This document shows positions 1-41,690 of a stretch of DNA of 41,690 nt, in pieces. A program made the translations under genes and the position numbers. This DNA comes from an uncultured Pseudomonadota bacterium (lineage in GTDB: Bacteria; Desulfobacterota; Syntrophorhabdia; Syntrophorhabdales; Syntrophorhabdaceae), in NCBI GenBank assembly GCA_937862865.1, contig CALMFJ010000087.1:1-41690 (forward strand), read 5' to 3'. The notes under the pieces were generated by a model. That model was not told the origin of the DNA. It did no database searches and saw only the letters and a list, made by a program, of their open reading frames with translations. Each line of letters begins with the position of its first letter. The stretch's first letter is position 1.

Positions 1-1857
1 TTCCACATCCAGCCCCTGGCTTGCCAGCACTTCGTCCGTTTCGCCTGAGGCGCCGTAGCTTGTTGCGCCGAAGGACAAAAATTTGCCCTTGAACCCTGCT
101 TTCAGGAGGCCGGCGGTGATTACGGGGACGATGCCGGTTTTCGCGTTGTGGTCTTCGTAGGTTGCAATCAAAGGCAGTGCGGCGAGTTTGCCGATTACCT
201 CCTCATCTATCTCGTCAACGCACGGCATATTGACGACCGCACATGCCTTTCCCTTTTCGGCAAGTTTCTCCCTGACCGCAAGGGCCTTCGAAACGAGGCC
301 GCCGTATGTGATAATGGCGCCGTCCGGTCCATCGGCCATGATGTCCATTTTGCCGTACCGGAAGGTGTAATCGCCGGCAAAATACGGCTGGTCTTTCTCT
401 TTGTATATGACGGGCCACCGGTTCCGGCCGGTCGCCACGAAGAAATTGCCTTTTGTTGCCGCTATGTAACGGATCACCCTGTCCGTCTGGTTCGGGTCGC
501 ACGGCACGATCACCGTTGCCCGGTACAGGCTCCGCACGAGGCCGATGTAATCGATGCACTGGTGGGTCTTGCCGTCAGGCCCAACGTCGAGGCCGACGTG
601 GGTGATAACGGTTTTGAGATTCGCATAGTTTATGTCATTGATGCGCTGCTGGTTGTATACTTCATCGATCCCGAACACACCGAAATCAGCAAAAAATGTC
701 AGTATCCCCCGGGTGGACATGGCCCCGGCGACCGTCGCCGTGTTATGCTCCTGGATGCCGCCCTGGAAAAAATTGTCGGGGTATGCCTTCGCAAAATCTG
801 CCGTTTTCACGGAACCTGCGAGGTCACAATCGAACGCAGCGACAGGGCGCCCGTTCGGTATGTTCCTGTCGCCAATATCCTTCAGGGCCTTGCCGAACGC
901 GGTGCGGTTATCGACCTTGTCCGATTCGTTGTAGGTAAAAGGCGCGCCGGCGTCTATCGCCTCGTCAAGGTCTTTGCTGTCAAGGCTGAACGTCCATTGC
1001 CCTTTTCTGAGTTCCCTGTAATATTCAAGTCTGTCCTCGAGGCCGAGGATGGCCATTGCCTCTTTGTATTCCGCCGCGTTGAGCGGGCTGCCGTGATATT
1101 TTTCCTTGTTTTCCATAAAGGGGACGCCGTTGCCCATGACCGTGTTCGCCACGATGCAGACCGGATTTTCCCTGTCATTCCTCGCGTCCCGCAGGGCGGA
1201 ATATACTTTCTGGTGATCGTGACCGTTTGCGACCTCGATGATGTCCCATCCGTCGGAAAGAAAATTCTCCACGATATTCTGCGGCATGATGAGATCGATG
1301 CTGCCGCTGATCTGGAGCCGGTTATAATCGATGAGGACCGTTATATTCGTCAGGCCGTATTTGCTCGCGAAACGGCGCGCCTCCGAGATCTGCCCTTTTT
1401 GCTGTTCGCCGTCGCCCATAAACACGTATATGTGGGACGAACTGGCGCGCAGCCGGGATGCCATGGCAAAACCCGCCCCTGCGGAGAGCCCCTGCCCCAG
1501 GTTGCCTGTCGACCACTTTATAAAGGGGATCCCTTTCACAACATGGCCTTCGAAAGGACTTCCCGATCTTCTGAAAAACGCCACGACCTCATCGACGGGC
1601 ATGTGGCCCAGGCGTGCAAGGCTGGCATAAGCGCCCGGTGAGGTGTGGCCATGGCTCACCACGATCTGGTCCGGGTCCTCGCCCGTGAGGTTCGCACAGG
1701 AAAAGACGGTGAGGTACATATCGAGGGATGACATCGACCCGCCCGGATGGCCCGTCCCGGAAAGGTGGGTCATCGTCAGAATATCGCCTTTCGCGAGGTG
1801 GGACAACGTCTTCAGGTCATCAATTTCTTTATCGGTCAGCTTTTCAGCGTCAAACAT
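1..1857 (-). CDS. tkt: Transketolase, 3' end beyond the window
   Basis: Thiamine-diphosphate enzyme moving two-carbon ketol units in the non-oxidative pentose phosphate pathway; cytoplasmic. I read 619 codons without a stop, so only the last part of the C-terminal domain lies outside the window. Visible motifs are GHPGGS (36-41), STGNLGQGLSAG (116-127), the ThDP/Mg site GDGEQQKG (148-155), and the pyrimidine-domain motif GGIQEHNTATVAG, whose Glu is the expected ThDP-activating residue. N-terminal and central halves are on one chain, unlike split archaeal-type transketolases. The ATG at 1857 is chosen because GGGAGG lies 8 nt upstream, inside the last codons of nth. Its ATG lies directly after the nth stop, so the two genes are surely co-transcribed. 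Confidence 0.93.
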   Translation of the reverse strand, partial: MFDAEKLTDKEIDDLKTLSHLAKGDILTMTHLSGTGHPGGSMSSLDMYLTVFSCANLTGEDPDQIVVSHGHTSPGAYASLARLGHMPVDEVVAFFRRSGSPFEGHVVKGIPFIKWSTGNLGQGLSAGAGFAMASRLRASSSHIYVFMGDGEQQKGQISEARRFASKYGLTNITVLIDYNRLQISGSIDLIMPQNIVENFLSDGWDIIEVANGHDHQKVYSALRDARNDRENPVCIVANTVMGNGVPFMENKEKYHGSPLNAAEYKEAMAILGLEDRLEYYRELRKGQWTFSLDSKDLDEAIDAGAPFTYNESDKVDNRTAFGKALKDIGDRNIPNGRPVAAFDCDLAGSVKTADFAKAYPDNFFQGGIQEHNTATVAGAMSTRGILTFFADFGVFGIDEVYNQQRINDINYANLKTVITHVGLDVGPDGKTHQCIDYIGLVRSLYRATVIVPCDPNQTDRVIRYIAATKGNFFVATGRNRWPVIYKEKDQPYFAGDYTFRYGKMDIMADGPDGAIITYGGLVSKALAVREKLAEKGKACAVVNMPCVDEIDEEVIGKLAALPLIATYEDHNAKTGIVPVITAGLLKAGFKGKFLSFGATSYGASGETDEVLASQGLDVE

Positions 1858-1858
1858 T

Positions 1859-2491
1859 TCACGTGCCTCCCATGGAGTAATAATCACAGCCTTCGCGCAA
1901 GAGACAGCGCGGACAGTCTGGTTTTTTCGCGGTGCAGATATATCGCCCGTGGAGTATCATGAGGAGCGAAAACGGCATCCAGGATTCCATCGGGACGGCC
2001 GACCGGAGATCTGTCTCGATCTTCTCCGGCCCCCTGTTCGCCGTCAGCCCGATCCGTCCCGACACCCGCGCGACATGGGTATCCACTATGATGCCCGGTT
2101 TTTTATACGCGAGGCCGACAATCATATTGGCCGATTTGCGGCCGATCCCTTTTACCGTGGCAAAGGTATCGATATCATCGGGCACGGCGCCATCGAATTT
2201 TTGCAGGAGTTCGGCGGCTATGCTCTTGATCGCTTTGGCCTTGTTGCGGTAAAAACCGGTCGGGCGTATATCCTCCTCAAGTTCAGCGCCGGGCGCTTTC
2301 ACATAATCCTCAGCCGTCCTGTATTTTTTGAACAGCCCTTTCGTCACCGCGTTGACCCGTTCATCGGTGCACTGCGCAGACAGGACGGTCGCTATGACAA
2401 GTTCGAGAGCGTTCGTATAGGACAGCTCCACCCGGGGCTCGCCATGCATCTGATGAAGCTTTCTCAAGATCGAGGCGATATCTTTCTTCAT
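1859..2491 (-). CDS. nth: Endonuclease III (DNA glycosylase/AP lyase)
   Basis: Base-excision repair enzyme removing oxidised pyrimidines and cutting the abasic site. With the start at 2491 the product is 210 residues, the normal family length. The helix-hairpin-helix is GIGRKSAN with catalytic Lys119, followed by catalytic Asp137 in VDTH. The C-terminal [4Fe-4S] loop has Cys186, Cys193, Cys196 and Cys202 in the standard C-x6-C-x2-C-x5-C spacing. An in-frame upstream ATG at 2542 would add 17 residues with no family counterpart. Neither start has a good Shine-Dalgarno, so the start rests on family alignment. It is followed directly by transketolase. A heptamer repeat arm begins about 65 bp upstream. 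Confidence 0.93.
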   Translation of the reverse strand: MKKDIASILRKLHQMHGEPRVELSYTNALELVIATVLSAQCTDERVNAVTKGLFKKYRTAEDYVKAPGAELEEDIRPTGFYRNKAKAIKSIAAELLQKFDGAVPDDIDTFATVKGIGRKSANMIVGLAYKKPGIIVDTHVARVSGRIGLTANRGPEKIETDLRSAVPMESWMPFSLLMILHGRYICTAKKPDCPRCLLREGCDYYSMGGT

Positions 2492-2556
2492 AACGGACGA
2501 TAAGAATGTATTTTTATACCATTTGGCCGGGATGGTGTCCAAAAGAAAAAAGAGCG

Positions 2557-2704
2557 TTTCGCGTTTCGCGTTCTACGTTCCGCGTTTTTCAAAGCGTAAT
2601 CAATCCGTTGCGCAGCATTACCGCTATAGTGACAACGAGAAAAAGACGGGATAGCTGTCCCGGGATAATTGCTTAACGTAGAACGTAGAACGCGGAACGT
2701 AGAA
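2557..2704. repeat. Heptamer tandem array pair, inverted arms, between polX and nth
   Basis: Two short arrays of 7-bp units face each other. The left arm (2557-2584) is TTTCGCG, TTTCGCG, TTCTACG, TTCCGCG. The right arm (2677-2704) is CGTAGAA, CGTAGAA, CGCGGAA, CGTAGAA. Read on the same strand both use units of the form CGNNRAA, so the arms can pair. The right arm ends within 7 bp of the polX stop codon. The spacer holds a small palindrome around 2648-2665 and no gene. Confidence 0.8.
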
Positions 2705-2710
2705 CGGCTT

Positions 2711-4432
2711 CTACGGCCTTCGCCTCTCTTTCAGGATCTGCGTGATCTCCTCCACTCCGCGCGTATTCAGCACGTCCTTCTTTTCCTGCCAGCCTTTGCG
2801 GGCGACGCAGACACCGTAGAAAACCTCGGCGAGACCTGCCGCGCTGTGGGCATCGGGATTGATCGAGATGCGCACGCCCTTTGAGCGGGCGTAGGGCAGA
2901 TACCGCCAGTCGATATCGAGCCTGTACGGGCTGGCGTTGAGCTCGATCACTTTGTTGTGCCGCGCCGCCTCGTCGATGATGGCCCTCATATCGATATCGT
3001 AGCCTTCGCGTGACAAAAGAAGCCGGCCTGTCGGGTGGCCGAGCATGGTCATATACGGGTTGCCGATCGCTGTGATGATCCGTGCCATCTGCTCGTCCCT
3101 TGCAAGCCTGAAATTCGAATGGACCGAGGCGATGACGAAATCGAAGCCCTTCAGGACATCTTCGTCATAATCGAGGCTCCCGTCCGGCAGGATATCGCTT
3201 TCGATGCCTTTGAAGATGTGGAAATCAGGCCATTTCTCATTGAGCGAGTCGATGAGGTCCCATTGCCGCCTGACATCGTCCGGCTTCAGGCCGCCCGCAT
3301 AATAGGCGCTTTTGCTGTGGTCGGATATGCCGATGTACTTGAATCCCAGCTTCCTTGCGGCCCCGGCCATCTTTTCGACGGGGTCCGAACCGTCCGAGAA
3401 ATTCGTGTGCACGTGGAACACGCCCTGTACATCTTTTTCGCGGACAAGTACCGGGACCGTACGGGCTTCGGCCGCCTCGATCTCCCCCATATCCTCGCGC
3501 AGTTCGGGCGGGACGTATTGAAGGCCGAGCCTCTCATAGACCTCGGCCTCCGAATCGGCGGGAACAGGCGCGTCCCCCTGGAACAGCCCGTATTCGTTGA
3601 GCTTCATGTTCAATTTTCTGGCAATGCCTCTCAGGCGGACATTATGCTCCTTACTCCCTGTGAAATACATGAGCGCAAAGGGAAACTCATGAGGCTCGAC
3701 AATCCGCAGGTCGGCATCGACGCCCGAGATGAGCCGGACCGACGTCTTGGTCTCACCTGTGAGATATATCTCCTCTATGCCTGCAAGTGTCGTGAAAACG
3801 AGCGACAACGCATCCCGGTCAGTCCCGGCCGCGAGGATATCCATGTCGCGGATGACCTCTTTTCTCCTGCGGACGCTCCCGCATATTTCCACAGAACTGC
3901 CCGGCACTTTCTCCCTCAACGTATCCCGGATGCCCAGCGCCTGTGCGTAGACATCGGCGAACAGGTGCTCGCCCTTGTGCTGCTTCATGAACTCGATGCC
4001 CTTGAGGATCTTCTCCTGCGTCTTCTCGCCAAAGCCGTCAAGGTTGACAAGCCGGTTCTCCCGGCAGGCATACTCAAGTTCCCCGACATTTGTGATACCG
4101 AGGGCTTCAAAGAGGACCTTGATCTTTTTCGGTCCGAGATTCGGGACCTTCGTCAATTCAAGGAGCGATTCGGGCAGCTCCCTCTTCAGTTCCTCGTAGT
4201 ACTCTATTTTCCCCGTCCCAAGGTACTCCGTTATCTTTGCCGCGATCGCCTCCCCGATACCCCGTATCTCGCGCAGGCGCCCCTCTGCCGCGATCCGTTC
4301 AAGTTCGTCAAGGTTCTCGGTTAAGGCATGCGCCGCGTTCGCATACGCACGGACCTTGAACGCATTCTCCCCCTTGATCTCGAGAAGCCTCCCGATATCC
4401 TCAAGAATACTGACGATGTTCGTCGATGGCAT
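2711..4432 (-). CDS. polX: DNA polymerase X family protein with PHP domain
   Basis: Bacterial family X polymerase, expected to fill short gaps in DNA repair, with a PHP domain that gives 3'-5' exonuclease or AP-endonuclease activity in studied members. The product is 573 residues, the usual length. The N-terminus carries helix-hairpin-helix repeats (IRGIGEAIA near 57-64, VPNLGPKK near 96-103, LDGFGEKT near 131-138). The nucleotidyltransferase motif is GSVRRR (185-190) followed by DMD (196-198), with a later DAD near 239-241. The PHP metal motif HVHTNFSDGSD is at 340-350, followed by DHSKSAYYAGG. The start at 4432 has AGGA 8 nt upstream; a longer in-frame start adds 33 residues encoded by repeat-like DNA and is rejected. 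It probably forms a repair pair with nth downstream. Confidence 0.93.
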   Translation of the reverse strand: MPSTNIVSILEDIGRLLEIKGENAFKVRAYANAAHALTENLDELERIAAEGRLREIRGIGEAIAAKITEYLGTGKIEYYEELKRELPESLLELTKVPNLGPKKIKVLFEALGITNVGELEYACRENRLVNLDGFGEKTQEKILKGIEFMKQHKGEHLFADVYAQALGIRDTLREKVPGSSVEICGSVRRRKEVIRDMDILAAGTDRDALSLVFTTLAGIEEIYLTGETKTSVRLISGVDADLRIVEPHEFPFALMYFTGSKEHNVRLRGIARKLNMKLNEYGLFQGDAPVPADSEAEVYERLGLQYVPPELREDMGEIEAAEARTVPVLVREKDVQGVFHVHTNFSDGSDPVEKMAGAARKLGFKYIGISDHSKSAYYAGGLKPDDVRRQWDLIDSLNEKWPDFHIFKGIESDILPDGSLDYDEDVLKGFDFVIASVHSNFRLARDEQMARIITAIGNPYMTMLGHPTGRLLLSREGYDIDMRAIIDEAARHNKVIELNASPYRLDIDWRYLPYARSKGVRISINPDAHSAAGLAEVFYGVCVARKGWQEKKDVLNTRGVEEITQILKERRRP

Positions 4433-4483
4433 GACAATAATCCTAATGTCGAACGTGCGGCATGTCAACCGAATAGCAGCTAA

Positions 4484-4615
4484 AGGCGAACGGCGAACGG
4501 CGAACGGTAAAATCCTCAATTCATTACCCATTCAGAGGACTGAATATCCAACCCACCGGTTCGCCTTTTGCCGTTAGCCGTTTGCCGTTAGCCGTTTGCC
4601 GTTAGCCGTTTGCCG
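4484..4615. repeat. Heptamer tandem array pair, inverted arms, between polX and the zinc-finger gene
   Basis: The left arm (4484-4511) is four perfect-length units: AGGCGAA, CGGCGAA, CGGCGAA, CGGTAAA. The right arm (4560-4615) is eight units on the opposite strand: TTCGCCT then TTTGCCG alternating with TTAGCCG. The alternation of two unit variants in the right arm suggests expansion by 14-bp dimers. The arms are complementary with about one mismatch per unit. The array lies in the divergent intergenic region of polX and the gene at 4670. Confidence 0.85.
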
Positions 4616-4669
4616 GTTTTTCTTGCATTCCGGCGGGGGTTCGCGTATGATGCGGGTAAAGGAAAACCA

Positions 4670-4888
4670 ATGCCCGCAAAGAAAAAAACGCTCTATTATA
4701 CCGAACCGCTTTTCGAGGAATTCAAGAAGGACTACTGTTATGTCTGCGGAAAGCGCATAAAGGACAACGAAGGGCTCCACGTCGGCAACAAGATGTGGCG
4801 CCACAAAACATGCAAGCCCGGCAGTGCCCACTGGCTGCGCAGTTCCGTAGCCAAAGAGGAATCAACTCTACCCATTTTCAAGGCCTAA
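4670..4888 (+). CDS. Small zinc-finger-like protein, unknown function
   Basis: A 72-residue basic protein that I do not recognise by name. The ATG at 4670 follows AAAGGA at suitable spacing. The visible feature is a likely zinc site, CYVCGKR followed 18 residues after the second Cys by HKTC (C-x2-C-x18-H-x2-C). This is the layout of a treble-clef or zinc-ribbon knuckle. The N-terminus is Lys-rich. There is no signal peptide or membrane segment. It stands alone on the plus strand between two minus-strand genes and begins just beyond the long heptamer arm. A nucleic-acid-binding or chaperone-like role is possible but unproven. The cysteine/histidine pattern makes it a believable gene despite its size. 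Confidence 0.7.
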   Translation: MPAKKKTLYYTEPLFEEFKKDYCYVCGKRIKDNEGLHVGNKMWRHKTCKPGSAHWLRSSVAKEESTLPIFKA

Positions 4889-4931
4889 TCCCGGCCGCAT
4901 TACTTCGTATCGAAGAATAGACATAAAAAAA

Positions 4932-4965
4932 CCTTGGATCCCGGTGTCACGCACCGGGATGACGG
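4932..4965. repeat. REP-like palindromic element, copy A
   Basis: A 34-bp element with stem ATCCCGGTG (4938-4946), loop TCACG and stem CACCGGGAT (4952-4960), flanked by CCTTGG on the left and GACGG on the right. The same core and the same asymmetric flanks recur at 22207, 22289 and 41607, with a half copy at 13492. The flanks fix an orientation; this copy reads CCTTGG first. Confidence 0.8.
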
Positions 4966-5064
4966 GAATGGAGGGCCGTGACGGGGAACTGTCGAGGATT
5001 ACTGCAGGGCTGATTTCCTGCATCGGAGACCAAACGCGCCATAATAACGGCCTGGAGCAGGACG

Positions 5065-5093
5065 CTTTACGCTCTCGCACCTTACGCCTTACG
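5065..5093. repeat. Short heptamer array next to the hppA terminator
   Basis: Units CTTTACG, CTCTCGCA, CCTTACG, CCTTACG, 29 bp in all with one 8-bp unit. The reverse complement closely matches the array at 41533-41561, which also has three 7-bp units and one 8-bp unit. It lies directly beside the hppA terminator hairpin and about 100 bp from REP-like copy A. Confidence 0.65.
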
Positions 5094-5130
5094 AAAAAAA
5101 AGGCGCCTGATTAACAGGCGCCTTTTTTTG
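5094..5130 (-). terminator. Rho-independent terminator of hppA
   Basis: Perfect hairpin: AGGCGCCTG, loop ATTAA, CAGGCGCCT, extended by A/T pairs. Read on the minus strand it ends in eight T residues and starts 12 nt after the hppA stop codon. The symmetrical A and T tracts mean it could also stop plus-strand transcription coming from the gene at 4670. Confidence 0.93.
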
Positions 5131-5141
5131 TTAGCGTAGTG

Positions 5142-7580
5142 TTAATCCAGTTTCGTTTCGCCGATCCTCATGCTGTAGAAGGAGCGGTAGACGAAGATGA
5201 TGGCGACCACGAAGAAAATGCCGCCGATCACATATTTTACCGTCTGGCTCTGGATCGTGACCGCGATCTCTGTCGCGAGAAGGCCGAACAGCGTGGTGAA
5301 CTTGATGACCGGGTTCATGGAAACTGACGATGTATCCTTGAACGGGTCGCCGACGGTATCGCCGACTACGGCCGCTTCGTGAAGCGCCGTGCCCTTTTCT
5401 TTCAGGTCTACTTCGACAATCTTTTTCGCATTATCCCATGCGCCGCCGGCGTTTGCCATAAAGATGGCCTGGTACAGACCGAAGAAAGCGATCGCTACCA
5501 GGTAACCGATAAAGAAGTAGGGGTTGAAGAATGACAGTGCGAGGGCCATGAAGAAGACGACGATGAATATGTTCCACATGCCCTTCTGGGCGTACTGGGT
5601 ACAGATCTTGACGACTTCCTTGCTGTCCTCGATGGATGCCTCTTCTTTATCGAGGTTGATGTTCTGTTTGATGAAAACGACTGCGCGGTAAGCGCCTGTC
5701 GTAACGGCCTGGGTCGCTGCGCCGGTAAACCAATAGATGACAGCGCCGCCCATGAGCAGGCCCAGGATGATCGTAGGCTGAACAAGGCTCAAATGAGCGA
5801 TGACGTTTCCGAACATGTTCTCGAGCAGGATGATGATGCCGAAAACCATTGTCGTTGCGCCGACAACGGCCGTACCGATGAGGACCGGTTTGGCGGTTGC
5901 CTTAAACGTATTGCCTGCACCGTCGGCCTCTTCCAGGTAGTCTTTAGCGCCGTCAAAGTTGGGCTCGAAACCAAAGGTCGATTTAATATCGGCTGCGATA
6001 TCGGGGAGCGCCTCAATACGGGAAAGCTCATAGACCGACTGGGCATTGTCCGATACGGGGCCATAGCTGTCGACCGCGATCGTAACAGGGCCCATGCCGA
6101 GGAAGCCGAAAGCCACCAGGCCAAATGCGAAGACCGGTGCCGCAAATGCAAACTTGGCGGGCATAAGGGCGACAATAGAAGGATGCTGGGAGACAAGGTA
6201 TGCAATAAACATGAGAACAAGGATCACAAGGCCTTCCCAGAAAGCGGAGTAGTTACCGGCAACAAAACCGGAGAGAATGTCGAGCGATGCTCCGCCATGG
6301 CGGGCTGCTCCGACAACTTCCTGGACGTGCCGTGATTTTGTGCTGGTAAAAACCTTGGTAAATTCCGGGATCAGCGCGCCTGCGATGGTGCCGCAGGAGA
6401 TGATGATCGCGAGCGCCCACCAGAGGCCCGGATACTGCGACTGGCTGATGTCGCCGAGGAGCATATAGCTCGCCCAGAACGTAACGATAATCGCAACGAT
6501 AGAGGTTATCCATACAAGGTTCGTAAGGGGCTGCTCGAAATCAAATTTTTTCTTTGAGCCATAGACGGAAGAGGTGATACCTCTGTTGATGAAATAAGAA
6601 ACAAGTGAGGTAAGGATCATAAGGATACGCATTGCGAAGATCCAGATGATCAGAACGCCTGACATCATGGGGTTCGCGGCGAGGGCCAGGGCCAGGAAGG
6701 CAACAAGGGCAACACCGGTTACACCATATGTCTCAAAACCGTCTGCCGTAGGACCGACACTGTCGCCCGCGTTGTCACCGGTACAGTCGGCGATGACACC
6801 CGGGTTCTTCGGGTCGTCTTCAGGAAGATGGAAGACTATTTTCATCAGGTCCGAACCGATGTCGGCGATCTTCGTGAAGATACCGCCGGCGATCCTCAGT
6901 GCGCTGGCGCCGAGTGACTCGCCGATTGCAAAACCGATAAAGCTCGGTCCAACGAGATCTTTCGGAAGGAAAACAAGGATACAGATCATGAAGAAGAGCT
7001 CGACGCTGACGAGAAGAAGGCCGACGCTCATACCGGAGGTCAGGGGGATATTGACGACTTCAACCGGCCTGCCGCGCAATGACGCAAAAGCTGTCCGGGC
7101 GTTTGCCCAGGTATTGATCCTCATGCCGAACCATGCAACACCGTAGGAACCAAGGATGCCGAGGATGGAGCAGATGAGGATGATGACCATATTGCCGAAC
7201 GGAGCGTGGGAAAGGCCCATGAAGTAATACACCATACAGCATGCGATCAGGATCCAGAGAATGATGAGGAACTTGCCCTGCTGGCCGAGATAAGACTTAC
7301 AGGTTTCCCAGATAATGGCCGACACGTCAAGCATTGACTTGTGTGCGGGCATATTCTTGGTCTGGTTTGCCTGCAAAACGCTGAAGATCAGGCCCACAAT
7401 ACAGATAACGATCCCGAAATACATGATGCCGACGCCACTCACGGCGCTTCCGAACAGAGTAAATGACACTGTCGAAAGGTCCGGGAGAATGATGTCCGCT
7501 TCACCGGCGAATGCAGGCAGAGCGAGCAGCATAAACATAAATAACAATGATGCGGTGCTCAAAGCTTTTTTGATGCTCAT
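5142..7580 (-). CDS. hppA: Membrane-bound proton-translocating pyrophosphatase
   Basis: Integral membrane pump coupling PPi hydrolysis to ion export across the cytoplasmic membrane. The 812-residue product starts with a signal-like segment ending ALPAFAG and then about 16 hydrophobic helices. The PPi site follows the family plan: GGIFTKIADIGSDL, then PEDDPKNPG, then ADCTGDNAGDSVG and ADGFET, which keep the metal-binding Asp residues and the gate Asp/Glu pair. The K+-dependence position lies in GNTFK (556-560) and is Lys, which in known enzymes marks K+-independent pumps. Departures from the textbook sequence are GSDLMK in place of GADLVGK (one residue shorter), SVGPTADGF in place of CAGMAADLF, and GNTFK in place of GNTTK. 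It belongs to a divergent subgroup. A strong Shine-Dalgarno AAGGAGG precedes the ATG. The gene is a single transcription unit with its own promoter and terminator. Confidence 0.93.
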   Translation of the reverse strand: MSIKKALSTASLLFMFMLLALPAFAGEADIILPDLSTVSFTLFGSAVSGVGIMYFGIVICIVGLIFSVLQANQTKNMPAHKSMLDVSAIIWETCKSYLGQQGKFLIILWILIACCMVYYFMGLSHAPFGNMVIILICSILGILGSYGVAWFGMRINTWANARTAFASLRGRPVEVVNIPLTSGMSVGLLLVSVELFFMICILVFLPKDLVGPSFIGFAIGESLGASALRIAGGIFTKIADIGSDLMKIVFHLPEDDPKNPGVIADCTGDNAGDSVGPTADGFETYGVTGVALVAFLALALAANPMMSGVLIIWIFAMRILMILTSLVSYFINRGITSSVYGSKKKFDFEQPLTNLVWITSIVAIIVTFWASYMLLGDISQSQYPGLWWALAIIISCGTIAGALIPEFTKVFTSTKSRHVQEVVGAARHGGASLDILSGFVAGNYSAFWEGLVILVLMFIAYLVSQHPSIVALMPAKFAFAAPVFAFGLVAFGFLGMGPVTIAVDSYGPVSDNAQSVYELSRIEALPDIAADIKSTFGFEPNFDGAKDYLEEADGAGNTFKATAKPVLIGTAVVGATTMVFGIIILLENMFGNVIAHLSLVQPTIILGLLMGGAVIYWFTGAATQAVTTGAYRAVVFIKQNINLDKEEASIEDSKEVVKICTQYAQKGMWNIFIVVFFMALALSFFNPYFFIGYLVAIAFFGLYQAIFMANAGGAWDNAKKIVEVDLKEKGTALHEAAVVGDTVGDPFKDTSSVSMNPVIKFTTLFGLLATEIAVTIQSQTVKYVIGGIFFVVAIIFVYRSFYSMRIGETKLD

Positions 7581-7646
7581 CTATTACCTCCTTGAGAGAT
7601 GATAATGAATAACCATAATAACCCTGAAGTTGCGGATTGGCTCCCT

Positions 7647-7676
7647 ATTTTAAACATTTTCTTTTTCGAATGTCAA
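7647..7676 (-). promoter_or_regulatory. Sigma-70-type promoter of hppA
   Basis: On the minus strand TTGACA (7671-7676) is followed after 18 nt by TAAAAT (7647-7652), a perfect -35 and a 5/6 -10. Predicted initiation near 7640 gives a leader of about 60 nt ending in the hppA Shine-Dalgarno. No riboswitch-like fold is obvious in that leader. Confidence 0.72.
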
Positions 7677-7754
7677 CGAAACTTAGGAAAAAATTCACAA
7701 TATATTATTGCAGGGCGGCCATAGTCCCTAATTCTATTGAAAAACAGAGAGTTG

Positions 7755-7779
7755 GCCAAAAAATTACCTTGTTTTTGGC
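7755..7779 (-). terminator. Possible hairpin after amrS
   Basis: GCCAAAAA (7755-7762) and TTTTTGGC (7772-7779) can form an 8-bp stem with a 9-nt loop, about 35 nt after the amrS stop. The stem is A/T-rich and no long T tract follows it outside the stem. It may be a weak terminator of the lon-amrS transcript or chance pairing. Confidence 0.3.
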
Positions 7780-7813
7780 TTCCCGTTAATTGCCTATGTT
7801 ATCAGAAAATCAA

Positions 7814-8827
7814 TTACAGTCCCACGCCGTCCACCGCGCTGCCGCAGAACGAGCACGCGCCGCCTTTCAGGTTGTATTCCGTTATCGAGTACCCGTAACG
7901 CCCGATGATCGTCTTATGGCAGGTCGGACAGCATGTGTTCTCCCCGTCGAGCCCCGGGATATTGCCGACGTAAACGTAGCGCAATCCCGCCTCGATACCT
8001 ATCTGGCGGGCCCGCGCAAGGGTCTTTACGCTTGTCGGAGGCGAATCGAGCAGCCTGTATGTCGGATAGAAGGCGCTCACGTGCCATGGGACCTCGGGCC
8101 CGAGCTCCTGCGCGATAAAACGCGCGATCGATGCCAGTTCCTCGTCACCATCGTTATGGCCCGGGATGACCAGGGTCGTCAGTTCTATCCAGATACCGAG
8201 CTTCCTGTGGAGACGGACCGTATCGAGAACGCCGGACAGTTTTGCGCCGCAGACCTTCCCGTAAAACGATTCGCTGAAACCCTTGAGGTCTATGTTCGCC
8301 GCATCGAGGTACGGGGCTATCGCCTTGAGCGGCCCCTCCTCAATGTACCCGTTTGTCACGAAATTGTTCGCGATCCCTTCCCTGCGGGCGATCTTCATGA
8401 TATCAAAGGCATATTCAAAGAACACCGTCGGCTCGGTATATGTATACGAAATGCTCGTGCACCGGGAGGCCTTTGCTTCCTTCACGATGTCTTCGGGCGG
8501 CACATTCCGGCCGAAGACCCTGCTTGTTTCACGGGGTGACTGGGAGATCTCGTGATTCTGGCAATGGAGGCACCGGAAGTTGCACCCGACTGTCGCGATC
8601 GAGAAGGCCTTTGTGCCCGGATAGAAATGAAAAAGCGGCTTTTTCTCTATCGGGTCGACATGGTCCGCGCAGGGGAATCCGTAGACAAGGCTGTAGAGGG
8701 TGCCGTCACGGTTCTCCCGGACACCGCATATCCCTCGTTTCCCCTCGGCTATGATACAATGATGACGGCACAGAAGGCACTGCAGGACATTTTCGTCCCT
8801 TTTTTCCCAGAACGACGCTTCCTTCAT
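7814..8827 (-). CDS. amrS: AmmeMemoRadiSam system radical SAM enzyme
   Basis: Radical SAM protein of the AmrS type (PflA-like), 337 residues. The [4Fe-4S]-SAM motif CNFRCLHC is at 82-89. It is preceded by an N-terminal cysteine cluster, Cys17, Cys20, Cys24 and Cys34 (CLLC, HHC, GICG), which is typical of this family and not of true pyruvate formate-lyase activases. The C-terminus has CPTC and CSFCG, likely a zinc knuckle. The reaction of AmrS is not established; the family usually travels with Memo-like AmrB and AMMECR1-like AmrA, neither of which is in this window. The ATG lies 3 nt after the lon stop codon, so it is translated from the lon message. Confidence 0.88.
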   Translation of the reverse strand: MKEASFWEKRDENVLQCLLCRHHCIIAEGKRGICGVRENRDGTLYSLVYGFPCADHVDPIEKKPLFHFYPGTKAFSIATVGCNFRCLHCQNHEISQSPRETSRVFGRNVPPEDIVKEAKASRCTSISYTYTEPTVFFEYAFDIMKIARREGIANNFVTNGYIEEGPLKAIAPYLDAANIDLKGFSESFYGKVCGAKLSGVLDTVRLHRKLGIWIELTTLVIPGHNDGDEELASIARFIAQELGPEVPWHVSAFYPTYRLLDSPPTSVKTLARARQIGIEAGLRYVYVGNIPGLDGENTCCPTCHKTIIGRYGYSITEYNLKGGACSFCGSAVDGVGL

Positions 8828-8830
8828 GGC

Positions 8831-11170
8831 TCACACCTTTTTTCCGAATATCGCCTCCACCACATCGTCCATGGTCTTCGCCGAAAGAAAAATTATCTTC
8901 TTTTTCACGTAATTGGGGATCTCAACGAGCTCGTGACAGTTCTCGTGGGGGATGAGCACCTTCTCCATATGGTTCCTCAAGGCCGCGAGGGTCTTTTCTT
9001 TGAGGCCCCCTATGGGAAGGACCCTGCCGGTCAGGGTTATCTCACCCGTCATCGCTATCTTCCTGTTTATCGGGCGCCCCGTGATCGCGCTGATCATCGC
9101 GACCGCCATCGTGATGCCGGCGGACGGGCCGTCTTTGGGTATGGCCCCCTGCGGCACGTGTATGTGCATCTCGAGGTCGTTGAAGATGGACGCCTTGATC
9201 CCGAGGACCTTCGCCTTTGATTTTATATACGTCAGCGCCGCCTGTGCCGATTCCTTCATGACATCGCCCATGTTGCCCGTCAACATCAATTCCTTCTTGC
9301 CGCGCCTGCAGGACGCTTCGATGTAGAGAACATCCCCGCCGAACTCCGTCCACGCGAGCCCGCTTGCCACGCCGACGTAGTCCTGGTCCATCTGGCTGTC
9401 GGGCAGGTATTTTACGGGGCCCAGGAACTCGTGCAGGTTCTTCGGGGTCACCAGCACCTTCTTGGTGTTGCCTTCAGCGACCCTCCGTGCGACCTTCCGG
9501 GCGATCGTGGCGATCTCCCGTTCGATATTCCTCAAGCCCGCCTCGCGGGTATACTCGTTGATCGCCTTTGCGATCGCCCTGTCGGATATCTCGAGGCGCG
9601 CGCTCGTCAGGCCGTTCTCCGCAAGCTGCTTCGGGATAAGGTAGCGCCTCGCGATCTCCAGCTTCTCCTGCTCCGTATAGCCGGGTATGTCGATGACCTC
9701 CATCCTGTCGCGCAGGGCGGACGGTATCGTGTCCATCTGGTTTGCCGTCGTGATGAACATGACCTTCGACAGGTCGAAGGGAACGTTCAGGTAATGATCG
9801 CTGAACGCGTTGTTCTGCTCCGGGTCGAGCACTTCGAGGAGCGCGCTCGCCGGGTCGCCCCGGAAGTCGTTGCCGATCTTGTCTATCTCGTCCATCATGA
9901 AAACAGGGTTGTTCGTTCCGGCAAGCTTGATGTACTGGATAATCCTGCCGGGCATCGACCCGACGTATGTCCGCCTGTGCCCCCGGATCTCGGCCTCGTC
10001 CTTCATGCCGCCGAGCGACATGCGCGAGAATTTCCGCCCGATGGCCCGCGCGATGGATTTTCCGAGCGACGTCTTGCCGACACCGGGTGGCCCGACGAAG
10101 CAGAGTATCGGCCCCTTCATGTCCGCCTTGAGCTTCATGACGCTCAAGAACTCGAGGATGCGGTCTTTCACCTTGTCAAGGTCGTAATGGTCCTTGTCGA
10201 GGATCTTACGCGCCTTCTTTATGTCGATGTTGTCCTTCGTCGATTTGCTCCAGGGAAGCTCCACGAGCCATTCGAGGTACGTCCTCACCATCGTCGACTC
10301 GACGGCGTCCGGGTGCATCATGTCGAGCCGCTCGAGCTGTTTCTTTGCCTCTTTCTCGACCTCTTTCGGCATCTTCGCCTTCTTGATGCGCTTCCTGAAG
10401 TCTTCGACCTCCTCGGTGCGCTCATCCCCTTCGCCGAGCTCGGTCTTGATGGCGCGCATCTGCTCGCGCAGGAAATACTCCCTCTGAGACTTGGACATCT
10501 CCTCCTTCGCCTGCGAGAGTATCTTTGCCTGCATGTTGAGAAGCTCGATCTCCTTTCCGAGGATCTCCGAGAGCTTTCTCAAGCGCTCGACGGGGTCGAT
10601 TATCTCCAGGACTTCCTGGGCCTTGTCAACATTAAGCCCGAGGTTCGCTGCGGCGATGTCCGCAAGCCTCCCCGGCTCGTCAATAGTATCGAGGACCATG
10701 AGTATGTCGGGCGGGACCATCCGTCCCATCGACACGACCTTTTCCATTTCCTCCTTGACGTAGCGCATGAGCGCTTCTATCTCAAGGGTTATCTCGGTGA
10801 TGATCGGCTCTTCGATTGCCGTCAGGCGGACAAGGAAGGTCGGCGTCTCCTGCAGGTACTGCTCGATCTTCGCCTTCTTAAGGCCCTGGATGAGGACCTT
10901 GACCCTTCCGTCCGGGAGCCTGAGCATGCGCATGATCTGCGATACGACGCCTACGCTGTAAATCCTTTCGGGCAGGGGATCTTCATCGGTCAAATCCTTT
11001 TGCGCGGCGACAACGATGAGACGGTCCTGTGACAGCGATTTTTCAACGGCGTTGATGGACATGTCCCTTCCTACGAACAGCGGGAGGAGGACGCTCGGGT
11101 ACATCACCATGTCGCGCACCGGCAAAAGGGGCAGGATATCAGGTATATTTATGTTCTCAAAATCCGTCAT
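8831..11170 (-). CDS. lon: ATP-dependent protease La (Lon)
   Basis: Soluble AAA+ protease that degrades misfolded and regulatory proteins. The product is 779 residues, close to the E. coli protein. Order of domains: N-terminal substrate-binding LON domain (LPLLPVRDMVMYP onward), a coiled region rich in Lys/Glu, the AAA+ module with Walker A GPPGVGKTSLGK near 355-366 and Walker B VFMMDEIDK, then the protease domain with the nucleophile in PKDGPSAG (Ser near 682) and the catalytic Lys in GGLKEK (near 725). I use the ATG at 11170 because GGAGG lies 11 nt upstream; the ATG at 11188 overlaps that GGAGG and has no Shine-Dalgarno of its own. It follows apeA closely and precedes amrS by 3 nt. No heat-shock operator was seen. 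Confidence 0.95.
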   Translation of the reverse strand: MTDFENINIPDILPLLPVRDMVMYPSVLLPLFVGRDMSINAVEKSLSQDRLIVVAAQKDLTDEDPLPERIYSVGVVSQIMRMLRLPDGRVKVLIQGLKKAKIEQYLQETPTFLVRLTAIEEPIITEITLEIEALMRYVKEEMEKVVSMGRMVPPDILMVLDTIDEPGRLADIAAANLGLNVDKAQEVLEIIDPVERLRKLSEILGKEIELLNMQAKILSQAKEEMSKSQREYFLREQMRAIKTELGEGDERTEEVEDFRKRIKKAKMPKEVEKEAKKQLERLDMMHPDAVESTMVRTYLEWLVELPWSKSTKDNIDIKKARKILDKDHYDLDKVKDRILEFLSVMKLKADMKGPILCFVGPPGVGKTSLGKSIARAIGRKFSRMSLGGMKDEAEIRGHRRTYVGSMPGRIIQYIKLAGTNNPVFMMDEIDKIGNDFRGDPASALLEVLDPEQNNAFSDHYLNVPFDLSKVMFITTANQMDTIPSALRDRMEVIDIPGYTEQEKLEIARRYLIPKQLAENGLTSARLEISDRAIAKAINEYTREAGLRNIEREIATIARKVARRVAEGNTKKVLVTPKNLHEFLGPVKYLPDSQMDQDYVGVASGLAWTEFGGDVLYIEASCRRGKKELMLTGNMGDVMKESAQAALTYIKSKAKVLGIKASIFNDLEMHIHVPQGAIPKDGPSAGITMAVAMISAITGRPINRKIAMTGEITLTGRVLPIGGLKEKTLAALRNHMEKVLIPHENCHELVEIPNYVKKKIIFLSAKTMDDVVEAIFGKKV

Positions 11171-11191
11171 GTGATGAGGCGCCTCCATTTT

Positions 11192-12544
11192 CTATACGGC
11201 ATAAAATGCGCTGAATGCCCGGTAACATTCGTAAATGTCGAGCTTGCTCGATATCTCATAGGGCGAATGCATTGCGAGAAGGGCCGGCCCGCAATCGATT
11301 ATGTCCATCCCGTAAACCGCCAGGTGTTTCGCCACCGTCCCCCCGCCTCCTTCGTCGACCCGCCCGAGCTCCCCGGTCTGCCATACTATCCCTGTGTCGT
11401 TAAAGAGCCGGACAACTTCGGCAACATACTCCGCATTTGCATCGCTCGCTCCCGTCTTTCCCCTGTGGCCGGTGAACTTCGTAAGGCAGATGCCGCGTCC
11501 CAGGTACGACGCGTTCTGCTTCTCGTGGACCTCCTGGAACGTCGGGTTCACCGCTCCGTTAACATCCGCCGACAGGGCCTTCGAATCATAAAGGACCTTT
11601 CTGATAACAGACTCGTCGGCCTTGAGGCCCATCCCGTTCACTATGTCATCGAGGAACACCTTGAGAAAATAGGATTGGATACCGGTCGAGCCTTCCGATC
11701 CGATCTCCTCCTTGTCCGCAAATATGGCAAGACAATTCCGGCGGGGGCCTTTAACGCGGCATATCGCTTCGAGAAGGGGATATGCCGACGCCCTGTCGTC
11801 CTGCCCGTAGGCACCGATCATACTGCGGTCGAGACCAACATCACGCGCCTTAAATGCCGGGACTACTTCGAGCTCGGCGGTAATAAAGTCGTCTTCTGTC
11901 ATCCCGTATTTATCTTCAAGCATCTTCAGAATGTATTGTTTCACCGGCTCCTTTTCGGTTCCCGCGAGCGGGAGGGAACCGAAAAGGACAATGAGCTTTT
12001 CCCCTTCGATCGCTTCCGACAGCTTCTTCCCATCCTGCGTCCTGTGGGAAAGGTGCGGAAGAAGATCATCGATCATGAAGACCGGGTCATCGCCGCCCTC
12101 ACCGATGCAGATGTCCACTGTCCGGCCGTCGGCCTTTATGACCACGCCGTGGATGGCGAGCGGACACGCGACCCACTGATACTTTTTTATGCCGCCGTAA
12201 TAGTGGGTCCTTAACAGCGCCAGGTCCACATCCTCGTAGAGCGGGTTCTGTTTAAGATCAAGCCTCGGGGCATCGATGTGTGCGACGACGACATTGAGCC
12301 CTTCGATAATGTCCGACGAGCCCCGCACAAAAGCCATGACCGTTTTGTTCCGGTTTACCGCGAATACCCTCTCCTGCGAAGGGTCGAGGTCGAAGCCGCT
12401 GCCCGTCAATGCTTCGGTAATGCACCGGACAGCTTCGCGCTCGGTCTTCGCCCTGTCGAGGAAATCCTTATACCTCTCCGAAAAATCGTAGATGGCCTTG
12501 ATATCTTGCTTCGATTTCGATCTCCAGCCGGATTGTCTTTGCAT
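11192..12544 (-). CDS. apeA: M18 family aminopeptidase
   Basis: Zinc metallo-aminopeptidase of family M18, cytoplasmic, expected to release N-terminal residues from peptides. The 450-residue product fits the ApeA (M18 aminopeptidase 1) subgroup. Visible metal and active-site motifs are VVAHIDAPRLDLKQ near 85-100, GAYGQDDRASAY, the Glu pair in ADKEEIGSEGSTG, and near the C-terminus MHSPYEISSKLD, with the final metal-binding His. THYYGGIKKYQW is also typical. AAAGGA lies 4 nt before the ATG. The gene begins 64 nt after the 3' end of tmRNA with no terminator between, so it may be read from the smpB-ssrA transcript. Lon follows, so a link with peptide recycling after trans-translation and proteolysis is plausible. 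Confidence 0.9.
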   Translation of the reverse strand: MQRQSGWRSKSKQDIKAIYDFSERYKDFLDRAKTEREAVRCITEALTGSGFDLDPSQERVFAVNRNKTVMAFVRGSSDIIEGLNVVVAHIDAPRLDLKQNPLYEDVDLALLRTHYYGGIKKYQWVACPLAIHGVVIKADGRTVDICIGEGGDDPVFMIDDLLPHLSHRTQDGKKLSEAIEGEKLIVLFGSLPLAGTEKEPVKQYILKMLEDKYGMTEDDFITAELEVVPAFKARDVGLDRSMIGAYGQDDRASAYPLLEAICRVKGPRRNCLAIFADKEEIGSEGSTGIQSYFLKVFLDDIVNGMGLKADESVIRKVLYDSKALSADVNGAVNPTFQEVHEKQNASYLGRGICLTKFTGHRGKTGASDANAEYVAEVVRLFNDTGIVWQTGELGRVDEGGGGTVAKHLAVYGMDIIDCGPALLAMHSPYEISSKLDIYECYRAFSAFYAV

Positions 12545-12608
12545 GGGGTCCTTTCAGGGTATCAAAATAGCGTGGACTACGTCAAATAAGGGGAACATAA
12601 GGTCCATA

Positions 12609-12960
12609 TGGTGGAGGCGGTGGGAATCGAACCCACGTCCAGAAAAGAAGGCGTCAGACAGACTACATGCTTAGTCAGCGTATTCAATCTCAGACATCAA
12701 GGCACCCGCTGACGGGTCCCGTGATATCCCAGCCTATAAGGTTTCGCCCGGCACTATAGGCGTTGCACCGGACTATCCCGCTAGAATGACACCATACACG
12801 GACCTAAAGCAGGAGGAAGGTCCGGATGATGGGCTGCTTACGCAGCCAGTGCGTACTCGTGAGAGTCTGCAGTTGTGTTTAGTTCCGCTTGGGTACGGGT
12901 AAGCAGTAACCCGGCATGCCTCTCTGGCCCTTGCATCCCTGTCGAAGCCTTATCGCCCCC
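12609..12960 (-). ncRNA. ssrA: Transfer-messenger RNA (tmRNA)
   Basis: Rescues stalled ribosomes with SmpB. The 5' end begins GGGGGCGATAAGGCTTCGACAG, the universal tmRNA start. The 3' end is GGTTCGATTCCCACC-GCCTCCACCA, with an encoded CCA. The 7-bp acceptor stem pairs GGGGGCG with CGCCTCC (one G-U). The tag reading frame at 12838-12870 gives ADSHEYALAA followed by TAA, taking GCA at 12868-12870 as resume codon by analogy with other bacteria. The ALAA end is the normal ClpXP/Lon recognition tail. It is a one-piece tmRNA of about 352 nt. The smpB stop codon ends 1 nt before its 5' end. Confidence 0.96.
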
Positions 12961-12961
12961 T

Positions 12962-13408
12962 TTATCGTATTCGTTCCTCGCGTTCCATCAGACGTTTCTC
13001 GTCCTTGCGCTTTATTCCCTCTCTTTTGTCGTACAGCGTCTTGCCTTTCGCCAGCGCCAGTTCCATCTTGGCCCTGTTATGTTTATCAAAATAGAGGGAA
13101 AGGGGGATCAACGTGTACCCCCGTTCTTTGACCTTTCCGATGAGCCGCATGATCTCCCGCTTGTGCATGAGCAGCTTGCGCGTCCTCTTCGGCTCGTGGT
13201 TGTATATGTTCCCGCACGAATAGGGCGTTATATGGGCGTTCACCAGGAATATCTCGCCGTCCTTTACCTTCGCGTAGCTCTCCTTGAGGTTCGCCCGCCC
13301 TTCCCTGAGCGACTTCACCTCGGTCCCGGTCAGCACGAGGCCCGTCTCGAACTTCTCCTCGATATGGTACTCGTGATATGCCTTCCTGTTCGTACAGATC
13401 ACTTTCAT
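12962..13408 (-). CDS. smpB: SsrA-binding protein
   Basis: Binds the tRNA-like part of tmRNA and delivers it to stalled ribosomes. The 148-residue length is standard. Family motifs seen are [29 protein letters not shown] near the N-terminus, then [10 protein letters not shown], and the basic tail [19 protein letters not shown], which forms the helix in the mRNA channel. The tmRNA gene follows immediately. Upstream on the minus strand TATATT lies only 7 nt before the ATG; if this is a -10 box the mRNA would be almost leaderless, but no good -35 is seen and the Shine-Dalgarno is also weak (AAGGG). Confidence 0.96.
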
Positions 13409-13491
13409 CCCTTATAATATAACACAGATGGGGGGGAAAAAGAAGGGCACCCCGAACCAGCGAGGTGTGATGCGTGAGGCGTTTCCCCTAT

Positions 13492-13512
13492 CCGTCAAGC
13501 GCCGGGATGACG
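13492..13512. repeat. Half copy of the REP-like palindrome
   Basis: GTCAAGCGCCGGGATGACG matches the right half of the 34-bp element found at 22289 and elsewhere, but the left stem is missing. It looks like a decayed or truncated copy in the ntrY-smpB intergenic region. Confidence 0.5.
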
Positions 13513-13572
13513 ATGCAATTATGATTGCGACACAGCCTCGGGAGGCCGCGGTGACGAATCAAGGGATAGAAG

Positions 13573-13586
13573 CCTTACAACTTACG
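13573..13586. repeat. Two heptamer-like units over the ntrY stop codon
   Basis: CCTTACA and ACTTACG; on the minus strand CGTAAGT then TGTAAGG. The TAA stop of the kinase gene lies inside the first unit. It is short and could be chance, but it matches the CGTAAGG unit type at 5065 and 41533. Confidence 0.4.
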
Positions 13587-15717
13587 TTTCTATTATCGGG
13601 AGTTCGATTATGAACTTCGCCCCGCATGGCTTGTTGTCCTCGATCCGTATCTTTCCGTGGTGCTCCAGAATGATCGAGTGGACTATGGCGAGGCCGAGGC
13701 CGGTGCCGTCTTTCTCCTTGGTGAAATAGGGGTCAAAAACCTTCTCCTTGTCCTCGTCCGAGATGCCTTTGCCGCTGTCGGCAAATTCGATGATACCGGT
13801 CCGTTTCGGCGCATCATACCGGGTATGCACGGTGATGCTTCCCGCGTTGCCGTCCATCGCCTTGACGGCATTGGTTATGAGATTGATAAACGCCCTCTTC
13901 ATGGCATCGCGGTCAACGCGGAAACGGGGTACATCCTCCCGGCTAAAGGTCATCGAGATGTTGTGGTAAAGATTCCGGTAAAGATCAAGGGTTTCCTCGA
14001 TGATCGCATTGAGGTCCTCCGATGTCTTTGCCTGGGATGTATGTGTGAGCTTGGTAAGCTCGTTGACGATTTCCTTAATGTCATCGACCGACCGTATTAT
14101 GACCGACGTGGTCTGGTCGAGGACCGCCTTTTCGTTTTCCGGGGCGGTGCGCATGATCTTCCTGCGGATCCGCTGGGCGGAGAGGATAATAGGGGTCAAG
14201 GGGTTTTTGATCTCGTGGGTCAGCTTGCGGGCGACCTCCTGCCACGTGGCAAGCTTCTCTGCGCGGACAACGTGGGTTATGTCGTCGAAGGCTATGATAT
14301 AACCGGCCACTCTCCCGGTCTCGTCTTTGAGGGCAGTCAATGATGCCCGAAGGTATGTCACGTCTTTTTTCAGGTTGAGCCTCAAGTCCATCGTGATGCT
14401 TTTATCGCCTGCAGCCCTGACCTCCCTGAGGAACGATTTTGTCAGGCTCCGGAAATCATTGCCGAATATCTCCCGCAAAGACATCCCGTCGAGGCTTTCA
14501 CGGTCAATGCCCAGGATCTGCCGGGCGGCACTGTTGGCAAGCCGGATCACGCCTTTCTGGTCCGTGGATATGATGCCTGCAGCCACATTATTCAGGACGA
14601 ATTCCAGGGAACGGCCTTTACTCTCGATCTCATCTTTGGCTATCTTAAGCTCCCTCGCCATACTGTTAAAAGCCCTGACGAGGGTGCTTATCTCGTCCTT
14701 TCCGCGTTCCTCGAGGTTGATGTCGAACTTGCCCTTCGCGATGATGGCCGCGCCTTCCTTCATTTTCTCGATCGGAACAGTGATCTCTGTGGCCATTTTG
14801 ATCCCAACCCAGAGCGAAACAAAGATCGTGAGGATGGTTATGAGGAACAGGGGAATAATAAAGCTGTATTTGAGGACCTTTTTGAAGACACGGGATTCCT
14901 TGAACTCCTTGCTGGTCACGGCTATCTGCTTCATGCGTTCCGTGCCCTTCATCTTGATCGTATCCCCGAGGAGAAGCATAGGGGCCGACGCGTCCGCAAC
15001 CTGAGGGCCGGTCCCTATGCGGACGCCCACAACAAGCATTTCTCCCCCGTCGGCAGGGATGATCTGGCGGGACATGTCATTACGCAGCAGCATCTTGAGC
15101 CGCGGGCGAACGACCTCTTCAGACCTCCCGGAGGCGCCGGCATTAAAGATATTCCCCGTCGCCGGGTCATACACCGCGACATAGTCAAGAGCGTGGGTTG
15201 TCTCGTACCTGTTAAGAAAATTTTTCAATTCCTTTTCATTACCCAGCATGTCCTTTTTTTCTATCTGGTTCGCCATCCGGTGCCCGATCCTGGTATAGCG
15301 TTGAAAGATCTCCTCATAATGGAACCGGGAAAGCTCGAGGGCGCTTTCCAGCGTGTCCTCAACCTGCTGGCTGAACCACCGGTCCATACTTACGTAGAAG
15401 AAACCGGTCGCCAGTATGAAGAGGGTGAATGAAGGGACGATGGATATGAATAGAAGTGTTGACGTCAGCCTTTTTTTAAGCCCCGAACCCCAGATGCCCC
15501 GTCTTTTCTCGATATACGCCTTGAGGATAATGCGGGTGATCAGGAAAAGGAGCAACAGGATAAGAAGGAGATTTAAATTAAGGACGACTACCAGGAGCTT
15601 GTTTTCCCAGACCGGGAAGAACCTGGCGAAATTCGGGAGGTTGATCTCGAGAAAAACGAGCGCCCCGAAAACCACCAGGATACCGATTATGAATGAAAGT
15701 TCTTTCTTAAATTTCAT
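13582..15717 (-). CDS. NtrY-type sensor histidine kinase
   Basis: Membrane two-component sensor, 711 residues. Two hydrophobic segments (about 8-25 and 40-66) and a third at 87-109 precede a periplasmic domain (110-280). A fourth segment (283-305) leads into HAMP (about 307-360), PAS (370-485), and the kinase core. The phosphoacceptor is His501 in KLTHEIKNPLTP. Later come NLITNAVKAMD (N box), DSGKGI (G1) and GTGLGLAIV (G2). This layout matches NtrY, which in other bacteria pairs with an NtrX regulator and senses nitrogen or redox state. No response regulator lies on either side, which is unusual for the family. The last codons run into heptamer-like DNA. The Shine-Dalgarno at the ATG is weak. 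The signal is unknown. Confidence 0.88.
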   Translation of the reverse strand: MKFKKELSFIIGILVVFGALVFLEINLPNFARFFPVWENKLLVVVLNLNLLLILLLLFLITRIILKAYIEKRRGIWGSGLKKRLTSTLLFISIVPSFTLFILATGFFYVSMDRWFSQQVEDTLESALELSRFHYEEIFQRYTRIGHRMANQIEKKDMLGNEKELKNFLNRYETTHALDYVAVYDPATGNIFNAGASGRSEEVVRPRLKMLLRNDMSRQIIPADGGEMLVVGVRIGTGPQVADASAPMLLLGDTIKMKGTERMKQIAVTSKEFKESRVFKKVLKYSFIIPLFLITILTIFVSLWVGIKMATEITVPIEKMKEGAAIIAKGKFDINLEERGKDEISTLVRAFNSMARELKIAKDEIESKGRSLEFVLNNVAAGIISTDQKGVIRLANSAARQILGIDRESLDGMSLREIFGNDFRSLTKSFLREVRAAGDKSITMDLRLNLKKDVTYLRASLTALKDETGRVAGYIIAFDDITHVVRAEKLATWQEVARKLTHEIKNPLTPIILSAQRIRRKIMRTAPENEKAVLDQTTSVIIRSVDDIKEIVNELTKLTHTSQAKTSEDLNAIIEETLDLYRNLYHNISMTFSREDVPRFRVDRDAMKRAFINLITNAVKAMDGNAGSITVHTRYDAPKRTGIIEFADSGKGISDEDKEKVFDPYFTKEKDGTGLGLAIVHSIILEHHGKIRIEDNKPCGAKFIIELPIIET

Positions 15718-15729
15718 AAAGAAACCGGG

Positions 15730-15871
15730 CGATGGGCCATGGGCGATGGGCTACAGGGAAAACCGAATTCATCCCGATATATCCCCTATTCCCATTACCC
15801 ATTACCTATCACCCATTACCTATTGCCTATTACCTTTCTTCTTCCCATCGCCCATTGCCTATGGCCCATAG
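15730..15871. repeat. Three-part heptamer array between pgeF and ntrY
   Basis: The left arm (15730-15750) is CGATGGG, CCATGGG, CGATGGG. The middle arm (15791-15832) is six units of CCCATTA/CCTATTR type on the opposite strand. The right arm (15844-15871) is CCCATCG, CCCATTG, CCTATGG, CCCATAG. Left and right arms are inverted and nearly complementary. The array fills most of the 163-bp gap, from 13 bp before the ntrY ATG to 10 bp after the pgeF stop. Confidence 0.85.
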
Positions 15872-15880
15872 CCTGGTTTC

Positions 15881-16588
15881 CTATTTTATCCCAACAAAAT
15901 TAATCTGCCGTTCGTTCCGGGCACCTTTCCGGTATGAGGCGAAAAGGGGGTCTTCGGAACAGAAGGTGCACAGTCCCGTGTCAAGGATGGTCGTCACACC
16001 CGACCCGGTCAAAAGCCAGGTGTTCGCGTCTTTCAGGTCGAGATAGGTCAAACCGTCCCTGTCGTGGAATATGCCTTCCGGAAAATCTTCTTTCAGGAAT
16101 GCTTCCCTGACCTCGGCCCCGACCGTGTAGCAGCAGCCCCGGATGGACGGCCCCAGGAGCGCCGTGATGCGCCCTCTTGCGGCGCCGCGCTCCGCCATCA
16201 TATCCACCGCTTTCGATGTTATGCGCTTCAGCGTGCCCCTCCATCCTGCGTGAACTATTGCGGTCAAGGGGAAGGCGGGGTCAGCAAGCACGATACTCAT
16301 ACAATCCGCCGTTTTAATGACCCCGGCAATGCCGGGCTTGAACATGAGGATCCCGTCACCCGTGTCCGGCCTGTCTGCGGGCCCCACTGTATGGATCATG
16401 TCCCCATGCTCCTGATGCAACGTCACCAGACGGTCGAGGGAAAACACATCGAGAAAGGACCGGCTTTCATTATCGCTCAACAATGACGGGCAATCCCGGG
16501 TGAAAAAACCGTGGACGACGCCCCGGGCGGTCAATTCGGGGGCATGATAATATTCCCAACCGTTCTTTCTTTCCCGGGCGAATTCCAT
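15881..16588 (-). CDS. pgeF: Peptidoglycan editing factor PgeF (YfiH/laccase-domain family)
   Basis: DUF152/YfiH family protein, 235 residues. Members act as purine nucleoside phosphorylase/adenosine deaminase-like zinc enzymes (FAMIN-like) and, in E. coli, prevent misincorporation of L-Ser into peptidoglycan; older annotations call them polyphenol oxidases. The zinc ligands expected in the family are present: His61 in HQEHGD, Cys96 in KTADCMSIV and His113 in VHAGWRG. Later motifs are GPSIRGCCYTVG and CTFCSEDPLFASYRKG. I choose the ATG at 16588 because AGGAAGG lies 8 nt upstream; ATG and GTG codons further up (16645, 16654) overlap the end of the pseudouridine synthase gene. It is likely translated from the same message as its upstream neighbours. 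Confidence 0.9.
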   Translation of the reverse strand: MEFARERKNGWEYYHAPELTARGVVHGFFTRDCPSLLSDNESRSFLDVFSLDRLVTLHQEHGDMIHTVGPADRPDTGDGILMFKPGIAGVIKTADCMSIVLADPAFPLTAIVHAGWRGTLKRITSKAVDMMAERGAARGRITALLGPSIRGCCYTVGAEVREAFLKEDFPEGIFHDRDGLTYLDLKDANTWLLTGSGVTTILDTGLCTFCSEDPLFASYRKGARNERQINFVGIK

Positions 16589-16637
16589 TGCCGGACCCTT
16601 CCTGTTTTCGCGGCCCATCTTGTAGTTTACGGATTTT

Positions 16638-17588
16638 CTAGGCATTTTGTCCACGGTGTTTTTCCATGAACTCGTTCATATCGGGGGGCACGGGCGCCTC
16701 GATCTTGACCGGGGCCCCGGTGACCGGGTGAACAAATTCTATACGGTATGCGTGGAGAAGAGGTCTCGCTGCCAATCTTTTTGCTTTTCTTCCATACGTC
16801 TCGTCACCGACGATCGGAAAACCAGCGTGGCTTAAGTGAACGCGTATCTGGTGCGTCCTCCCCGTTGCGGGATATGCCTCGATACAGGAGAACCCCTCGA
16901 GCCGCTCCAGGACCTTAAAGCCGGTGGTCGCATACCTGCCGCCGGAGCGCAGAACGGTCATCTTCTTCCTGTCCACCGGGTGGCGCCCGATATTCCCGTT
17001 GACGGTCAACACATCCCATGGCGGGGTTCCCTCAACAAGGGCCCGGTACGTCTTCCTGACATCCCTGTCCTTGAACAACCCCGATAATTTTTCCTGTGTC
17101 CGGGGATCCCGGGCAATCAGGATAACGCCCGTTGTCCCCTTATCCAACCGATGTACGATCCCCGGCCTCATTCCCGCCATCCCGTCGGTCCCGTTATTCG
17201 TGAAACGTGAAACGTGAAACGTGAAACCGGTCCTCTCCAGGTAACCCAGGACCGCGTTGACCAGTGTTCCCGAGCTATGTCCGAATGACGGGTGAACGAC
17301 CATATCCGCCGGCTTATTGATTGCCAGGAAATAATTGTCCTCATACAAAATGTTCAGGGGGACCCTTTCCGCCGCGAGACCGATCGGTTCGTCTTCCGGT
17401 ATCTCCCCCGAGATCTCGAGGCCCGCCTTGAGGCGCATTGCCGGCTTCGGCACCCTGCCGTCCACCCGGACGTGACCGCCTTCTATCATTTCTTTTATCT
17501 TCGTCCGCGTCAGGGACAGCTGTTCGGAAAGGAAGACATCAAGCCTGATATCGTTTTGCTCGCAGGTTATCGTGAAACTACGGGGCAT
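16638..17588 (-). CDS. rluD: RluA/RluD family 23S rRNA pseudouridine synthase
   Basis: Isomerises uridines, probably in helix 69 of 23S rRNA. The product is 316 residues: an S4 RNA-binding domain (about 13-65) and a catalytic domain with HRLDKGTTG, in which Asp149 is the nucleophile. GRTHQIRVHL and VGDETYG are also present. Between VLGYL and RPGIVHRLDK the loop is about ten residues longer than in typical family members. It contains FTFHVSRFT, encoded by a perfect fourfold repeat of CGTGAAA on the plus strand (17199-17226). The start overlaps the end of selA by 11 nt. The exact target site (RluD versus a paralogue) cannot be fixed from sequence alone. Confidence 0.9.
   Translation of the reverse strand: MPRSFTITCEQNDIRLDVFLSEQLSLTRTKIKEMIEGGHVRVDGRVPKPAMRLKAGLEISGEIPEDEPIGLAAERVPLNILYEDNYFLAINKPADMVVHPSFGHSSGTLVNAVLGYLERTGFTFHVSRFTNNGTDGMAGMRPGIVHRLDKGTTGVILIARDPRTQEKLSGLFKDRDVRKTYRALVEGTPPWDVLTVNGNIGRHPVDRKKMTVLRSGGRYATTGFKVLERLEGFSCIEAYPATGRTHQIRVHLSHAGFPIVGDETYGRKAKRLAARPLLHAYRIEFVHPVTGAPVKIEAPVPPDMNEFMEKHRGQNA
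17199..17226. repeat. Perfect 4 x 7-bp array inside rluD
   Basis: Four identical CGTGAAA units, 28 bp, lie wholly within the pseudouridine synthase reading frame and encode residues 121-130. As 28 is not a multiple of 3, the frame is kept only with flanking bases. Loss or gain of one unit would shift the frame ahead of the catalytic Asp. Confidence 0.9.
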
Positions 17589-18975
17589 CCGTGTAAACCG
17601 AGACTATTGCTTCGACAAGGTCCGCTTCATCGTGCGCAAGGACCGTCCTCATGTCGAATAGCAATCTTTCGTGTTCGATCCTCGCTATGACAGGGACCCG
17701 GCACTCTCTCAGATGCTTCTCGAACGCTGCGACGGTCATCGCCCGCGGGATGAGGGCTATCCCGGCCGATGGTATTGTCATATCGGGAAAGCTTCCGCCG
17801 CCCACTTCCGAATCTGTGTCGACGACAGATATGCCGGCACCCGGGCAACGCTTTTTGAGTTGTGCCGCCAGCCGGCGGGCCCTCTTTCGCAGGCCGCCCC
17901 CGGATTCGGATATCATCGCCATGGTGGGGATCTTCTGTGCAGCCGAGGCGGCATCGAGGTATAGAAGGAGGGTCGCTTCAAGGCCTGCCAGCGTGAACTT
18001 GTCGGGACGCAGGGCGCGTGTTACCGGATTGCGCTTTATGACATCCACGTACTCCTCTTTGCCGAGGATCATTCCCGCCTGGGGGGCACCCAGGACTTTG
18101 TCCCCGCTGAACGAGATCACATCGAAACCGGTCTTCAACTCCGCGGATATTATCGGCTCGCGTGTGTGGTCGAGGCCCTCGTAGGCGTGGAAAAACCCGC
18201 TTCCCGTGTCGAAATATGTCGGGATGCCGTATCGTGAGCCCAGCTCTACGAGCTCCTGCGACGAGGCCTCGTGAGTAAAACCGCGGATGCGGTAATTGCT
18301 CGTATGGGCCTTCATGATGAGGCCCGTGTTGTCCCCGATTGCGCGCTCGAAGTCCTCGATATATGTTCTGTTCGTCGTCCCGACTTCCCGTAAGACGGCC
18401 CCGCTTTTCTTCATGACGTCGGGTATTCTGAACGATCCGCCAATCTCTATGAGCTCGCCCCGCGAGATGATAACCTCTTTTCCCTCGGCGAGGGTATTGA
18501 GGACGAGGAAGACCGCCCCGGCGTTGTTGTTGACCACGAGGGCATCTCCGGCTGACGTCAGTCTTTTCAGGACCGATGTGCAATGGCCGTACCTGCTGCC
18601 GCGCGTTCCCTTTTCAAGGTTATATTCAAGGTTCGAATACCCTGTCGCCACTTTCATAATCGCCCTTACAGCCTCTTCGGCGAGCACGGACCTGCCGAGG
18701 TTTGTATGGATGATCACCCCTGTCGCATTGATAACGCGCTTGAGGCCGGGCTCCATGAGGGCCTGCGTCTGACGGGAAACCTCCTGTACGATCTGCTCGA
18801 CGCCCGGCACGGCGCTTTTCCGGCCGCCCTTGATCTCAACGCGCAGCGAATCCAGGTGTTCGCGCAGAACGTCCTTTAACAATGCTTCCGGAAAACGCGC
18901 CTCAAGCCTTTTGAATCCCGGGCTTTCGAGTATCATGTCGACCTTCGGTATCTTCCGCAACGGGTTGTCTGGCAT
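17578..18975 (-). CDS. selA: L-seryl-tRNA(Sec) selenium transferase
   Basis: PLP enzyme turning Ser-tRNA(Sec) into Sec-tRNA(Sec) with selenophosphate. The 465-residue length is normal. N-terminal RKIPKVDMILESP resembles the SelA N-terminal tRNA-binding domain. The core has VINATGVIIHTNLGRS (81-96), GSRYGHC, NNNAGAVFLVL, and the PLP lysine Lys293 in FSGDKVLGAPQAG. It lies 34 bp after the acyl-CoA synthetase and overlaps rluD. SelB, SelD and the Sec tRNA are not in the window, and I saw no gene here with an in-frame Sec UGA. The host is therefore expected to make selenoproteins elsewhere, such as formate dehydrogenases or hydrogenases. The Shine-Dalgarno is weak. Confidence 0.95.
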   Translation of the reverse strand: MPDNPLRKIPKVDMILESPGFKRLEARFPEALLKDVLREHLDSLRVEIKGGRKSAVPGVEQIVQEVSRQTQALMEPGLKRVINATGVIIHTNLGRSVLAEEAVRAIMKVATGYSNLEYNLEKGTRGSRYGHCTSVLKRLTSAGDALVVNNNAGAVFLVLNTLAEGKEVIISRGELIEIGGSFRIPDVMKKSGAVLREVGTTNRTYIEDFERAIGDNTGLIMKAHTSNYRIRGFTHEASSQELVELGSRYGIPTYFDTGSGFFHAYEGLDHTREPIISAELKTGFDVISFSGDKVLGAPQAGMILGKEEYVDVIKRNPVTRALRPDKFTLAGLEATLLLYLDAASAAQKIPTMAMISESGGGLRKRARRLAAQLKKRCPGAGISVVDTDSEVGGGSFPDMTIPSAGIALIPRAMTVAAFEKHLRECRVPVIARIEHERLLFDMRTVLAHDEADLVEAIVSVYTDAP

Positions 18976-19009
18976 AGCTTAGTTATTTTCTATCATATGG
19001 AGGGAACCG

Positions 19010-21049
19010 TCAACAGGTAATTTCCACCTTCGCATCGACGATAATACATCCTTTCCCTTCATCGTTTACGATGACGGGATTTATGTCCAGATTGGTTACG
19101 CGGGGATTTTCAATGAGAAGTCTCGATACGCGGACGATAACATCCTCGAGGGCAGGTATGTCGGCCGGCTTCCTGCCGCGGGCCCCTTTAAGGATCGCAG
19201 AGCCTTTCAAGTCTTCGATCATGCCCCGCGCATTTTCTTTGTCGACAGGCGCGACGCGGATCGACCGGTCAGCCATGATCTCGACGTAAACCCCTCCGAG
19301 GCCGCAGACAACGACGGGCCCAAATTCATTGTCAAAACGTCCTCCTATGATCATCTCATGACCGGGCGGGACCATTTTCTGGAGAATGCAGGGCGCCGTG
19401 CCCATCTGTTCAAAGGCACCCAGCAGTTCTTCCTTGTTCTTTATGTCAAGATGAACGCCTTTTACGTCCGATTTATGGAGAACAGAGGGGGCGGCGAGTT
19501 TCAACGCGACCGGATAACCTATCCGTTCCGCCTTAGCGATGAGGTCATCCCTGCTTTCGGCCACAGCGAACTCTACGACCGGAAGTCCCGACCGCTCAAG
19601 CAAAGAGAAGGATTCGTCCGGGTCGAGGAATCTCCGTCCGGCACTGTGGGCACACCGCGTCTGTCCGGAATATGCGTACGCGACCTGTTTGCCCCGCCCT
19701 TTTGCCTCGTAATGCTTGAGCGACCAGGAAAGCGCTTTCAACGCCTGGTCGACATCCGTAAAGACCGGGACATCCGCCGCTTCCTTGATGGCGAACCATT
19801 CCGCCCTGTTGGTCACAACACACAGGGCCACCGGTTTATCGTATGCCGGTATGATCCCGGAGGCATACGTCAGAAAGTTGCGCACCTTCGCCCCGTCTGT
19901 TTCCGAACTGTATGTAACCACAAAGGCGATCCCGTCCACACCCTCTTCTCTCAGGGCCGCCTCAAGGATCGGGCAGTACTCGTCAAGATCATATACATCG
20001 CCGATATCAAGGGGATTCGTCGCGGCTATGACGTTTAATTTCTTTGCGTGGATGCCGGCAAAAAATTCATCAGAAAAGGCCGCAAACTCGAAGCCGTACC
20101 TTTTCGCCGCGTCGGCGCACAGCACTCCATGACCGCCGGAGCGCGAGATGAGGGCAAGCCTCTTTCCTTTCAGGACGGGCAGGCGGAATATCTTGAAACA
20201 ATCCACCATTTCCTGGAAGTTCGTCACCCGGACGATCCCCGCCTGCTGCATTGCGGCCTCAGCCACGTCGTCGTCACCCGCGAGGGCTGTCGTATGGAAT
20301 TTCGCAATCTCGCCGCTCGACGCGCTCCTGTTCGACTTGAGCACGACGACCGGCTTGGGGCTTGACGCGGCAAGCGCCATCAATCTCCGGCCGTCGGAGA
20401 AATTCTCAAGATAAAGCCCCGCAACGCCCGTACCGTCATCCTTCAGAATATACTCGAGGATATCGTTCTCGTCGGTCATAAGCTTGTTGCCGATACTGAC
20501 AACCTTTCTTAAGCCCACATTTTCCACGGAGCAAAGCATGCATGTATCATAAAAAACCCCGCCACTCTGGGAAATAAGGGAGGCCGGGCCTTTTTTCATA
20601 TAATCCGGGTCTATGATGAAGAACGGGAGAACAACCCCCGCCTCGACGTTGACGACACCGAAACAGTTCGGCCCTATCATTCTCATTCCGTACCGCCTGG
20701 CCGTCTGCAGGACCGAGCCCTCCAGCGCAAGCCTGTCGTCTGAAAGCTCGCTAAAACCTCCCGATTCCAGGATCACATTCCGTATGCCTTTCCTTCCGCA
20801 TGTCTCGACAGTCTCCGGAGCATAACGGGCGGGCACGAGAATGACGGCAAGGTCGGGAGCGCCTTTGACGCCATCGAGGTCCTTGCGTATCTTCCAGCCG
20901 GCCACCACACCGTCACGCGGGCCTACAGGGTACACCTCTCCGCGAAAACCAAAGCGGGCAAGGTTCTCCACGATAATGCGCGCAAGGTTGCGCGGGGTAT
21001 CGGAGACGCCGAAAACTGCAATACTTTCTGGATGAAAAATTTTTTCCAT
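19010..21049 (-). CDS. ADP-forming acyl-CoA (acetyl-CoA) synthetase, fused alpha/beta
   Basis: Converts acyl-CoA, ADP and phosphate to acid, CoA and ATP, or the reverse. This is a single-step way to make ATP from acetyl-CoA in anaerobes. The 679-residue chain has an N-terminal CoA-binding Rossmann domain (AVFGVSDTPRNLARI, near 11-25), the ligase-CoA domain (LISQSGGVFYDT near 158-169, SIGNKLMTDENDILEY), and a C-terminal ATP-grasp domain (VALKLAAPSVLHKSDVKG, then GGVYVEIMADRSIRVAP). The candidate phospho-histidine is His252 in AKFHTTALAG, against SHTGALAG in well-studied enzymes. The fused order alpha then beta is common in bacteria. The substrate cannot be read from sequence; aromatic or branched acyl-CoAs are possible. 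AAGGA precedes the ATG. A promoter is seen at 21088-21117. Confidence 0.85.
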   Translation of the reverse strand: MEKIFHPESIAVFGVSDTPRNLARIIVENLARFGFRGEVYPVGPRDGVVAGWKIRKDLDGVKGAPDLAVILVPARYAPETVETCGRKGIRNVILESGGFSELSDDRLALEGSVLQTARRYGMRMIGPNCFGVVNVEAGVVLPFFIIDPDYMKKGPASLISQSGGVFYDTCMLCSVENVGLRKVVSIGNKLMTDENDILEYILKDDGTGVAGLYLENFSDGRRLMALAASSPKPVVVLKSNRSASSGEIAKFHTTALAGDDDVAEAAMQQAGIVRVTNFQEMVDCFKIFRLPVLKGKRLALISRSGGHGVLCADAAKRYGFEFAAFSDEFFAGIHAKKLNVIAATNPLDIGDVYDLDEYCPILEAALREEGVDGIAFVVTYSSETDGAKVRNFLTYASGIIPAYDKPVALCVVTNRAEWFAIKEAADVPVFTDVDQALKALSWSLKHYEAKGRGKQVAYAYSGQTRCAHSAGRRFLDPDESFSLLERSGLPVVEFAVAESRDDLIAKAERIGYPVALKLAAPSVLHKSDVKGVHLDIKNKEELLGAFEQMGTAPCILQKMVPPGHEMIIGGRFDNEFGPVVVCGLGGVYVEIMADRSIRVAPVDKENARGMIEDLKGSAILKGARGRKPADIPALEDVIVRVSRLLIENPRVTNLDINPVIVNDEGKGCIIVDAKVEITC

Positions 21050-21087
21050 GTTGGTCCTTCGAAATACCGGTAATGGAACGCACCGTT

Positions 21088-21117
21088 AGTATAACGTTTT
21101 AACCCCTTAAAAAACAA
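21088..21117 (-). promoter_or_regulatory. Candidate promoter of the acyl-CoA synthetase operon
   Basis: On the minus strand TTGTTT (21112-21117), an 18-nt spacer and TATACT (21088-21093). The -10 is 5/6 and the -35 is 4/6. It would give a leader of about 30 nt and could drive the synthetase, selA, rluD and pgeF. Confidence 0.5.
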
Positions 21118-21141
21118 TCATGAACGCGACTGGACGCGATG

Positions 21142-21171
21142 TTGACAACGCCGCCCGGCATCTGCTACATT
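21142..21171 (+). promoter_or_regulatory. Candidate promoter of the C_GCAxxG protein gene
   Basis: TTGACA (21142-21147), 18 nt, TACATT (21166-21171): a perfect -35 and a 4/6 -10. It is divergent from the promoter at 21088-21117, with 24 bp between the two -35 boxes. Confidence 0.5.
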
Positions 21172-21223
21172 TCGAGAGTGGCGGCCTTTTAGCTCTTTCA
21201 ATACAAACTCCTATGAGGACGAT

Positions 21224-21667
21224 ATGACGAGGACAGAACGTGCGCTATCACTTTTTCAAAACGGCTTTAATTGCTCACAAGCCGTTTTTGCCTCCATCGC
21301 GGGAGACATGGGCATACCGGAAGAGAAGGCCCTCATGATCTCGAGCGGGTTCGGGGGCGGAATGGGAAGGATGTCCCTTACATGCGGGGCTGTCACGGGG
21401 GCCTTCATGGCGCTCGGGCTCAGGGAAGGTTATTTCTCCGGCGAGACCAGGGAGTCGAAAGAGAAGATCTATCGCCTTGTCCGTGAATTCGGGGATGCGT
21501 TCGCCGCCATCCACGGTTCTATTGAGTGTCGTCAATTGCTCGGTTTTGACATCTCGACACCCGACGGTTTCAAAGAGGCTGCAGATTCCGGTATATTCCG
21601 GGACAGGTGCCCCCGGTTTGTTCACAGCGCTGTCGAGATAATCGAAAAAATGCTTGCACTTGCGTGA
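21224..21667 (+). CDS. C_GCAxxG_C_C family redox-like protein
   Basis: A 147-residue cytoplasmic protein of the C_GCAxxG_C_C family, common in anaerobes and without an established reaction. The four defining cysteines are Cys17 (NCSQA), Cys54 (TCGAVTGA, the GCAxxG site here reading CGAVTG), Cys102 (IECRQLLG) and Cys129 (RCPRF). FGGGMGRM precedes the second cysteine. The Cys placement suggests a metal or cofactor site or redox-active thiols. GAGG lies 6 nt before the ATG. It is followed after 43 nt by the small secreted protein on the same strand, and is divergent from the acyl-CoA synthetase. Confidence 0.85.
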   Translation: MTRTERALSLFQNGFNCSQAVFASIAGDMGIPEEKALMISSGFGGGMGRMSLTCGAVTGAFMALGLREGYFSGETRESKEKIYRLVREFGDAFAAIHGSIECRQLLGFDISTPDGFKEAADSGIFRDRCPRFVHSAVEIIEKMLALA

Positions 21668-21710
21668 AAATTAGCTGCATTTTTGTAAAACAGTGCTATA
21701 CTTACAGGAG

Positions 21711-22118
21711 ATGATGAAAAGGGCATCGTGTATAGTTGTGCTGTTTGTCTGTTTATGCATCGCCCTTCCGTTGACCGGCGAGGCCAGGGGTTATTATTAC
21801 CGTGGCGGTTGCTACGGCGGTTGCGGAAACTACTGGGTGCCTGCGGCGATCGTTGGCGGTGCAATACTGGCCGGGGCCCTTTTTGTCGGCGCCATGAACT
21901 ACCAGGCTTCGAAGCCTGCACTCCCTCCGCAACCGGCATATCGCCCGATAGATACCAGCCAGCCATACGCCTCTCCGGATCCGAACTTCGTTGCACGGTA
22001 CGGTCAGGCGCCTGCCGCCTCGCAGCCGCAGACCGGCGGGACCTGGGTCATCGTACCGGCCCAGCAGGTCGGCCCCGCATGGGTTCCCGCACACCGGGTA
22101 TTCGTGCCGAACTCTTAA
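21711..22118 (+). CDS. Small secreted or membrane-anchored Gly/Tyr-rich protein, unknown function
   Basis: About 135 residues, not recognised. A signal peptide (MMKRASCIVVLFVCLCIALPLTGEA) is followed by YYYRGGCYGGCGNYW. A hydrophobic stretch comes next (VPAAIVGGAILAGALFVGA), then a Pro/Gln/Ala-rich tail with QPAYRPIDTSQPYASP and a C-terminal WVIVPAQQVGPAWVPAHRV segment. The two cysteines in GGCYGGC may pair in the periplasm. It resembles envelope glycine-zipper proteins in style only. Two adjacent ATG codons (21711, 21714) follow GGAG very closely; the second gives more normal spacing. The stop codon is followed after 5 bp by heptamer-like repeats. Confidence 0.65.
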   Translation: MMKRASCIVVLFVCLCIALPLTGEARGYYYRGGCYGGCGNYWVPAAIVGGAILAGALFVGAMNYQASKPALPPQPAYRPIDTSQPYASPDPNFVARYGQAPAASQPQTGGTWVIVPAQQVGPAWVPAHRVFVPNS

Positions 22119-22123
22119 AAACG

Positions 22124-22137
22124 TTCTACGTTCTGTG
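22124..22137. repeat. Two heptamer-like units after the secreted-protein gene
   Basis: TTCTACG then TTCTGTG, on the minus strand CACAGAA and CGTAGAA. The first unit is identical to units at 2557-2704. It sits 5 bp after a stop codon, as other arrays do. Confidence 0.4.
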
Positions 22138-22206
22138 GACCTCTGTTTTTGCTCTGGTAGTAAGCCAGTTTTACTAATCTGACGATTATTTACCTTTCTT
22201 CGGTCC

Positions 22207-22323
22207 CCGTCATCCCGGGGCTTGACCCCGGGATCTAAGGTTCTGTTTTTATAACCGCTTGTTATTCGCCGAAACATTAGGAGAAAAACCTTGGATACCG
22301 GCGTCAAGCGCCGGTATGACGAT
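22207..22323. repeat. REPIN-like inverted pair of the REP-like palindrome (copies C and D)
   Basis: Copy C (22207-22240) has stems ATCCCGGGG and CCCCGGGAT and reads CCGTCAT first. Copy D (22289-22323) has stems ATACCGGCG and CGCCGGTAT and reads CCTTGG first. They face each other across 48 bp, and the inner flanks are also complementary (AAGGTT...TTTTT against AAAAACCTT). Each copy has matched stem changes, so pairing is kept while sequence drifts. The rest of the 276-bp gap (22119-22394) shows no gene. Confidence 0.75.
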
Positions 22324-22394
22324 ATCCTTGGAGAGATGATTGAATCCGCTATTCGTTAATCTACCTATACTGCCATATAGTGCGTAGAATTATT

Positions 22395-23582
22395 TTATCG
22401 ATCTACCAGTTCCCGAAAACACGGACTAGTGCGGATCTTGTCGAAGTCCTTTTCGTCTGCGAGGAAACGCTGGTCTTTCAGTTTCCCTGTATCGAAGGCG
22501 GCCTTGATCCAGCGGCATGCTTCGGTTGCGTCGTGTCTTAATGATTCCACCCGTGCGAGAAGGATCATGGATGCCACGTCACCCGGTTTTAATTCCAGGG
22601 ACTTCTTTATATCAGCAAGGGATCTGTCAAACTGGAGCAGGTCCTTGTAGAGAACGGCCCTCACAAGGTACGGGCCGGGGTTGCCGGGTTTTATCTCTAT
22701 TGCCTTCGTGAAATCCGCCAGCGCCAGTTCAGGTTTTTTCTCGAACACATACATCATGCCCCGCTTTGAATATAAAAGGACGTTCGACGGGTTGATCGCG
22801 ATCGCCCGGGTAAGCTCTTCGATCCCCTTGCCATATTCCTTGCGGATAGCATAGATCTCTGCGCGGCCCTCGTGCACCTGCCAGAATCGGGGAGCAATCT
22901 CCAGCAGGCGGCTGTAATCGGCCATGGCCCTGTCATAATACCCCGCTTTTTTTTCGACAAAGGCCCTTCCCAGAAGGCTCAGGAATTCCTGCGGGTTAAG
23001 TTCGAGGGCCTTCGTGTAGTCGTCCACGGCCTTCTGGTTCTCATTCAGCGCGGCGTATGCATTTCCCCGGAAAGTGAATGCCCGCGCGTTTTTCGGGTCG
23101 AGCTCAATTGCCCTGTTCAAATCTGCCAGGGCCTCGGCGTGTTTTCTCTCAACATAGGAAAGGATGCCCCGGTTTTCCCATGCCGCCTGGTTCCGGGGGT
23201 TTATCTCGATCGCCTTCGTGAGGTCTGCCCGTGCAGCCCTCAATTTCTTTTCCTTTTCCCATACCTGCGCACGACCGACGTACGACACGTCACTGGCCGG
23301 GTTAAGGGTGATAGCCCGGTCAAAATCGGCCCTCGCCTTCGCCGTGTCCCCCATGCCCTTGTAGGCAAATCCCCGCCACGTGTACATGTCGGCAAGTGCA
23401 GCGCCCGACAGGTCACCCTTCCTGACCGCGGCTGTACACGCCGCGACCGCCTTTTCATATTGGTGGCTGATCGCCAGGTCCCTGCATCCTTCGGACGCTT
23501 TTGCGACGCTTTGTGCACAAAATAGCGCCGTTATCGACGCGGTCACTATCAGGCAGGCTGCCTTGATGATCCTTTGCGACAT
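22395..23582 (-). CDS. Secreted or periplasmic tetratricopeptide-repeat protein
   Basis: A 395-residue protein with a signal peptide (MSQRIIKAACLIVTASITALF, cleavage probably after SVAKA) and about eight TPR units of 34 residues. The units are clear from recurring motifs such as ADFDRAITLNP, ADLTKAIEINP, ADLNRAIELDP, DDYTKALELNP and ADFTKAIEIKP. TPR arrays form protein-binding superhelices, so the role is likely scaffolding in the envelope. The partner is unknown. GGAGG lies 8 nt before the ATG. It follows the nuo terminator but does not look like a respiratory-complex assembly factor from sequence alone. Confidence 0.85.
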   Translation of the reverse strand: MSQRIIKAACLIVTASITALFCAQSVAKASEGCRDLAISHQYEKAVAACTAAVRKGDLSGAALADMYTWRGFAYKGMGDTAKARADFDRAITLNPASDVSYVGRAQVWEKEKKLRAARADLTKAIEINPRNQAAWENRGILSYVERKHAEALADLNRAIELDPKNARAFTFRGNAYAALNENQKAVDDYTKALELNPQEFLSLLGRAFVEKKAGYYDRAMADYSRLLEIAPRFWQVHEGRAEIYAIRKEYGKGIEELTRAIAINPSNVLLYSKRGMMYVFEKKPELALADFTKAIEIKPGNPGPYLVRAVLYKDLLQFDRSLADIKKSLELKPGDVASMILLARVESLRHDATEACRWIKAAFDTGKLKDQRFLADEKDFDKIRTSPCFRELVDR

Positions 23583-23705
23583 CTACGGGGCCTCCTTAAG
23601 CCCTCGCATACTTTACATTATTCAGCTAAAATTTCAAGCGGGCAGTGCAAATAAAAGGACCCTGGCCATATTGAGACCACCGGCACGGTCTGCCGGGCCC
23701 GATGC

Positions 23706-23734
23706 AAAAAAAGCCCCGCCGTAAATGACGGGGC
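23706..23734 (-). terminator. Rho-independent terminator of the nuo operon
   Basis: On the minus strand GCCCCGTC pairs with GGCGGGGC (8 bp, one G-U) around a 6-nt loop, followed by seven T residues. It begins about 25 nt after the nuoN stop codon. Confidence 0.9.
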
Positions 23735-23758
23735 CCGTATGATCAGCGTATGGACAGG

Positions 23759-25216
23759 TTATCCGAAAATTCCCACGGCCTTCTGTGCCATCACTATGAA
23801 AACCTTCGGGAAAATGCCCATGTACAGGAGGGCCAGTATGCATATGAGCATGACGAGCCCATACTGAGGGGCCCGGTCGGCTGCCGCGGACTCACCGACA
23901 GGTTCTTTGAAATACATGTACATCATCACCCTCAGGTAATAATATGCGGCCACGACACTGTTCAGAAAACCGATGATGGCAAGCCAGTAATACTGTGCCT
24001 TGACGGCGGTGCTGAATACGTAGAACTTACCCATGAACCCTGCGAGCGGCGGTACGCCGGCGAGCGACAGGAGAAAAATGCTCATGCACAGCGCTATGAA
24101 CGGATAGCGGGCGCCCAACCCTGCAAAGCTGTCGAGGTCGCTGCCGTTGTCACCCTTTTTCTGCATGACGATAACGGCCGTGAAGGCGCCGATATTCATG
24201 AAAGTGTATGCGGCAAGGTAATACAGCATGCTCGACGCCTGCGCCCTGTCCCCCGTTATAAAGGCCACGAGGATATAGCCCGCATGCGCTATACTGGAGT
24301 AGGCAAGCATCCTCTTGATATCACGCTGTACGAGCGCCGTGATGTTCCCTACCGTCATGGTGAGGACCGCCAGGATCCATATGATCTCCGACCAGCCGAA
24401 ATGGAACGGGATAAAAGCGGTGAAGAAAATGCGGATCAGGGCACCGAATGCCGCGGCCTTCACGCCCGTTGCCATGTACGCGGTTATCGAGGTCGGTGCT
24501 CCCTGATAGACGTCCGGCGTCCACATATGGAAGGGGACCGATGCGATCTTGAACCCGAAGCCGACAAGAAGCAAGCCCAGGCCGATGATAAACATGGTCG
24601 CGGAGAACGGCTGTTTCATGAGGAAATATCTTTTCAGTTCGGCCACATCGATGATACCGGTCGACCCGTAGATCATCGACATCCCGTACAGGAGAAAACC
24701 GGTTGCGAACGCACCGAGGAGGAAATACTTGAGGGCCGCTTCCACGGACGCGATGTCGCGCCTTAAGAGGCCGCACAGGATGTAGATCGAAAGCGACATC
24801 ACCTCGAGCCCGATAAAGATCGTGACGAAATGGTGCGACGAGGTCATGACCATCATCCCGAGCACGCCAAACATCAGGAGCGCATAATATTCGCCCCCGC
24901 CGATCTCTTCACGGTCGGCGTACCGCACCGACACAAGGGCCACCAGGGCCAGAATGATGAGGAACAGGCCCTTAAAGAAGGTCCCGTACGTGTCTATCGT
25001 GTAGAGCGCATTGAAGATATCGAGGTTTGTCCCCCACATGTTCATCGTGAAGACAAGCCCGAGCAGGGATCCGACTATGCAGAGCGCTCCGGAGATCTTT
25101 GACGCAACCGGGCCCTTCGTCAGGGCGCCGATGATAAGCAGGAGAAGCCCGAACCCGGTAAGTATGATCTCGGGCATTATCCATCTAAATTCGCTGGCAG
25201 GTATTAAAGCGTCCAT
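23759..25216 (-). CDS. nuoN: Complex I subunit NuoN
   Basis: Antiporter-like proton channel subunit of the membrane arm, 485 residues with about 14 helices. Family motifs include FVTIFIGLEVMSLSIYILCG with the TM5 glutamate, AALKYFLLGAFATGFLLYG with the TM7 lysine, and FKIASVPFHMWTPDVYQGAP. It is the last gene of the operon, as in most nuo clusters, and is closed by the terminator 25 nt downstream. The ATG lies 11 nt after the nuoM stop. Confidence 0.95.
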   Translation of the reverse strand: MDALIPASEFRWIMPEIILTGFGLLLLIIGALTKGPVASKISGALCIVGSLLGLVFTMNMWGTNLDIFNALYTIDTYGTFFKGLFLIILALVALVSVRYADREEIGGGEYYALLMFGVLGMMVMTSSHHFVTIFIGLEVMSLSIYILCGLLRRDIASVEAALKYFLLGAFATGFLLYGMSMIYGSTGIIDVAELKRYFLMKQPFSATMFIIGLGLLLVGFGFKIASVPFHMWTPDVYQGAPTSITAYMATGVKAAAFGALIRIFFTAFIPFHFGWSEIIWILAVLTMTVGNITALVQRDIKRMLAYSSIAHAGYILVAFITGDRAQASSMLYYLAAYTFMNIGAFTAVIVMQKKGDNGSDLDSFAGLGARYPFIALCMSIFLLSLAGVPPLAGFMGKFYVFSTAVKAQYYWLAIIGFLNSVVAAYYYLRVMMYMYFKEPVGESAAADRAPQYGLVMLICILALLYMGIFPKVFIVMAQKAVGIFG

Positions 25217-25227
25217 TAATGAGACCC

Positions 25228-26814
25228 CTATCTCGTCATATTCGTGTTCGTTGCTTCTGTTGCCACCTTTGCCGTGGCACCTGTATTCTGTTCGAGCATT
25301 CTGGCCTGGGCATTCCTGTTCTTGACGAGGCTCAAATACTCGGCGACCGATGTATCCATTTTATTGAAGAACATCTTCGGGTAAACACCCATCAAAATGA
25401 TAAAGAAGACCATGCAGCACAGGATGGTGATCTCACGGCCCTCAAGGTCTTTGAGCTCCCTGTTGGCATCCTTCGTGATCACACCGAACATGACCCGCTG
25501 GAACATCCACAGCATGTACACCGCGCCGAGGATGACGCCGGTCGTCGCAAGCACTCCATAGACCGTGTTCGCCTTGAACGCACCAAGGAGGATCAGGAAC
25601 TCACCGACAAATCCGTTCGTCCCCGGAAGGGCGATGGATGAAAGGGTTATGATCATAAAGAAGACAGCAAATATCGGCATGACCTTGGAGATCCCGCCGA
25701 AATCCGATATCATCCTCGTGTGCCGTCTCTCGTATATCATGCCGACGATAAGAAAGAGGCCGCCGGTCGAGATGCCATGGTTGAGCATCTGGTAGATACC
25801 GCCCTGTACGCCCTGCATGTTGAAGGCGAAGATACCGAGCATGACGTAACCGAGATGGCTTACGCTCGAGAACGCGATCAGCCGTTTCAGGTCGGGCTGC
25901 ATCATACTGACGATCGCTCCGTAGATGATACCGATGACAGCCAGTATCGACATGAGCGGGACCGCATCGATGGCGGCAGCCGGGAAGAGGGGGATCGCAA
26001 ACCGGATAAAGCCGTATGTACCCATCTTCAGGAGGACGCCGGCAAGGATGACACTGCCCGCGGTGGGCGCCTCGGTATGAGCATCAGGCAGCCAGGTGTG
26101 CACCGGGAACATCGGCACCTTGATGGCGAAGGACAGGGCGAACGCCGCGAATAGCCAGTACTGCTTGGCTATCGGTATGCTCGCCTTGTAGAGTTCCATC
26201 ACGTTGAACGTGTATATGCCGCTCTGGTTATAATAGTAGAAATACAGGTAAAGGATGGCGACGAGCATGAGAACGCTGCCTGCCATCGTGAAGAGGAAGA
26301 ACTTGATCGCAGCGTAAATCCGGTTCGGGCCGCCCCATATGCCGATGAGAAGGTACATCGGTATGAGCATCAGTTCCCAGAAGATATAGAAGAGTACCAG
26401 GTCGAGCGCGCAGAGGGTGCCGATCATGGCCGTTTCAAGGAAAAGGAACGTAATGTAGTATTCCTTGACCTTGTCTTCGATGGCCTTCCACGAGCACAGC
26501 ACGCATATGACGGTGAGGAACGTGGTGAGCAGCACGAGAAGAAGGCTGATGCCGTCTATGCCGAGATAGTAGCCGATACCCCAGTCGGGGAACCAGTCGG
26601 CCTTTTCGACAAACTGCATTCCCTTGGCCGTATTGCTGAACTTGTAGAAGAGCGGAACGGACGCAAAGAGCTCGAACAGGGAGAATATCAGCGCGCCGGC
26701 CTTGATGAGAAGGGTATTCTCCCGCTTGACAAAAAGCAGGAGCACCGCCCCCAGCAGAGGGAAGAATATCAGGAATGTAAGTATTGGTATACCGAAAACT
26801 GAGAACTCCGTCAT
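25228..26814 (-). CDS. nuoM: Complex I subunit NuoM
   Basis: Antiporter-like proton channel of the membrane arm, 528 residues, about 14 helices. Diagnostic sequence: IFWELMLIPMYLLIGIWGG with the TM5 glutamate, AAIKFFLFTMAGS with the TM7 lysine, and HTWLPDAHTEAPTAGSVILAG in TM8. The C-terminal tail is Thr/Ala-rich and hydrophilic. It lies 10 nt after nuoL. Key proton-path residues are all in place, so this subunit should pump. Confidence 0.95.
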   Translation of the reverse strand: MTEFSVFGIPILTFLIFFPLLGAVLLLFVKRENTLLIKAGALIFSLFELFASVPLFYKFSNTAKGMQFVEKADWFPDWGIGYYLGIDGISLLLVLLTTFLTVICVLCSWKAIEDKVKEYYITFLFLETAMIGTLCALDLVLFYIFWELMLIPMYLLIGIWGGPNRIYAAIKFFLFTMAGSVLMLVAILYLYFYYYNQSGIYTFNVMELYKASIPIAKQYWLFAAFALSFAIKVPMFPVHTWLPDAHTEAPTAGSVILAGVLLKMGTYGFIRFAIPLFPAAAIDAVPLMSILAVIGIIYGAIVSMMQPDLKRLIAFSSVSHLGYVMLGIFAFNMQGVQGGIYQMLNHGISTGGLFLIVGMIYERRHTRMISDFGGISKVMPIFAVFFMIITLSSIALPGTNGFVGEFLILLGAFKANTVYGVLATTGVILGAVYMLWMFQRVMFGVITKDANRELKDLEGREITILCCMVFFIILMGVYPKMFFNKMDTSVAEYLSLVKNRNAQARMLEQNTGATAKVATEATNTNMTR

Positions 26815-26824
26815 GTACGCACCT

Positions 26825-28807
26825 TTACAAGATTCTCGAAATAAGATAACCGATCACAACGATCGCACCAAGGATGACTGCAAATGCATAACCCTGCACC
26901 ATACCGGTCTGCACCCTGCGGATGATGCCGCCAATCCCCGCGAGCAGCGAGGCCATCCCGTTCACGATACCATCTATGATCATCTCGTCGAAGAAGTCCT
27001 TACAGAACCTGCCGAGCCTCAGAAGGTTCCGTATGAATAAGAAATCGTACAATTCATCGACAAAATATTTATTGTGAACAAGCGTAAAGAGCCCGTGGAA
27101 CTTCTCGACGAACTTCTTCGGGAGGTTCGGGTTCTTCACGTAGAATAGCCAGGCGATGAAGATGCCGAGAAGCCCGATGATGATGGCCCCTATCATGAGC
27201 TGCATCTCGGCGCTGCTCTCGGCGCCCGCGGCCCCGCCCGAGGATGCGAAGGCGGTGCTGATGATATTGAAGCCCCCGGCGTGCGCTGCTGCGGGAGCAT
27301 GGTGGCCGAATACGGGCTCAAGCCATTTCTCGATCTGGTTGGAACCGCCGAGCAGATGCGGAACGCCGACATAGCCGCCGATAACACTCAGCACGGCAAG
27401 GACCATGAGCGGAACGGTCATCACCTTTGGAGACTCGTGGATATGGTGCTTCACCTCTTCGTCGGCCCTGCATTCGCCGTGGAAGGTGCTGAAGAACATC
27501 CGGAACATGTAGAATGCGGTCATGCCCGCGGTCAAGGCACCGACAGCCCAGAACCAGAAGCTGTTATACCTGCTGAACGCCATCCAGAGTATCTCGTCCT
27601 TGCTGAAAAACCCCGAGAAGCCCGGCACGCCTGCGATCGCGAGACACGCGAGCAGTGTCGTCCAGTACGTGATGGGGGTCTTCTTCCGGAGCCCGCCCAT
27701 CTTCCTCATGTCGAGCTCGCCGCTCATGGCATGCATGACGGAACCGGCGGCGAGAAAGAGCAGGCCCTTGAAGAACGCGTGGGTCATAAGGTGGAAGATA
27801 CCGGCGGCATATGCGCCCGCGCCCACGCCCACGAACATGTAGCCGAGCTGGCTGACCGTCGAATACGCGAGGACCCGCTTGATGTCATACTGGGCGGTAC
27901 CGATCGTCGCCGCGAAAAATGCGGTCGCAAGGCCGACGATGGTAACAACGAGAAGGGTCGTCGGGGCAAGGACGTACAGGAAATTGAGCCGCGCGATCAT
28001 GTAGACGCCGGCCGTGACCATCGTGGCGGCGTGGATAAGCGAGCTGACCGGCGTCGGGCCTTCCATTGCATCGGGCAGCCAGACATAAAGGGGGATCTGC
28101 GCTGATTTACCCGTCGCACCCACGAAGAACAGGAGTGTGATGACAGTCGCAAGGCCCGGCCCGATCAGGTGGGCATTGGCCTGGAGCTCGGAGAACTTCA
28201 ATGTCCAGACGCCCTGGGAGCCAAGATACCCGACAAGTGTGAACACGCCGAGCAGGAAGCCGAAATCGCCGATCCTGTTCACGATAAATGCCTTCTTGCC
28301 GGCATTCGATGCCGAGTCCTTCTCGTACCAGAAACCGATCAGCAGGTACGAACAGAGGCCGACGCCCTCCCACCCGACGAACATAAGCAGTACGTTGTCG
28401 CCGGTAACGAGGGTCAGCATCATGAAAACGAAGAGGTTGAGGTAGCAGAAGAAGCGCCGGAACCCGGGATCGTCATGCATGTAACCCACCGAATAAATGT
28501 GGATGAGTGAGCCGACGCCCGAGACGACGAGACACATGATGATCGACAGGGCGTCTATCCTGAAGCCTATCGTTGTCTTGAAATCACCCGAGACGATCCA
28601 GTCGAAAACGGTCTTTTCAAATACCCTGCTTTCAGGCGCCATCTGCAGAAACTGTATAAAGATGGTCGCAGATACAGCGAACGACGCTATAACGGAAAGG
28701 CATGCAACCCAGGCGGTGAGAGTCTTCGGAAAGCGTATCCCGAGAAGGCCGTTGATTAAGAACCCGATCGCGGGAAATGCCGGAATAAGCCATATAAGGT
28801 CAGCCAT
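26825..28807 (-). CDS. nuoL: Complex I subunit NuoL
   Basis: Distal antiporter-like subunit, 660 residues. It has the conserved GWEGVGLCSYLLIGFWYEK (TM5 Glu), NAGKKAFIVNRIGD, and PLYVWLPDAMEGPTPVSSLIHAATMVTAG. The C-terminal part after about residue 490 holds the long lateral helix and last TM helix typical of NuoL. A His/Ala/Gly-rich linker (HHAPAAAHAGG) sits before it. The length is a little above the E. coli protein (613). Its start is 14 nt after the nuoK stop. Confidence 0.95.
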   Translation of the reverse strand: MADLIWLIPAFPAIGFLINGLLGIRFPKTLTAWVACLSVIASFAVSATIFIQFLQMAPESRVFEKTVFDWIVSGDFKTTIGFRIDALSIIMCLVVSGVGSLIHIYSVGYMHDDPGFRRFFCYLNLFVFMMLTLVTGDNVLLMFVGWEGVGLCSYLLIGFWYEKDSASNAGKKAFIVNRIGDFGFLLGVFTLVGYLGSQGVWTLKFSELQANAHLIGPGLATVITLLFFVGATGKSAQIPLYVWLPDAMEGPTPVSSLIHAATMVTAGVYMIARLNFLYVLAPTTLLVVTIVGLATAFFAATIGTAQYDIKRVLAYSTVSQLGYMFVGVGAGAYAAGIFHLMTHAFFKGLLFLAAGSVMHAMSGELDMRKMGGLRKKTPITYWTTLLACLAIAGVPGFSGFFSKDEILWMAFSRYNSFWFWAVGALTAGMTAFYMFRMFFSTFHGECRADEEVKHHIHESPKVMTVPLMVLAVLSVIGGYVGVPHLLGGSNQIEKWLEPVFGHHAPAAAHAGGFNIISTAFASSGGAAGAESSAEMQLMIGAIIIGLLGIFIAWLFYVKNPNLPKKFVEKFHGLFTLVHNKYFVDELYDFLFIRNLLRLGRFCKDFFDEMIIDGIVNGMASLLAGIGGIIRRVQTGMVQGYAFAVILGAIVVIGYLISRIL

Positions 28808-28821
28808 TTGAAACCCCTTCT

Positions 28822-29133
28822 TTAGCCTTTAAGCAGATTAAAATCGTCTACGTGCACTGTGCCCTTGAGCCTGAATATGAGCACGAATATAGCAAGGCCC
28901 ACCGCCGCCTCGGCCGCCGCAACGGCCATGATGAAGATGACGAAGATGGTCCCGTCAAGCGAATTCAGGAAATTGCCCGAGGTGATAAGGCTTAAGTTCG
29001 CGGCGTTCAGCATGAGCTCGATGCACATGAAGATCACGATGGCATTGCGCCGCGTGATGACGCCGATTGCTCCGATAGTGAAGAGCACTGCTGACAACAG
29101 ATAATAGAGGTCCTGCGGTATGTCGGGCAACAT
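28822..29133 (-). CDS. nuoK: Complex I subunit NuoK
   Basis: Small membrane-arm subunit, 103 residues, three helices. It has the two key glutamates, one in [13 protein letters not shown] and one in [11 protein letters not shown], which lie on the central proton axis. The ATG overlaps the nuoJ stop as TAATG, a sign of translational coupling. Confidence 0.95.
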
Positions 29134-29675
29134 TATCTCTCCTGTTCGTTTCTTTTCCTCGCAAGAAGCACCGCGCCGACGATGCCGACGAGAAGAAGTA
29201 TCGAGGCGACTTCGAATGCGAATGCATACTTGCCGTAAAGCAGGGCGCCAACCGCCCGTGTATTGCCTATCTCGGCAAGCTTCTGGGCAGTGTAGATGCC
29301 ATGCTGTCCTGCGTCGCTATACGTGTAAACCCCTGCGAGGATCTGCACGAAAAGTATCAGTGTGATGAAGCCCCCGATGAATTTCGGGAAGGATTTTTTG
29401 CGGCCCCACTGTGCGCCCCATTCGAGGTGGATGAGCATGATCACGAAAAGGACGAGCATCATGATCGCCCCTGCGTACACCATGACCTGGGCGACGGCTA
29501 TGAAGGTCGCGTTCAGCGTGACATAAAGGACCGCGACAGAAAAAAATGTCACGATCAGCCATAATGCGCTGTGGATCGGGTTTTTCCGTGTTACCATCAT
29601 CAGGGATGAACCCACAGCCGTAAGGGCCATCACAACAAAGATAAACCATTTAAATCCGAGTCCAATGCCGATCAT
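29133..29675 (-). CDS. nuoJ: Complex I subunit NuoJ
   Basis: Membrane-arm subunit, 180 residues, five helices. The TM3 segment [18 protein letters not shown] is the NuoJ signature, including the pi-bulge region involved in coupling. It overlaps nuoI by ATGA at its start and nuoK by TAATG at its end. Confidence 0.94.
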
Positions 29676-30097
29676 TTTTTATCCTCATACATCGAAAGGA
29701 GTTTGTTCGTATCCAGTACGAAATCTTCTTTCCGGTAATGTGCCTGTTCGTAATCCTTGCCGAGATTGATCGCATTGACCGGGCATGCGTCCTGGCAGAA
29801 ACCGCAGAAGATGCAGCGCCAGGGGTCGATCTCGTATTTGATCGGATAGCGCTTCCCGTCGAACTTCTCCCCTATCTCCAGCGTGATGCACTGGTTGGGG
29901 CAGGCCGCCACGCACAGGCCGCAGCCGACGCAGGCCGTTTCGCCCGCCTCGTTCTTCTTGAAGTAATGTATACCGCGCCACCTGTCCGGCACCTCGTGTT
30001 TCTTTTCAGGGTACTGGTACGTGATCGTCTTCGTAAAGACCCGTGAAAAGGTCAGCCGAAGGCCTTTGAGGAGAGGAGTGACTATTGTGTCTTTCAT
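29672..30097 (-). CDS. nuoI: Complex I subunit NuoI (2 x [4Fe-4S] ferredoxin-like)
   Basis: Peripheral-arm subunit carrying clusters N6a and N6b, 141 residues. Two motifs are complete: CVGCGLCVAACP and CIFCGFCQDACP, each with a further distal Pro-linked Cys. YPEKKHEVPDRWRGIHYF precedes the first cluster and is typical of the family. It passes electrons from NuoG towards NuoB. The ATG overlaps the nuoH stop by one base. Confidence 0.95.
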   Translation of the reverse strand: MKDTIVTPLLKGLRLTFSRVFTKTITYQYPEKKHEVPDRWRGIHYFKKNEAGETACVGCGLCVAACPNQCITLEIGEKFDGKRYPIKYEIDPWRCIFCGFCQDACPVNAINLGKDYEQAHYRKEDFVLDTNKLLSMYEDKK

Positions 30098-31095
30098 TAC
30101 AGCACCCCCATTGCCACAAGGGCGGCGGTTACGACAACGTTAAGAAGGGTCAGCGGCAGAAGGAACTTCCATCCGAAATGCATGATGTGGTCGTATCTGG
30201 CCCGCGGGTATGTCCCCCTTTCCCAGATAAAGAAGAAGATGATCGCGAAGACCTTGATGATGAACCACAGCGGCCCGAGATATGCGGGGCCGGGGCCCAT
30301 CCAGCCGCCGAGGAAGAGCGTCGTGACGATCGCCGCGACCGTGAACATGTGGGCATATTCCGCAATCATGAACGTGGCAAATTTCATACTGCTGTACTCA
30401 ATATTGAAACCGCATGCCAGCTCGCTTTCCGATTCCGGCATGTCGAACGGTGTCCTGTTGATCTCGGCGAGGCCTGCCACGAGGTAAAAGATGAAGCCGA
30501 AGGGGTACTTGGCAACAAACCAGAGCCCGGCCTGGGCATTGACGATCTCGCTTAAGTTGATAGACCCGGCAATGATGATCGTCCCGATGACGGCAAGGCC
30601 GAGGGCGCACTCGTAGCTGATCATCTGGGCAGCGGCACGCAGGGCGCCGAGGACGCCGTACTTGTTCCCGGAAGCCCATCCGCCGAGCACGACCCCGTAT
30701 TCGCCAAGGGTTGCAAGGGCAAGAAGGTAGAGAAGCCCGGTGTCGAGGTCGGCAATGACGAGCTTGACCTGCTGCCCGAAAAGCTCGACGGTCGGTCCGA
30801 ACGGGATAACGGCGAACATGCTGAGCGCCGCAAACAGCGAGATGCCGGGCGCAAGCACGTACAATGTCTTGTCCGCCTCATCGGGGATGATGTCTTCCTT
30901 GAAGAAGGACTTCACGCCGTCCGCAATGGGCTGGAGAAGGCCGAAGGGACCGACCCTGTTAGGCCCGGGCCTCACCTGCAGACGGCCGAGGAGCTTCCTT
31001 TCGAGCAGAGTGGTGTATGCCACGAAACCCATAAGAACGCACACCACGACTATGTTCTTGACCACCATTATACCTAACGTGATAAGCTGTTCCAT
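30097..31095 (-). CDS. nuoH: Complex I subunit NuoH
   Basis: Membrane subunit forming the quinone entry channel with NuoD and NuoB, 332 residues, eight helices. It has ERKLLGRLQVRPGPNRVGPFGLLQPIADGVK and the acidic loop FDMPESESELACGFNIEYSS. WERGTYPRARYD near the C-terminus is also conserved. These show a full quinone chamber, so the complex should reduce a quinone rather than act as a ferredoxin-hydrogenase relative. Confidence 0.96.
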   Translation of the reverse strand: MEQLITLGIMVVKNIVVVCVLMGFVAYTTLLERKLLGRLQVRPGPNRVGPFGLLQPIADGVKSFFKEDIIPDEADKTLYVLAPGISLFAALSMFAVIPFGPTVELFGQQVKLVIADLDTGLLYLLALATLGEYGVVLGGWASGNKYGVLGALRAAAQMISYECALGLAVIGTIIIAGSINLSEIVNAQAGLWFVAKYPFGFIFYLVAGLAEINRTPFDMPESESELACGFNIEYSSMKFATFMIAEYAHMFTVAAIVTTLFLGGWMGPGPAYLGPLWFIIKVFAIIFFFIWERGTYPRARYDHIMHFGWKFLLPLTLLNVVVTAALVAMGVL

Positions 31096-31098
31096 GCT

Positions 31099-33492
31099 TT
31101 AACCTTTTTTGACCGTCACTGAGATGTGTTTGGCATATCCATCGGTCAGATTCAAAATGTCCTGCCTGTTCTTCAACATCCTGTATTCCAGCACGCCCTT
31201 TTTCAAATCTTCTTTGATCGTCGCAGGGCACTGCACTTTTCCATGATCGGATTCGAGGACGACCTGGCCCCCGTCCGCTACCCCCAGGGCCTCGGCGTCT
31301 TCCCGCGAGATGAAAAGCTTATCGCCGGCGATAGCAGGGTTCTGGAGATACGCCATTTTCGTGTAAACGGCCTTTCCCGCCAGGTGGTGGTGGAAAAAGA
31401 CGTTCTTGAGCACAAGGGTGAACGGTTTCCGGGATGTACCGGCGCCTGCCCTGACCGGCGCGGCCTTTGCCGTGCCGCTCACAGGCTTGAGGCTTGCCCG
31501 CCCGAGCTCGTCGGTCACGATGAAATCCTTTTCGAAAACAACCGTTGAAGCCTCGGCCTCATCCTTGTACAGCCCTCCGCCGAGACGGTCGAGGAGCATT
31601 CTTAAGAACTCGAACCCCGGCGACGCCTTGCCTTCGCCCCTTCCGACCCTGCGTACATAGCCGTCCTCGGCAATACAGCTGCCCTCTTTCCGGGCGAAAC
31701 TGCCGGTCGGGACGACAACGTGGGCATACGCCGACGTGTCGGTTGCGAACATGTCGCACACCGCAAGGAACGCCTTGTTCTTCAGTGCCTCACCGACGTC
31801 CCTGCCGGCAAGATAATGGAACGGATCGTCCTCGTAGATGAAAAGGCCGTCCGCCTTGCTCAAAACGTCTGACGGGGACACGGCGTCAGGGAGGAACGCC
31901 AGGGTACCGACGGCATTTGACTGAAGCGCGGTCGGCATGACGGCGCCTGTCTTGTGGACTCCCTTTACAATACAGAGATTGAGGAGGGCCTCCAGACTCC
32001 CGGCGCTTTCGCTTATGCCCGTTCCGAATATGACCGCAACCGAGGACGCGCCCGAGAGAAGCTTGTAAAACTTATCAACGCTCTTCTCGTCCGCACCGCT
32101 TGCAGCCGCAGCATCCGCCTTGCCTCCCGCAAGTCCCTCGATGCTGCCTGCATCCGGGTCGTTCTTCTTGTCAGCGATGAGCTGGGCGGCGATGCCGTTG
32201 AAGAATGCCGCATCCGAGCCCGGCGCGACCTTCACCCAGGCGTCGCTTATACGCGTCAGGTTGACGGGTGACGGGTCGACGACGGCCACTTTTGCCCCGG
32301 CAGTTTTCACGGCTTCCCGGACCTTGTTCGCAAGGAGGTGGTTATTCCCGAGAAGGTCCGCACCGGCAACCACAATGAGGTCGCACTTTTTCAGCGCTTC
32401 ATACTCATAGGGGTATGGGATACCCATCCGGCGCATCGTGTCAAGCACTATGCCTGTATGGTAATACCCGGCCGTGCCGAAGGCGGTCTTTGAAAAGGCC
32501 CTTGCGATCTGCGTCACCATATAGGCCTCTTCGTTGGTTGCGCGGGGAGACACGATGAAACCGATCGTCTTGCCTTCTTTATCGAGTTTGGCGAGCGCCG
32601 ACGCGGTCGCCTCGACGGCCTCCGCGAGCGTCGCCCCGGCAGCCTCCGTTCCCTGTTTGACCGTCGGTGCGGCAAGCTGCGCTTCATTGTTGGCGAAATC
32701 GTATCCGAAACGGCCCATCACGCAGAGCGAGCCCTTGTTCGGGGCAAGCGAGGGGTTCGTGACGACCTTTGTTATAAACCTGTCCTGGTACACGTCGAGG
32801 TTGAGCGAGCACCCGAAACCGCAGTGGGGGCAGGTCGTTGTCTGCCGCTTCGTCTGCCACTTCCTGCTCTTCTGGGGGCTCTCCTGCTCTGTGAGGGCGC
32901 CGACGGGGCACATGAAAAGGCATTCGCCGCACGAGATGCAGTCCTCGGGGCTTGTCGGCTTCATTGCGGCCTCGATGCCGGTCCCGGCGAGCTCAAGGAC
33001 CTTGCGGCCCGACACCTCACGGCACGCATGGACGCACCGCAGACAGAGGACGCACCTGTCCTCGGCATACCTGATCATCGCCGTGGCGTACGGCTTTACG
33101 GTCTTCGGCTCTCTTTCCGCCTCGAGGTCGACTCTTTCTATCCTGTGCTCGAAGGCAAGGTCCTGGAGACGGCACTCGCCGCCGGAATCACAGTGGGGGC
33201 ATTCCAGGGGGTGATTAATGAGGAGGAGCTTAAGATATTGCTGGCGCATCGCGAAGAGCTTATCCGATTGGGTCGTGACCGATATGCCCTCGACAGCGGT
33301 GGTCGTGCACGACGCCATGGGTTTGTCGTACCCTTCGATCTCAACGATGCAGAGCCTGCAGGAGCCAATGGGAAGAAGGTTCTCGTGGTAGCACAGTGTC
33401 GGGATATAAATGTCGTTCTCCCGGGCAGCTTCGAGTATTGTCTTGCCTTCCTCGGTCTTTATCTCTTTGCCGTCTATCTTAAATGTTATCAT
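31099..33492 (-). CDS. nuoG: Complex I subunit NuoG
   Basis: Large peripheral-arm iron-sulfur subunit, 797 residues. The N-terminal [2Fe-2S] domain has Cys34, Cys45, Cys48 and Cys62. HPLECPHCDSGGEC (from 94) is the N5-type His/Cys motif. Two ferredoxin-like clusters follow: CVLCLRCVHAC (147-157) and CISCGECLFMC (185-195). The molybdopterin-oxidoreductase-like domain begins with CPHCGFGC (221-228) and a fourth Cys in GSLCVMG, so cluster N7 or its equivalent is kept. No active-site Cys or Sec of a true formate dehydrogenase was seen. The ATG at 33492 has AAAAGGG 7 nt upstream; a TTG at 33513 is less likely. The paired ferredoxin domain beside the SfrB-like gene makes NuoG resemble SfrA of Geobacter as well as normal NuoG. 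Confidence 0.9.
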   Translation of the reverse strand: MITFKIDGKEIKTEEGKTILEAARENDIYIPTLCYHENLLPIGSCRLCIVEIEGYDKPMASCTTTAVEGISVTTQSDKLFAMRQQYLKLLLINHPLECPHCDSGGECRLQDLAFEHRIERVDLEAEREPKTVKPYATAMIRYAEDRCVLCLRCVHACREVSGRKVLELAGTGIEAAMKPTSPEDCISCGECLFMCPVGALTEQESPQKSRKWQTKRQTTTCPHCGFGCSLNLDVYQDRFITKVVTNPSLAPNKGSLCVMGRFGYDFANNEAQLAAPTVKQGTEAAGATLAEAVEATASALAKLDKEGKTIGFIVSPRATNEEAYMVTQIARAFSKTAFGTAGYYHTGIVLDTMRRMGIPYPYEYEALKKCDLIVVAGADLLGNNHLLANKVREAVKTAGAKVAVVDPSPVNLTRISDAWVKVAPGSDAAFFNGIAAQLIADKKNDPDAGSIEGLAGGKADAAAASGADEKSVDKFYKLLSGASSVAVIFGTGISESAGSLEALLNLCIVKGVHKTGAVMPTALQSNAVGTLAFLPDAVSPSDVLSKADGLFIYEDDPFHYLAGRDVGEALKNKAFLAVCDMFATDTSAYAHVVVPTGSFARKEGSCIAEDGYVRRVGRGEGKASPGFEFLRMLLDRLGGGLYKDEAEASTVVFEKDFIVTDELGRASLKPVSGTAKAAPVRAGAGTSRKPFTLVLKNVFFHHHLAGKAVYTKMAYLQNPAIAGDKLFISREDAEALGVADGGQVVLESDHGKVQCPATIKEDLKKGVLEYRMLKNRQDILNLTDGYAKHISVTVKKG

Positions 33493-33505
33493 TCCCGTAC
33501 CCTTT

Positions 33506-35455
33506 TCAGCCAACTGCGATCATGCCTATTCTATAACAGCGAAGGCACCGTGATGCCTCCGTGATCGCCTCATCGGTCCGGAACCCTTCCTCGAACTCTT
33601 CGAACGTCCATTTCCTGACCTCGGGGGCCATATGCCGAAGCTTCATTCTCGGGTGGTCTCCCAGGAAACCGACATTCTCGTTCTTGTCGTAAACCTTGAG
33701 TTCACCGAAGAATTTCACGTATTTCTCGCTTTCCCTGGCCTTCGGCTTCTCGCCTCTCAAATACTCATCGATCTTCCAGGCTGCCCGCTTTCCGTTGCCG
33801 CATGCGCGGACGAGGACATCGGGGCCCGTTTCACAGTCGCCGGCCGAGAATATGCCGGGGATGTTGGTTGCGAACGTCTCCTGATCGACCAGAAAGGTGT
33901 TCCATTTTGTAATGGCAAAATCTTCTTTTTTCTCAAGGAACGACCAGTCGATGGCCTGACCGATAGCCGGTATCAGGATGTCGGTCTCGATCACAAACTC
34001 CGAGTTCGGGACGGGGACCGGTCTTCTCCGGCCGCTCGCGTCCGGTTCGCCGAGTTCCATCCGGATGCACTCGACGCCGACGACCTTGCCGTCCTTTTCC
34101 AGGATGCGCGACGGGTTGCACAGGTAGTGGAACTCAACGCCTTCTTCCTCCGCCTCGCGAATTTCGACGGGGTCGGCAGGCATTTCCTTTTTCGTCCTTC
34201 TGTACACAAGGTGCACGTCGGGCTTGCCGATACGGAACGATGAACGGACGCAGTCCATTGCAACGTTGCCGCCGCCGACAACGACGACCCTTTTCCCCTC
34301 GGGATACGGGTCTTTGCCGTTATTTATGTCGAGGAGATATTTTACGCCGGCGATGAACCCGCGGTAACCCGCATCTTCGCCGTTGACGCCCATAGGCTGC
34401 GATGTATGGGCGCCCACGCCGATAAAGACCGCATCGAAGTCCTTGCGGATCTGATCGAGGGTAATGTCCCTGCCCAGCTCGACACCATACTTCATGGTAA
34501 CGCCGAACGATTCGACGAACTTGCCCTCAACGTCGAGAACCGTCCTTGGCAGACGGTAATCGGGGATGCCGACCGCGGCCATTCCGCCCGGTTCGCCCAG
34601 CTTCTCGAAGACCGTGACGGGATAGCCCATCCGGGCGAGGTAATATGCGCAGGAAAGCCCGGCGGGGCCGGCGCCGATAACGGCAACCTTTTTCGATTTA
34701 TCTATCTTCGGCACGATGTCGCGCTTGACATCCTTATCGATCTCCCAGTCCGCCACAAACCTCTTGAGGCTTTTTATCGAAATAGCCTCATCGATGTTCG
34801 CACGCCGGCAGTTCGATTCGCAGGGCCGCACGCAAACCCGCCCTAAGGTGCCCGCCATGCAGGCGGCCTCGCGGACCTTTTTGAGCGATTCGGTCATCCT
34901 TCCTTCGCTTATCGCCTCGACGTACGCCGGGATATCGAGCTGCGACGGACAGACGCTCATGCACGGGGCGGTCACGGAGATCCTGTAATCGCCGGGTTTC
35001 GCCTTGCGCCCTTCGGCCACCGACCGGTCAAACTCCGTGCCGAAGAATTCCATGGCCTGAAGGAGCGGCACAAAACCGGTCTGCCCGATCTGGCACTTCG
35101 ACCCGTCCTTGATCTGGGCGGCAATGGTGCGTATCTTGTCGAGGTCTTCTTTTTTACCCTTGCCGTCGGCGATCCCCTGAAGCGTCCCCAGGATGACCTT
35201 GCTTCCTATCCTGCAAGGTATGCAGCGGCCGCAGGACTCTTTCTGCACGGCCTCGGCATACTTCACGGACATGTCGATAATATCCACGTTCTCGTCACAG
35301 AGGATAATACCGTCCCACCCCATGAACGCCTTTACGGGAAGACCATTCTCGAACTCTCCGGGGAGCTTGACCTTCGGGGCTTCGAAAGACTCGCGGGCCT
35401 TGCCCCTGTTGTCTGTTATCTCACCCTGCCAGGAACTAAAGATCACGTCAGCCAT
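33506..35455 (-). CDS. SfrB-like NuoF-N3/GltD fusion, electron-input subunit replacing NuoEF
   Basis: A 649-residue fusion in the place of nuoE-nuoF. Residues 1-150 match the C-terminal iron-sulfur part of NuoF: N3 ligands Cys75, Cys78, Cys81 in ESCGRCIPCRIG and Cys121 in KCQIGQ. The NuoF FMN/NADH Rossmann part is missing. Residues 160-240 form a GltD-type double [4Fe-4S] domain: Cys165, Cys169, Cys199, Cys208, Cys212, Cys216. Then come FAD-binding VAVIGAGPAGLSCAYYLA (257-274) and NAD(P)H-binding VVVVGGGNVAMD (390-401). LVYRRTKKEMPA (416-427) carries the arginine pair that binds the 2'-phosphate of NADPH in GltD and NfnB. A late CLRC pair is at 637-640. The opening VIFSSWQGEITDNRGKA matches what I recall of Geobacter SfrB. 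AAGG lies 6 nt before the ATG. Inferred role: NAD(P)H oxidation feeding NuoG. Confidence 0.88.
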   Translation of the reverse strand: MADVIFSSWQGEITDNRGKARESFEAPKVKLPGEFENGLPVKAFMGWDGIILCDENVDIIDMSVKYAEAVQKESCGRCIPCRIGSKVILGTLQGIADGKGKKEDLDKIRTIAAQIKDGSKCQIGQTGFVPLLQAMEFFGTEFDRSVAEGRKAKPGDYRISVTAPCMSVCPSQLDIPAYVEAISEGRMTESLKKVREAACMAGTLGRVCVRPCESNCRRANIDEAISIKSLKRFVADWEIDKDVKRDIVPKIDKSKKVAVIGAGPAGLSCAYYLARMGYPVTVFEKLGEPGGMAAVGIPDYRLPRTVLDVEGKFVESFGVTMKYGVELGRDITLDQIRKDFDAVFIGVGAHTSQPMGVNGEDAGYRGFIAGVKYLLDINNGKDPYPEGKRVVVVGGGNVAMDCVRSSFRIGKPDVHLVYRRTKKEMPADPVEIREAEEEGVEFHYLCNPSRILEKDGKVVGVECIRMELGEPDASGRRRPVPVPNSEFVIETDILIPAIGQAIDWSFLEKKEDFAITKWNTFLVDQETFATNIPGIFSAGDCETGPDVLVRACGNGKRAAWKIDEYLRGEKPKARESEKYVKFFGELKVYDKNENVGFLGDHPRMKLRHMAPEVRKWTFEEFEEGFRTDEAITEASRCLRCYRIGMIAVG

Positions 35456-35463
35456 AATCAACC

Positions 35464-36636
35464 TTATTTATCTATTTCGCCGAGGACTATGTCGATGCTG
35501 CCTATCGCTGCGACAACGTCGGCGACCAGCGATCCATGGATCATCTTCGATATCGAGCCGAGGTTCAAAAATGAAGGCGGGCGGATCCTCACGCGGTAGG
35601 GATTCTCCGTACCGTCGCTCACGATGTAGAACCCGAGCTCACCTTTCGATGACTCTATGGAGGCATACGCCTCACCCTTAGGCGGCCTGAAGCCGTCCGT
35701 CATCAACTTGAAATGGCGGATAAGCGCCGCCATGTCCTGCGCCACCTCTTCCTTTTCCGGGGGGACGTACGCCGGGGCATCCGCCTTGATCGGCCCTTCG
35801 GGAAGCTTGTCGATCGCCTGCTGCACTATCCGTATCGACTGCCTCATCTCTTTAAGCCTCACGAGGTACCGGTCGTACACGTCACCCTTCGTTCCGAGAG
35901 GTATCTCGAAATCGAAGTCTTCATAACTGGAGTACGGATAGGCCTTGCGGACGTCGTAGTAGACGCCGGAGGCACGGAGCACAGGTCCCGTTACGCCGTA
36001 CGTGATCGCGTCATCGGCGCTCAAGGGACATACGCCTTTTAAACGTCCTTTCCATATCACGTTCTCTGTGAGCAGGGTCTCGTATTCGTCTATCCTGCCC
36101 GGAAGCTCTTTTATCAGCGCCTGCGCCTCGGCAAGGAAACCTTCCGGAAGCTCTTCGCGCAGGCCCCCAAAACGTATATAATCGGGCATCAGCCGTGCGC
36201 CCGAGACCTTTTCCAGGAGCTTCAGGCACGATTCCCTTTCACGGAACCCGTAGAAGAGCACCGTCATGGCGCCCATGTCGAGGGCGTGGGTCGACACCCA
36301 CAGGAGGTGCGCGGCAATCCGCTGCAGCTCGCTCAGCATGACCCGGATGTACTGGGCCCGCTTCGGGATCTCGACGCCGATAAGTTTCTCGACAGCGAGG
36401 CAGTAGGCGAGGTTGTTGGACATGCCGCTCGTGTAGTCCAGCCTGTCGGTCAGCGGCTGGCCCTGCCAGTACGTCCTGTTCTCGAAGATCTTTTCTATCC
36501 CGCGGTGGAGGTACCCGATGTCAGGGGTACTTGAAACGATCGTCTCGCCGTCGAGCTCAAGGACCACCCTCAGAACCCCGTGCGTTGCCGGGTGCTGAGG
36601 CCCCATGTTGATAGTCATGTACTTTGTGTCAGCCAT
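35464..36636 (-). CDS. nuoD: Complex I subunit NuoD (49-kDa homologue)
   Basis: Quinone-site subunit related to the large subunit of [NiFe] hydrogenases, 390 residues and not fused to NuoC. INMGPQHPATHGVLR holds the quinone-contacting His region. DIGYLHRGIEKIFE, DYTSGMSNNLAY and RPPSFLNLGS are all present. The nickel-site cysteines of hydrogenases are absent, as expected. The ATG follows the nuoC stop with no gap; the next gene begins 8 nt downstream. Confidence 0.96.
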   Translation of the reverse strand: MADTKYMTINMGPQHPATHGVLRVVLELDGETIVSSTPDIGYLHRGIEKIFENRTYWQGQPLTDRLDYTSGMSNNLAYCLAVEKLIGVEIPKRAQYIRVMLSELQRIAAHLLWVSTHALDMGAMTVLFYGFRERESCLKLLEKVSGARLMPDYIRFGGLREELPEGFLAEAQALIKELPGRIDEYETLLTENVIWKGRLKGVCPLSADDAITYGVTGPVLRASGVYYDVRKAYPYSSYEDFDFEIPLGTKGDVYDRYLVRLKEMRQSIRIVQQAIDKLPEGPIKADAPAYVPPEKEEVAQDMAALIRHFKLMTDGFRPPKGEAYASIESSKGELGFYIVSDGTENPYRVRIRPPSFLNLGSISKMIHGSLVADVVAAIGSIDIVLGEIDK

Positions 36637-37128
36637 TTATGCCTTCTCCAGGTCCACCACGAAACGCTTGTCGAAATCCTTGCCTTCGAGGGGAAACTCC
36701 TTGCGCAGGGGATGGCCCTCGAAGTCGTCGGGGTTATAGATCCTGCGCAGGTCGGGATGGTTAGCGAACGGCACGCCGAACATGTCATAGATCTCCCTTT
36801 CGAGGAAATCGGCAGCAGGCCACAGGTCGCTTGCCGTCTCTATGCCTTCGTCGCCGCATCTCGTCTTCACCGTGATCCGTGCGTTTGTCTTCTGTGAGCG
36901 GAGGATGTACACGATCTCGAATCGCTCTTCCCCGTCATTACGATCGATAGCAAACATGTCGACGAGCATGTTGAAACCAAGGTCGCGGTCATATCTGCAA
37001 TGATCGAGGGTCTCACGGATGGTAGCCTTGTCGACCATTGCGCTCGGCTCGCCGGGAGGTGCCGGTACGATCGTTATCCCGTCGGCCTTGCCGGAGAGTA
37101 TATCCAAATATTCTTTATTATCGCTCAT
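36637..37128 (-). CDS. nuoC: Complex I subunit NuoC (30-kDa homologue)
   Basis: Peripheral-arm structural subunit, 163 residues. The signature region [41 protein letters not shown] is complete. The start at 37128 overlaps the nuoB stop as ATGA; longer reading upstream is just the nuoB antiframe and is rejected. Confidence 0.94.
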
Positions 37129-37619
37129 GCGCTCTTCCCGGACAGTGATATCAAAGGCCTGTCTTTGATGGTCTCTTTCTGGATCTTTTTCTGCAGCTCT
37201 ATAATACCGGCCAGCAATGCCTCCGGCCGCGGAGGACATCCGGGGATGTACACGTCGACGGGGATTATCTGGTCGACCCCCTGAACGACGCTGTACGACC
37301 TGAAGATGCCGCCCGATGACGCGCAGGCGCCGTACGCGATGACCCATTTCGGGTTCGGCATCTGCTCATAGATCCTGCGTACAACGGGGGCCATCTTCTT
37401 CGACAGCGTTCCGGCCACGATCATAAGGTCTGACTGCCTGGGCGACGGGCGGAAAACCTCCGCGCCAAACCGGGCGATATCATATTCCGCGCAGCTTGCG
37501 ACCATCATTTCGAGGGCGCAGCAGGCAAGGCCGAACGTGACGGGGAAAAGAGAATTTTTTCGGCCCCAGTTGATGAGCCAGTCAACGGTCGATACCAGTA
37601 CGTTATTTTCTATTCCCAT
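37125..37619 (-). CDS. nuoB: Complex I subunit NuoB (cluster N2)
   Basis: Carries the terminal [4Fe-4S] cluster N2 that reduces quinone, 164 residues. Ligands are visible as the tandem Cys pair in LACCALEMM, the Cys in GACASSGG and the Cys in PGCPPRPE. The start at 37619 overlaps nuoA by 10 nt. [19 protein letters not shown] and [14 protein letters not shown] are typical. Confidence 0.96.
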
Positions 37620-37963
37620 TCCAATGCACCTTTTTTCCAGATATAGATATATCCAACGAAAAGAATGAACACAAAGATGAGCATCTCTATGAAGCCGAAG
37701 AGCCCGAGCCTCCGGGTGATCACCGCCCACGGGTACAGGAAAATGATTTCAATGTCGAACACGAGAAAGAGCATGGCGACGATGTAATAACGGATGGTCA
37801 TTATCCTGCGGGTCGGTCCGCTTGTTGTCATGCCGCATTCATAGGGGGCAAGTTTTGTTCTGGATTTCGTCCTGTGCCCGAGAAAATGTGAAAAACCGAT
37901 TATGACGGCGGCAATAATCCCGGCAAGGCAGAACATGACAAAGATCGCTACATATTCGAGCAT
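37610..37963 (-). CDS. nuoA: Complex I subunit NuoA
   Basis: Three-helix membrane subunit, 117 residues, first gene of the operon. The signature [10 protein letters not shown] with the Cys of the TM1-2 loop is present, then [28 protein letters not shown] lies 8 nt before the ATG. The 5' leader is estimated at about 90 nt from the predicted start of transcription. Confidence 0.95.
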
Positions 37964-38032
37964 GTCTCAGATCCTCTTAAGAAGTCGCTGCGTATTATCC
38001 AAAATGACGAAAAGGGAACTTTCCGGGTCACT

Positions 38033-38050
38033 TTGTTCACAATTTCACAA
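38033..38050. promoter_or_regulatory. Possible Rex-type operator at the nuo promoter
   Basis: An 18-bp imperfect palindrome, TTGTTCACAATTTCACAA. It keeps both outer TTGT and ACAA blocks at the 10-nt spacing of the Rex consensus TTGTGAN6TCACAA. One half is a perfect TCACAA; the other is TTGTTC. It lies just downstream of the predicted -10 box, where a bound repressor would block initiation. Rex itself is not in the window. Confidence 0.4.
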
Positions 38051-38058
38051 TGCGAAAC

Positions 38059-38086
38059 TTTATCTTAATTTCAACGGCCTTGTCAA
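38059..38086 (-). promoter_or_regulatory. Candidate nuo operon promoter
   Basis: On the minus strand TTGACA (38081-38086), 16 nt, GATAAA (38059-38064). The -35 is perfect and the -10 is 4/6. It is the best promoter in the 236-bp gap between the transglycosylase gene and nuoA. Confidence 0.5.
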
Positions 38087-38199
38087 TCAGAAAAATCGGA
38101 ATATTTGCATTTTCCGCAGGGGAACCGCAACCGGCCGGAAGCCTGCCTTTATCCTGACAATACAGGGAAGATCCGATAGTTACAAAGCTATTGCCCGGA

Positions 38200-39249
38200 T
38201 CACTGGCACTGGATGTAATTGTACGATCTCATTTTTTTTATGAAGGAATCTTTCCTTTCCGCCGGCACGTTCACCCTGTATATGCCTTTCGGGAGCCTGT
38301 ATTTTTTCAAATGAAGGTTGTTGAGCCGGTACGTCCGGTACGACACGTCCATGCCCTTTGCCAGGATGCCCGAATCGAAATCACGCCCCGCTTCGATAAC
38401 GACTTCCGAAAACAGGGCCGGGCGGTACAGCTCCTTGTCCTCGATGCGGAACCCGTACCGTTCCTTGTTCGCAATGATCTCCTTGAGCGCCAGTATCCTG
38501 AAAACGTACCTTTCCGTCTCTTCGGGAAGGTACATGTCGAAAAAATCGCGCGTCGACTGATTATCGATGGCCTCACGCACCCTCCCGGGACCGGCATTGT
38601 AGGCTGCCATTGCGAGCAGCCAGTCGCCGAGCTGGCCGTTGAGCTTCTTAAGATGCGCAAGCGCCGAACGGGTGGACCTCTTCATATTGTACCGCTCATC
38701 CACGGTGTCATTCACGACGAGGCCCTCCATTTTGCCCGTCTCTTTCATGAACTGCCACATTCCCCCCGCACTCGCCCGGGAGACCGCCCGGGGGTTCAGG
38801 TAGCTTTCCGTCACCGCGACGTAGACGAGATCGGCAGGGACGCCCGCGCGATTGACCTCTTCCGACATCATCGGCAGGTATTTATAGTAACGCTTTATGA
38901 CGATCGTAAGGAGCCCCCTGTTCTCGAGGAGCTGGAACAACTCGCGCTCGAAGCGTTCCCGGATGTCTCCGCGAAAGATCGGGACCTTTTTGTCGCACAG
39001 GACCAGGTTGTCGGGCATGGCGTCGAGATTGAAAATATCTGCCTGCCTCTGGAGCCTCAAGACATCCTTCTCCAGATCACCTATTCTTTTATCGACAGGC
39101 TGGGCACCTTTCCGCGGGGCACTCTGGGCACCGAGGATGCCCGCACCGGCAAGGAGCACCATTGCAAGACATCCGATGACCGCCGCGCCAACAAAAAACC
39201 GCCCCGGCTTTACCGCGGCGGGCAAGAATTTGGACCTGGCGTATTTCAC
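38200..39249 (-). CDS. MltD-like membrane-bound lytic transglycosylase
   Basis: Cleaves peptidoglycan glycan strands to 1,6-anhydro ends; acts in the periplasm. The 349-residue protein has an N-terminal membrane anchor (about 18-40), a short coiled segment (52-72) and an SLT domain. The catalytic Glu148 is in AVTESYLNPRAVSRASAGGMWQFM, and AYNAGPGRVREAI is the second family motif. LysM repeats seen in MltD are absent; the C-terminal 60 residues are unassigned. The start is a GTG whose GTGA overlaps the stop of the coiled-coil gene, with AGGGAAG just upstream. It is likely in one transcript with the coiled-coil and DedA genes. Confidence 0.88.
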   Translation of the reverse strand: MKYARSKFLPAAVKPGRFFVGAAVIGCLAMVLLAGAGILGAQSAPRKGAQPVDKRIGDLEKDVLRLQRQADIFNLDAMPDNLVLCDKKVPIFRGDIRERFERELFQLLENRGLLTIVIKRYYKYLPMMSEEVNRAGVPADLVYVAVTESYLNPRAVSRASAGGMWQFMKETGKMEGLVVNDTVDERYNMKRSTRSALAHLKKLNGQLGDWLLAMAAYNAGPGRVREAIDNQSTRDFFDMYLPEETERYVFRILALKEIIANKERYGFRIEDKELYRPALFSEVVIEAGRDFDSGILAKGMDVSYRTYRLNNLHLKKYRLPKGIYRVNVPAERKDSFIKKMRSYNYIQCQ

Positions 39250-39470
39250 GATTCTTCCCTCACCATTTTTGTCAGGATCGATATCCTGTTTGCCATGCGT
39301 TCGATCACGCGCTTCATCTCGGTCTGCACGGCTGCCAGGTTATCGTATTTCTTCCGGTAGACGGACTCTATCTCCTGTTTCCAGTGATCGAGTATCTCAA
39401 TTTCCTTCTTATTCATCTCGACGTCGAACTTCTTGCGGAGCTCCCGCAGCATTTTTTCGTTAATCTCCAT
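39246..39470 (-). CDS. Small coiled-coil protein, unknown function
   Basis: A 74-residue, highly charged protein rich in Glu, Lys, Arg and hydrophobic heptad positions (EMKRVIERMANRISILTKMV), predicted to be one long helix or coiled coil. No signal peptide. It starts inside the last codons of the dedA gene (11-nt overlap) and ends overlapping the GTG of the transglycosylase gene, so its translation is coupled to both. It may be an adaptor between the two membrane proteins, but this is inference from position only. Confidence 0.7.
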   Translation of the reverse strand: MEINEKMLRELRKKFDVEMNKKEIEILDHWKQEIESVYRKKYDNLAAVQTEMKRVIERMANRISILTKMVREES

Positions 39471-40032
39471 AGGTCTCCTTCTCTTTCTTGCTCATGATGT
39501 ACCGGTAAATGAGAATAAGCAGCACAACGAGGCCCAGGACAACCGGTATGATTATCTTTTCATACTGCTTGATATCATCGACAAAGACGAGGACAACGCG
39601 CCCAAAAAGATATCCGATTATCCCGACGAGAATGCTCCAGCATACCGAGTTGAGAATGCTGTACATGAAAAACCTGCCGGCTTTCATGTTCGTGCAGCCG
39701 AGGAGGATCAGAACAACGGCCCTGACCCCGACGAGAAAACGGATAATAAAGATAATGAAATTCCCATAGTGTTTGATGATCTTGTTCGCAAGCGGCACCC
39801 TGTGCTTTATAAATTCGAACCGCTCGATGATGGTCTTGCCAAAGCGCCTGCCGATCCAGAAGAATGTACAATCCCCTGCCAGGGTGCCGGCAAAGGCGTA
39901 GAACATGACCATCAGGATATTCATGTATCCCAGGCGGGAGAAGATCCCCCCCAGAAGCACCGTGGTCTCGCCTTCAAGGAACGTACCGATGAATATGCCT
40001 ATATATCCATATTTGGCGATGTACGCTTCCAT
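39460..40032 (-). CDS. DedA family membrane protein
   Basis: A 190-residue DedA/SNARE-associated family membrane protein. Several members translocate undecaprenyl phosphate or other lipids across the inner membrane. FLEGETTVLLGG carries the conserved membrane-embedded Glu pair, and RFLVGVRAVVLILLGCTNM is the conserved Arg-rich re-entrant region (normally FxPxxR...G). WSILVGIIGYLFG follows. A lipid-carrier role would fit a cell-wall neighbourhood with the transglycosylase. It starts at the ATG at 40032 and is preceded by a 160-bp gap holding a heptamer array. Confidence 0.87.
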   Translation of the reverse strand: MEAYIAKYGYIGIFIGTFLEGETTVLLGGIFSRLGYMNILMVMFYAFAGTLAGDCTFFWIGRRFGKTIIERFEFIKHRVPLANKIIKHYGNFIIFIIRFLVGVRAVVLILLGCTNMKAGRFFMYSILNSVCWSILVGIIGYLFGRVVLVFVDDIKQYEKIIIPVVLGLVVLLILIYRYIMSKKEKETYGD

Positions 40033-40147
40033 GATTTATCCGGTCCGGCCCTCAAGAGAGACAAGGCGGCCGGCCTTCGGGGTATTGTACCTCCTTTTTT
40101 GGTTTTCATTGTATAAAGATTATCACGGAATGGTCAAGGATAATAGG

Positions 40148-40202
40148 CTATGGGCGATGGGCTATGGGAAAAGGCCTATTGCCCATCGCCCATCACCCAT
40201 CG
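40148..40202. repeat. Heptamer hairpin array overlapping the end of tatC
   Basis: The left arm (40148-40168) is CTATGGG, CGATGGG, CTATGGG. The right arm (40175-40202) is CCTATTG, CCCATCG, CCCATCA, CCCATCG. The arms face each other across 6 nt and can form a long stem. The tatC stop codon (40193-40195) lies in the right arm, so its last residues (GDG) are written by the repeat. Confidence 0.85.
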
Positions 40203-40897
40203 CCTTTCTTTTGCACCATTTTTACAAGGATTATCCCAATCTCATAAAAAATATACATCGGCACGGCAAGGAGCATCAGGTTATAGACATCGGGCGTAGG
40301 GGTTATGAGGGCGGAAGCGATGACGATACCGAGGATCGCATATCTGCGGGTGCGCACAAGCATGCCCGATTTGACGATGCCCAATTTTCCCAGTGCAAGA
40401 AGGATGAGGGGAACTTCAAACGTGGCCCCGAACGCAAATATCATCATCGAGCAGAACGTGATATACCGGTCCATCGATATCATGGCTTTTACAAGGGCGC
40501 TTTCATAACCCGCGACGAGGAATTTCACGCCGGACGGGAGGACGATGAAATAGCAGAAAACGGCCCCGCCATAAAAGAGCACCGTTGCGGCGAATACGAG
40601 AAGCCACCCGTAGGCCTTCTTCATGCGGTACAGGTCTTTCAATTCATTCCAGGCCAGAAAGAAAACAAAGGGGAGTGCGAAGAAGACGCCCGCGAAGAGG
40701 GCAAGCTTCATACTGCTGAAAAATACCTCCTGGACGGCTAAATAATACAGCCTGACGCCCGTTGCCCTGATCATCAGGCAAAGTATGTGCCGCGAGAAGA
40801 TAAAACCAGCGGTCCCTGCCAGCCCGATAAATACGAGAGACCTGAGGATCACCCGCCGGGCCCCTGTCAGGGCGGTTATGATGGTTTCGCGCTGCAT
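40193..40897 (-). CDS. tatC: TatC-like translocase subunit, divergent
   Basis: Six-helix membrane protein of the TatC family, 234 residues. TatC binds twin-arginine signal peptides in the inner membrane. Family motifs kept are FFSSMKLALFAG, FGATFEVPL (the E170 region) and ITPTPDVYNLMLLAVPMYIFYEIGI (the D211 region). By alignment to E. coli TatC from memory, the two glutamates that contact the twin arginines are missing: E15 of HLxELR is Gly in TALTGARR, and E103 of KHERR is Lys in YRMKKAY. The C-terminus ends in repeat DNA. The start overlaps the DUF502 gene by 22 nt. No tatA or tatB is seen. It may be a divergent TatC or a paralogue with another role. Confidence 0.75.
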   Translation of the reverse strand: MQRETIITALTGARRVILRSLVFIGLAGTAGFIFSRHILCLMIRATGVRLYYLAVQEVFFSSMKLALFAGVFFALPFVFFLAWNELKDLYRMKKAYGWLLVFAATVLFYGGAVFCYFIVLPSGVKFLVAGYESALVKAMISMDRYITFCSMMIFAFGATFEVPLILLALGKLGIVKSGMLVRTRRYAILGIVIASALITPTPDVYNLMLLAVPMYIFYEIGIILVKMVQKKGDG

Positions 40898-41493
40898 CGG
40901 AACCCGCTTCGGGATGTTCCCAGCGAGATAATGTATTTCAAGGCGTCGTCCGTTGCCATGTCGAGAAATAAAAGTTCAGCCTCGGGGGCGAAGATGATAT
41001 ACCCCGAGGTCGGGTTCGGGGTGGTCGGCACAAAGACCGAGCAATGGCACACCCCGTTCACATCCACGCGATTGGTGACAAGGCCTATTGCATATCTTCC
41101 CTTGAAGGGAAACTCGATGAGGACGACTTCTTGAAAGGATTTTATCCTATCCGAGGAAAAGGCTTCGGTCATGTCTTTTACCGACCCGTAGATGCTTTTA
41201 ATGATCGGGATCTTTGCGACGACCCTTTCCCCCCGGGTAAAAACGGTCTTACCGAAGTAGTTTGAAACAAAGAGGCCCGTAAGATAGGTGATGACGATGA
41301 AGATCAGGAACGCGGTCCCCGTCACATACACCTCCCGCTGAAACACCTGAAAGAAAAGGTTCCTCAGCGCAGGCCCGATAAAATTCTCGATAAACGCCAC
41401 AACGACGTAAATGATATACGCCGTGACAATGACCGGGATAAGGACAAGAAGCCCGGTGATGAATTTTTTCTTCAGATGCTTACCAAGGGGCAT
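40876..41493 (-). CDS. DUF502 family membrane protein
   Basis: A 205-residue protein with two N-terminal helices (about 10-35 and 55-80) and a soluble C-terminal domain. Family markers are KKKFITGLLVLIPVIVTAYIIYV, the GERVVAKIPIIKSIYGSVKD motif, and PTTPNPTSGYIIF. DUF502 proteins are widespread and of unknown function. I use the ATG at 41493; in-frame sequence further upstream is repeat DNA, so a longer N-terminus is unlikely. The Shine-Dalgarno is poor. It shares 22 nt with tatC and is probably co-expressed with it. Confidence 0.88.
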   Translation of the reverse strand: MPLGKHLKKKFITGLLVLIPVIVTAYIIYVVVAFIENFIGPALRNLFFQVFQREVYVTGTAFLIFIVITYLTGLFVSNYFGKTVFTRGERVVAKIPIIKSIYGSVKDMTEAFSSDRIKSFQEVVLIEFPFKGRYAIGLVTNRVDVNGVCHCSVFVPTTPNPTSGYIIFAPEAELLFLDMATDDALKYIISLGTSRSGFRCSAKPS

Positions 41494-41532
41494 GGTGGGA
41501 AAATAGTAACATGAAAACAGGACAAAAAAAAC

Positions 41533-41561
41533 CGTAAGGCGTGAGAGCGTAAGGCGTAAGG
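41533..41561. repeat. Short heptamer array upstream of the DUF502 gene
   Basis: CGTAAGG, CGTGAGAG, CGTAAGG, CGTAAGG: three identical units and one 8-bp unit. It resembles the reverse complement of 5065-5093 and, like it, is close to a REP-like element. Confidence 0.7.
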
Positions 41562-41606
41562 CGTTTCCTCCACCCATCATCCATACCCGATGCCGAACCT
41601 CTTCCA

Positions 41607-41640
41607 CCGTCATCCCGGTGCTTGACACCGGGATCCAAGG
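41607..41640. repeat. REP-like palindromic element, copy E
   Basis: Stems ATCCCGGTG and CACCGGGAT around CTTGA, with CCGTC and CCAAGG flanks. It is nearly identical to the reverse complement of copy A (4932-4965). The remaining bases to 41690 show nothing I can assign. Confidence 0.8.
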
Positions 41641-41690
41641 TTTTTCTTACAGGTATTTTGAGAAGCCGCTAACCGGGAAAAAGAATAAAA

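What the first reader, a model, noticed from the sequence alone, without database searches (positions are those of the whole stretch)
33506..35455. Complex I operon in which NuoE and NuoF are replaced by an SfrB-like NuoF-N3/GltD fusion
All other subunits (A-D, G-N) are present, in order and with intact key residues. The slot for nuoE-nuoF holds one gene with only the N3 iron-sulfur part of NuoF joined to a GltD/NfnB-type FAD and NAD(P)H module. The FMN-NADH fold is gone. The YRR motif in the second nucleotide-binding domain suggests NADPH. FAD plus extra [4Fe-4S] centres could even permit bifurcation or reverse flow. Related input subunits are known from Geobacter SfrAB, a soluble enzyme; here the module is inside a quinone-linked pump operon.
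Basis: partly seen in the sequence, partly recalled or inferred. Interest (0 to 1): 0.8.

Follow-up and report, generated by a model that had tools for sequence, protein, structure and literature searches.

The report
Complex I with swapped electron-input module
In this uncultured anaerobic bacterium the respiratory proton pump complex I has lost its usual NADH-reading parts and carries a different flavin enzyme in their place, which probably feeds it with NADPH (or runs backwards to make NADPH), and related bacteria add a formate-oxidising subunit at the same spot.

Summary
Window 33506-35455(-) encodes a 649-aa fusion of the N3 iron-sulphur domain of NuoF with a GltD/NfnB flavoprotein. It sits in the EFG slot of an otherwise complete nuoABCD-[x]-GHIJKLMN operon, with no nuoE or nuoF. 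The genome (2.64 Mb, 96.5% complete) has one NuoD; its four NuoE/NuoF pairs lie in three [FeFe]-hydrogenase operons and one FDH-like operon. It is not a one-off: 52 loci from Desulfobacterota, Methylomirabilota and Nitrospinota have the fusion beside nuo genes, none with a canonical nuoE/nuoF nearby. Phylum genomes with a top-scoring canonical NuoF lack this arrangement. The N3 and GltD-domain cysteines and the GxGxxA...YRR motif are invariant in 41 relatives (one N3 Cys in 40 of 42). The partner NuoG is not canonical either: it groups with SfrA/FdhA-type proteins. In 18 nuo loci, outside the window's own clade, the NuoG gene is a selenocysteine FdhA (CARLUHSS). Best reading: the whole EFG slot was taken over by an SfrAB/FdhA-type module, giving a predicted NADP(H):quinone pump, and in relatives a formate/NADP(H):quinone pump. 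Docking, NADPH use and direction are untested; bifurcation has no positive support. No held paper describes it; the nearest is Nuo-Bfu.

The parts
33506..35455 (-). SfrB-like fusion (NuoF-N3 domain + GltD/NfnB-type [4Fe-4S]/FAD/NAD(P)H module), in place of nuoE-nuoF
   Evidence: AlphaFold model mean pLDDT 89.6
31099..33513 (-). nuoG of SfrA/FdhA type: N1b, N5 (His), N4 plus a second [4Fe-4S] (8-Cys motif C154-C202), N7, degenerate molybdopterin domain without catalytic Cys/Sec. Start is TTG 33513 or ATG ~33492
35464..36636 (-). nuoD (TIGR01962 580 bits, over cut-off); the only NuoD in the genome
36637..37128 (-). nuoC (Complex1_30kDa); ORF is open further upstream
37125..37730 (-). nuoB ORF (true start inside; N2 cysteines [17 protein letters not shown] present)
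37610..37963 (-). nuoA
30097..31095 (-). nuoH
29672..30097 (-). nuoI with two CxxCxxCxxxCP motifs (N6a/N6b)
29133..29675 (-). nuoJ
28822..29133 (-). nuoK
26825..28807 (-). nuoL
25228..26814 (-). nuoM
23759..25216 (-). nuoN

Best explanation
The operon encodes a complex I in which the NADH-input module NuoEFG has been exchanged for an SfrBA/FdhA-type module: an SfrB-like subunit in place of NuoE+NuoF and an SfrA/FdhA-type NuoG. Predicted path: NAD(P)H (probably NADPH) -> FAD of the GltD part -> its two [4Fe-4S] centres -> N3 -> N1b, N4, N5 of NuoG -> N6a/N6b (NuoI) -> N2 (NuoB) -> menaquinone at NuoD/NuoH, coupled to ion pumping by NuoHLMN. In a syntrophic anaerobe it could also run in reverse, using the ion gradient to push electrons from menaquinol to NADP+. 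Shown: genes, domains, cluster and nucleotide-binding motifs, conserved place in the operon, absence of another input module tied to a second complex I. Inferred: assembly into one complex, NADPH preference, quinone type, direction. In several relatives the NuoG gene is a selenocysteine formate dehydrogenase, so there the same pump probably takes electrons from formate as well; the window's own NuoG has lost that site.
For: Operon position D-[x]-G/H kept in 52 loci of Desulfobacterota, Methylomirabilota and Nitrospinota, none with canonical nuoE/nuoF in the stretch held. One NuoD in the genome, and the NuoE/F homologues lie in Hyd and FDH-like operons. 45 of 297 phylum genomes have a NuoF over the curated cut-off and none of them is among the 22 genomes checked to have the fusion in nuo (chance about 0.02 if genomes were independent, which they are not). 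N3 Cys 77/80/123 and all seven GltD-domain Cys invariant in 42 sequences, Cys83 in 40. GxGxxA and Y420-R421-R422 invariant and matching NfnA/StnC/NfnB sequences that bind NADP(H). NuoG of these operons forms one group with SfrA/FdhA, separated from canonical NuoG by a branch with support 100. SfrB, NuoG and NuoD trees show largely the same subgroups, as expected if inherited together.
Against: No biochemical data. No complex could be modelled, so contact of N3 with N1b is assumed by homology. Standalone SfrB-SfrA and SfrB-FdhA gene pairs exist without nuo genes, so the pair can work as a separate soluble enzyme. In G024 no nuoG lies in the operon; its nearest full-length NuoG-like gene is a Sec FdhA about 120 kb away. 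YRR indicates but does not prove NADPH.
Confidence: 0.7

Rival explanations
1. Two separate enzymes share one operon: an 11-subunit complex I-like pump (NuoABCDHIJKLMN, fed by ferredoxin) and a soluble SfrAB-type NADPH oxidoreductase made of the fusion and 'NuoG'.
For: 11-subunit pumps without NuoEFG are common in strict anaerobes (PMC5165239, PMC11238625); SfrB-SfrA/FdhA pairs without nuo occur; in some Syntrophaceae NuoG/FdhA lies upstream of nuoA rather than next to the fusion.
Against: The pair sits between nuoD and nuoH, the EFG slot of 14-subunit operons, in distant lineages; translational overlap with nuoG; no other NuoG close to the NuoG model is found besides a Sec FdhA fragment on C155.
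Confidence: 0.17
2. NuoE/NuoF made from one of the hydrogenase or FDH-like operons also plug into this complex, and the fusion is an extra subunit.
For: Four NuoE/NuoF pairs exist in the genome.
Against: All are fully placed in HydABC or FDH-like/Nfn operons with their own NuoG/HydA partners; the fusion already carries N3, the only contact of NuoF with NuoG's clusters.
Confidence: 0.05
3. The input module bifurcates or confurcates (NADPH plus ferredoxin), as in Nuo-Bfu or NfnAB.
For: GltD/NfnB-type FAD is the bifurcating flavin in NfnAB; the extra [4Fe-4S] motif in NuoG could be a ferredoxin port.
Against: Single flavin; no NfnA-like partner in the operon; no BfuB B2-B5 clusters; the Glu/Gln cluster ligand of NfnB/DPD is an invariant Lys.
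Confidence: 0.08

Closest known systems
SfrAB, NADPH oxidoreductase of Geobacter sulfurreducens (Kaufmann and Lovley 2001; Coppi et al. 2007, cited in PMC9888536, PMC3543383)
   Same: SfrB-type fusion plus SfrA/FdhA-type partner, adjacent genes; window fusion in the same clade as standalone SfrB-SfrA pairs, incl. a named Desulfuromonadaceae (L079)
   Different: SfrAB is described as a soluble enzyme with no nuo context; here the pair occupies the EFG slot of a nuo operon
Nuo-Bfu of Geobacter (PMC9304861)
   Same: A complex I whose canonical NuoEFG is exchanged for another NuoEFG-related input module
   Different: Nuo-Bfu keeps NuoE/NuoF-like BfuBC with FMN and extra clusters and is proposed to use NADH plus ferredoxin; the fusion has no FMN domain and no NuoE
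StnABC / NfnABC transhydrogenases (PDB 8oh5, 9bov, 9n5u; PMC7483475)
   Same: GltD module coupled to NuoG-like Fe-S domains; best structural matches of the model, 9bov_A Z 39.1 over 469 residues
   Different: There GltD is fused into the NuoG-like chain and NuoE/NuoF are kept; soluble
11-subunit complex I-like enzymes (Desulfitobacterium PMC11238625, Thermodesulfovibrio PMC5165239)
   Same: nuoABCDHIJKLMN without canonical NuoEFG
   Different: No input module in the operon at the EFG slot

Membership tests
Respiratory complex I (14-subunit NuoA-N) | NuoABCDHIJKLMN core with N2, N6a, N6b | tested here: met
   NuoD over curated cut-off
Respiratory complex I (14-subunit NuoA-N) | NuoE and NuoF with FMN/NADH fold in the operon | tested here: not met
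   only N3 remains, no NuoE
Respiratory complex I (14-subunit NuoA-N) | Canonical NuoG (TIGR01973 over 470 bits) | tested here: not met
   329 bits; tree places it with SfrA/FdhA type
SfrAB-type NADPH oxidoreductase | N3 + GltD fusion (SfrB) | tested here: met
   reference SfrB genes were recognised by architecture and neighbourhood, no named Geobacter sequence was compared
SfrAB-type NADPH oxidoreductase | Adjacent NuoG/FdhA-like alpha subunit (SfrA) | tested here: met
   NuoG groups with SfrA/FdhA against canonical NuoG
SfrAB-type NADPH oxidoreductase | Soluble, not part of a membrane complex | not testable with these tools
   Operon context argues against it
GltD/NfnB flavoproteins | Fer4_20 + FAD + NAD(P)H Rossmann domains, GxGxxA..YRR | tested here: met
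GltD/NfnB flavoproteins | Eight cluster ligands including Glu/Gln | tested here: not met
   Seven Cys invariant, the Glu/Gln position is invariant Lys233 by alignment to recalled DPD numbering
Bfu family (Nuo-Bfu) | BfuB with FMN domain and clusters B2-B5 | tested here: not met
   No FMN domain in the fusion; definition from PMC9304861
Formate dehydrogenase FdhA | Catalytic Sec/Cys in CAR(L/V)(U/C)H | tested here: not met
   Window NuoG reads GTAGYYHTGIVL there; met in 18 related nuo loci

The most novel reading that the evidence does not exclude
A family of complex I pumps with two substrate entries, formate at a selenocysteine FdhA in the NuoG position and NADP(H) at an SfrB-like flavoprotein in the NuoEF position, links formate, NADP(H) and the quinone pool to the ion gradient in Desulfobacterota and Methylomirabilota; the window holds a branch that lost the formate site and keeps only NADP(H).
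Probability: 0.45. Interest if true: 0.85.

Novelty: new variant of a known kind. Interest (0 to 1): 0.7.

Why it matters
Complex I is held to be built from a pump and exchangeable input modules, but few natural exchanges besides ferredoxin, F420H2 and Nuo-Bfu forms are described. This is a whole-EFG exchange spread over many genera, with a conserved gene order, a built-in NADP(H) flavoprotein and, in relatives, a formate dehydrogenase in the NuoG position. It would change energy budgets of syntrophic aromatic and fatty-acid degraders, where coupling of NADP(H), formate and menaquinone by reverse electron transport is an open question, and genome annotation at present labels these operons as incomplete or NADH-dependent complex I.

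Tried and rejected
Plasmid collection: no close relative. Literature: ten searches found no paper on an SfrB-like subunit inside a nuo operon, nor on Sec FdhA in the NuoG slot; the library lacks most subscription journals, and two reviews on complex I evolution (PMC6194058, PMC3144371) are not held, so prior description cannot be excluded. Foldseek/VIA lists are filled by the GltD part (one search says residues outside 163-609 are barely tested), so the N3 domain rests on PF10589 and sequence matches, not on the fold search. NuoG model was poor in its Fe-S half (mean pLDDT 73) and was not used. Origin from a HydB-GltD fusion by loss of the FMN domain was considered: such fusions exist but lie outside the SfrB clade in an unrooted tree with weak inner support, so direction is open. 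The mutual exclusion of canonical NuoF and nuo-borne fusion is not corrected for relatedness; Geobacter-like NuoF fall below the curated cut-off.

Full report
Observation. The gene at 33506-35455(-) starts 8 bp after the nuoD stop and its stop overlaps the first possible nuoG start. It holds the NuoF N3 domain (PF10589), the GltD cluster domain (Fer4_20) and a Pyr_redox_2 module. NuoF models match only with their last columns. nuoABCD and nuoGHIJKLMN flank it in order. AlphaFold2 gives a confident model, mean pLDDT 89.6; the GltD part matches NfnABC/StnABC chains best, 9bov_A Z 39.1, 469 residues at 1.8 A.

Genome. The host is a member of Syntrophorhabdales by its nearest named relatives, for example Syntrophorhabdus sp. 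PtaB.Bin047 at 87%; this is inferred from relatives. The assembly is 2.64 Mb, 96.5% complete, 172 contigs. It has one NuoD. NuoF-like genes other than the fusion number four, each with a NuoE-like neighbour. Three lie on contig C13 in HydABC-type [FeFe]-hydrogenase operons, one of them with HydB fused to GltD (1017 aa); one lies on C88 beside a NuoG/FdhA-like protein and an NfnAB pair. Identification of these neighbours is by reading the translations. Contig breaks mean a missed gene is possible but unlikely.

Distribution. A scan of 84,980 species genomes and a sample of 297 genomes of the phylum gave 52 loci (31 and 21; some may be the same organism in both sets) in which a full-length fusion lies beside nuo genes. 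None has a canonical nuoE or nuoF in the stretch held; remaining nuoF matches are the fusion itself or 22% hits. Nitrospinota have the order fusion-nuoG-nuoABCD..., several Syntrophaceae place NuoG/FdhA upstream of nuoA. Nine full-length loci of the first set and several of the second lack nuo neighbours. On the NuoD tree the label SfrB-nuo needs at least two changes, with Nitrospinota apart, so the exchange probably happened more than once, though long branches meet there.

Motifs. In 42 family sequences Cys77, 80, 123 are invariant and Cys83 is kept in 40; Cys167, 171, 210, 214, 218, 639, 642 are invariant, as are Gly396/398, Ala401 and Tyr420-Arg421-Arg422; Lys233 stands at the Glu/Gln ligand position. 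The cluster cysteines 639 and 642 lie at the C-terminus, as a circular permutation relative to NfnB. YRR is shared with StnC, NfnB and NfnA sequences. NADPH is therefore likely, not shown.

NuoG. The partner has an 8-Cys ferredoxin motif, N7 and a molybdopterin domain. Many canonical NuoG of the phylum lack the second Cys set but some have it, so the motif alone does not separate them; the tree does, with support 100 between 28 canonical and 69 SfrB-associated sequences. In 18 nuo loci the frame is interrupted by a single TGA in the context DHCARLUHSS, the catalytic motif of Sec formate dehydrogenases, and resumes to about 900 aa. Two more nuo loci have Cys there, one with the following His changed. 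Other branches, including the window's, have lost it (Ser in some Syntrophaceae, unrelated residues here). Reading TGA as Sec is inferred from motif conservation; the window genome itself has SelA (17578-18975) and a separate Sec FdhA fragment on C155.

Mechanism. Cofactor order follows from homology: NAD(P)H-FAD-[4Fe-4S]-[4Fe-4S]-N3-N1b-N4-N5-N6a-N6b-N2-quinone. Direction is open. In a syntroph, reverse flow from menaquinol to NADP+ would supply the NADP(H)-linked hydrogenase or FDH; this is inference.

Literature. SfrAB is known as a soluble NADPH oxidoreductase tied to acetate metabolism (PMC9888536, PMC3543383 citing Coppi 2007). Nuo-Bfu (PMC9304861) is the nearest described exchange of NuoEFG. 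11-subunit pumps without NuoEFG are known (PMC5165239, PMC11238625). No held paper describes the present arrangement.

Noticed in passing
L057, L058, L066, L067, L072, L073, L076, L078, L141, L145, L146, L156, L158, L159, L162, L163, L169, L174 (NuoG ORF): NuoG in these nuo loci is a selenocysteine formate dehydrogenase-like protein with an in-frame TGA in DHCARLUHSS
   Followed up: partly
L044:4222-7275 (genome contig C13) and L206-L214, L218: HydB (NuoF) fused to a GltD module, about 1020-1060 aa; in the window genome beside HydA and HydC, in G010 beside a Sec FdhA: probably NADP(H)-linked hydrogenase or FDH
   Followed up: partly
L070:5162-7114, L071:10001-11953: The same fusion without nuo or nuoG, next to etfBA and a membrane Fe-S oxidoreductase
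   Followed up: partly
L140 (G024): nuoABCD-fusion-nuoHIJKLMN without any nuoG; full-length NuoG-like Sec FdhA about 120 kb away on the same contig
   Followed up: partly
L153 and L221 (G153): nuoHIJKLMN lies about 2.3 kb upstream of a standalone sfrB-sfrA pair, without nuoABCD matches nearby
   Followed up: no
L137, L142, L144, L147, L149, L150: One Cys of the 8-Cys motif of NuoG/SfrA is replaced by Asp
   Followed up: no
window 5142-7580 (-): Membrane H+-pyrophosphatase (PF03030)
   Followed up: no
window 17578-18975 (-): SelA, selenocysteine synthase
   Followed up: no
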